DNA of 46,651 nucleotides, taken from positions 1 to 46,651 of the forward strand of contig JAIDPA010000152.1 in NCBI GenBank assembly GCA_029062985.1. The letters run 5' to 3'. The notes under the pieces are model-generated. The model saw only the letters and a list, made by a program, of their open reading frames with translations, had not been told where the DNA came from and ran no database searches. A program made the translations under genes and the position numbers. Shown here piece by piece: positions 1-46,651 of the stretch (position 1 is the stretch's first letter; every line of letters begins with the position of its first letter). This DNA comes from Muribaculaceae bacterium (GTDB lineage Bacteria > Bacteroidota > Bacteroidia > Bacteroidales > Muribaculaceae).

Positions 1-307
1 AACCAAATGGATAAAATTTACGTTTTGAAAGCGAAAACAGGAAAGAACTGACACACCAAAGGAGGTTCAGAACTGATGAAAGCCGATGATTAATGGCTGA
101 TACTCAATGTGTCGCGCCATACAAAGATATAGAAAGTCGTTATGATATTGATGTCAAAATGTTGTATAGTCCTAATTAACTAAGAATCCCTAACTAACAT
201 CTGAAACATTTCAAAGCAAGGGCAGAAAGGCTAACCTCTCTGCCCATATAGCATTTCCTAAGTTTATGTCTTTTTTTCGTATTTTTCTGCCAAACAGAAT
301 GCCTGCG

Positions 308-2365
308 TCATAGCCATGTGTTCCAGTTGTCGCAGGAAGATTTGATATGGGAAGCAGTCGCTGTGTCGCCATATTTACGGATGACGGTCTTAAGATTTCC
401 CAGCAGATACTGAGCCTCGGCACGAGCCTCATCAGAGGCGAGCATTTTCATCGCCTTTGCCACTTCCTTATCAAACACTGCCTCCGTCTGCCTGTGCCCT
501 ATAGTTTTGTCGTAGTCAAACATAAAGGCATATTCTTTTTCTTTGTCTTTGTCGCCTAAATCCCAGTATTGAAGAATCGGCTGGAAACGGTTGAGGATAT
601 TTCCACGCCAATATTGGGTAAGCGCCCAACATTCCTCGAAAGAGTTGAATCTGCCGATGGCATACATCAGCCTGGCGATACCTCGTTTGTCGGCAGACTT
701 TCCTTTTGTCATCTCCCGCTTATAGTCGAGCATTTGTGAGGCGAATTTCAATTTAGCATCCGGGGCAGAACGTTTACGATGAACCCCGGCTTGACATTCC
801 CTTTCCCAGAAATAGTCATCTTCATCTTTGGAACCATAACTTGACCATCTTGAAGGATAGACCTTGAATGGGTCGCGTGAGAGATATCCATCCTTGGAAA
901 TATTCAGACTCTGAAGATAATCATTGCTGACCATTGAAAGATAATTGCCTGCCCGCTCATAATTTTCCTCCCGTAAGGCGAGGGTTCCGATAAGCTCATA
1001 ATAATAATCTCGGTCGCTACGAGCTTTGGTGCGCAAATAGTTATTAAGCGGATTAGAACGTATGATATTTCTGTAGGCAGAAATCAGTTGTCCGGAAGAA
1101 AGTGAGCCCATCAGCTGGAAAGAATAATTAGAATAATCTGAAGCCTCCTCCTCTCCGTTGGTCTGGGGAAGCTTATCAGCAAAAGCACATAAAAGAATAG
1201 CCTTGGCGAAGTCTTTTCTTTTCCATAGGGTAGGCACCCAATGCTCATAAATTATATTTTGAGTCATTCTCTGCCATTCGCCGGATTCAGGGTCTTTCTC
1301 CTCTAACCATTTCAGATCAGAAAGCAAGGAACAGGAATCTCCATAAACTGCATCACACTTCATCCTGAACACTCGGGCAAGATCATGAAGTTCGGGTGAA
1401 GAGAAACTATGGTCTGCCGCTTTATTGATATATTGGCGTGCCTTTGCCCGGTCATGCTTTTGCGAATAATTGCCGAAAGCCAGAAGTAATTCCCAATCAC
1501 CCTTATTCTTTACTTTATTATTGCGCAGCAGTTTTTCTGCCACCGGCATAATCTCTGCCATAAAGGCGGAGTCATTGGCATGTTTACGGATATATTCCAT
1601 GAGCTGGGGAGCATCGGGATTTAAACGCGACATATAGACAGCCGGATTTTTAGCAGAGATTGACCAGATATCTCCTGCCGAGGCAAACATTGAGTCGGCA
1701 CGTTGTTTATTGCCGAGTCTGTTCCAGCATCCTGCGGCATATCTTTTAGCCATCCGCTTCATCAGATCGGAATCGGCGACTGAGGAAAAAGCAGTTTCAT
1801 AGAAATCAATACATTCCTGATATTTTCCGGAAGCAAAAAGCGTTCTGACAGCCTGAAGATCATAGCGGTCTTTTAGGCGTTTCCCTTTATATGCGGAGAA
1901 AACATCCATCACCTCCCGGAAATCTGCGGGTAAAGATGTTGAATTTCTTTCAGCAGGATAATACCAGGGAGAGGAAGTGTCGGTCCTGATCATCTCTAAC
2001 TCCTTGGCGGCAGATAAGAATTCCCGTATATCCTTGTTTTCACTCTTGCTTAAGAATTTATAGAAAAGGTTGTCAGAATTTGCGGCATTCAGAGAATCAC
2101 TTTTTGTCAGAAAAGAATCCCGGGAATCTTTATAGACTGCCTGCTCTATATCGGAAACAGGAATTTCTTGAGAAGAGAGTTGCTGCCAGAGTTTCAGATT
2201 TTCTTCTTTGTCAAAGTCAGCCATTGTCTTGTAAGAATCTCCGAGCGAGAAAAAACGTGGTGTCGGAATTATGGGGTAAAACGGACCGCATGCCATGATG
2301 TTGGCAAATCCGGCTATTATCAATAAAGCGAATAATTTAGTTCGCAAGGATAGCGTCAATTTCAT
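308..2365 (-). CDS. TPR-like exported lipoprotein, large, hypothetical
   Basis: ORF 308..2446; internal Met at 2365 (MKLTLSLRTKLFALLIIAGFANIMACGPFYP) gives a signal peptide/lipobox-like start; helical-repeat-like body; overlaps upstream ORF by ~29 bp. Confidence 0.75.
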   Translation of the reverse strand: MKLTLSLRTKLFALLIIAGFANIMACGPFYPIIPTPRFFSLGDSYKTMADFDKEENLKLWQQLSSQEIPVSDIEQAVYKDSRDSFLTKSDSLNAANSDNLFYKFLSKSENKDIREFLSAAKELEMIRTDTSSPWYYPAERNSTSLPADFREVMDVFSAYKGKRLKDRYDLQAVRTLFASGKYQECIDFYETAFSSVADSDLMKRMAKRYAAGCWNRLGNKQRADSMFASAGDIWSISAKNPAVYMSRLNPDAPQLMEYIRKHANDSAFMAEIMPVAEKLLRNNKVKNKGDWELLLAFGNYSQKHDRAKARQYINKAADHSFSSPELHDLARVFRMKCDAVYGDSCSLLSDLKWLEEKDPESGEWQRMTQNIIYEHWVPTLWKRKDFAKAILLCAFADKLPQTNGEEEASDYSNYSFQLMGSLSSGQLISAYRNIIRSNPLNNYLRTKARSDRDYYYELIGTLALREENYERAGNYLSMVSNDYLQSLNISKDGYLSRDPFKVYPSRWSSYGSKDEDDYFWERECQAGVHRKRSAPDAKLKFASQMLDYKREMTKGKSADKRGIARLMYAIGRFNSFEECWALTQYWRGNILNRFQPILQYWDLGDKDKEKEYAFMFDYDKTIGHRQTEAVFDKEVAKAMKMLASDEARAEAQYLLGNLKTVIRKYGDTATASHIKSSCDNWNTWL

Positions 2366-3395
2366 CTGAAGAATATTTAGAGAGATTTTTAAAATCAAGA
2401 TGATATAGGATATTGGAGTGAGTATGGCTTTTGAGATGTTGCTCAATCATCTTTTTTGTAGCGAGAATGTCCTTTATATCGGAATCTTCAGCCTTTATTA
2501 TGTCGCCTCTGTAGATATAGCGGTCATTATGAGTAAATGTTTCCTTTACGGCATACAGGTTATTATTGCGGCTGAACATAGAAGTGTCGGCAAGATTAAT
2601 TCCCTGTGTGAGTCCCGCAAATTCTCTGTCGCTGAATAGAAGCTGCCAGGAATATGTGGGATATGCCACATCGAGAGGAATAGTGTAATCAGAGAGGCGA
2701 GAGATATATGGCTCCACTTCTGCTGGATCAATTATAGAATTGCGGGTATCCTGATCGAAGTAGTCGCCGGTGTTATAGACCATCAGTACGCCCTTATCAA
2801 CAGGAGGATTCTTTCCTGAAAGTTGATGCAGTCGGATGGTGGAGCTGAGTTGCCAAGGCAAATTTTCCTGGGCTATAAAATATCTTACGGAATCACAGAG
2901 TCGGAAGAAAGATTGCTCAGTCGATTGAGTCCAGTCGCAGTCAAGTTGCAGCTCCCCGACATTGGGGAGCTTATTATACTGACACATATTTCTTATTCTT
3001 TTCACGATGTTGGAAGCCAGCACTCCTTCTTCATCCTTCACAGCCTTCATAGCTTCGAGGGTGATATAGACAGTGGGAATAAACTCAACATCAGAAAGGG
3101 AATCCTGCAAAAGCTGATATTGGGGGTCGGAAATCCTTACAGTAGCATTAGGTATGGTCTTTTCAGGTTTATCGGGATATGACCTATTTTCCACGACATC
3201 AAACATACGCAGATATATTCTGCCGATATTATGCTGCTGCATGAAAGCAAGGTCAGTGCTATCAAGATTAAAGACAGTTTTCCAATAATAGACACCGTTT
3301 TTGACTTTTTCTGCGGCTTGACTGTCGGTGGCAGTTCCTCTGCATGAAATGCTTAAGAAAAAGATAAATGCTGCCAGAGGGATAATAAGTTTCAT
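2337..3395 (-). CDS. Putative lipoprotein, hypothetical (companion of the downstream TPR-like protein)
   Basis: ORF 2337..3464; internal start MKLIIPLAAFIFFLSISCRG at 3395 gives a lipoprotein signal; overlaps next gene. Confidence 0.7.
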   Translation of the reverse strand: MKLIIPLAAFIFFLSISCRGTATDSQAAEKVKNGVYYWKTVFNLDSTDLAFMQQHNIGRIYLRMFDVVENRSYPDKPEKTIPNATVRISDPQYQLLQDSLSDVEFIPTVYITLEAMKAVKDEEGVLASNIVKRIRNMCQYNKLPNVGELQLDCDWTQSTEQSFFRLCDSVRYFIAQENLPWQLSSTIRLHQLSGKNPPVDKGVLMVYNTGDYFDQDTRNSIIDPAEVEPYISRLSDYTIPLDVAYPTYSWQLLFSDREFAGLTQGINLADTSMFSRNNNLYAVKETFTHNDRYIYRGDIIKAEDSDIKDILATKKMIEQHLKSHTHSNILYHLDFKNLSKYSSDEIDAILAN

Positions 3396-3534
3396 TTTTC
3401 GGAAGTTTATGATGGGATAGTCTGAATGACGATGCAAAATTGAGTTAAAAAAATCAACCGTCAAAGAGATTTGGCAGTTGATGTATGAAATATAAGTTAG
3501 ACTGTACGAAATGTCGGAGAGGATGCTCTAAGAC

Positions 3535-4413
3535 TTACCTCCAGACTATGTAGTTTATATTTTCATATTTGGAAGGTACGGGAGTTCCGGTGAGTTTTCT
3601 TTCACCGTCACTATTCAGATAATATACAGGCGAATCACCTCCTACGATGTAGATTGCATTTTTCACCCCCAAGTCGACAAGCGCCTGCGAGAAATCATGG
3701 AAAGACAGACGGTCAAGGCTGATAATGATGCTTATACTTCCGTCGAATTCTGCAAGCGCTTTGCGAAGAGCTTTCCCTTTCGGTTTATTCTCAACGAGCT
3801 GACCACCTACGACGAGAGGATATTGGCGGAAGAAATATCCTTCTGATTCCAATGCCTGTTCGAGCATGGGAGAAGCGTCCGACACTCCTATTGTAACCTC
3901 ATTGTTTATTATTGAGCAGAATCCGGCTTTGGCTTTCCCTTTACTCAAAAGATTTCCTTTCAATACGAAAGCACCGGCAATCATACCGTTGTCTCCTCTT
4001 ACGTCGGCAGCAAGCGCAGCAAGCACTGCGGTAGAATCGGCTGAAGGCTGGTAGCCCACTTCCAGAGTCGGTATCGCATTGCGTGGAGTTATTATACGCA
4101 GGGGTGTGTCATTGACAATGGTATCTTTGACAATACAGAAAGCATCACTCTTTTTTATCGGAATGGCGCTCTGAGGTGGTATGGCAGAAGCTTGATTTTC
4201 CGTATTATTCCCTACAGGTGAGACCGGCTTACTGTCAGAGCCGGAACGGGCAATAAGCCATATTGTCATTATTAAGAGAATGATTATTACGGGAACAATA
4301 AAACCGGCAATTATTCGCCGTGTCTTTTTAGAGACACGCTTTCTGAGGCTCTTCCCTTTGGGAGAGATAATACGTATTTCATCGTCTTCAATATCAAAAT
4401 GCTTGTTACTCAT
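3535..4413 (-). CDS. Membrane-anchored phosphodiester glycosidase (NAGPA/DUF2233)-like protein
   Basis: Cytosolic basic N-terminus, one TM segment (IIAGFIVPVIIILLIMTIWLIA), then NAGPA-like domain (PLVVGGQLVENKPKGKALRKAL...AIYIVGGDSPVYYLNSDG). Confidence 0.6.
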   Translation of the reverse strand: MSNKHFDIEDDEIRIISPKGKSLRKRVSKKTRRIIAGFIVPVIIILLIMTIWLIARSGSDSKPVSPVGNNTENQASAIPPQSAIPIKKSDAFCIVKDTIVNDTPLRIITPRNAIPTLEVGYQPSADSTAVLAALAADVRGDNGMIAGAFVLKGNLLSKGKAKAGFCSIINNEVTIGVSDASPMLEQALESEGYFFRQYPLVVGGQLVENKPKGKALRKALAEFDGSISIIISLDRLSFHDFSQALVDLGVKNAIYIVGGDSPVYYLNSDGERKLTGTPVPSKYENINYIVWR

Positions 4414-4773
4414 TTAAACCTCCTTTTCCAAAAAGTCTTTCAAAGCCTTTAGTGCCTCTTTAGAAGCGGATACTTCATGGCGGAATGAACAGCAGTCAGA
4501 GAGAATCATCTTTTGTCTGACCGGGTTAATAAAGGCGATAAAATCACGATTGACAATCAGGCTTTTCCCTATACGGATGAAACGGTTGTCGTTTTCATCG
4601 AGGAGCCGTGCGATTCGCTTTTCAATTTGTCCTAATTGAAGGGTCACGACGAAGCTGCTGCCATCAACAGTAGTAATGGCAGAGTAATTCCCGTCGGCAG
4701 AGACGTAGACTACCGCGTCGGCAGGGACGATTATGATCTCCGAAGAAGTATAGAAAACGAGACGTTTGCTCAT
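4414..4773 (-). CDS. Stand-alone LytTR DNA-binding domain protein
   Basis: 119 aa; LytTR-like pattern (VYVSADGNYSAITTVDG...RFIRIGKSLIVNRDFIAFINP); stop directly abuts the next start codon. Confidence 0.8.
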   Translation of the reverse strand: MSKRLVFYTSSEIIIVPADAVVYVSADGNYSAITTVDGSSFVVTLQLGQIEKRIARLLDENDNRFIRIGKSLIVNRDFIAFINPVRQKMILSDCCSFRHEVSASKEALKALKDFLEKEV

Positions 4774-4861
4774 GACCTCAGCACTGCCCCCATATCACCA
4801 TTCCGGTATTCAGCAAGGGTAATAGTATCGATGAGTTAATGTTTGCTTACAATCGAAAGAA

Positions 4862-5803
4862 TTAAAGCAGCGCTATCAATTCAAGAGGAAGCTGAGATAT
4901 AGCGGCAATTTCTTCCAGGCTTAGAGTCTTGGATTCTTTTAATCTCTTTGCAATTTCCCTTGCTTTTTTTTCTTCGCCTTCGGTAATTCCTTCGGCACGT
5001 CCTTGCGCAAGCCCTTCGGCACGACCTTCGGCACGACCTTCGGCACGACCTTGAGCGAGTCCTTCCTTTCTGGCGAATTTCATGGTGCTATAGTAATCCC
5101 AGTAGGCCTTTAGCTGCTTTTCATATTCAAATCTCTCATCCGGCGAAAGATTTTCCATTTTCGCCAGTTCTTCAACCTTCTTGAAAATAGGTCTTTTTGC
5201 TATGAACGGTATGTTTTCCATATTTTTCATGTTTTTGATTGTGTAGATCCACTCATCTAAGGCATTCTTACACTCTTCCGGATTCATTTTATTAAACTGA
5301 GGAAGTTGTATGAATATTAAACGGAGTCGGTCAGTTATCTGTTTACCGCTATGCCTGTCAATTATACTTCCGTCGGCAATTACCTGTCCTTCAAATCGAG
5401 GAATAGTGAAATTTGTGAAAGCGATACTTATGACAGGCATATAGTGATAATCCCATTTTCCGGATTTCGACTGAGCGGTAATAGCGCGGGAGCCATACAT
5501 CAGACATCTCTCGATGAACCATTCCTGAGAGATATTCTGCATTTCTACGATAAATCGTTTTCCATTATCAGTCACACAATGGATATCGAAAGCCATTGTT
5601 CGTTCCGAAGAAGCCTGTTTGGTATGCTCTTTATCAAGATAAGTTACGTTTGTTATAGGATCATCCTCTGTTTCAAGAATAGAGTTAAGCAGATCAATTA
5701 GAATATCCGCAGAAGATTCTCTTCCGAAAAGAATTTTGAAGCCGGGATCAGTTGAGGGGTCAATGAAGACACCCGAAGTGGTATATTTATGATGGTTTGC
5801 CAT
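4862..5803 (-). CDS. Rpn family recombination-promoting nuclease / PD-(D/E)XK nuclease family transposase-like protein
   Basis: Pattern FKILFG...FDIHCVTDNGKRFIVEMQ (D...ExQ core); C-terminal GRAEGRAEG repeats typical of the family. Confidence 0.88.
   Translation of the reverse strand: MANHHKYTTSGVFIDPSTDPGFKILFGRESSADILIDLLNSILETEDDPITNVTYLDKEHTKQASSERTMAFDIHCVTDNGKRFIVEMQNISQEWFIERCLMYGSRAITAQSKSGKWDYHYMPVISIAFTNFTIPRFEGQVIADGSIIDRHSGKQITDRLRLIFIQLPQFNKMNPEECKNALDEWIYTIKNMKNMENIPFIAKRPIFKKVEELAKMENLSPDERFEYEKQLKAYWDYYSTMKFARKEGLAQGRAEGRAEGRAEGLAQGRAEGITEGEEKKAREIAKRLKESKTLSLEEIAAISQLPLELIALL
4980..5063 (-). repeat. 12-bp tandem repeat (ccttcggcacga) coding for the G-(R/L)-A-(E/Q) tail of the Rpn protein
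   Basis: Visible repeated ccttcggcacga / ccttgcgcaagc units inside the CDS. Confidence 0.8.
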
Positions 5804-5962
5804 AAGCGAGGATATTATATCACAAAAATAGGAAATATAATCCGTACTTACAACAATTTGGTTATAAAAGAGAATAGGTAGTCCAAAAGGGGAACATCGG
5901 ATTCGGATATTAATACCTTATCTTACGTTGAGTCAGCGCTTAATTATGGATGCAAGGGGTAT

Positions 5963-7285
5963 TTACCTGGTGGTGATTGTTATGAAGTTGGAGGCGAAGG
6001 GGAGGGGAGTTGAATGAAGATATTGCGGAGAAGCATGGGTCTTTTGGAGGCGGTAGAAGCAATAGTTCCAGCCCGGTCCCATATCGGTGTAGAGGGCTTC
6101 CTTTACTCCTTGGGAAAGGAGTGCATCGATGAAATTCCCGAACTTTACAGTGCCTTGACTTTCATACAGAGCTAATTTTCCGTCGGAATCAAGACATAGC
6201 GCACGGAATACATTCTCATTCCCTAAAGGACGAGTGGTTTTCACTGCTTTGCCTTCGTGAATCATCATCTCTTGAGTAAAACCCATTCCACCCTCTTCAG
6301 CAGCCTTATCCAATGCCGGAGAATAGTTTTGATAATAGAAGCGGGGACCTGACGCGGGCGACCATGTAAATGCTCCGGTATTTCTCTTACAGGAATAACC
6401 CTTGAATCGTTTCCCTCCGGCTACATGATCGCCTGCTATATTGATGTGACCCTCACCGGTAATTTCGCCTGTGAATGCGCCTGCGAAAGTCAGTATGATA
6501 GAATCATTTTCAGGAGAGGGAATACTGTCGCAAAGCATATCCATCTTCATGTCGGTCATATCCGGTTTGAGACAGAGCAAGTCGCCATATTCAGTTTCTA
6601 TGTGTGAAACTGAAAGTACGTCGGGGATTACTTTAGTGAAATCGCACACTGCCGACTCCTTTATATCGGGATGAAGACCTTTGGCAATATCAATAAAAAG
6701 CTTAACGCGGGCTAACACCTCACGTCCGCGATTCCTCCACCAGGAAGTGCGTCTCCCGGGAGTGGCGGCGCTATAGCCTATCGCGTCCACTCCAAGATGT
6801 TTCGCCTGATATAAGGCTCTCTCATTATGATACTTCTGGGAAATGATAAGTATGGAATCCTGATTATAGACATCCCGCATTTTTGCGATTGAATTGAGGG
6901 TGCGTGTGCCGTCATAATCGAGCACAATACGGGCTGAGTCGACACCCTGCTTTATCAGAGAATCGCGCATGGCTATCGGTTCGTCATAGCCATTTTCAGA
7001 ATTGCGATAGTCTCCGCCGCTGACCACCAGCCAGTCAACCTTTCCAGCCTTATAAAGTTCGGCACCTGCTTTTATCCTCTTGTCGAAATAGAGGTTTCTT
7101 CTGCCGTTCCATGTCGATACAGGAGACGTGCCGAGAATCAGACCGACTTTCCGATAAGGAGTATCCTCAACTTTATCATAAATTTTACCGCTTGCTTCCT
7201 TACCGACAATATAATCGCAGACTGCCATTGCTCCTATGAGAAGCAGGATAACGCCCGATATTATTAAGAGGAATTTCTTTTTCAT
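5963..7285 (-). CDS. Fusion: N-terminal SanA/YdcF (DUF218)-like domain + C-terminal NAGPA/DUF2233-like domain
   Basis: N-term VGLILGTSPVS..NLYFDKRIKAGAELYKAGKVDWLVVSGGDYR (DUF218-like); C-term GFTQEMMIHEGKAV...FRALCLDSDGKLALYESQGTVKFGNFIDALLSQGVKEALYTDMG. Confidence 0.75.
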   Translation of the reverse strand: MKKKFLLIISGVILLLIGAMAVCDYIVGKEASGKIYDKVEDTPYRKVGLILGTSPVSTWNGRRNLYFDKRIKAGAELYKAGKVDWLVVSGGDYRNSENGYDEPIAMRDSLIKQGVDSARIVLDYDGTRTLNSIAKMRDVYNQDSILIISQKYHNERALYQAKHLGVDAIGYSAATPGRRTSWWRNRGREVLARVKLFIDIAKGLHPDIKESAVCDFTKVIPDVLSVSHIETEYGDLLCLKPDMTDMKMDMLCDSIPSPENDSIILTFAGAFTGEITGEGHINIAGDHVAGGKRFKGYSCKRNTGAFTWSPASGPRFYYQNYSPALDKAAEEGGMGFTQEMMIHEGKAVKTTRPLGNENVFRALCLDSDGKLALYESQGTVKFGNFIDALLSQGVKEALYTDMGPGWNYCFYRLQKTHASPQYLHSTPLPFASNFITITTR

Positions 7286-7520
7286 TGGAGTGGGTTTATT
7301 AGGTGATTGGGTGATTTGAGGATTTGGTTTATTGAGGAGATTATGATTCTTAACTTTGACAAAAACGAGAGAGGAATTATTTTATTATACCAAAGAGGAT
7401 AGAAAGGTAAACGGTTTTATCTTGTTTTATTTAATTCGACTTTCACAGGCTCAAGCCCAGGGTTATCAGGTTAAAGGATTAAGGGGTTGACTTTATATGA
7501 AAGAATTCAGCGACGATGAT

Positions 7521-7621
7521 TTTATTTGTTATAGCAAATAAAAATGGGAATTTTGGAATTTTTATTTGTTATAACAAATAAAAATTAGAATCTTGGGATT
7601 TTATTTGTCATACCAAATAAA
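7521..7621. repeat. Three tandem palindromic iterons (TTTATTTG-N6-CAAATAAA), 39-40 bp period
   Basis: Copies at 7521-7542, 7561-7582 and 7600-7621; the spacers also resemble one another. Confidence 0.9.
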
Positions 7622-7772
7622 AATTGATATTTTTGTAATCAATTCCTGAATAAATTATTTTCAAGTATCACAAGACTATGAAGGAATCACCCATCTGACA
7701 CTGCGTCAGTTTCTGACTATGGAGACTCTATAGGAAAAGGAAGATTAATCACCGCATTTATGCGGTGAATGT

Positions 7773-7803
7773 TTTGTCCTTTCTCCGCAAAACACTAAAT
7801 TTG
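7773..7803 (+). promoter_or_regulatory. Bacteroidetes-type promoter of fic (TTTG-N19-TAAATTTG), immediately upstream of ATG
   Basis: TTTG 7773-7776, spacer 19 nt, TAAATTTG 7796-7803; ATG at 7808. A 20-nt hairpin (TCACCGCATTTATGCGGTGA) lies at 7749-7768. Confidence 0.65.
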
Positions 7804-7807
7804 CAGC

Positions 7808-8920
7808 ATGAGAAGAACTCTAACACATAATGTCTATATCTGGCAGCGGAACGACTGGCCCTCATTCAGATGGGATGCTGCGAGGGTCCTTGAACCAATA
7901 AGTCGGCTGAGTCAGATGCACGGGCTGCTGAACGGCAGGATGGCGATGCTTGGCTTTAATGAGAAAAGCCGGTCGCTGCTCACCGCCATGACTGATGAAT
8001 TGATTGGCTCGTCTGAAATTGAAGGAGTAACTCTAAATCCCGCTTCGGTGAGAAGCAGTATTGCCCGCCGTCTTGGGATAGAGGATGACGGAATGCTGCT
8101 TGAAGACCATTATGTAGAGGGTCTGGTTGATGTGATGATAGATGCGGTGCGTAACTGTAGGGTGGCATTGACCGAAGAGCGGCTTTTCGGATGGCATACT
8201 GCTCTTTTCCCACTTGGCAGGAGTGGCATGCATCGTATCACGGTTGCAGATTGGCGAAAGGGAGAGGAGCCTATGCAGGTAGTGTCAGGGGCTATCGGCC
8301 ATGAGAAAGTACACTACGAGGCGCCCCCTTCGGAGGAGGTGCCGAAGGAAATGGAGCGTTTGATCAGCTGGTGTAATAATACCGAAATGTCGCCATATAT
8401 TCAGGCGGCAGTGGCTCATCTTTGGTTCGTAACTATTCATCCTTTTGATGATGGCAACGGTCGTATAAGTCGTACACTTGCTGATATGTTGTTGTCGCGT
8501 CTTGATATGGATTCCGCCCGTTATTACAGCATGTCGGCTGAAATCAACCGTAACAAGAAAGCTTATTACGAAATACTTGAACGCACACAGAAAGGAGAAC
8601 TTGACATTACAGAATGGATTTTGTGGTTTTTCGACTGCCTTCAGAGAGCCATAACCCGTGCTTCCGACATCATTGGACGCACTTTGGAGAAAACCGCTTA
8701 CTGGAACCGTTTCCGAGATATAGAGGTCAATGAGCGACAGCGAAAAATCATCAATCGCCTATGGGATGGTTTTGAAGGGAAACTAACCACATCCAAATGG
8801 GCGAAAATATGCAGATGTTCTCAGGATACTGCCTTACGTGACATCAACGACCTCATCACCAAAGGTATGCTACGCAAGAGCGAGGAAGGGGGGCGTAGCT
8901 CCAACTATCTTCTGCCGTGA
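7808..8920 (+). CDS. Fic family protein with DUF4172 N-terminus and C-terminal winged-helix-like region
   Basis: Fic motif HPFDDGNGRISR; upstream inhibitory-type motif SSEIEG; N-term YIWQRNDWPSFRWD (DUF4172-like); C-term HTH-like segment. Confidence 0.93.
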   Translation: MRRTLTHNVYIWQRNDWPSFRWDAARVLEPISRLSQMHGLLNGRMAMLGFNEKSRSLLTAMTDELIGSSEIEGVTLNPASVRSSIARRLGIEDDGMLLEDHYVEGLVDVMIDAVRNCRVALTEERLFGWHTALFPLGRSGMHRITVADWRKGEEPMQVVSGAIGHEKVHYEAPPSEEVPKEMERLISWCNNTEMSPYIQAAVAHLWFVTIHPFDDGNGRISRTLADMLLSRLDMDSARYYSMSAEINRNKKAYYEILERTQKGELDITEWILWFFDCLQRAITRASDIIGRTLEKTAYWNRFRDIEVNERQRKIINRLWDGFEGKLTTSKWAKICRCSQDTALRDINDLITKGMLRKSEEGGRSSNYLLP

Positions 8921-8942
8921 GGAACTGTGCCAATGGTTATTT

Positions 8943-8980
8943 AAAAGAGCCGGCGAAAATTACTTGCCGGCTCTTTTTTT
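8943..8980. terminator. Rho-independent terminator, possibly bidirectional
   Basis: 12-bp perfect stem aaaagagccggc / gccggctctttt with an 11-nt loop and a T run. Confidence 0.88.
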
Positions 8981-9768
8981 CAGTTATCATATAGTTCCCA
9001 GGGACGCAGGAGGAGAATCTCTATATAGTCAAGATCATACAGATGGTCGTAACCGGCAGCTATCGCCTCCGGGGAGAGATCTATGATGTCGCTGAGGTAG
9101 AACTTGTCGCCGAACTCACTGCGGATACGATTCAAGAGGTCAGTGAACATTTCCTCTACAGATTCATACCATAGAATTGTTGAGAGATCAGGAAGTGTGA
9201 GCGGCCCGGCGGTGTAAGTAAACGCCACCCTGTCATATCCTGTTTCATAATTACCATCAGGAAGTAAGTCAGGATAGACACTGTGTTCGGAATATTGAGA
9301 AAAAGAGATTTCAGAAGAATTCCCCCTGTCAATCACATATTCATATCCGATTTTAAAAGTCTTCCCATCCTCACTCAGGGAAATAGGATACGAGACATAA
9401 AGGTCAGAATTGATGCCATTCTTTTCGCAATAAGCCATCCATGGCTCGTAGAGATAATTTGGTCCGCTGATAGGAAACATGTCAAATTGCATCCAGCATT
9501 TCCCATCCTTGATGTGGATATAATAGGGCAAAGGAGATTGCCAGCCTAAGAGTGTTGTCAAATCAACCTCCTGCCATATATTATTGGTTTGGGAATCCTT
9601 TTTGAAAAGTTTAAGACTGGAAGAGGTGTAGGTAGCAGAGATTTTGCCGGAAGCAATACGCTCGAAAATATCATGAGCATCTTCAGCAACATAAGCATCC
9701 TCACAAGAATTAAATACCGAGGAAGCGAAAAGGGTAACAAGCAATAGGGACAACCAGTTTTTCTTCAT
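8980..9768 (-). CDS. Hypothetical lipoprotein
   Basis: Signal MKKNWLSLLLVTLFASSVFNSCED; otherwise unrecognised. Confidence 0.75.
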   Translation of the reverse strand: MKKNWLSLLLVTLFASSVFNSCEDAYVAEDAHDIFERIASGKISATYTSSSLKLFKKDSQTNNIWQEVDLTTLLGWQSPLPYYIHIKDGKCWMQFDMFPISGPNYLYEPWMAYCEKNGINSDLYVSYPISLSEDGKTFKIGYEYVIDRGNSSEISFSQYSEHSVYPDLLPDGNYETGYDRVAFTYTAGPLTLPDLSTILWYESVEEMFTDLLNRIRSEFGDKFYLSDIIDLSPEAIAAGYDHLYDLDYIEILLLRPWELYDN

Positions 9769-10158
9769 GATTTTTTGTAATATAGTTAAGTTTTGTCATC
9801 TCAACTTTCGGATACTCAACTTGAGCGGGTAAAAGTTGATCTATACTATATAGACGCTGAGAAATACGGAATACTGCATGAAAAGAAAAAATTTTTATCA
9901 GCAGAGGGATTTGGCATTGGCAGTAAATCATGTTTTACGGCACGGTTTACGGCACGCCAACGAAATCTATCCTAAGATTTAAAATTTTTATAGCTGATCA
10001 CAGCTGCTTGGAAGGGATGGAATATTAGCGCTTCGCATGAACCACCGAACGAAGAAGGGGAGGTATTAGGTATAAGTTATGAATTATGAGATTGGCTGTA
10101 AAGGTAAGAATAAAAGGAGAGGAGAGAGGTATATTTTGCTAAGGAATAGATAAGAGTA

Positions 10159-10902
10159 TTATTTATAAAAGGTTATCCAATTTGTTGCATATTTATTTGG
10201 ATTAGGAAAAATATCAATTACATTACCATTAGCATCTCGATACCATGAATGTTTCCAACCGCCCATATCAAGATATATAGCTTCCCAGACTCCCAATTTA
10301 GCCAATTCATAAACAAATTTTCCGAAAGGCAATGCCTTTTTAGAATCAATAATAGCTATCCGATTATTAATCAAACATAACGCACGGAAAATGTTTCTAC
10401 TATTGTAATTACGCCATGATCTAACGATTTGTCCATTGTGAATCATCATATCCTGCGCAAAACCGCATCCATCTGTTTGAGCTTTTTTAAAGTCTTCTAC
10501 CCAGTTGTCGTATGCAAAATGTGGTTTACCATCATAGAAAGAAAAAGCACCTCTATATGATTCGGAGGGAGCACCATTAAAAAATACTCCATTTGAGATA
10601 TGATTTCCGATAATATTCTTATGGTCAAAAGTATCAAGACAGTTGACTGTATATGCAGCTGCACACACCATTATTACATTTTTATTATTCTTGGATGGCA
10701 TTTTTCCGCACTCCAAATCAATTACTGAATAATTTGGATAATAAATATTGAAATACTGAGATGAATCAACTTCTACCGGTTCAAACTGTCTTTTTTGTGT
10801 ATCTTCAGATTGGAAAACCGATGAATCCATAGAAGATCCAACCTTATACTTCGAACATGAATTCACGAAAATTAATATTATAAATATGAGATATTTATTC
10901 AT
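10159..10902 (-). CDS. NAGPA/DUF2233-like lipoprotein
   Basis: MNKYLIFIILIFVNSCSK lipobox; GFAQDMMIHNGQIVRSW..NIFRALCLINNRIAIID..FGKFVYELAKLGVWEAIYLDMGG closely parallels the C-terminus of the 5963..7285 protein. Confidence 0.75.
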   Translation of the reverse strand: MNKYLIFIILIFVNSCSKYKVGSSMDSSVFQSEDTQKRQFEPVEVDSSQYFNIYYPNYSVIDLECGKMPSKNNKNVIMVCAAAYTVNCLDTFDHKNIIGNHISNGVFFNGAPSESYRGAFSFYDGKPHFAYDNWVEDFKKAQTDGCGFAQDMMIHNGQIVRSWRNYNSRNIFRALCLINNRIAIIDSKKALPFGKFVYELAKLGVWEAIYLDMGGWKHSWYRDANGNVIDIFPNPNKYATNWITFYK

Positions 10903-10963
10903 AAATGTTTTAAAGATGAATTAACTGATGCTCCCTTCTTGTGGTTACGGTAACGGATTACAT

Positions 10964-11458
10964 TTATTTCTTTTTCAGATTTTTATTAACTAATTTAACA
11001 ATACCCCATGCGCACACCAAAAGTATTGCTGTTATTAGGAAAAGTATCGCGTAAACATAGTACAATGCTATATAGTCTTCATCAATTAGAATCTCAAGGG
11101 TTGCAGTCCCTGAAGTAGGATTTATAACCACCGAATAAGTTAAATCATCATCAACGTGTTTAGTTTTCATATACGACTCATTTATTTTTTCCCATCCTCT
11201 GCCTTTTATTTGCTTAACCAGAGCAGTTTCTTCTTTGGGAGAAAAAGTTACATGATATATGAAATTATCGAATCGAGATGCTCCCCTGTCAAGATTATCC
11301 TCCTTATCTAATATAGTATAATTGGGAAGCTCTAAATCAACTGCATGTAAAATATCTTTTGGCTCCGTACCCAGAGTTGATATATTTATAACACACCAAA
11401 GAATTCCTACGGCGCATAATACTTCTATTGTGATTATTATTCGGTTAAATATTTTCAT
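10964..11458 (-). CDS. Hypothetical protein with two TM segments
   Basis: N- and C-terminal hydrophobic helices flanking a ~95-aa soluble domain. Confidence 0.65.
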   Translation of the reverse strand: MKIFNRIIITIEVLCAVGILWCVINISTLGTEPKDILHAVDLELPNYTILDKEDNLDRGASRFDNFIYHVTFSPKEETALVKQIKGRGWEKINESYMKTKHVDDDLTYSVVINPTSGTATLEILIDEDYIALYYVYAILFLITAILLVCAWGIVKLVNKNLKKK

Positions 11459-11645
11459 AGTTTTTATAATTACAATGATTATCCAAATTTATATAATCAA
11501 AGTAGTTTTGGAATTAACTTAATACATCTTTATTAAATTCTAATAGATACGCACTTCTATCAAGAAAGGATAGAATTAAAGTCAAGACTTTGTTTCCGTG
11601 TGTATTTAACATTGGAAAAGAGGTTGGATGAAGCTATTGTCATTT

Positions 11646-12350
11646 CTATAAATTGAGTACGAATCCATTGGGGTCAATAATAAAATCCTTATATAGACGA
11701 GAGTTGGATAATTTTAATCTTCCCCGATTTTTTACAACGAGTTTCCGTAATGAGTAAGAATCGCCTTCAAGGAGATATAATTGACCGGATGGTAAGATGT
11801 AACCTGAGAACAAAGTGTTTTCAATAGGAATGATTCTGCTTCTAACGATGTTTTTATATTTAGTCAGCAGGTTCAGAAAAATCCAGTTTTGTTCATCCAC
11901 TTTTGCCCAAATATTTTTAGCCTCTAAATTTAGAGAGACCTCTTGGTAAACTGGGTCAAGTAAAACTTCTTTTTGAGGAATAGAAAACAGCCCTTCTTTA
12001 TCTTGATTAATAATAATGACTCCGTTATAATAAGGAGAAATTTTAATATCATGATACTTTGGCTCAAAAATGACACATCCCTGATTAAAATTAATTTTCC
12101 ACAATCCTTTTAATCCCATAAGAGACGTGAGCCCCAAAATATAATCTTTCGAGCGAAGAATCTGCACATCATCATAAATGGTAGGGATTAAGACTTTATC
12201 ATTATATTTTATCCCTTTCCAACCATTACGTTCGACAATTTCAAAACCACTATCAGAAGCTATGACAGTTCTTTTCTCAAATCGAAGATCATAATCCTCT
12301 TCTTTCCTAAAAGATAATTCTTCAATAATGTTATTAGTCATGTTTTGCAA
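11646..12350 (-). CDS. WG/KWG-repeat-like protein (last gene of the actin/tubulin-like operon)
   Basis: GWKGIKYNDKVLIPTIYDDVQ and later similar units; start overlaps the upstream CDS. Confidence 0.6.
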   Translation of the reverse strand: MQNMTNNIIEELSFRKEEDYDLRFEKRTVIASDSGFEIVERNGWKGIKYNDKVLIPTIYDDVQILRSKDYILGLTSLMGLKGLWKINFNQGCVIFEPKYHDIKISPYYNGVIIINQDKEGLFSIPQKEVLLDPVYQEVSLNLEAKNIWAKVDEQNWIFLNLLTKYKNIVRSRIIPIENTLFSGYILPSGQLYLLEGDSYSLRKLVVKNRGRLKLSNSRLYKDFIIDPNGFVLNL

Positions 12351-13029
12351 AAAGATTTAGAATGGAAAACACTGTATAAGATGATACACCCGAAGCAGAA
12401 GCCATATCCAATAATTGAGCCCAATCTGTAGATACTTTTTTAGCAATATGAGCATCCATCAATTTAGAATATAGAGGAAGAATATTATCCGGATATGATT
12501 CGGCATACCGCTCATCAAGAATAACAGAGTCAATGAGACGAAAGAAAGAAGGAGGAGGAAGCAGTTTAACTTCCAGAATTATACTGTCTGTTTGAAAAGG
12601 AGATTTCCCCTGTTCACTTAATATGAAATCATTTGACAAGGTTTTTATTTCTACTTCAAAATTTCCAGTTGCTGCCCTTTCCTTAGCGACAATATAATGG
12701 GTATCGGTACATTTTATACAAAAATATTTATTCAAAACACCTTTTGGATTTCTCTCTATTACAGAGAAAACTTCTCCGGGAGCAATATGTGAAATTGAAA
12801 GATTAAGGAAAGGAATCGGATCTTCATTAATCTTTTGATCAATAAAAGATAATATTTCCTGCCTGGAAATATCAGAGCCTTCATTATAGAATTCGAGGTG
12901 TAGAGCAGAGATATTTTCTGCTGTGACATTGAAGGTATCAAAAATATACTTTCGCGATCCCGTTTTCAACACGGGACCACGAAAGAATTTTTGGAATATT
13001 CTTATAGCTTCAGAATTACTTACCGCCAT
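12334..13029 (-). CDS. Hypothetical operon protein
   Basis: 231-aa ORF overlapping neighbours on both sides, consistent with translational coupling. Confidence 0.7.
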   Translation of the reverse strand: MAVSNSEAIRIFQKFFRGPVLKTGSRKYIFDTFNVTAENISALHLEFYNEGSDISRQEILSFIDQKINEDPIPFLNLSISHIAPGEVFSVIERNPKGVLNKYFCIKCTDTHYIVAKERAATGNFEVEIKTLSNDFILSEQGKSPFQTDSIILEVKLLPPPSFFRLIDSVILDERYAESYPDNILPLYSKLMDAHIAKKVSTDWAQLLDMASASGVSSYTVFSILNLFAKHD

Positions 13030-14083
13030 ACTTAATACCTAATTTATCAAGAATAGGACGCACCTCCAATATGTCGATACCATAATTAGTATTTTGCATT
13101 GATTTATCGCCCATTTCATGAACAGCATAGACCAAGCCATTTTCCAGACATACAGGACCACCACTGTTCCCTCCGTTAGTTGGAATAGTGTATTGCATGA
13201 CAGTTAGATCTCTATCATCATAAGGATCTTGTCGATATGCACTTACAGAGCCAGGGGCACTATAGGTCGCTGTAAGACCGTGAGGATTACCTAAGGTAGC
13301 GCAGAAGTCGCCTTGTTTAGCATGTCGATCTGCGAGACTGAAATACGGCACAACCTCATCTCTGTCAAGATCTACCGTAAACACAGTGATATCCAATTGA
13401 GGATTTGTATAATCAATGCGTTTAATCCCACGAGTCTTAGTGCTATATATCCGTGTATCATCAGGATCATCCGCATATAACCAGACACGCCCCGCAGTAT
13501 TTTTTAACACGTGATTATTGGTAATGGCTGTTCCCGTATTGTTAATAAAGAAACCTGTTCCAATACCTTCCGGTGTCTCAATTAAGAATGTGCGTTGCTT
13601 TATATATAAAGCAAGATCGGAAAGTTTAGTTGGAGGAATAGATTTTTCTACCATACTATTATATACGTCCAAAGAATCCACTACGTATGCAGCATCATAT
13701 ACATCACTCCGATATTGATCTATTAAAATTGTGTTAAGGCATTGTGCAACCTCATTACCTTCGGACTTTAATAAAACATATCGATAAACTGTATCATCAT
13801 TTGCTTCAATATCCTCGCCAGTATGTGAATCCCTAATCAGATCCACATAGTTATTTAAGATATTTTTACGAATATATTGTTCTGCCTGTTTGGAATCCTC
13901 TTTAATGCCAAGAAGTTTAACACGAAGCCCCGTGTTCATAATGAGAGTATTCCCTTCAACATCCTCAACATAATAATCTTCTTCACAATCGTGTGAAGAT
14001 TCTGTTACTGCACACGACCTGTATAAGAAAATACCGACTATTAAGGCTCCTGCAATGATTATTAAAAGCTTTTTACTACTCAT
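13016..14083 (-). CDS. Membrane-anchored trypsin-like (HtrA/S1-type) serine protease with apparent N-terminal SNase-like domain
   Basis: Triad-like motifs TAITNNHVL, DITVFTVD, TNGGNSGGPV; hydrophobic N-terminus; ~110-aa segment VKLLGIKEDSKQAEQYIRKNILNNYVDLIRD..YRYVLLKSEGNEVAQCLNTILI resembles the SNase fold. Confidence 0.8.
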   Translation of the reverse strand: MSSKKLLIIIAGALIVGIFLYRSCAVTESSHDCEEDYYVEDVEGNTLIMNTGLRVKLLGIKEDSKQAEQYIRKNILNNYVDLIRDSHTGEDIEANDDTVYRYVLLKSEGNEVAQCLNTILIDQYRSDVYDAAYVVDSLDVYNSMVEKSIPPTKLSDLALYIKQRTFLIETPEGIGTGFFINNTGTAITNNHVLKNTAGRVWLYADDPDDTRIYSTKTRGIKRIDYTNPQLDITVFTVDLDRDEVVPYFSLADRHAKQGDFCATLGNPHGLTATYSAPGSVSAYRQDPYDDRDLTVMQYTIPTNGGNSGGPVCLENGLVYAVHEMGDKSMQNTNYGIDILEVRPILDKLGIKYGGK

Positions 14084-14708
14084 ACTTTACTTTAGCTCTT
14101 TTTATGATTTTCCAGTTTTTTCCGTCTTTAACGATCCCTCCCTTTTCAACTGTTACCATCCGAGATGCCTCAGTTCTGGATTTTCCATTATTGATCACCT
14201 CGATAACTCTTTCTGGGAAGCTTTTCCCAAATTCTTCATTGCCGAATTCATCTAAAGTGGCTTGCACAGAAAACTCACCTGAAGTTTCACCAATAGAAAC
14301 TTCATAAGGATAAGAGGAAATTGAATCTAAATCCTCCTTGGTTTTCATTCTTTTAAAGGAATAATCTCCGTTGAGGAAGACAGGAGATAGTGCATATCGA
14401 ATTTCTCTCTCTTCTTCTCTTAGAGGAGAAGGCTCGGTTTGTTCCTTAATCAGAGTTTTCTCAATTGTCGGCTCAATATTTGATAAATTTTGTGGGGGAG
14501 TTGATATTCCGATATTGCCAGAAGAAGGAACAATAGGTTCAGTTATTCCTCCGTAAGGAGAAGCTGCCGAGATCAGAAAGTTTTCAAGCATTCTGGATAA
14601 AGCTTCTCTCCGTTGTTGTGCACCGATATTTTCAGGGGCGAAAGCTTCCATAACCTCAATAGTGGCGGCATAGAGAGAATTCAGTGCCTTTGTCTGACGA
14701 TCATTCAT
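14076..14708 (-). CDS. Hypothetical cytosolic operon protein; C-terminus resembles that of the 14732..15631 protein
   Basis: 210 aa; PSSGNIG motif and C-terminal KGGIVKDGKNWKIIKRAKVKYE. Confidence 0.65.
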   Translation of the reverse strand: MNDRQTKALNSLYAATIEVMEAFAPENIGAQQRREALSRMLENFLISAASPYGGITEPIVPSSGNIGISTPPQNLSNIEPTIEKTLIKEQTEPSPLREEEREIRYALSPVFLNGDYSFKRMKTKEDLDSISSYPYEVSIGETSGEFSVQATLDEFGNEEFGKSFPERVIEVINNGKSRTEASRMVTVEKGGIVKDGKNWKIIKRAKVKYE

Positions 14709-14731
14709 AATGTTTGAATCTTAAATTAAGT

Positions 14732-15631
14732 TTATTCTACTTTAAGCCTGGTTATTACTTTCAAATCCCCTCCCTCCTTTCGAAGTTTACCGGCTTCTTT
14801 AGTCTTATATCCTGAAAGTTTGGATGGTTTGACTCCATCCGAGAAGGTCTTCAAGGTATCAAGTTTGGTAGAGATATTATCAACGTTAGGATTCAGTTCA
14901 TAGAATCCGGTTCCTGAAGAAGGATCATACTTGACACGGAAAAGGGCTTGAGTATTGTTCTGATCAAGCGACCAGATAGGGATTGTCAATTCTCCGCTAT
15001 CATCCATGCTAAGAGAGGAAATATAGGAAATCTGATAGGGTGATGACATTTCCTCCCGGACAGATTGAATATTGCCGGAAGAGGGAGTTACAGCCTGCTT
15101 ATTAGTTTTTGTCTGAACTGAAATTTTAGATTTTAAATCATGAATATTTTGATAAATTTTTGCTATATTATCATCTAAATTCCTTGAATCGTATTCAAGC
15201 AGATCAATCTTCCTTTGAAGTGCTTCTATATCTGTTCGGTTATCTCCAATCTTCTTATTAAGTATTCTTAAACTATCTTCAAGATTTTTATTTTTAGAAT
15301 TCTTTTTGGAGTCGAGATATACAAAAATAGATACACCTAAAGCTACTAAAGCAATTATCAAAGCATACCAATCAGTTGTTTTTTCTTTAACAATAGAATT
15401 GGTTTGTGAATTTTCATCCTTTATGTTGTCAGTTTCCGATTCTATATTCTCAGCTTCAGAATTATTCGCTAAAGAATCCATATTCTTCATAACCGAATCT
15501 CCGGGAGTAGCAGCTACTTCTGTTTCAGATGTTTGAGTAGATGATGTTGAATCGTTGCCATTCATCCCCAGTATGGTTGAGCACCATACTGGAGATAAAA
15601 TCAGTATAAGAATTATAAGTAATCTTTTCAT
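14732..15631 (-). CDS. Membrane-anchored coiled-coil operon protein
   Basis: Signal-like N-terminus, TM WYALIIALVALGVSIFVYL, coiled coil, then PSSGNIQ and C-terminal AGKLRKEGGDLKVITRLKVE. Confidence 0.7.
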   Translation of the reverse strand: MKRLLIILILILSPVWCSTILGMNGNDSTSSTQTSETEVAATPGDSVMKNMDSLANNSEAENIESETDNIKDENSQTNSIVKEKTTDWYALIIALVALGVSIFVYLDSKKNSKNKNLEDSLRILNKKIGDNRTDIEALQRKIDLLEYDSRNLDDNIAKIYQNIHDLKSKISVQTKTNKQAVTPSSGNIQSVREEMSSPYQISYISSLSMDDSGELTIPIWSLDQNNTQALFRVKYDPSSGTGFYELNPNVDNISTKLDTLKTFSDGVKPSKLSGYKTKEAGKLRKEGGDLKVITRLKVE

Positions 15632-15641
15632 TACAGTAATA

Positions 15642-18600
15642 TTAGATTTTTAAATCTTTAGTCAGATCAATTCCTAACTTATAAAGACCGTCTTTCAGAG
15701 GCCAGAAGAAAAGACTCTCCTTCAAGCGATTATTTGGCTCTTCTTCTTTATGGTCCGTTTTGTATTTCTGAAGACATGTTGTCATACTGTCATCGAAGAT
15801 ATCCTTCAAATCTTGTTTGGACGGAAGAGAATTCAAAGCAGTATCAAAACCCATATTTGAGAGGGTTTCCCGAAAACGCTCGTTACTTTTCAGAAGTTCA
15901 ATAATCTCATCATAGTGGGAGAGTACCAGATCAGAGAGTTTCTCTCCTCTTATCTGATTATCTCTGACATTTCCTACATTAAGGCGAGTGTCCGGTTCCT
16001 CTTCCTCTATTCCGTAACAAAGGGCACTATCGGTCTTAATGAGTTCAATGCCTTTTGTATGAGCTAAACTGATAGTTACAGCACCTTCTGCTGTCACTTT
16101 CTTAGGATTTGCAGCAAAGAGGATGGTTAATTCGGAACCATTTTTTTTAGTTTGAAAATCTATGATTGTCGCTGCCAGTTGACTCAATTGGTCTCCATTC
16201 CCCAACATCTTGAGATACAAACTGCCCATACCAGTGAACGATAAAATCTTTGGAAGATCTACATCCTGAGATTCAGCTATATGAGCCAGATAATATATAA
16301 GAGATGTGAAATGCAAGATGGGTAAAAGAATCATCTTGGAATTCCGGATAGCATCAGTAAAGCGAAATACATTATCGTTTTTGAAAAGGTAATTAATAAT
16401 ATCGCTTGATCTTTGGGAGAATCCTTCTGTACTTCCACGGGAAGAATTCTTTTTAACCATTTCGTAATCATTTTTCAGATTCGAAGGTAGATTCTTGAAA
16501 TAGTCGGAAGCTTCGTATTGTTTTATAAAACCATTACGGCCTCCTTCAAGCAGAGGATTACATCCGTCTCCCCAGATATCATTTCCTGCGAACATAACAG
16601 AGAATGTAAGTTTCTCATTAGTATCCTTATTATGATAAAAGATATCTGTTGAGCCTCCACCGATATCCATATTGACATAAGGCTTATTTAAGCCTAATAC
16701 CCTGCTGAAAGAATAATATGGGGCAATACTCTCGAAATGAAATTTAATATTATCCCCATCAAGTCCGATTGTCTCAGCTGCTTCTCTCCACGCATTACGG
16801 AAGTCATTTTCTACTCTGCCATTCATTGCCTGAGGGTATGTGACGGCAACTTTAATATTACGCTTTCCTCCATTTAGGACGGATTTATTACGCATGAGCA
16901 GCAACAGTTCCTGGAAGAATACTCTGATTCTCTCCTTTGTATGAGTATTGGAGGTATCCCATTTCAGATCTGTTATATATCTATTCGCCCCGGTCCCGGT
17001 AGTCATCTCGTTGGTATAGTTGAATCCAATATTAATAGCTCCGAAAAGGCGTGGATGTTGCACAGTATCGAGACTGCTGACCTCACAGACAGCAGTGCGA
17101 ATAGGAAATAGGTCAGGACTCATTTCAGAGGTAACGAATTCTCGGCGTGCCATATCGGCAAAATCGGTGAACATACCGAAACCGGCACCAATTAAATGTT
17201 TTCCATCCTTGACACTGTGGTTATTTAGATAAATGGTCTGAAGTTCTTCATCTTCAGAATCAAGACGAATATTGAAAGAATCAATAGAGCCGTTATTGCA
17301 GGAATAAGCCACCTGAGTATTTGTTGTGCCAAAATCTACACCAAACACATAATCTGCGCTTGGGTTTGTAGTATTTACCTCTCTGAGCTTAGGTAGTACA
17401 AGACCATAAGCAGGAAAATCTGTTCCAAAAGAAACTTCAACTATATCGAATGGCTTATTTACATTATAATGAATAGACTGAAGTGTATTCCCATTTTCTT
17501 TCTTGGTTCTGACCTCTCTTTTGATTTCTCCTTGTTCTCCGGTAGATGCTTGGAATACATTTTGGAATGCTTCATCTGGTTTTTCAAGATCATAAAATCT
17601 CAGGTTGGTTTCATCTGCAGAGGCCACTAACATAACATCATATTCATTTTTAACATTCTTTGCTTTATCCTTAAAGAACGGGAAAAATGCGATATTGAAT
17701 GTGTTTGCGGAAGCCATGGCAGATACAATTTCTCCTTCCTCTTTTGAATATGTTTTGGATAGTGGTAGTTTTTGACCGGATTCCAATGGAATATTTAATG
17801 TGGCAGTTATTTTCTCCACCAATCCATCCGGAGAATAGGCTACATCGAGACTATACATATCCTTAAGCTCCTGCGGAGAGAAGTATTTGAAGAACTCTCT
17901 TTTCAGAGGAAGAAGAAAAGTAGTGTCTTCCTCCAGTCCGGTATGGAATTTATCCTTATGAATATTATAGCTCAGTTGGATAATCTTATCCTGGAAGAAA
18001 TCTTCTGAGCGAAGATATGGATATGTAATTTCTGTTCCGGGAAGTTTACGTTCATATAGAGGAATTTGAACATCTCCTGGAGTTAGGGAACCCGCAGCCC
18101 AATATGTATTATCAACATACCGAGCCGCCCCTATTCCAAACTCATTAAGGACTAAAGGAGTCCTGAGTGTTTTTTGTGCACCGTTGACAGATATGTTGGC
18201 GTAAGTGCTTTGAGAAGGCTTAATCTTATAGTCAGATTGAAAGTTGATGTTGGCAAGATCTTTTACCCACATCGTGATACCTTTCCCGATTATAAGTGCA
18301 GTATTGTTAATTTGAAGTGGAATATAAGTCTGACTGCCCTGGAATCCGTTCTTCAGGCTCTGTTCCATCTGTTGCGGAGTCTGTGCAGCAAATTTATTCA
18401 ACATGTTGGCGAGTTCAAGATCATCATTCACATCCCGATTAAGATTATCAGCTATATACTGACCTATTTCAGTGCCTGTAAATGCAGACGTGTAAGTTTT
18501 ATACAGTTTATAGACATACTCCTTGAACTCTTTCGATCGGTCTTTTAACGGTAGAGGAGAATTAGTGTCGAACAGACGATGACCATTACTTAATCCCGGG

Positions 18601-19115
18601 AAGGTTTTCGTAAGATTCGGATTTGTATAAAAAAGAGATAGAGGGGAAGTGCCGCCAATAATATCGTTGCCATATTTAATCAATATGATATCTCTGCCCA
18701 TATAATTTGCATTATTCCAGGCAGAGAGTAAAGCTTCTCCCAAGCCACTGTGTCCCGGAAGAGGTGAGTTTTTCAGGGCTTGCGCCTGTTGGTCTACATT
18801 CCAGCGGATAAGGGAAAGTTCAGAACTTGCGCCATATAGATAAAGGAATTCCAATGTGTCAAGTGCCAGACTGACAAGTTTCTGATAGTTAGGAGCAGCC
18901 GTAGAAGAGAATGCAGAGCCTGATGCATTGATCTCTTTAAATGCTGAATTAAAGAGATGAAGACGAGCGAATGGTGTAGGTATGGATGTTCCGAGTTTAT
19001 TCAGAAGAGTGCCGGAAATATTTGCGCTTTCCGGTATCCCTGCAATATCAGGATTTTCTTGTTTGAACCCCCCCACAACATTAGAAGAGGGTTCTATGGT
19101 AAGAGCGTGAGACAT
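15642..19115 (-). CDS. 1157-aa protein with C-terminal Hsp70/actin-like ATPase domain
   Basis: Phosphate-1-like FGVDFGTTNTQVAYS, phosphate-2-like NMDIGGGSTDIFY, adenosine-like LSFTGMGSLYLKML. Confidence 0.85.
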   Translation of the reverse strand: MSHALTIEPSSNVVGGFKQENPDIAGIPESANISGTLLNKLGTSIPTPFARLHLFNSAFKEINASGSAFSSTAAPNYQKLVSLALDTLEFLYLYGASSELSLIRWNVDQQAQALKNSPLPGHSGLGEALLSAWNNANYMGRDIILIKYGNDIIGGTSPLSLFYTNPNLTKTFPGLSNGHRLFDTNSPLPLKDRSKEFKEYVYKLYKTYTSAFTGTEIGQYIADNLNRDVNDDLELANMLNKFAAQTPQQMEQSLKNGFQGSQTYIPLQINNTALIIGKGITMWVKDLANINFQSDYKIKPSQSTYANISVNGAQKTLRTPLVLNEFGIGAARYVDNTYWAAGSLTPGDVQIPLYERKLPGTEITYPYLRSEDFFQDKIIQLSYNIHKDKFHTGLEEDTTFLLPLKREFFKYFSPQELKDMYSLDVAYSPDGLVEKITATLNIPLESGQKLPLSKTYSKEEGEIVSAMASANTFNIAFFPFFKDKAKNVKNEYDVMLVASADETNLRFYDLEKPDEAFQNVFQASTGEQGEIKREVRTKKENGNTLQSIHYNVNKPFDIVEVSFGTDFPAYGLVLPKLREVNTTNPSADYVFGVDFGTTNTQVAYSCNNGSIDSFNIRLDSEDEELQTIYLNNHSVKDGKHLIGAGFGMFTDFADMARREFVTSEMSPDLFPIRTAVCEVSSLDTVQHPRLFGAINIGFNYTNEMTTGTGANRYITDLKWDTSNTHTKERIRVFFQELLLLMRNKSVLNGGKRNIKVAVTYPQAMNGRVENDFRNAWREAAETIGLDGDNIKFHFESIAPYYSFSRVLGLNKPYVNMDIGGGSTDIFYHNKDTNEKLTFSVMFAGNDIWGDGCNPLLEGGRNGFIKQYEASDYFKNLPSNLKNDYEMVKKNSSRGSTEGFSQRSSDIINYLFKNDNVFRFTDAIRNSKMILLPILHFTSLIYYLAHIAESQDVDLPKILSFTGMGSLYLKMLGNGDQLSQLAATIIDFQTKKNGSELTILFAANPKKVTAEGAVTISLAHTKGIELIKTDSALCYGIEEEEPDTRLNVGNVRDNQIRGEKLSDLVLSHYDEIIELLKSNERFRETLSNMGFDTALNSLPSKQDLKDIFDDSMTTCLQKYKTDHKEEEPNNRLKESLFFWPLKDGLYKLGIDLTKDLKI

Positions 19116-19121
19116 GTCTTT

Positions 19122-20726
19122 TTATTTTAGATTGAGTTTTTCATTTACCACATTTATGGAAGCTAAATAAAGTGAATGGAAGAAAGCATAGCTTAAGGTG
19201 TCTGTTGGAATTATTTCCTTATCTTTTCCTTCCGGCATGTGAAGAGTCTTATATTTTGAAGACATTTCACTAAATAGATCAGAAGGCTTTAAGGAGGGCA
19301 CCATTTTCGATTTCCTCCATAATTTTTCTTCTTTTCGGAAAGGATGAGTCTTCAGAGTATCGCAGAATTCGGAAGCATTGAAATCAAAATTGATAAGTTT
19401 ATGGATTGAACCTTCTTCAAGTTCATTCATCCACTCAGCGAAAGAGTGATAGTATGCGATAAATTTATCAAGAGTTTGTTGGAATACTTTCTGACTATCA
19501 GATTTTTCAGCCATTTTTTTATCTAATCCGGATAGTTTATAAAAATTGGCAGAGGAGCAGTCCTTGTTATTCTTTATCATATAGTCTTCCACAACTTTGC
19601 CGGCTAAAGCAAAGGCTATCAGATGATAAATCTCATTCTTTGATTCTTCAGCGAACATTGAAAAGTCGAGATCCTGAACATCATCGATATGCTGATTCTG
19701 ATTAAATCCATATTTCCAGTGATTCTTTAAATTTCCTGTAGCGTCTTCCTCTTCAAAAGATTTTGCCGGCAAAGAATTAAAATGAGTAATTGCCATAGCA
19801 CTTACCAATTCCACAATATGGGCAGGATTCTTCTGCTGCTCCTTACCAACATGATGTTGTACAGTATCTTTATTTTTATCACCGATATAATAAATTGCAT
19901 CAATTTTATCATTCAGAGCATCCTGATAATAATAGAGTGCTGCTTTAGTCTTCGATTCGAATATTTTATCATCAATCACACCCTGACTACGTTCATCCTC
20001 CTTTGGAGATCCTATTTTGAAATAGGGGCATACGAGAATCGTAGAGATTTTTGCAGAGTTAACTCCGGTGCGTTGACTGGTACGAATGGCATTTACTAAT
20101 ACAGGGATTCCTGAAGAACCGGTTCCCCCAAAAAGAGAACCTATGATAACCACTCTGTCATTTTGGGTACATAAACGTGAGAATTCTTTGAATTCTTTTG
20201 TTTCACTAAGATTATTAAGCATAACACTACCGATGTTCGGATTTCCGCGAAACCCGACGGTTGTATCAATATGCAGCTCTGCCACTTCCTGGTTTTGGGA
20301 TGTGTTATAGAGAGTATCAATAAGGAATTGAGTAGTCTGAAGCTCACCTGATAATGCCGAGTAACCGATACTATCGCTATATTTTTTAGCACTGCTTGGA
20401 GGGTTATATTGCAGATTGAAAGTGCTTTCTCCTCCTTGAGTCTTTAATGCCTCTTTCATTTCCATTACATCAGTAGAAAAGAACCCGTTCTTTGTACGAG
20501 TTCCATCGAATGTTACCCCGGAATAAATGTCAGAGTGAAGAGCTGAATATTTATACAGAGAATCAAGAGCCCGAAGTTTATCTCCATTAGTAACATCATA
20601 ATCAATAATAATCGGGAAAACACGAGTATCACCCATATTTCCTCCATTGGCGGCAATAAGCATATTGAAAGCACGTATCACTCGGGCACCAGTACCACCA
20701 ATTCCAAAAATAAATAAGTTTGCCAT
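19122..20726 (-). CDS. Tubulin/FtsZ-like GTPase (Tubulin_2-type)
   Basis: N-terminal FIFGIGGTGARVI (T1-like) and VVIIGSLFGGTGSSGIPVLVNAI (tubulin T4 GGxTGxxG signature at ~20109-20141). Confidence 0.85.
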   Translation of the reverse strand: MANLFIFGIGGTGARVIRAFNMLIAANGGNMGDTRVFPIIIDYDVTNGDKLRALDSLYKYSALHSDIYSGVTFDGTRTKNGFFSTDVMEMKEALKTQGGESTFNLQYNPPSSAKKYSDSIGYSALSGELQTTQFLIDTLYNTSQNQEVAELHIDTTVGFRGNPNIGSVMLNNLSETKEFKEFSRLCTQNDRVVIIGSLFGGTGSSGIPVLVNAIRTSQRTGVNSAKISTILVCPYFKIGSPKEDERSQGVIDDKIFESKTKAALYYYQDALNDKIDAIYYIGDKNKDTVQHHVGKEQQKNPAHIVELVSAMAITHFNSLPAKSFEEEDATGNLKNHWKYGFNQNQHIDDVQDLDFSMFAEESKNEIYHLIAFALAGKVVEDYMIKNNKDCSSANFYKLSGLDKKMAEKSDSQKVFQQTLDKFIAYYHSFAEWMNELEEGSIHKLINFDFNASEFCDTLKTHPFRKEEKLWRKSKMVPSLKPSDLFSEMSSKYKTLHMPEGKDKEIIPTDTLSYAFFHSLYLASINVVNEKLNLK

Positions 20727-20742
20727 AGTAAAACTCTGATAT

Positions 20743-21258
20743 TTAGAAAGGTATTTGTGTACTGTTTACGGAATACCGCTTGAAACAAAGAGATGTACCA
20801 AGGAAAAGGAGCCATGCCCACCCTGCACAAGTCAGGTCAAACGGAATCCTGACATCTTTCTGTTTTCTGAGTTCATTTTCTATTTTGATTTTAAACTTTG
20901 GATATTCCTTTGCATTTGGTTTTTTTCTATGTTCTTTAACCCATTCAGAATTAGTTCCGTAGAAAGTTGACGGAGAATTCGAACCCTGACCACCAATGAG
21001 GAAAATATCCGCTCCAAAATAACCGATCACTGCAACTACAATCGAAATAATCCACCAATTAAGGGGTTTAGCCAGAGTGTAGTTCTTATCCATTACAAAG
21101 TAGAATATACCTGCTGCTACAACTGCTATGATTAGGGCAAGGATTAATCCCCAAAGAAAACCATTGTGGGTTATGAAGAAATTGTTGTGAAACCCGAGAG
21201 CGTCTTTGTAAGACTCACTTCCGCTTACAGGGAAGAAGAAAAATTCAAAAATTTTCAT
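20743..21258 (-). CDS. Small multi-pass membrane protein of the operon
   Basis: 171 aa; several hydrophobic segments (FLWGLILALIIAVVAAGIFYFVM; WWIISIVVAVIGYFGADIFLI; LTCAGWAWLLFLGTSLCF). Confidence 0.75.
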   Translation of the reverse strand: MKIFEFFFFPVSGSESYKDALGFHNNFFITHNGFLWGLILALIIAVVAAGIFYFVMDKNYTLAKPLNWWIISIVVAVIGYFGADIFLIGGQGSNSPSTFYGTNSEWVKEHRKKPNAKEYPKFKIKIENELRKQKDVRIPFDLTCAGWAWLLFLGTSLCFKRYSVNSTQIPF

Positions 21259-21278
21259 AGATATAGGTTTTAAATTAT

Positions 21279-22517
21279 TTAGTCAGTATATTTGAAGGTT
21301 ATCTTTACTTCATGGTTTTTAGTTGCGTCAGACATTGGCTCAAGCAAAGATTTAAGTTGATAAGTCCTTTTCTGCTGATCCGAGTCTGAGAGAATATTTG
21401 AGTCATCATCAGAACTGTAGTTATGAGTCCATTTATTCGTAGGATTTGCGGAGAATGAAAGGGTGAGGGTGGTTTCTCCATCTCCTGCGTTGATTTGCAA
21501 GTCGTTGCTCGGAACTTCCAATGTCAATTGGTTATCCTGAAAATAAGTAGACCAATTAGAAATCGTAGTTCCATTGATGGTTACAACAGCTCCATGTTCT
21601 TGCAAAATCTTTTTTGATTTTACTATATCATAAAGACAGGAGGGAATATCTGCAATCAACGATATTTTTTTCTCTGAATTGGAGGTGTTTAATTTATAAT
21701 AATAGTCTCCTAATTCTGTGAAATCAGTATTAGTAGAGACATAGAATTTTAGGTCGGAATGGTCATCATGGGAATTGAAGGCTAACCATTCGCACTCCCA
21801 CTCTTCATCCCATTTCTTCTCATTTTCTTTAGTCTTGTTAATGATATATCTGATTTGAGGTTTTGGACCGACCAAGATAATATAGAAAGGTCTTTCAGAT
21901 ATTTTCAGATTTACTTTTTTAGAAGGTTTTTGACTCTCAACGTAGTATATGCCATCATAATTAGACTCGCCTCGAAATATCATCCAGCCAAGATTAGAAT
22001 TTTTATTCATTAAGGCTCTTTTGATATCGGAAATCATCTGTGGAATATCATTTTTCCCTTGGGGGGTACTTACAATACCATCGGTGATAATAGCTACAGG
22101 TATAGAGTCTCCTCCATATTCGATGCTATTTTCAATAATTTTAGCCATGTCGGTATCCTTATTGAAATTAGTGGTTGCCAGTATTCCGTCTGCATTACTT
22201 TTAGCCTGAATAGGTTTCGGATCTCCATCAAACTTGATGCTACCTTTCTCTTTTCCTAAATCCTGCATGGCAGTTATTGCAGACATCATACTTTGCATAT
22301 CCTTAGAATTGAAATAGCCTTTCATGCTTCCTGATTTATCTATAAGGATCTTGACTGTTTCAGGTTGCTCAGCTAATTCAGTCTGAGAACCATCCCCTTC
22401 TGTACTCCCATCCTCACTACCTGAATCCCCATTACTTCCTCCGCAAGCCACATATATTACACTTACAGTCAGAATAAGAGTAAGAGTAGATGCGATTTTT
22501 ATAAAATTTTTATTCAT
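21279..22517 (-). CDS. vWA-domain lipoprotein
   Basis: ORF 21279..22586; start MNKNFIKIASTLTLILTVSVIYVACGG at 22517; MIDAS DKSGSM (22323-22340) and VAIITDG. Confidence 0.83.
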   Translation of the reverse strand: MNKNFIKIASTLTLILTVSVIYVACGGSNGDSGSEDGSTEGDGSQTELAEQPETVKILIDKSGSMKGYFNSKDMQSMMSAITAMQDLGKEKGSIKFDGDPKPIQAKSNADGILATTNFNKDTDMAKIIENSIEYGGDSIPVAIITDGIVSTPQGKNDIPQMISDIKRALMNKNSNLGWMIFRGESNYDGIYYVESQKPSKKVNLKISERPFYIILVGPKPQIRYIINKTKENEKKWDEEWECEWLAFNSHDDHSDLKFYVSTNTDFTELGDYYYKLNTSNSEKKISLIADIPSCLYDIVKSKKILQEHGAVVTINGTTISNWSTYFQDNQLTLEVPSNDLQINAGDGETTLTLSFSANPTNKWTHNYSSDDDSNILSDSDQQKRTYQLKSLLEPMSDATKNHEVKITFKYTD

Positions 22518-22530
22518 GAGTTGGTATATT

Positions 22531-24726
22531 TTAAAGTATAACTTTTGCTTTTTGATCAGGTTGACCAGGTATACGGTATCCGACACAAACTATATCTGTG
22601 ATTATGTTGTCTGTGTCAAGACGGTCCACCTTATCAAGGTGCTGACGGGAATTTGGACAGATATAATCGAGATTAGGAATCTCTCCGGGTCGGTATTCAA
22701 AATCGCCCTCCTTAACATTGTCGCAGAAAGGAGTAGGAATAATAAGTTCGATACCAACCAGAGCAAGCATCTTTGTCAGATATTTTTCGAGTTTTGAGAG
22801 TTTAGCATAATCAAGTCTCATATAATCTTCCCCTTGATCATCTCGCATAAAGGGTAGACGGCTGTAAGCACAGAGTCTTGCCAACGGTGTAATCGTGCCT
22901 TCAGCTTCCTTATTAACTTCTTCAGAAAGTATGACAAGAAGGGCAGCCTGCATATTCCCTACGGTTGGATACTCTTCAGGCTTTAACGATTCAAGTTTAT
23001 TGACAATTTTAGAGAAACGACGTTTGTTTGATTCCTCATCATCTGCACAGGTTTCTCCCATCTCTCCATGGCCGAGTTCATATTTACCTTCATCAAGGAT
23101 TTCCAGAACTTTTTTAGCCTCATTAAGTACGGAGGAACGGAACTCCGATACACTTTTATCCGCACGAATATTTGCAGCGGATAAATCAGTATTCAAACCC
23201 TCAATCCTAATGTTCAATTCCTCAATATCCTTAATGTTGGTATTGATTTGATTATCTTTTTCAGTTACAACGGATTTTAGGTTATCAATTCCTGATAAGG
23301 CTTGTTCTAACTCGGAAGTCAGTTCTTCCTGTTCTTTCTGAAGTTCATCAATCTTACGGTCTTTGGAAGAATTTTCGTTGTTCAATTTTTCAATCTCTTT
23401 AAGCTGAAGATTGGTAGTTTTATTCAGATCCTTTATCTCCTCTTCTTTATCATGAAGCTGACTGTTCAGATTATTTATTTCCTTGTCTTTTGAAGAAATA
23501 TTCTCTTTAAGTTCCTGAATATCCGAAGTCAGTTTCTCACATTCCTTTTCTTTATCTGCTATCGCTGCTTTCAAGGTAGAAATTTCTGTATCTTTAGAAG
23601 CAACTATCTCGTCATGTTTAGAAATGCGTTCATTCAGGGAATTGATTTCCTCTTTAGCTTTATCTAACGAGTCACGAAGTTTTCCGGCATCCGTCTCCTT
23701 AAGTTGCTTATTTTCTTCTCTAAGAGTCTTAATTATATTAGCTGCTTGTTTGCCATTTTCAACTGATTCGTCATGTTTTTTCTGAAGTTCCTCTAATTCT
23801 TTCTCTTTTTGATCAAGAGATAGTTGGATCTCAAGATTCTTCTCTTCTAAGGATTTGATTCGATCATCAAGTTCACGATTTGCCTGACTTTCATTATCAC
23901 TGAGTTTGTCTCTTTCTTTCTTAAGAGAGTCGATCTGAGAATTTTTTCGTTGAAGCTCTTCCTTTAAATCAGAGATTTCACGATCTTTCTGTTTTCTTAA
24001 ATTCTTTTTTTCTTCAACTTCCGCATCTTTCTTTTTTCGAAGTTCAGTTATTTGCTTTTTGAGATTTTCAATTTCAATTTTTTCACATTTTGTTGTTGAT
24101 TCCGTATTTCCTAATGCGGAATCAGAGTTTTGACTTTGTACATTCTGATCATGAGAATCTTTACTATCATTTTTCAGATTTTCATTTTCAGCACTAAGTT
24201 GATTCAATTTTTGTTTCAACTCTCTTATTTCAGAATCTTTAGAATCTTTTAAATCGGAAATAGATTCTTTAAGGGTGGTTATAAGAAAAGTTGTATCATT
24301 AGGTATATTAATCAAATCCGGCTCAAGTGTTTTGATCATATCCTTAATGGTTATTTCAAAAGTATTACTGCGTCTTTTGAGAGTATCTAATTCATGTTTT
24401 AGATTATCAATTTCTGCAGAATTATCCTCTTGGATTGGTTGGACAGGAGAGATTTTGATTCCTCCAATCTTCATAAGAAGCCGCTGAAAGGCATTATACA
24501 CCGGCTGCTCAATTATCTGAGGAGATGAAGACAATTGCTCTTCGACTTCTTGATTATCATTGTTTTCAGCCAGTTCCTCTTTTGTGTTTTCATTCGGGTT
24601 AGCCGAGAAACCGGTAGCAGACAGAACAGATGGTTCTGAAATTTCAGATGTTGGCTTTGAGGGGTCAGAAGTTTTGGGAGCAGTTTTTTCAGTACTGTTA
24701 TTTGATTTAGTTTTATTATTAGCCAT
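22531..24726 (-). CDS. 731-aa cytosolic coiled-coil protein with C-terminal globular domain
   Basis: ~400 aa of heptad-like E/K/L/N-rich sequence, then ~190-aa non-coiled C-terminus. Confidence 0.82.
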   Translation of the reverse strand: MANNKTKSNNSTEKTAPKTSDPSKPTSEISEPSVLSATGFSANPNENTKEELAENNDNQEVEEQLSSSPQIIEQPVYNAFQRLLMKIGGIKISPVQPIQEDNSAEIDNLKHELDTLKRRSNTFEITIKDMIKTLEPDLINIPNDTTFLITTLKESISDLKDSKDSEIRELKQKLNQLSAENENLKNDSKDSHDQNVQSQNSDSALGNTESTTKCEKIEIENLKKQITELRKKKDAEVEEKKNLRKQKDREISDLKEELQRKNSQIDSLKKERDKLSDNESQANRELDDRIKSLEEKNLEIQLSLDQKEKELEELQKKHDESVENGKQAANIIKTLREENKQLKETDAGKLRDSLDKAKEEINSLNERISKHDEIVASKDTEISTLKAAIADKEKECEKLTSDIQELKENISSKDKEINNLNSQLHDKEEEIKDLNKTTNLQLKEIEKLNNENSSKDRKIDELQKEQEELTSELEQALSGIDNLKSVVTEKDNQINTNIKDIEELNIRIEGLNTDLSAANIRADKSVSEFRSSVLNEAKKVLEILDEGKYELGHGEMGETCADDEESNKRRFSKIVNKLESLKPEEYPTVGNMQAALLVILSEEVNKEAEGTITPLARLCAYSRLPFMRDDQGEDYMRLDYAKLSKLEKYLTKMLALVGIELIIPTPFCDNVKEGDFEYRPGEIPNLDYICPNSRQHLDKVDRLDTDNIITDIVCVGYRIPGQPDQKAKVIL

Positions 24727-24750
24727 GATGTATTAGTTAAGAAAGAATTA

Positions 24751-27700
24751 TTAGATAGTTGCGGGCCAGATGCTTCGGCGTGTAATTTCATTATTCAAAT
24801 CAATACCACGTGGAGCACTGCCTGAAGTGGGAGCTTTATCGACATAAAGAGATATTTGATTATGCCTATCTATATTGATTGCCATCTCAAGGGTGTCTCT
24901 ACCTCCAAAAGAGGAGAGATTGAAAGTATTCATTTCCGAAATATACTCAAAGTCACCGTTTTTAATAGCATTTAGGGTCTCCTCCTGAGGAAGATATGAC
25001 TGAATTAGCTTAATATCTTCGGTATGACTCAATCCGGAAATGAGAATAGGAGGAAATTCCTTCGAAGAATTATCTGAGTTAAGAGGCATATCGTTATGCG
25101 AAGCAAGTTCGATATAATCCCATTCACCGCCAAGATGTCTGAAGGCGACCCCGAAAGAGGCATATAGTCTGCGAGAGCGGATATGAACTTTAGAATTGTT
25201 GGAATTATACGACCCGGCAAATTTAACGGCACCTTCAACAACAGCTGTCTTCTGCCGATCGTGTTCTCCATTTATATCCAAATCGATAAAACGGATACCT
25301 TCAGAATCAGAGGAAAATTCGTTCAATGACTTACTGAGAACTTCTTGTAAAGGCTGAAGTCTGACACTTCGACCAGAGAGTATCACAGAGTCAATATCCA
25401 TTTCTCCACCCAGATAGTTTCTCATGCTTTTCAGAACCTGAGTCGTCACCTGAAATAGATATTTCCTAAAATCCGGATGGTTGATAACATCTCTGATTTT
25501 AATTTCTATCTCCTCATCATTATATTCAAAATTGATGATCTTATCTTCATTTTCAATAGATAGCAATGGTTTAAGGGAATTCTTGACAAAGTCTTTAAGC
25601 ACAATACGTCCACGGGCGATACGGTCAGCATTCACACCTGCAGGGCGTTCTGTGTCGGCAAGATTCTTCGTGGCTTTTCCCCCGATTTTGGCAACGATCT
25701 TAGCCAAAATGAAATCGAGATAATTACCTGCTTTGCTAATACCGAGTTTACCTTTAATATCAAGAAGATAAGAATCTTTTTGTGGATTATAGGTTTTGGA
25801 AAGATATGTGAGGTCAAGAGTGCCGGCACCCATGTCGAAAACAAGTATGTTTTCAGGTTTCTTTATATCCCCTCCGGGATTATACTCACTCCAATGATCC
25901 ATATAATATGCGGCTACAGCATCACTTTCGCTCACGAATTGTAATTGCCCTTCGCGCAGATATCTGAAAGTGTCAGTAGCAATATTTCGTAATACTTTAA
26001 GATGATCAGGAGTGTATGAATTGGGATATGTGAGAACAAGTTTGTTTACACGTTCAATGTGAGGGATAAGCTTACTAAGATAATGACGGAATACAACTTT
26101 ATAAGCCTCATCGAAAAGATTATTGATTGAGGCAAGAGAGTTGGATTCATTATTTTCTTTAGCATCAGAAAGACGAACTTTTCCGAGATTTTCATTATCA
26201 TCTTTACGATAATACTCAAATGCATTATAGTCAGGATTATCAGGAAGATATTTATTCCCGACAAGAAGTTTCAGACAGGGTAGGATTCTCTGGTAGTTAC
26301 TCTTTGCAACATTATTGGTAGGCGCAAGACAAACAGCCGTTTTAGAATAATCCAATTGTTCCTGAGTCTGTTCTCCACATAACATTGAGATCGGATTTTC
26401 CGGATCAATTCCTGTCACGGTGTTTAAAAGAAGGTCTGAAGAAATAAAGACAGTATCTCTTTCAGTTTCATTCTCATTACCCTTCGTCCGGGGATACCAA
26501 TCTTTACTTGACTTCCCCAGTTGATTCAGAATATCTTTTCTCCGGGCATTAAGGTCAAGCAAATCTCCCTTATAAAGACTGACGATTGCACTTGAACCAT
26601 AGTCAACACAGAGCCACTCCGGGAAGGGTAGTATATACATTTCCCGAGATAGAACTATACGGAAAGTTTTACGCTCCACTTCTGACCGAGGTCTGTTATC
26701 ACTATTTTCGTAATAATCAATTTCGATAGAAGTCGAAACAGAGAAACGATATTGTCCTCCACTGTTTATGGAAAATATATCGGAAGGATTATACATCACT
26801 TTAAGTTTTTCCGGCACGGTGTCTCCATTAGGGATATCAATATATCCTCTTTCTTCAGTTATTTCATAGAAATCACCTTCAAGGGAAACAATCTTATTAA
26901 TATCGACAGGACGTCCATTAGCTCCGTATATATGAATTCCCTCTTGTTCAATGGAAGTAGATATGCGGGGAGTCATTATCCTCAGATAACCATCGCGGGT
27001 TGCATCTGTCGCTATATTATCAAGTTCGATTATTACCTCCTTACGAAAAGCCCCGCCGGGCGAAAAATCAAAAACAGGCAGTATTGAATTGTGACCGGAT
27101 GACAATGGATTACCATTCATTGTTACTCTTAGTTCAGTGCCCTGTGTATCTTTCATTAAGCGAATGGCTTTATTCTCCTGAAAAATATTAGGAATATCGG
27201 GTTGATAAGAGTAAGCCCAGCTGCCGTTGAAAAGAATTGAGAAAAAGTCATAAGGCTCGACCGGATTGGGAATGCCTGAAAAATTAATTTTAATTTCTTT
27301 TCTTAATGGTTTATAGTCTCCGTTACCATCTACTTGTATTGGGAGAGAACGCACTTCTTGCCGCATAATGTCATTCTTCCCGGATTCTGAAAAGAATATT
27401 CGTGGGGTTATTTCCCCGTTTTCATCTAAGAGAGGGGGCAGTTCCCTGCCTTTAGAATCCACTAAGGAGAGTGTCCCTTTAAAATTAATCTTAGGTGAAC
27501 GTTCAAACTTTTTAGGATTAAATATTTGAATAGCTCCAACTGACACGATTCTATCAGCCGGAAGATCTTTAAAATTAATTCTACGATGAGGAATAGAAAA
27601 CTCGACTTTTACGTCAGCTTTGATCTCTTTAAATTCTACATTGATTTTGAATTCTTGCGAGTCAAGTTCCTCTCCCTTTTTATTTAGGACAAAAGCTGTC

Positions 27701-28119
27701 CCGGTCACGGAATATTGATCTGATATTCCATTGTCGGCTTCACCTTGAATAACTTCACAGTCAGCAATAAGGGAGGGATTGAAATAAAGCTGAAAAGGAG
27801 TTCTCTCTTTTGTAAGTGTTACAGGAATGGGATTGTCAGTGAGTTCATGGCGTTGACCTTCCACAACAAGACTAAACAAATCGCGGGGAGTTATTCCGGA
27901 TTTGAGGATTAACGACTTTGAGCATTTAATGTCTCGAACTCCAATAGACACATCTTTCAAGGAACGTTTCATACTGATTCTTTTTAGTATGCGTCCCATC
28001 ATATTGTCGAAATCACGTGGAGGAAAATCAACGAAAAGTGATTCTGATATGGGAACCAAGCTTCGTTGAGATTCTTCTAAATCAATGATTACGCGTTCTT
28101 GAATTTTATCTTTTGACAT
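24751..28119 (-). CDS. 1122-aa protein with C-terminal divergent Hsp70/actin-like ATPase domain
   Basis: EWLCVDYGSSAIVSLYKGD, ILVFDMGAGTLDLTYLS, VILSGRSVRLQPLQEVL (phosphate-1, phosphate-2 and adenosine-like motifs). Confidence 0.8.
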   Translation of the reverse strand: MSKDKIQERVIIDLEESQRSLVPISESLFVDFPPRDFDNMMGRILKRISMKRSLKDVSIGVRDIKCSKSLILKSGITPRDLFSLVVEGQRHELTDNPIPVTLTKERTPFQLYFNPSLIADCEVIQGEADNGISDQYSVTGTAFVLNKKGEELDSQEFKINVEFKEIKADVKVEFSIPHRRINFKDLPADRIVSVGAIQIFNPKKFERSPKINFKGTLSLVDSKGRELPPLLDENGEITPRIFFSESGKNDIMRQEVRSLPIQVDGNGDYKPLRKEIKINFSGIPNPVEPYDFFSILFNGSWAYSYQPDIPNIFQENKAIRLMKDTQGTELRVTMNGNPLSSGHNSILPVFDFSPGGAFRKEVIIELDNIATDATRDGYLRIMTPRISTSIEQEGIHIYGANGRPVDINKIVSLEGDFYEITEERGYIDIPNGDTVPEKLKVMYNPSDIFSINSGGQYRFSVSTSIEIDYYENSDNRPRSEVERKTFRIVLSREMYILPFPEWLCVDYGSSAIVSLYKGDLLDLNARRKDILNQLGKSSKDWYPRTKGNENETERDTVFISSDLLLNTVTGIDPENPISMLCGEQTQEQLDYSKTAVCLAPTNNVAKSNYQRILPCLKLLVGNKYLPDNPDYNAFEYYRKDDNENLGKVRLSDAKENNESNSLASINNLFDEAYKVVFRHYLSKLIPHIERVNKLVLTYPNSYTPDHLKVLRNIATDTFRYLREGQLQFVSESDAVAAYYMDHWSEYNPGGDIKKPENILVFDMGAGTLDLTYLSKTYNPQKDSYLLDIKGKLGISKAGNYLDFILAKIVAKIGGKATKNLADTERPAGVNADRIARGRIVLKDFVKNSLKPLLSIENEDKIINFEYNDEEIEIKIRDVINHPDFRKYLFQVTTQVLKSMRNYLGGEMDIDSVILSGRSVRLQPLQEVLSKSLNEFSSDSEGIRFIDLDINGEHDRQKTAVVEGAVKFAGSYNSNNSKVHIRSRRLYASFGVAFRHLGGEWDYIELASHNDMPLNSDNSSKEFPPILISGLSHTEDIKLIQSYLPQEETLNAIKNGDFEYISEMNTFNLSSFGGRDTLEMAINIDRHNQISLYVDKAPTSGSAPRGIDLNNEITRRSIWPATI

Positions 28120-28157
28120 AGTGTATATAAAGAGAAAGGGAGGTTTAAGTTATTAAT

Positions 28158-29450
28158 TCAGAGGTGCGTTATGCTAATGGTTTTGTCATCAGGAATATAT
28201 GTGGCAGTCTTTTTGAGCCATCGGTATGCAATGATCAAAATTATACCGATTGTAATGACAACTATAATAATATCCCAAATTATGACTGCGAGAAACGGGT
28301 TATTCGGAGCCCACCACCATAACCAATCTGAGAGGGGAATAAATCCTAAAATTTTAGAATCGTCACTCAATTTTACAATTTGGGAATTGCTTAGTCCCGT
28401 TTCGTATCGAGGATTATCGGGACTCAAGAGAATACCATTATACATACCATCGCGTAAGATGAGATTCATACGCATATTGATTGAATCTCCGGCTGATAGC
28501 TTTTGGGAAGAAATATGAAATTGTCCTTTAGCTTCAGGAGAGTTAACAAGGGTATCTCCGGCAGCATTCAGGAGAATAAATTTACTGATCTTATATTCTT
28601 CCGAAATAGGCTGAGCATCAATATCAAGCAGGAATCCTCCTCTTACTCTCTGTAGGGGAAGAGGAGATGGAAGAGTGGTGGCTGAATGGATGGATGGTTG
28701 AACTGATGGTATTAGTTCGTGCCATATAATTCTATATCCTCCATTAGGAGATAGCGGAGTCTCTCTGTTAGAGTCAAGAGTGATGAATTTAAATTTATTA
28801 TTGAATTGTCGCATATCTTCAAACACTTCAGATTCAATTTGATTGAACCGAGTGAAATTTGAAGAACCAGCAGTTGCGATATTTCTCCACTCTTTTGCAT
28901 AGTCATTATGACCCCCATTACTAATATCATCAGTAATGGTGAGGAGATAAGTATGATTTGCAACTGAATGTAAAGAATCGGAAGGAGTTTGTTTTAGAGC
29001 TGTTACTGAATAAGGTTTAGCAAGTATCTGGGCAGAAGCTGCAGGACCATTTTTTAAGTCCGGCTGCCCGAAGGGCCATGGGTTAAAGGCGGAAAACAGA
29101 TTTTCATTTTTTGCAATATGCCACTTCCATGTTTTTCTATCTTTAGTTGTATATGGACGTGCGAAGCGGTTCATATCAGGATAACCCATTTCAAGAGCAT
29201 ACCCAATTACGGATATATAATCAATGTCGGGGTTATACCCATGTTTAATTAGATCTTTTTCAATCTTTTTGAGAATAGTAGGGTTATTATAATAATCTTG
29301 ATATATACCGACATAAGGATCAAAAGAGATAATATAGTGATCGGGTAAGCGTGTAGACGCTTTGGCAGAATCTGAAGTAATTGCCAAGACGATTCCTATC
29401 AAAAGATAAAAGTAGATTTTCAAATTAGATGGGTATAGAAAATGGGACAT
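28158..29450 (-). CDS. Exported, C-terminally membrane-anchored protein, possibly degenerate vWA-like (first gene of operon)
   Basis: Signal peptide; YIISFDPYVG..TYLLTITDDISNGG; C-terminal TM FLAVIIWDIIIVVITIGIILIIAYRWLKK. Confidence 0.7.
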   Translation of the reverse strand: MSHFLYPSNLKIYFYLLIGIVLAITSDSAKASTRLPDHYIISFDPYVGIYQDYYNNPTILKKIEKDLIKHGYNPDIDYISVIGYALEMGYPDMNRFARPYTTKDRKTWKWHIAKNENLFSAFNPWPFGQPDLKNGPAASAQILAKPYSVTALKQTPSDSLHSVANHTYLLTITDDISNGGHNDYAKEWRNIATAGSSNFTRFNQIESEVFEDMRQFNNKFKFITLDSNRETPLSPNGGYRIIWHELIPSVQPSIHSATTLPSPLPLQRVRGGFLLDIDAQPISEEYKISKFILLNAAGDTLVNSPEAKGQFHISSQKLSAGDSINMRMNLILRDGMYNGILLSPDNPRYETGLSNSQIVKLSDDSKILGFIPLSDWLWWWAPNNPFLAVIIWDIIIVVITIGIILIIAYRWLKKTATYIPDDKTISITHL

Positions 29451-29668
29451 GACCGGGTAGATATAGCAATTCTCTTTATTAGAGTAATGATTATTTTCTT
29501 TTTGCCATCTTTAATAGGGGCAAGAAATGGAGAGGGGGTATGGTCTTATTGGGGGAGTTTTTTTGGCTCATTTGATGTTGGTAAGTAAATAGTGCCTTGG
29601 TCTTCCTCTCGTCGGCGTTAGGTCAGTGTAAAAGAAAAGCGTAGGAATCTGTATCTGTTGCCATCTTA

Positions 29669-29950
29669 CTTTCTGAGGCTTCTCGCATTGCCCTTTCCTG
29701 TCAGATGGCAACTCAGAAGCCCACGCCTATATGTAGTAATGCCATAAGGGTGACCTCTCTCGCGAGACATCAACCTTAGGCTATTATTACATAACCAGGG
29801 GCATCTACCGTTGCACAAGACTTGACAGGAAAAGAAATTTTGCGAGAATTTCAGAAAGTCAAGAGTTCGCGCGGATAAACGCTTTTATGTATGTTTTATA
29901 TCCTTCCTCTACTCTCCCCATGCCGGGGCTTCTGAATAGCGGTCGGAGAG
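29669..29950 (-). ncRNA. Candidate large structured RNA (6S-like rod or operon leader)
   Basis: Nested complementary segments ACTTTCTGA/TCAGAAAGT, TTCTCGCA/TGCGAGAA, TTTCCTGTCA/TGACAGGAAA, terminal stem ATGTAGTAAT-GCC/GGC-ATTATTACAT; strand inferred from the TAAATTTG element at 29953-29960. Confidence 0.5.
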
Positions 29951-29952
29951 AG

Positions 29953-29984
29953 CAAATTTAGTAAATTTTTTGATTTGAAACAAT
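29953..29984 (-). promoter_or_regulatory. Candidate Bacteroidetes promoter (ATTG-N20-TAAATTTG) driving the structured element and/or operon
   Basis: Minus-strand TAAATTTG matches TAnnTTTG; near-match -33 element ATTG. Confidence 0.5.
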
Positions 29985-30039
29985 TTTCAGATAAAAAATT
30001 TAAATGGATGGATAAAAACAGGTCAGGGACATGCGGTTT

Positions 30040-30165
30040 TCAGTCGATGTTCCAGTAGGCGTCGGGGTCGCCATCGAAGATGGTGTCAATCTCATCGTCG
30101 GTGTAGCCTTCGATGTCGTGGGCATAGGAGCCGGAGTATTCGTCGTCGTAGTAGTCGTAGTGCAT
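30040..30165 (-). CDS. 41-aa acidic small protein
   Basis: My translation: MHYDYYDDEYSGSYAHDIEGYTDDEIDTIFDGDPDAYWNID*; below the 60-aa cut-off of the supplied ORF track. Confidence 0.72.
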   Translation of the reverse strand: MHYDYYDDEYSGSYAHDIEGYTDDEIDTIFDGDPDAYWNID

Positions 30166-30290
30166 AATGTGTTTATTTTTTAGTTTATTTATCTTAGAAT
30201 ACCGGCAGGGAGGGAAAGGTAAACAACTTTTTTGACTTTTTTAGCGCACGCCATAGTTTTCCGGTGAGATGCAATAAAAAAATAAATTCA

Positions 30291-30372
30291 TCCCTTAGTG
30301 AGGGACGAATTTCGGTAAATTTTTCCCTTAGTAAGGGATGTTTTTTAGTAAAATACTCCCTCAGTGGGGGAG
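30291..30372. repeat. Triple short hairpin array with exact 33-bp period
   Basis: TCCCTTAGTGAGGGA (30291-30305), TCCCTTAGTAAGGGA (30324-30338), TCCCTCAGTGGGGGA (30357-30371). Confidence 0.85.
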
Positions 30373-30381
30373 AAATGGAGA

Positions 30382-31344
30382 TTAATCCCAGAGGAGGTAG
30401 GCGGCGCGTCCTCCGAGGCGGGTGTAGTGGTAGATGAGGCGGAGACGAAGGCGGTCGTTTTTTGAAATTTTAGGCTCGAGGCTCAAGGCTTGAGGCTCAA
30501 GGGATTGGGAGGGGGAGATAGCAAGCCATGGCTTGCTACACGGAACCACACCTTCGGCAGCGTAGAGGGCTGCGAGGTTAACGCGGCGGTAGAGGAGCAT
30601 GCGGAGGATACGGGTGCGGAGCGGGTCGGGGAGTGTGGAGGCGTGTTGCTCCATTTTCTCTATCGCTTTTTCCCATTCTCCGGCGCGGGAGTGGAAGTCG
30701 GTGCCGGTGATTGATTCCCGTTGGGGATAGATGTGAACGAGGGTGCGGAAGATACCTTTAAGGTTGGGACGGGCTGTCAGGAGGCGTAACCCGAGTTCCC
30801 AGTCGTCCCAGCAGGGGAGATTTTCATCCCATCCTCCTATGCGGCGGATAAAGTCGGTTCGCAGGGCGTATGACACGGTGCAGAACACGCCGTTGTAGAT
30901 ATGGCGCTTGATGAGGTCGAAGCGAGCGAAACGTTTGGGAATCACCTCCTCACGGAAATTGACTACTGCAGTACGCCAGTAGATAAGGTCGAGCTTTGGA
31001 TTCTTTTTTGCTTCTTCCATGACGGAGAGTATAAGCTCCGGGCGCATACGGTCGTCAGAATCGAAGAAGAGCATCCAGTTGGTGTCGACAGCCTGGAGTC
31101 CGCAGTTACGGGCAGCGGCAGCCCCGGGTTTTTCTTCAGAGAGGAGAAGGAGAGAGAGCTCGGGATCAGAATTTTTGCTGCGCCATTCTTCTATGACATC
31201 ACGGGTGTTGTCGGTTGAATTGTTGTCAACGACAATTATTCGTATCGGGCGATATGACTGGCTGCGCACGCTGTCGAGACAGCGTGTGATGAGGTCAGGA
31301 CGGTTTTTGACCGGTATTACGACTGAGAAGGGTGGGTTAGGCAT
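30382..31344 (-). CDS. Family 2 glycosyltransferase
   Basis: FSVVIPVKNRPDLITRCLDSVRSQSYRPIRIIVVDNNSTDNT...MLFFDSDDRM; start MPNPPFSVV preferred over the longer ORF. Confidence 0.9.
   Translation of the reverse strand: MPNPPFSVVIPVKNRPDLITRCLDSVRSQSYRPIRIIVVDNNSTDNTRDVIEEWRSKNSDPELSLLLLSEEKPGAAAARNCGLQAVDTNWMLFFDSDDRMRPELILSVMEEAKKNPKLDLIYWRTAVVNFREEVIPKRFARFDLIKRHIYNGVFCTVSYALRTDFIRRIGGWDENLPCWDDWELGLRLLTARPNLKGIFRTLVHIYPQRESITGTDFHSRAGEWEKAIEKMEQHASTLPDPLRTRILRMLLYRRVNLAALYAAEGVVPCSKPWLAISPSQSLEPQALSLEPKISKNDRLRLRLIYHYTRLGGRAAYLLWD
30471..30502. repeat. AGGCTNN heptamer array within the 3' end of the glycosyltransferase CDS
   Basis: aggctcgaggctcaaggcttgaggctcaa. Confidence 0.75.
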
Positions 31345-31422
31345 TAGGCAGGAGGCTTTTGGCATTAGGCTTTAGGCATTAGGCTCAAGGCTATTATCTA
31401 CAGCCTACAGCCTACAGCCTAT
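31340..31422. repeat. AGGCTNN-type heptamer arrays, both orientations
   Basis: aggcattaggc..aggctttaggcattaggctcaaggc and (tacagcc)x3. Confidence 0.8.
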
Positions 31423-31427
31423 ATGTT

Positions 31428-32594
31428 TTAACGGCGGCGGCGACGTACGGATTTTGCTGCTGCGGAGTTGGCTGATGAGTTGTTGCCGCTGCTTACCTTC
31501 GGTTTCTTTGTGGATTTCGGTGCGGAGGATTTCTTTGTGGAGGAGCGTTTTTTCGCACGTGAGGATGCACCCGATTTCTTTTCCTCCGGGGCAGCTGATT
31601 CACTGTCAGTGACTACCGTTCGCTCGGGTATGTCGTCAGCAGAGAGGGCAGCTTTTTCGGCAGCAGCCTTAGCTTTCTCCTCTTTTTCACGCATGGCAAG
31701 ATATTCCTCCCGAGTCGGCACCCAGAGGTCTTTACCGTATGAACGCAGACGGTTGTCGATGCTGTCCTGAGCGCGTTTCCGGTCGTCTTCATCCGGGAAC
31801 ATCTGAGCCATCGAGAGATTGCGGAGATTGCGGGTTTTATAAATCTCGCCGTCGTAAAGACCAAGAGTGAAGAAGTCGTCGAAGGTGTATCGTTCGATGT
31901 TGTTGTCATCGGAAAGAAAAGTAAACTGAGAAGCAATGTGAGGGCGCAACGCATCATACTTGACCCAGAACATAGGATAGCGAGCCTCGCCGCCGAAATC
32001 ACCGGTGCGGGTGAGGACCGGACAAATAGCCTCCACCTTTGTTTTCATTGAATTTGAGCGGCGGTCGAACTCCCATTTTTCGATAATATAATAATTGAGC
32101 ACCTGCTGGACCGGGACGTCAGCCTCCTCAATGATGAATTTAGGATTTCTTTCAGTAGAACCTTTCCCTTCCTGGGCATAGATGTCGAAGCGCTCAAGCA
32201 TATCGCCGACGTTGACTTTGTAGTTGTCAGAAAAAATCTCCCTTCCGTCGAGATATTCATAAGCGGGAATCTGCCCCTCAACCACCAGGCGCAGGATGGT
32301 GCGGAAAAGATTCTCCTTTCCGTCGATTATATCCTCCGGGAAATAGAGGGCTGCATTCTGAGGCTTTGTGAGGTCGAGCTCACGATATATCTGACGCTGA
32401 TATTCAATGTCGGCATCATGAGTGTCGTTCTCGCTGAAGAGCGACTGCATGCGTTCAGTGGTGCCTTTAGGACCGGCTACGGTCTTTCTCTCGTTTTCGC
32501 TACGTTTTCTCACGCCGCCGGCATTCTCTACCTGAGCAGACAGGGAGAAGAAGAATGCGGAGAGGAGGGATATAAGGAATAATCTTTTAATCAT
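31428..32594 (-). CDS. gldN: Gliding motility/T9SS protein GldN (PorN)
   Basis: GldN-like body (DIEYQRQIYRELDL..NAALYFPE...) directly downstream of gldM; unusual basic C-terminal tail. Confidence 0.88.
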   Translation of the reverse strand: MIKRLFLISLLSAFFFSLSAQVENAGGVRKRSENERKTVAGPKGTTERMQSLFSENDTHDADIEYQRQIYRELDLTKPQNAALYFPEDIIDGKENLFRTILRLVVEGQIPAYEYLDGREIFSDNYKVNVGDMLERFDIYAQEGKGSTERNPKFIIEEADVPVQQVLNYYIIEKWEFDRRSNSMKTKVEAICPVLTRTGDFGGEARYPMFWVKYDALRPHIASQFTFLSDDNNIERYTFDDFFTLGLYDGEIYKTRNLRNLSMAQMFPDEDDRKRAQDSIDNRLRSYGKDLWVPTREEYLAMREKEEKAKAAAEKAALSADDIPERTVVTDSESAAPEEKKSGASSRAKKRSSTKKSSAPKSTKKPKVSSGNNSSANSAAAKSVRRRRR

Positions 32595-32624
32595 TGGTAG
32601 GTGAGTCTTTTGGATATTTGGTCG

Positions 32625-34199
32625 TTAGTTGAGGGCTACTTCCATCGGTGATATGTCGCGGGTGATGCCATCCGGACCTTTAGCCTTGACATTGGAGATG
32701 AAGAAGCTTTTCCCGGGTTTGAGACGCTTGAACTGCTCTTTCTGTCGCTGGGAGAATGATGCTCCGGCAGACACTTCCGGCATAGCATTTCCCATAGAGT
32801 CGAAAAAGACCGTGGAGAAAGATACCACAGAATAAGAGACATTCAGGATGTCATCGTCAATGGCAGCCCCGAGACCATCGGCTGACAGGAGAGCTGCCTT
32901 TGAGATGCGTTTCGGAGAGCCTTTGTAATGCACCGTATTGCCTTGGGCATCCTTCATGGCAATGTAGGGAGAGGGGTCAGGAAGCTTGCGCACACGGAAA
33001 GTCATTGAGCTGACAATCTGCGATCTTCCATCAATCTGGGCAGAGACAGTTATTACAGCTTCCGACCCGACTTTTCCGGGATGAGCCACCCAAGAATCAC
33101 CGCTGCGTGTGAGAGAGCCGTTGGTCATCGTAGCCTGCACGGCGCTCATCGGCACGCCGGGCACTGATATGCTTATAGGATTGGCAATTCCGGCATAGAG
33201 GACATTCATCATTGTCGGAGATATGGTAGCCATGGGTTCGATGACGGTATATGAAGAGGAGAAGGGACGACGTTCGACAGAACCGTCGCCACGAGCCACC
33301 TCAATATATCCTGAATAGTTATGCGTTCCGACTGAGCCGGCTGTAAATTCGAGAAGACCTTTGTCGTTGGCGAGTCGCGAACCGTTGACAAACACGGCAG
33401 GGCGCTGGGTGGTGTCGATAGCTGCCAACACTATGTTTGCCGAATATCTTCCTCCGCGCATCACCATGTTGGAATTGGGAATGACGTAGGCATTGAGTTC
33501 ATTGACACGCACATCGCCGATGTCGACGTTAGTAATGAGGGAAGAAAGAGCCTCTCCCTGAGCCTGACGGATATCGTTCTGGAGTTTGGTCAGGAGAGTT
33601 ACGGCAGCCACAGCCGGCATGTTGTCGAACATTTTCTCTTCCCAGGTGGTCTTTCCAACGGTGCCGGGAGTAGGGCGCACCTCTGTGGAAAGAAGATTCA
33701 AGACGGCAGAGCGTTTGGCAGAATCAGGGATAAGGGGAGCGACATATCCGCGGAAGACCTCGATATTCTCACGCAGGCGCCGACCTTTCGGAGCGGCAGG
33801 GTTAAGCATGGTGACCGAGGCAGCCTCCAGGTCATCAAGGTTGATGATCTCGTCAGGTTTGCCCTCCTCGCCATCGGCTCGCCGGGCAATCTCCCATTTC
33901 AGGGAATCTATAGAGATGCAAAGGGCAGAAGCCTTCGATTGGAGCTCCATCCCCTTCTCATACCAAGGACCCGCCTTGGCAGGATTTTTTTCATAAAGTT
34001 CGGTGAGAAAACGCATCTGGACATCATTGCGAGCCTCCGTATTCAGATTTGTGGTGCGCAAGCCGTCATGCACCTGATTGAACCCGTTGAGGACATCGCT
34101 CGAAACGTTCAGGGCAAGCATGGCGGTGAGGACGATATACATAAGGTTGATCATCCTCTGTCTGGGCGACATTCTTGCAACGTTGTTACCACCAGCCAT
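32625..34199 (-). CDS. gldM: Gliding motility/T9SS protein GldM (PorM)
   Basis: SPRQRMINLMYIVLTAMLALNVSSDVLNGF N-terminal TM, operon order K-L-M-N. Confidence 0.93.
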   Translation of the reverse strand: MAGGNNVARMSPRQRMINLMYIVLTAMLALNVSSDVLNGFNQVHDGLRTTNLNTEARNDVQMRFLTELYEKNPAKAGPWYEKGMELQSKASALCISIDSLKWEIARRADGEEGKPDEIINLDDLEAASVTMLNPAAPKGRRLRENIEVFRGYVAPLIPDSAKRSAVLNLLSTEVRPTPGTVGKTTWEEKMFDNMPAVAAVTLLTKLQNDIRQAQGEALSSLITNVDIGDVRVNELNAYVIPNSNMVMRGGRYSANIVLAAIDTTQRPAVFVNGSRLANDKGLLEFTAGSVGTHNYSGYIEVARGDGSVERRPFSSSYTVIEPMATISPTMMNVLYAGIANPISISVPGVPMSAVQATMTNGSLTRSGDSWVAHPGKVGSEAVITVSAQIDGRSQIVSSMTFRVRKLPDPSPYIAMKDAQGNTVHYKGSPKRISKAALLSADGLGAAIDDDILNVSYSVVSFSTVFFDSMGNAMPEVSAGASFSQRQKEQFKRLKPGKSFFISNVKAKGPDGITRDISPMEVALN

Positions 34200-34220
34200 T
34201 TCAAATTGAAAATTTTATTT

Positions 34221-34297
34221 AGGCTCGAGGCTCAAGGCTCGAGGCTTTGGGTTTTATTTTTTATTGAGGCTCAAGGCTTTAGGCTCGAGGCTCAAGG
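34221..34297. repeat. AGGCTNN heptamer arrays between gldM and gldL
   Basis: (aggctcg/aggctca/aggcttt) x4 at 34221-34248 and x4 at 34267-34294. Confidence 0.85.
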
Positions 34298-34307
34298 TTT
34301 TTTTAGA

Positions 34308-35192
34308 TTAATCGGAATTTGAGCCGGGGAAAGGCTGAGAGTGGGCTCCTCCCATCATGGGAGCGCCCATATTGATGGTCATCGCTGTTATCATCTTTTC
34401 ATAGACAGCGTTGATCTGCTTCATATAGCGCGCCATCTTCTCAGTTTCCTCACAATATCGTGAAGATTCATTGGCTGATTTCTCATACATATCGCGGATA
34501 TCCTTCAGCCCGCGGTTGACACGGTCGATGCTCTCCAGCTGACTTGCGACATTCTTGAGCTGAATTTCATAGATAGTGTTCAAGCCTGCAAGGTTGCGGT
34601 TGAGGTCAGCCATACGTTCGGCATAACCGGAAGCACTGTCAGAGATGGAATCTGAATTTTCGGTGATAGCCTTGTAGGAAGACAGCAGAATGGCGCTCAC
34701 TTCGTTGAGGGCACGGGTTGATTCCCGGAGCTGTTCCATCTGCTCGGCGACCGCCTTCATTGTGTCCTGCAGTCCGTCAGAGGAGGAGAAATCAATATTG
34801 GGGGCAGCTGCCGCCGTGGAAACGGAGATAATTTCCGGCTGGGAAGAGGATGAGGGAGAGCCCTGGGCAGGGGACGCATTGATGACGACTCCGGCGCCGG
34901 CAGCAAAATCAGGACGTTCGGCAGGGTTCTTGGAGTCGAGGACAGGGAATACTTCCTCCCAGTTGTATTCACGCGGAGGACGGTCGAATGCAGTCAGCAG
35001 GAACATCAGAATCTCGGTGCCCATACCGATGCAGAGGAGAGTGTTGCCCCCCGGGACATGGAGAATCTTGAAGAGGGCACCCCAGATAACGATTGCGGCG
35101 CCGATTGAATAAGCAAAGTTGAAGAATCTCTGCCCCTTCTCGCCATGAAGGAAACGTTCGATGAAATTGGCGTATTTCCTGATCTTGACCAT
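34308..35192 (-). CDS. gldL: Gliding motility/T9SS protein GldL (PorL)
   Basis: Two N-terminal TM helices (FAYSIGAAIVIWGALFKILHVPGGNTLLCIGMGTEILMFLLTAF) and downstream helical region. Confidence 0.93.
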   Translation of the reverse strand: MVKIRKYANFIERFLHGEKGQRFFNFAYSIGAAIVIWGALFKILHVPGGNTLLCIGMGTEILMFLLTAFDRPPREYNWEEVFPVLDSKNPAERPDFAAGAGVVINASPAQGSPSSSSQPEIISVSTAAAAPNIDFSSSDGLQDTMKAVAEQMEQLRESTRALNEVSAILLSSYKAITENSDSISDSASGYAERMADLNRNLAGLNTIYEIQLKNVASQLESIDRVNRGLKDIRDMYEKSANESSRYCEETEKMARYMKQINAVYEKMITAMTINMGAPMMGGAHSQPFPGSNSD

Positions 35193-35194
35193 TT

Positions 35195-36670
35195 TTATTT
35201 CTTTTTCTTTTGAGTGCCTTTAGCGAAACCGATCTGAGAACGCACGTTGCGGAATCCGATATAGGAACGCTGTTCGTTCTGATATTCCCATTGACGCAGA
35301 TCGCTGCGGATGCTGTTGGCGACATCCTTCCAGGAGCCACCGCGCACAATCTTGCGTTTCATGCGGTAGGGGTCTTCCAGGGCAGCGTCATAGCGATATT
35401 CGGGGTTAATATCGGAAGTCATCTTGTCGATGCTTTCAGAGAAAGCGGTCGAAGTCCATTCGGAGACATTCCCTGCCATGTCATACAGACCGAAATCATT
35501 AGGGGAATAAGTGCCTACCGGGGAAGTGATGACATGCCCGTCGCGCACGTAATCTCCATCCATAGGCTTGAAATTGGCGTAGAAGCAACCGCGCTCATCG
35601 TAGGGAAGGGTCTCCTCCCAGGGATAGGCGCTTTCTGAATTTCCGGCACGAGCGGCATATTCCCATTCAGCCTCCGTCGGGAGCCGATAAGGTTCCACAT
35701 AGATATTGTCTTTTCCCAGCGAACGGCGCAGGAAGTCAGTGCGCCAGTTGGAGAAAGCGTTCGCCTGTTCCCAGCTTACCCCTACGACAGGATAATTGTT
35801 ATAGCCGGCATGGGAGAAATACATGCGTGTATAGGTCTCGTTGTAGGCATTGTCGAAATCGTTAATCCAGCAGGTCGTATCGGGATAGACATTGACTATG
35901 TAGGTATTGACGAAATCGAAATCTCCTGACAGGGGGCGTGTGATTGTCTCGCGCACGATTTCCCCGCCGTCAGTCATATATGCCGTGTCTTTTGAAATCA
36001 TCGGAGTAGCAGTCGGGACGGGCATATCCGTATTATAGACCCTTGTCTTAGGATCAAGACGGTTTTTACGTCGGGCAGCCTCAGTGTGATTGTAAATCTC
36101 ATAGCGGTAGTTGAGCTGAGTGGGGTCAAGCTCTCTTTTCCCCGTGATGGGATTTGTGCGGTAGACGCTTTCAATAGCCCTCAGTTCGTCCTCATTCGGA
36201 TTGCGCCAGGGGATAGGTTTGTTCCAGTTGAGATAGGGAGTGATAGGATTCCCCTCCTTATCTTCCTCTATTTTGAAAGCCTCATCGCCGCCGAAAGCGG
36301 GGTCAGCGAGGCGTTCGCGGATGATTGAATCGCGCACCCAGAATACGAACTGCTTATATTTGGAATTAGTAATTTCTGTCTCGTCCATCCAGAAAGCATC
36401 GACCGAGACACCTCTGGGATTAGCCTTTATTCCTCTGACAGAATCATCCTTGGAAGGACCCATTGCGATATTTCCGCGGTCGACGAGCACCATGCCATAA
36501 GGGGCAGGTTCAGCCCAGGCAGTTCCACCGACGCCGGTCACTTCGCCGCCCGCCGAAGAACTGCGGGCACCGAAGCAGGAAGAGAGGGCTACTGCCATCA
36601 GAGGAATAGCCGCCAGGGAGAGAGGGCGGCGGAGTGGATTTATATTTTTAAGAAAATTCAGAGTCATCAT
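35195..36670 (-). CDS. gldK: T9SS lipoprotein GldK (PorK), SUMF1/FGE-like domain
   Basis: MVLVDRGNIAMGPSKDD..DAFWMDETEITNSKYKQFV..YRLPTEAEWEYAARAG..VRGGSWKD. Confidence 0.93.
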   Translation of the reverse strand: MMTLNFLKNINPLRRPLSLAAIPLMAVALSSCFGARSSSAGGEVTGVGGTAWAEPAPYGMVLVDRGNIAMGPSKDDSVRGIKANPRGVSVDAFWMDETEITNSKYKQFVFWVRDSIIRERLADPAFGGDEAFKIEEDKEGNPITPYLNWNKPIPWRNPNEDELRAIESVYRTNPITGKRELDPTQLNYRYEIYNHTEAARRKNRLDPKTRVYNTDMPVPTATPMISKDTAYMTDGGEIVRETITRPLSGDFDFVNTYIVNVYPDTTCWINDFDNAYNETYTRMYFSHAGYNNYPVVGVSWEQANAFSNWRTDFLRRSLGKDNIYVEPYRLPTEAEWEYAARAGNSESAYPWEETLPYDERGCFYANFKPMDGDYVRDGHVITSPVGTYSPNDFGLYDMAGNVSEWTSTAFSESIDKMTSDINPEYRYDAALEDPYRMKRKIVRGGSWKDVANSIRSDLRQWEYQNEQRSYIGFRNVRSQIGFAKGTQKKKK

Positions 36671-36685
36671 TGTTAGAGATGTTCG

Positions 36686-37654
36686 CTACATTATTCTGAT
36701 GGAACGTTGTTTGTTTTTATTTTTTCCGGCGAGGTCGAGCTTGAGGCTATATCCTGCGACAATTTCATGACTTCCGGAAGAAGCTTTGGCTATCGCAGAG
36801 AGGGGATAGGAATAAGCATAACCGAGGAAAAAACTTTTATATTCGCCGGCTACCATGACTGAAAGAGCCTCTTTCCAGCGATATCCGACACCGAAAGAAA
36901 GGAATCGGTTGTAGGAAGCGCGGAGTGTGGCATCGGCAGAAAATCCTGAAAAATCAGAGGCGATTATAAGAGATGGATGCACTTGAAATAACGTATTTCT
37001 TATGGCAATATTGCCACCGGCATCGAAATAAAGGGTGCGCCGGAGCTGAGTCTCAAATTCTACGCCTTCAGAGGCATCGGTAGTCTCGGCGCTCATGCGG
37101 ACCCGGGGAGAGGTGAGGTGCATGCCGGATATGCCGACATGAAACCTTGGATGAACATAGCTGACGCCCAGAGAGACATCGAATGCATTGCCTGAGAGAT
37201 CCTGATTTGGCAGCGCCGGATCATCAGGGTCGTGATAGTCGTCGCCGTCTGGAATGTATATATCCGACCCCCGGAATCTTGAATTGTAATAGCCTACCTG
37301 AATGCCAATTCCTATTGTGCCTTTTTTGAAATTCAGCTTGTAGCTTCCTTGTGCGGAGACAAGAAGATTTGAAAAAAGACCGAGCGACTCCTGCATGAAT
37401 GTCACGCCGGCTCCGATTCTCTTATTGAATACAAGGAAAGGGGAATCGGCAGTCGCTATGAAGCTTTTAGGAGCATTCTCTATCCCTATCCATTGCAGAT
37501 TGGCGCCTCCACGGATTCGGACGAAGTCGGAATCGCCTGTGGCAGCCGGATTATAAAATGTTGGTATAGCCCAGTATTGAGTGAACAGGGGATCGCTCTG
37601 TGCAAGCAAGGCAAACGGGCAAAGAAGAGATATTAGGAACAGGGCGAGTTTCAT
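36686..37654 (-). CDS. Type IX secretion PorP/SprF family membrane protein
   Basis: QSDPLFTQYWAIPTFYNPAATGDSDFVRIRGGANLQWIGIENAPKSFIATAD. Confidence 0.92.
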   Translation of the reverse strand: MKLALFLISLLCPFALLAQSDPLFTQYWAIPTFYNPAATGDSDFVRIRGGANLQWIGIENAPKSFIATADSPFLVFNKRIGAGVTFMQESLGLFSNLLVSAQGSYKLNFKKGTIGIGIQVGYYNSRFRGSDIYIPDGDDYHDPDDPALPNQDLSGNAFDVSLGVSYVHPRFHVGISGMHLTSPRVRMSAETTDASEGVEFETQLRRTLYFDAGGNIAIRNTLFQVHPSLIIASDFSGFSADATLRASYNRFLSFGVGYRWKEALSVMVAGEYKSFFLGYAYSYPLSAIAKASSGSHEIVAGYSLKLDLAGKNKNKQRSIRIM

Positions 37655-38397
37655 TCGAAATAGAAAGTGAGGACCACCATATTCGACTTCACTTTAGAAA
37701 GCGCCTGAGTCATTTTGAAGGTCTCAGGGTCGTCGGTGAGGTCAGGACGGTCATGTTTCAGGATATCAGTCATGCCGAAGCAGAATTTAATCTCCGGGTT
37801 CAGCTTGAAAAAGGGGAGATAGAAATCTACTCCGAGCCCTACACAAAGGAATACGTCGGCAGGATTGAACATCAGAATCTCAGTGCGCTTTTTGGTGATG
37901 TCAAAAGTAGCCATGGTTCCGGCTGTCACGTATGGTCTTACGTTGCGCATACGGTCGCCTGAAATCTTGAGGTCAAGAGGAAGGACGACGTAAGCGCTTT
38001 TGATGTCCTGTGTCTTGGAGATTCCGCTGTCATAATCATGCATCACCACCCCCTTGCTTCCGAAATACATGCCGGGAGTGAAACGGAGTTCGAAGTATTT
38101 ATGAAGACGAAGCGCCCCCAGGACGGTCGCGGTGAAGCCGGGAGAAAAGGAGGGCACTTCAGCCACCCATCTCTGCCCGTCGGGGGAGATAGTGCCGTTG
38201 TGGGAGAATGAGAGGTCCTGCACATGCAATCCGACAGAGAACCCGAGATGCCAGGGTTTGAGGTCGGCATACGGACGGTTCATAAGTTTGTCGGAAGGTT
38301 TTGCGACAGAAACGCCGGGATATGCGGCAGCGAAAGAAGCTACAGCCAGACAAATTACAAGACGAAAGAGAGCGATATGCCGGGAAAAACGTTTCAT
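37651..38397 (-). CDS. PorT-like outer-membrane beta-barrel protein
   Basis: Signal peptide at MKRFSRHIALF; LGFSVGLHVQDL..., beta-barrel-like strands; 4-bp overlap with the PorP-like gene. Confidence 0.72.
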   Translation of the reverse strand: MKRFSRHIALFRLVICLAVASFAAAYPGVSVAKPSDKLMNRPYADLKPWHLGFSVGLHVQDLSFSHNGTISPDGQRWVAEVPSFSPGFTATVLGALRLHKYFELRFTPGMYFGSKGVVMHDYDSGISKTQDIKSAYVVLPLDLKISGDRMRNVRPYVTAGTMATFDITKKRTEILMFNPADVFLCVGLGVDFYLPFFKLNPEIKFCFGMTDILKHDRPDLTDDPETFKMTQALSKVKSNMVVLTFYFE

Positions 38398-38478
38398 TGA
38401 AATAATAACGTCGGATAATGTGTTGTTATTGCCACAATAAAAGAGGAACAAAATGGTTAAAAATCTATAAAGGATTTT

Positions 38479-38520
38479 AGGCTCGAGGCTTTAGGCTTTA
38501 GGCACGAGGCACGAGGCTAT
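38479..38520. repeat. Uninterrupted 6 x 7-bp heptamer array
   Basis: AGGCTCG AGGCTTT AGGCTTT AGGCACG AGGCACG AGGCTAT. Confidence 0.9.
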
Positions 38521-38545
38521 CAGAAAGATAAAAAAGAAAATACGG

Positions 38546-39868
38546 ATGAACTGGGAAAGCTTAATCAATGATAAGCGTCTCGGGATGGAGCAATTTCATG
38601 ATTCAAGGGTGCATACGCGCAGTGACTTTCAGCGTGATTATGACCGGCTGATTTTCTCCTCCCCTTTCAGACGTCTGCAGAATAAGACGCAGGTGTTCCC
38701 TCTCCCGGGGAGCATCTTCGTCCATAATCGTCTTACCCACAGTCTGGAGGTGTCGTCGGTGGGACGCAGTCTCGCCCGTGAAGCATGGCTGAGGATGGGG
38801 GGACGCCATCAGGGGAAGGAATCGGGACATGCGCTCGAACACATGCCCGACATTGTGGCTACCGCATGTCTTTGCCATGATCTGGGAAATCCTCCATTCG
38901 GACATTCGGGAGAAAAGACTATCTCCACATGGTTTACGGAAGGGGCGGGACAGAAGTTGCAGGAGCAGCTGACCCCGTCGCAATGGGCGGATTTTTCAAA
39001 TTTCGAGGGCAATGCCAATTCTTTCCGTCAGCTTTCGCATCAATTCTGTGGCAGAAGACCGGGAGGATTCGCCATGACCTACAGCACACTTGCTTCTATC
39101 GTGAAATATCCCTGGACCTCGCTAAATGCGGGAGAGAAAGGTAAATTCGGCTTTTTCAATTCGGAAGAGGAGATCTACAGGAAAGTGGCAGGTGAGCTTG
39201 GCATTCCTGAAATCAAGCCTGGAGTGTTCGCACGCCATCCTTTTGTCTATATAATGGAGGCAGCTGATGATATATGCTATCAGATAATGGATATTGAGGA
39301 TGCACACAGGCTGGGGATACTTAGTCTCGGGGAGGTGAAGGAGCTGCTTCTTGCTTTTTTCCCCGAGAGAGACAGGAGCCGGATGGAAAGGGGAATGTCG
39401 CACCTTGACGACCCTAATGAGCAGGTGGGGTATATGCGTTCGAACGTGATAGGCACCCTTGTGGGGTGTTGTGCGGAAGCGTTCGTCGATAATGAGGAAC
39501 GCTTGCTTGCCGGAGAATATATGGAACCGCTTGTCAGACAGATTGACCCGCGTCTGAGCGGCGCCTACGCCAGATGTGCCGATACGGCATGGGAGAAGAT
39601 TTATAATGCTCCGGATGTGGTCGATGTGGATATTGCCGGAAACCGCATACTGACATACCTTATGGATGCCCTGATGGACGCGGTGCTGAATCCGGAGAAG
39701 AATTTCTCCAAACTGCTGTTGCTCAAGATGCCAAAGCAATATGATATTTATGCGGAGAGCCTCTATGAGAGGATTCAGAGTGTGCTCGATCATATTTCGG
39801 GTATGACGGATGTCTATGCTCTTGATCTTTTCAGAAAACTTAACGGACACAGCCTCCCGGCAGTATGA
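38546..39868 (+). CDS. dgt: dGTP triphosphohydrolase (HD domain)
   Basis: HTRSDFQRDYDRLIFSSPFRRLQNKTQVFPLP..HNRLTHSLEVSSVGR..CLCHDLGNPPFGHSGE. Confidence 0.93.
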   Translation: MNWESLINDKRLGMEQFHDSRVHTRSDFQRDYDRLIFSSPFRRLQNKTQVFPLPGSIFVHNRLTHSLEVSSVGRSLAREAWLRMGGRHQGKESGHALEHMPDIVATACLCHDLGNPPFGHSGEKTISTWFTEGAGQKLQEQLTPSQWADFSNFEGNANSFRQLSHQFCGRRPGGFAMTYSTLASIVKYPWTSLNAGEKGKFGFFNSEEEIYRKVAGELGIPEIKPGVFARHPFVYIMEAADDICYQIMDIEDAHRLGILSLGEVKELLLAFFPERDRSRMERGMSHLDDPNEQVGYMRSNVIGTLVGCCAEAFVDNEERLLAGEYMEPLVRQIDPRLSGAYARCADTAWEKIYNAPDVVDVDIAGNRILTYLMDALMDAVLNPEKNFSKLLLLKMPKQYDIYAESLYERIQSVLDHISGMTDVYALDLFRKLNGHSLPAV

Positions 39869-39893
39869 GGTGAAGAATGACAAAAATAAACTG

Positions 39894-41207
39894 ATGATGG
39901 AAAAGATATTATACAGAATTTTTTTGATAGTCCTGCTCATGTCAGGAGCCATAGCTGAGGGCAGAGCACGCGATTATCGTCCGGAGGAGCTTCCGAATCC
40001 TAACGTCGAAAGAAGGGACGTCTACGTCTCAGACGTCGGGAATCTTGTCGGCAGAGAGGCGAAGGAAAAGGTGAACAGGGAATTGTATGAGCTCCGTAAG
40101 CAGACAAGCGCGGAAGTGGCAGTGGCTGTCGTGCCTTCGATAGGGGATATGAGGGTGGAAGAGTTTTCGGAGAAACTGTTTACACATTGGGGGCTTGGAA
40201 AAGATGATAAGGACAACGGGGTGCTTATCCTGATAGTTCCGGAGCAGAGGGAGACGTTCATCATGACGGGATATGGGGTAGAAGGAGTCCTGCCTGATAT
40301 TTCCGTAAAGAAGATAGTGGAGCGTTCGATAGTAGCCAATATGAAGCAGGGAGACCTTGATGCAGCCGTTGTGGCGTCAGCTTCGGATGTCGCTCAGGCA
40401 TTGTCAGATCCGGAATTTGCTGAAGAATTGAAGAGCAGCCGGAAGGAAGCCTGGGAAGCCGGAGAGGAGCCACCGATAACGGGCGAAGACATCATGACGT
40501 TTGTGTGGTGGGTTGCGTTCGGTGTTTTTCTTGTTGCAGTCGGTCTTTTTGTCTATGACAGTATCAGAGTCAAACGTCAGCCTGACCGTTACCACAAGGC
40601 TTTAGTCAGGCATTCCCATCGTCTCACTTACTGGCTTCTGGCTCTGTTGTCGTTAGGAATGGCTTTGCCTGTCGCCCTGATAGCGGAATGGCTTAGAAGA
40701 CGCTCGCGCAATAAGCCTCTCAAATGCGCAGTATGCGGACATAAGATGAAGAAACTCAGCGAGGAGGAAGATAATGCCTTGCTTTCAGCCTCACAGGATT
40801 TTGAAGAGCATCTCCAGACTGTGGATTATGACGTATGGCAGTGCCCGGAGTGTGGCGCAGTGGAGCGGTTTGCCTTCAAGATGCCTCAGAATAAGTATAC
40901 GGAGTGTCCGTCGTGCCATACGATAGCTATGTGTGAGGTGAGAGACCATACGGTGGTGCCGGCAACTACAAAACAAACCGGAGAAGGGGAAAAAATCTAT
41001 GAATGTCAGTTTTGCCATCATCAAAATCGTCGCAGGTATGTTATACCAAAGAAAGATGACGGCGAAGCGGCAGCCTTAGCCGCCGGAGCGATTATCGGCT
41101 CTCTCGGCAGAGGGGGTAGATCGCATGGCGGCGGTTTCGGAGGCGGCTTTGGCGGCGGTTTCGGGGGTGGCTCTACCGGAGGCGGAGGCGCCGGCGGCAG
41201 ATGGTGA
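39894..41207 (+). CDS. TPM-domain protein with TM segments, zinc-ribbon-like Cys pairs and GGGFGGG tail
   Basis: NPNVERRDVYVSDVGNLVGREAKEKVNRELYELRKQTSAEVAVAVVPSIGD..VLILIVPEQRETFIMTGYGVEGVLPD; CxxC pairs; Gly-rich C-terminus. Confidence 0.85.
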   Translation: MMEKILYRIFLIVLLMSGAIAEGRARDYRPEELPNPNVERRDVYVSDVGNLVGREAKEKVNRELYELRKQTSAEVAVAVVPSIGDMRVEEFSEKLFTHWGLGKDDKDNGVLILIVPEQRETFIMTGYGVEGVLPDISVKKIVERSIVANMKQGDLDAAVVASASDVAQALSDPEFAEELKSSRKEAWEAGEEPPITGEDIMTFVWWVAFGVFLVAVGLFVYDSIRVKRQPDRYHKALVRHSHRLTYWLLALLSLGMALPVALIAEWLRRRSRNKPLKCAVCGHKMKKLSEEEDNALLSASQDFEEHLQTVDYDVWQCPECGAVERFAFKMPQNKYTECPSCHTIAMCEVRDHTVVPATTKQTGEGEKIYECQFCHHQNRRRYVIPKKDDGEAAALAAGAIIGSLGRGGRSHGGGFGGGFGGGFGGGSTGGGGAGGRW

Positions 41208-41254
41208 ATCCACCCTATGGTTTAAAATTTAAAGAAAGGAATAAGGTAACCAAT

Positions 41255-42052
41255 ATGAAGAAAATGAAAAAGGGCATTATACTGAGTGCCCTGGCAGGAT
41301 GTTTATTAGCTACAGGATGCGGAAGAAGCAGCGAAAAAGCAGACGGGTTTACTTCCCGGGTAGATTTGGAAGGATATGAATATGACTGCATAGTGGAATT
41401 ACCTGACAGCCTGGTGACAGATGGAGAAGGGGGAAAATACGTAAGATTCAGAGGTCAGGGAATGCTTCCGTCTCAAGTAGGGGGGAAGAAGATAGCATCA
41501 GTGAGAGATTCCCTCATGCGTCTTGGAGGAATCTCTATGGCTGACCGCACGGGGGCGCTCCCCTTGCTGAAAGAGGGGTATCGACTGACCCGTCTTGACC
41601 CGGAAAAGATTTCGGGATGCAGCGAGAGATATAATCAGCTTGCAGTCACTTTGGTCACTCCCCGGATTGTGGTCTGGAGAGATTACGTCTACAGTTATCT
41701 CTGCGGATCAGCACACGGACTGTATAACACCACCTACGTCAACTACAGCATACCGGACGGCAAAATCCTTGAGCTGACTGATATCTTCAAGAAGGGATAT
41801 GAAAAGGAATTGTTGAGTCTGATAGTCGAAAGACTTAAGGAAGATGAGGTGGAACTTTCGGTGAAGCCGGAAGAAGTGGGTATTCCTTCGGATTTCGAGA
41901 TAATAGAGAGTGGCATTCGGTTCGTGTGGGGGCTTTATGAGATAGCGCCATACGTGGAAGGAGAGGTGACGGTCGATATTGCTACTTATGAGATTACAGA
42001 CCTCCTGAAGCCCGGCGTAGAGGAAATGCTCTATGGCAGGACGGATAATTAA
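41255..42052 (+). CDS. DUF3298/RsiV-like lipoprotein
   Basis: MKKMKKGIILSALAGCLLATGCG lipobox; C-term VWGLYEIAPYVEGEVTVDIATYEI. Confidence 0.72.
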   Translation: MKKMKKGIILSALAGCLLATGCGRSSEKADGFTSRVDLEGYEYDCIVELPDSLVTDGEGGKYVRFRGQGMLPSQVGGKKIASVRDSLMRLGGISMADRTGALPLLKEGYRLTRLDPEKISGCSERYNQLAVTLVTPRIVVWRDYVYSYLCGSAHGLYNTTYVNYSIPDGKILELTDIFKKGYEKELLSLIVERLKEDEVELSVKPEEVGIPSDFEIIESGIRFVWGLYEIAPYVEGEVTVDIATYEITDLLKPGVEEMLYGRTDN

Positions 42053-42150
42053 ACCATTATAGGCAGACGTTTGTCTTAGGTATAGGAGGCTGAGAGAAAA
42101 CCACTCTAATGACGGCTCCGATGCTATCAACACATAAAAACACCCGAGAC

Positions 42151-42879
42151 ATGAAAAGACTACTGCTAATACTATTGTTGGGGGTTGCCCTTTCGGTAAA
42201 TCCCGTTTATGCCGACCATCACGGCAAAGGAGGTAACGGTAAGGACCGTCAGGAACATAATGACCACCGAGGACACCGTGATAACGGAAAACATAGTAAT
42301 AAACATAAGGACCGGAAGCATGATAATCACGGCAGCAAGCCGAAACCCGGCGGTCCGTCGCATAAGCCTCCCGGACATTCACGCCCGGCTCCCGGACATG
42401 GATATGGCGGTCCGGTCGGACATCATCCGCGTCCCGTACCACCTCCACCTCCTCCTCGTCCGCACCGTTATCCCCCACAGGCTTATTATATTGACGGAGG
42501 AAGAGTCTATTATGACGGAATTGTTATCTCGGGTCTGGTGCCGACAGCTTTCCGTATTCTTACAGACGGCTATGCTGTCAATCCTGAAATAGTATATTAT
42601 TGCGGTCAGCCGATAAGAGGTGCTTATCCGGGTTCTTTTCAAGTGCTTGGAGGAGGATATGCCATGGATGGCTTCGGCGTTTACTATAATGGAGTCAAAC
42701 TGATTGGTGTAGCTCCGGGTGGCTTCCGGATTCTTGGAGATGGATATGCCGTTGATCCGTATTACGTTTATTATGGCGGAGTAAGAATGAAGGGGGTGCA
42801 TCGTCCGACATTCAGATACGTCGGAGGAAAGGCGTATGACAGATTCCATCATTATCATCATGGTCGCCGGATACGTTAG
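42151..42879 (+). CDS. Secreted His/Gly/Pro-rich protein with DKNYY-like repeats
   Basis: Signal MKRLLLILLLGVALSVNPVYA; H/G/K/P linker; repeats (AFRILTDGYAVNPEIVYYCGQPIRGA / SFQVLGGGYAMDGFGVYYNGVKLIGV / GFRILGDGYAVDPYYVYYGGVRMKGV). Confidence 0.75.
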   Translation: MKRLLLILLLGVALSVNPVYADHHGKGGNGKDRQEHNDHRGHRDNGKHSNKHKDRKHDNHGSKPKPGGPSHKPPGHSRPAPGHGYGGPVGHHPRPVPPPPPPRPHRYPPQAYYIDGGRVYYDGIVISGLVPTAFRILTDGYAVNPEIVYYCGQPIRGAYPGSFQVLGGGYAMDGFGVYYNGVKLIGVAPGGFRILGDGYAVDPYYVYYGGVRMKGVHRPTFRYVGGKAYDRFHHYHHGRRIR

Positions 42880-43958
42880 GGATGTTTGCGCAGCCGCAGC
42901 GAAGAATTGTGATAAGGAAACTGCAAAGAGAGGGTATTGCCTTCTCCGGTCTGCGCCTTGATTGAGTTGGAGAGGCTATTTCCTTCGGCGTCAATCCATT
43001 CCACATTGAAAATACCTGAGAATAAATCGGGGGTAAGGATGGCTTTCACCATTCCTTGCCTCCATTTTTTTGCATTTACACGTGCTCCGGAGAGATACAA
43101 CAGGAGGTAGCGGTCGGCATCACGCACAATTGCACACCGATAGTCGCCTCCCATCAGCAGGAGGGATTCCTCAAGGTCGCGGTCGAACAGACTCCAGTAG
43201 CCTTCCAGAGGGTCTTTGCTTTTCTTAAGATAGGCATCGAGTTCGTCAGCTCCTTTCCATGAATGGAATATAGACATTGATACGGGTGAATTGTCGGAAA
43301 ATGATATGTCTTTAATCATCAAATCGGCTGCCGGGTGGGCGCTGAATCCGAATCCGGAGCATGGTGGAAGTGTCATATCAGCGTGAAGAAGAAGGGAAAG
43401 ACTGCGGGCACCACCCCATATTTCAAGTCCGTTTTCAGAACCTGACAGTGTCCAGGAATTGAAACCTGTGTAACAGTCGATATCCTCATTCCCGGAAATG
43501 AATTTTTTTGAAATAGCTTCTCCTTCTGAATTTAGAATTGAAATCTCTATTCCGTTTTGTGACGAGACAGATGTGGCTTGCTCAACGGAAGCAATGCGGA
43601 CAGAGATGCTGTCTTCAGGAGAAAATTTAAGGATTGCATCCCATGCCGGCATACTGACTCTTTTCTGTCTGCCGTCTTTGTCGAGATAAGGGAAACGCTT
43701 TCCGGGATGAGCATGACGGTTGGCTGCACGGAAGGACAGCGAGAAGGAAGCAGAGGGAACAGGGAGTAAGAAATTGTCGGAGATAGGAGTGGACGACTGA
43801 TTATCAATTTCTATTCCCTCTCCGGATGCATTACGGAACGGTTGATAGCCTCTTCCTTTGTTCCATCTCAGAGTGGATGGAGAAGCCTGGTTCTGACAAT
43901 ATACATTTGCCTGAGAGGCAATAGCGGCGAGAAGGAGAAAAAGGACAAGACGCACCAT
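42876..43958 (-). CDS. Exported hypothetical protein
   Basis: Signal MVRLVLFLLLAAIASQANVYCQ; 360-aa ORF, unrecognised. Confidence 0.72.
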   Translation of the reverse strand: MVRLVLFLLLAAIASQANVYCQNQASPSTLRWNKGRGYQPFRNASGEGIEIDNQSSTPISDNFLLPVPSASFSLSFRAANRHAHPGKRFPYLDKDGRQKRVSMPAWDAILKFSPEDSISVRIASVEQATSVSSQNGIEISILNSEGEAISKKFISGNEDIDCYTGFNSWTLSGSENGLEIWGGARSLSLLLHADMTLPPCSGFGFSAHPAADLMIKDISFSDNSPVSMSIFHSWKGADELDAYLKKSKDPLEGYWSLFDRDLEESLLLMGGDYRCAIVRDADRYLLLYLSGARVNAKKWRQGMVKAILTPDLFSGIFNVEWIDAEGNSLSNSIKAQTGEGNTLSLQFPYHNSSLRLRKHP

Positions 43959-44611
43959 TATCCCACAAGGTTAGAGATGCCGGAGACGATGCCTACGATA
44001 GCGAAAATCAGTATGACTGCCCCAATGATGCGATTAATCAGCCACATAGAACGGAGGTTGAAGTGGGCGCGCACTTTATCGATGGAGAAGGTGACGAGCC
44101 ACCACCATCCGAGCGCACCTGCCACAATTGAGAGATAGCCTACGATGTAATGATAGAATTTCACTTCCGGAACGGGGAAGTTGAATCGCGCAAATAATCC
44201 TATTATCAGGAAAAGAATCAGGGGATTGGAGAAGGTGAACAGGAATCCTCCCAGAATATTCTTTTTAGGGGAGACGGGTTCATCCTGAGCCGGACGGGTG
44301 ATTGATGAGGCAGGATTCTTTTTGAAGAGATAAATGCTGAATCCGATAAGCACCGCGCTTCCGACAAGCTGAATTATATTCTGGTTTTTTTCCAGGAATT
44401 CCTGAATGAAAGAGAGACCGAAACCGGTCAGGAGACAATAGAAAAGATCAGAAATCGTAGCACCGACACCGGTATAGAAACCGGGGCGCCGCCCTTTGTC
44501 AAGGGTGCGCTGAATACATAGTATACCCACGGGACCCATAGGGGCAGAGATGAGTATACCGATGGCAATGCCACGCCATATCATATATATGAGACTTTCA
44601 ATCAAGTCCAT
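43958..44611 (-). CDS. LysE/RhtB-family exporter
   Basis: GIAIGILISAPMGPVGILCIQRTLDKGRRPGFYTGVGATISDLFY. Confidence 0.9.
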   Translation of the reverse strand: MDLIESLIYMIWRGIAIGILISAPMGPVGILCIQRTLDKGRRPGFYTGVGATISDLFYCLLTGFGLSFIQEFLEKNQNIIQLVGSAVLIGFSIYLFKKNPASSITRPAQDEPVSPKKNILGGFLFTFSNPLILFLIIGLFARFNFPVPEVKFYHYIVGYLSIVAGALGWWWLVTFSIDKVRAHFNLRSMWLINRIIGAVILIFAIVGIVSGISNLVG

Positions 44612-44662
44612 GCATATTTATCCTAAGGACAGCCGCTGCTGAGAAAGGGGGCTGCTCGGTTT

Positions 44663-45178
44663 TCAATTTGTTATTAAATATCCTCCTGCCTGAGTGGGGA
44701 TGCAGCGATAACGACGGAGCCCGAATGCAGAGGAAGAAGCCGGACCTGAAAGGGGAGCGCCGCCTCCCATCGTCACGTCGTAAGAGGAACCGCACACGGG
44801 ACATATTGCCTTAAACGTTTCCTCCTCAATCTCTATCCTTACAGTAGGCTTGCGTTCTACGGGGCATGCCAGATCATAGGCAAGGGGCATAAGAGTGGCA
44901 CCGCTGAAAGGATCCATGCCTGAGATGAGCAAAACGCCGCCAAATCCTGTGGCGGAGGTCTGTGTGTAGGGGAAGGAATACGGGGTGCGGGTGCCGTTGC
45001 CGAGGATGAAAAGAGAGTAGGATCCGAATGCGTTAACGCCGTAGCTGTTCCAGGTGCCGGCGTCAGCCAGCTGTATATTGACAGGCAGGTCGGGAGTGCG
45101 TTCGTCATTGACGGAGGAGCACGATGAGGAGACTGCCAGTAATCCCGTCAGAAACAGGGAGATGACGGATGGACGCAT
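44663..45178 (-). CDS. Rieske-like lipoprotein with non-canonical (Cys-rich, His-poor) motifs
   Basis: SCSSVND lipobox; ACPVE and CPVCGSSYDVTMGGGAPLSGPA in place of CxH...CxxH. Confidence 0.6.
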   Translation of the reverse strand: MRPSVISLFLTGLLAVSSSCSSVNDERTPDLPVNIQLADAGTWNSYGVNAFGSYSLFILGNGTRTPYSFPYTQTSATGFGGVLLISGMDPFSGATLMPLAYDLACPVERKPTVRIEIEEETFKAICPVCGSSYDVTMGGGAPLSGPASSSAFGLRRYRCIPTQAGGYLITN

Positions 45179-45612
45179 CAGAAGGGTATTGCCTTCAGGA
45201 CTTCCCCGAACTGGTCAGCCATCTTCTGGATGTGTCCGCCTATCATCGGCTTGAGCATAGCGGGAATCTCAATGTCAATGACTACCTGCGCCTTACATTC
45301 GGCTTCAGAGACCGGAGATATGTGCATTGCGAGCGACAGGGGCACAGGAGAGCCTTCCCCTGAAAGAGCAATGAGAGTGGGTTCGATTTTTTCTGAGATA
45401 CGGAAGGTCAGAGCTCCGACAGGACCGCCCGGGACTGTGATGGAGTCCGGAGTGATGGAAATGCTGTCGAACATTGCTTTTTTATCTTCCGGTATCTTAT
45501 CGGCTGGAACCTTTTCCAGCAGGGAGCGTAGATTCTCAAGATTTGAAAGCTTGGAGAATACAGCTTCCGCCGAGGCTTGGAGAGGAGTTTCCTGACTTTT
45601 ATATGTAGCCAT
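45178..45612 (-). CDS. SRPBCC/polyketide-cyclase-like protein
   Basis: 144 aa, AEAVFSKLSNLENL..., size and pattern typical of the superfamily; abuts the Rieske-like gene. Confidence 0.72.
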   Translation of the reverse strand: MATYKSQETPLQASAEAVFSKLSNLENLRSLLEKVPADKIPEDKKAMFDSISITPDSITVPGGPVGALTFRISEKIEPTLIALSGEGSPVPLSLAMHISPVSEAECKAQVVIDIEIPAMLKPMIGGHIQKMADQFGEVLKAIPF

Positions 45613-45629
45613 TATTACGTTTATTTTAG

Positions 45630-45669
45630 TTTCGCAAGCTCAGGCTGTGATTTGGTTGAGCTTGCGAAA
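45630..45669. terminator. Long hairpin between pyrE and the SRPBCC gene
   Basis: 13-bp perfect stem TTTCGCAAGCTCA / TGAGCTTGCGAAA; no clear T tract, so terminator role uncertain. Confidence 0.5.
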
Positions 45670-45729
45670 ATGAATTATTATAATTGAGGGGAGGAGAAAG
45701 CATTTAATTTATATGAAATCGAGAGAGAT

Positions 45730-46374
45730 TTATTCTTTTACGTAAGGCACCCAGTCGGCAGGGTCTTCACGCCATTCGCGAAGCTGCTCGGCTTCCGAAG
45801 GGCTTATATAGGCTGTCTCTTCCGCTACTTCAATCATAGTAGAGTAGTTGCAGAGAGCAATAAGATTGATATTAGCCTCATGAAAACGTTTGACAGCCAT
45901 CGGGAACTGATAGTTGAAAAGACATGTCATTCCTATGACATCTCCGCCGTAAGTCTGTAGGATTTCCACTGTCTTGAGCGAACTTCCGCCGGTAGAAACA
46001 AGGTCTTCGATGACGACAACCTTCTTTCCGGGCTTGAGATTGCCTTCAATAAGATTTTCAAGCCCGTGGTCTTTGGGAGTGGCACGGACGTATACGTAGG
46101 GGAGACCGAGAGTGTCGGCGACAATCGCGCCGATAGCAATAGCTCCGGTGGCAACGCCGGCAATGATTTCGACATCGGGAAAATGTTCGAGAATCACACG
46201 AGCGAATTCCACCTTTATGAAGTTGCGGATGTCGGGATAAGATAAAATGCGTCTATTGTCGTTGTAGATAGGTGAGTTCCAGCCGGAACCCCAAACAAAA
46301 GGATTCTGAGGCTGGAGCTTGATCGCGCTAATCTGTAAGAGTTTCTCGGCAAGAATTCTTTCCGGTTTTTTCAT
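45730..46374 (-). CDS. pyrE: Orotate phosphoribosyltransferase
   Basis: FVWGSGWNSPIYNDNRRILSYP..VVIEDLVSTGGSSLKTVE (PRPP-binding motif). Confidence 0.95.
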   Translation of the reverse strand: MKKPERILAEKLLQISAIKLQPQNPFVWGSGWNSPIYNDNRRILSYPDIRNFIKVEFARVILEHFPDVEIIAGVATGAIAIGAIVADTLGLPYVYVRATPKDHGLENLIEGNLKPGKKVVVIEDLVSTGGSSLKTVEILQTYGGDVIGMTCLFNYQFPMAVKRFHEANINLIALCNYSTMIEVAEETAYISPSEAEQLREWREDPADWVPYVKE

Positions 46375-46543
46375 AATTTTAATCTATTTTTGTTTAGAAT
46401 GGCCTGAATGGGGATAGGAGAGGATAGGCCAGACTGTCCCCTTGGAGTGCAAAATTACATCTATCTCCAAACATTTCCAAATAATAAACATTAAATGGGG
46501 TAGAAAATTCTTACAGGAGGGTGCAGAATATTGTGAAAATGTG

Positions 46544-46651
46544 TTAAAATGTAACTCCGATAGTCATAAGAAAAAGTCGGCATTGAGGAGCCTGCTCCAT
46601 GATTGTCAGCGCTGCCGATGTGAGTGTGGATCCGGTGGTGCAGACGTCGTC
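46544..46651 (-). CDS. ComF-like phosphoribosyltransferase, 3' fragment running off the window
   Basis: My translation of the minus-strand edge: DDVCTTGSTLTSAALTIMEQAPQCRLFLMTIGVTF* (PRPP-loop-like DDVxTTGSTL). Confidence 0.7.
   Translation of the reverse strand, partial: DDVCTTGSTLTSAALTIMEQAPQCRLFLMTIGVTF

Follow-up and report, generated by a model that had tools for sequence, protein, structure and literature searches.

The DNA analyzed here (hereafter, the window) is a contig of 46,651 nucleotides (JAIDPA010000152.1) from the genome of a Muribaculaceae bacterium (GCA_029062985.1). Its reverse strand carries an operon in which the gene for a tubulin-like protein (TUB) is followed by the gene for a large actin/Hsp70-like protein (HSP1), with 6 bp between the stop codon of the former and the start codon of the latter (TAA aaagac ATG). 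This spacing had already been noted in an earlier inspection of the letters alone (the sequence-only reading), and the 1157-aa gene does begin exactly there. From the head of the operon to its last conserved gene, the features are

28158..29450, (-) strand: 430-aa protein with a C-terminal membrane helix (TM 389-407), at the head of the extended operon
24751..28119, (-) strand: HSP2, second large protein of predicted Hsp70/actin fold, 1122 aa, matching the HSP1 family profile
22531..24726, (-) strand: coiled-coil protein of the extended operon version, 731 aa, with coiled-coil matches only
21279..22586, (-) strand: vWA-like lipoprotein, 435 aa, with a lipobox Cys and a MIDAS-like DKSGSM, recognized by motif conservation
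20743..21258, (-) strand: 171-aa small membrane protein with two or more predicted membrane helices; its family occupies the position immediately before TUB in 104 of 119 loci
19122..20726, (-) strand: TUB, predicted Tubulin_2/FtsZ-like GTP-binding protein, 534 aa (Pfam, AlphaFold/Foldseek, loop motifs)
15642..19115, (-) strand: HSP1, predicted large actin/Hsp70-fold ATPase, 1157 aa (family profile, Foldseek, invariant motifs)
14732..15631, (-) strand: membrane/coiled-coil accessory protein, 299 aa, family f4, with two hydrophobic segments
14076..14708, (-) strand: 210-aa protein matching the f4 profile
13016..14083, (-) strand: trypsin-like serine protease, 355 aa, with an N-terminal membrane anchor (TM 6-24; PF13365, 1.7e-18)
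12334..13029, (-) strand: 231-aa conserved accessory protein of the extended operon, family f29, with homologs in the same position
11646..12350, (-) strand: 234-aa protein with a weak WG repeat (PF14903, 0.0058), family f9, the last conserved gene of the extended operon

TUB contains both of the T1/T4-type nucleotide loops that the sequence-only reading had picked out, FIFGIGGTGARVI and GSLFGGTGSSGIPVLV. When 38 homologs (20-35% identical to the window protein) are aligned, the core of T1 (I9, G10, G11, G13, R15) and that of T4 (S197, F199, G200, G201, T202, G203, P208) are invariant, and because this holds down to 20% identity, the loop cores can be taken as functional motifs rather than chance resemblances. 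The T1 loop and the glycine-rich T4 signature GGTG[ST], the combination by which we recognize the tubulin superfamily, are thus both in place. The sequence-only reading had suggested a comparison with PF13809, TubZ, and FtsZ. The window copy matches PF13809 (Tubulin_2) at E=5e-5 and 23.1 bits, under the curated Pfam cut-off of 27 bits, and PF00091 at E=7e-4, also under the cut-off; across the family, 28 of 38 members match PF00091 and 22 of 38 match PF13809 (E<=0.01). Profile-profile comparison with FtsZ of Bacteroidota brings T3-T4 into register, weakly (E=0.036).

The family-based AlphaFold model of TUB (mean pLDDT 77.7, pTM 0.87) has a nucleotide-binding domain of tubulin fold, and the best 50 Foldseek matches in the PDB are all CetZ, FtsZ, or tubulin (E down to 3.7e-4). 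This is so despite low TM-scores, about 0.2-0.27 by query and 0.2-0.43 by target (e.g., 0.26/0.40); the part common to TUB and the tubulin/FtsZ structures is therefore the nucleotide-binding domain. The C-terminal half of the model is nearly all helical, an FtsZ/tubulin C-terminal domain is not evident in it, and the helices are separate, with no coiled-coil family match for the protein. Residues Q298, H303, and E306 are conserved among the 38 homologs, and no conserved acid that could belong to a T7 catalytic loop was found C-terminal of E306 in that alignment. Given the family Pfam matches, the fold matches, and the invariant T1 and T4 cores, TUB is a divergent member of the tubulin superfamily (Tubulin_2/FtsZ-like) and is not FtsZ, as the sequence-only reading had it. 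It would be expected from its loops to bind GTP. Filaments of FtsZ and tubulin rely on T7 catalysis and on the C-terminal domain; neither is evident in TUB, so GTPase activation or polymerization may not occur.

It should be noted that TUB is not a "second" tubulin of this stretch, as had been claimed: the signature was found in none of the other ORFs or reading frames of the window. FtsZ and a second Tubulin_2 protein (34 bits, above the PF13809 cut-off) are encoded elsewhere in the same genome, on contigs C114 and C215, respectively.

HSP1 begins with ~590 residues of unassigned fold, and its nucleotide-binding domain starts from near residue 590. A profile built from 36 relatives matches mortalin/Hsp70 (1e-5) and MreB (3e-5) in the PDB, and Foldseek returns MreB and DnaK (1e-8 to 1e-7). 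Single relatives match models for Ppx-GppA, FtsA, EutA, and MreB, all of which we take to have the actin-like ATPase fold. Invariant across the 36 homologs are D594/G596/N599, K718, E795, D817/G819/G820/D824, and G962; all three nucleotide-site motifs (phosphate-1, phosphate-2, adenosine) are retained, and so is a catalytic-type Glu, E795. Judged by these motifs, HSP1 is a predicted member of the actin/Hsp70 ATPase superfamily and probably binds ATP. It is not a canonical Hsp70, which would combine a PF00012 match with a C-terminal substrate-binding domain: neither HSP1 nor any of its 35 relatives matches PF00012, and the nucleotide domain occupies the C-terminal half. Its relative HSP2 matches DnaK (E=0.007) and MamK (E=0.0096), with DYGSS, DMGAGTLD, and SGRS motifs visible.

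The pairing of TUB with HSP1 is not accidental. Within the family, TUB is present in 35 of 149 genomes (24%). HSP1 occurs in all 35 of these (E<1e-40) but in only 1 of the 114 genomes that lack TUB, and that sole case is a contig-edge fragment; the other TUB-negative genomes show at most MreB-level background in the HSP1 search (Fisher p about 2e-33, with shared ancestry ignored). We assembled 119 TUB loci, 80 of them from public genomes mostly across Bacteroidota, including Hymenobacter, Pontibacter, Spirosoma, Dyadobacter, Flavobacterium, Pedobacter, and Prevotella (at least one genome is counted twice, as L025 and L132). The core order across these loci is vWA lipoprotein, small membrane protein, TUB, HSP1: HSP1 is within the next two genes after TUB in 111 of 119 loci, mostly at a gap of less than about 20 bp, and a vWA homolog lies no more than three genes upstream of TUB in 108. 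On two cyanobacterial plasmids (L199 and L200, both complete records), TUB and HSP1 are accompanied by a vWA gene and a small ORF, arranged as in the other loci except that one plasmid has its vWA gene in the opposite orientation. Matches in MAGs assigned to Sulfuricurvum (L109), Leptospiraceae (L133), and Clostridium (L139) may be misbinned and were not relied on. Pairwise divergence of TUB correlates with that of HSP1 (r=0.96, 82 loci); any operon inherited as a unit would be expected to show this, and it is no proof of contact. The co-occurrence (35/35 vs. 1/114 genomes) and the conserved gene order establish that the pairing is not due to chance.

The vWA-like protein has its lipobox Cys48 in 93 of 99 homologs, and D169 is kept in every one of the 99. 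The MIDAS-like motif is [DE]xSxSM, with E in 81 homologs and D in 18; the window protein has no Pfam vWA match. Beyond HSP1, most operons (88 of 119) encode a coiled-coil membrane protein (family f4), and in 40 of the 119 (e.g., L098, L133, L138) a MotA/ZorA-like gene occurs together with a MotB/ZorB-like one. The MotA-like protein of these operons has a long helical tail and matches ZorA models. Its MotB-like counterpart has an invariant Asp at the MotB position and is matched by ZorB models and, in the PDB, by ZorB chain 8qyd. The window operon lacks both ZorA and ZorB motor genes. Its version has the coiled-coil protein, HSP2, and the 430-aa membrane protein upstream and the trypsin-like protease (present in 24 of 119 operons) downstream. 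The 731-aa coiled-coil protein, in which no membrane helix is predicted, has homologs that take the corresponding position in about 10 related loci, and homologs of the 430-aa protein precede HSP2 in several. No P-loop GTPase family was found in the window operon, where one GxxxxGKS motif, in the 210-aa protein, appears to be a chance occurrence. A second subtype of the module is present in the same genome (L035, contig C215, positions 1-10046), and relatives of that subtype (L052, L053) have TerD-domain proteins and another large ORF downstream.

Overall, the module was found in about 3% of the phylum sample. Adjoining it in the window are type IX secretion/gliding genes (31428-37654: gldN, gldM, gldL, an FGE-sulfatase-like gene, porP). 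A link between the module and these gld genes was considered and rejected as coincidence, as only the window locus has both; three genomes of the same genus retain the gld and glycosyltransferase genes with other genes in the module's place. The interval from the left end of the window to the module contains a PD-(D/E)XK transposase-family gene (4862-5803) and a Fic-domain gene (7808-8920). The same part of the window holds three related ORFs (3535-4413, 5963-7285, 10159-10902), two of them weakly phosphodiester-glycosidase (NAGPA)-like and one DUF218.

How unusual is this arrangement? The sequence-only reading held that direct pairing of the two cytoskeletal folds is uncommon, and this was overstated. 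The genes ftsA and ftsZ are a classic actin-tubulin pair, and weak Hsp70-profile matches at a distance of about 1 kb from ftsZ, seen in several genomes, fit with this, so such pairing is not in itself remarkable. As in FtsA-FtsZ, whose products cooperate at the membrane, TUB and HSP1 are neighbors of tubulin and actin fold. However, they belong to other families, their gene order is reversed, a vWA lipoprotein is a further partner, and T7 acids are not evident.

More closely related operons are on record. For FtsZl1 proteins, Makarova and Koonin (2010; PMC2875224) reported predicted operons with vWA, GTPase, and OmpA neighbors and proposed membrane remodeling; the alignment figure there includes a Bacteroides caccae sequence. 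The FtsZl1 family corresponds to Pfam Tubulin_2 PF13809 (PMC9871819). FtsZl1 and TUB have in common a divergent FtsZ/tubulin N-terminal GTPase domain with T1 and T4 loops, and the FtsZl1 operons and the module have in common a vWA gene (here in 108/119 loci), with OmpA-family proteins in some FtsZl1 genomes. In FtsZl1 a long coiled coil follows the FtsZ-like domain, whereas in the module coiled coils are on operon proteins other than TUB. A P-loop GTPase or kinase is described as often lying near FtsZl1, and none was seen in the window operon. The searched text of PMC2875224 names no Hsp70, DnaK, or actin-like partner and does not mention a MotA-like motor, although the HSP1 family may be among the unnamed associated families in its additional files.

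Conflict systems that combine vWA with tubulin, along with others that include Hsp70, were reported by Kaur et al. (2020; PMC7159879). Like the module, these DO-GTPase/GAP1-N2 systems associate tubulin-domain proteins with membrane or extracellular vWA proteins and with the membrane. In contrast, tubulin and Hsp70 are non-overlapping themes there and are paired in the module, and each of those systems is centered on a TRAFAC GTPase and GAP1, whereas the window operon has no P-loop GTPase. Zorya (PMC11890865) shares a ZorA/ZorB-type motor with about 40 module loci, but not with the window operon. ZorC, ZorD, and ZorE were not recognized in the module gene maps. We know of no tubulin or Hsp70 parts in Zorya.

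Our preferred reading, to which we would give somewhat better than even odds (roughly 0.55), is that TUB is a divergent GTP-binding protein of the tubulin superfamily and the obligate partner of an ATP-binding HSP1 in one envelope-linked complex. Such a complex would comprise the vWA-like lipoprotein outside the inner membrane, the small protein within that membrane, and TUB and HSP1 in the cytoplasm; at other loci, a coiled-coil membrane protein would join it, as would a Zorya-like proton motor. The periplasmic vWA module, with the motor where present, would sense or transmit the state of the envelope via the small membrane protein, TUB in its GTP state would assemble or switch at the membrane, and the HSP1 ATPase would control the assembly or disassembly of TUB or tie its assembly to the coiled-coil proteins, in a manner comparable to FtsA and FtsZ. 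The envelope would be remodeled or stabilized as a result. We infer the envelope link, and the topology given here, because the vWA protein carries a lipobox Cys and a MIDAS-like motif, a small membrane protein belongs to the core, and ~40 loci have the ZorA/ZorB-like pair. Physical contact between TUB and HSP1 would be expected. Counting against this reading are the T7 acids and FtsZ/tubulin C-terminal domain that are not evident in TUB, the lack of motor genes in the window operon, a vWA metal site that is mostly E rather than D, the low fold TM-scores, and the weak FtsZ profile comparison (E=0.036).

A bolder version, which we put forward tentatively and consider rather unlikely, is that TUB and HSP1 co-assemble as a two-nucleotide envelope machine that a Zorya-like proton motor drives or gates in many species. 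It would be a second actin-tubulin partnership, one that evolved independently of FtsA-FtsZ.

Among the alternatives, the one that fares best, although we regard it as doubtful, is a conflict or anti-phage system in which infection is detected at the envelope and TUB and HSP1 respond by assembling, so that the invader is contained or the cell dies, along the lines of Kaur et al. (2020) or Zorya. The patchy spread of the module (24% of family genomes, about 3% of the phylum sample) is what such a system might show, as are the ZorAB-like motor in about 40 loci, the TerD proteins of the second subtype, the copies on cyanobacterial plasmids, and the combination of vWA and tubulin in published conflict systems (PMC7159879). 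However, the operon encodes no nuclease or other obvious effector, a search of phage records for the module gave no match, and in a PADLOC scan of ten operon proteins, generic trypsin and coiled-coil matches aside, none strongly matched a specific system. In a set of 75 flanking proteins, most belong to housekeeping families with no recurrent defense family (there was no matched control set for this comparison), and because of this the flanking context neither requires nor excludes a defense role.

The sequence-only reading had proposed a stoichiometric actin-tubulin pair. Adjacency and co-occurrence uphold a functional tie between the two proteins, and it is the implied cytoskeletal polymers that are not supported, given unconserved T7 acids and a four-gene, membrane-linked operon. 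It is quite unlikely, then, that TUB and HSP1 each polymerize to form a joint, dynamic actin-tubulin structure for cell shape, positioning, or DNA segregation. Filament formers do exist in both superfamilies, the nucleotide loops of both proteins are intact, and coiled-coil partners are encoded in the operon. Yet TUB has no evident FtsZ-type C-terminal domain, the ~590-aa N-terminal region of HSP1 is unlike filament-forming actins, HSP1 matches Hsp70 as well as MreB, and the accessory distribution speaks against a core role in cell shape.

The finding that the sequence-only reading thought would overturn it, a plain Rossmann NAD-binding protein without T7 residues and without interaction with its neighbor, is not borne out as to the fold: the T7 acids are not conserved, but the fold and family matches are to the tubulin superfamily. 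A Rossmann-type nucleotide-binding protein whose glycine loops happen to resemble those of tubulin might explain a window copy below the Pfam cut-off, the low TM-scores, and the weak FtsZ comparison. The C215 paralog above the curated cut-off, the 28 of 38 family members that match PF00091, and a set of best 50 folds drawn entirely from the tubulin superfamily make this very improbable, and the plain Rossmann/NAD-binding assignment was rejected on the AlphaFold/Foldseek and family Pfam matches. Finally, islands can carry unrelated genes, and congeneric genomes lack the module beside their gld genes, but that TUB and HSP1 are functionally unconnected and adjacent by chance or through a common mobile element has a negligible probability and was rejected given an order kept in 119 loci in Bacteroidota and Cyanobacteria and the 35/35 vs. 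1/114 co-occurrence.

FtsZ-like/vWA operons have been on record since 2010, although without a mechanism, and vWA/tubulin conflict systems since 2020; we found no report in the open-access literature of the near-obligate HSP1 partner and the link to a Zorya-like motor. That partner, the fixed four-gene core, and the optional proton motor together define a concrete and testable complex. It poses the questions of which protein binds which, whether the GTP and ATP cycles are coupled to each other, and what the vWA lipoprotein would sense, and there are hosts of the module in culture (Hymenobacter, Pontibacter, Spirosoma, Pedobacter, and Prevotella lacticifex) in which they may be pursued.
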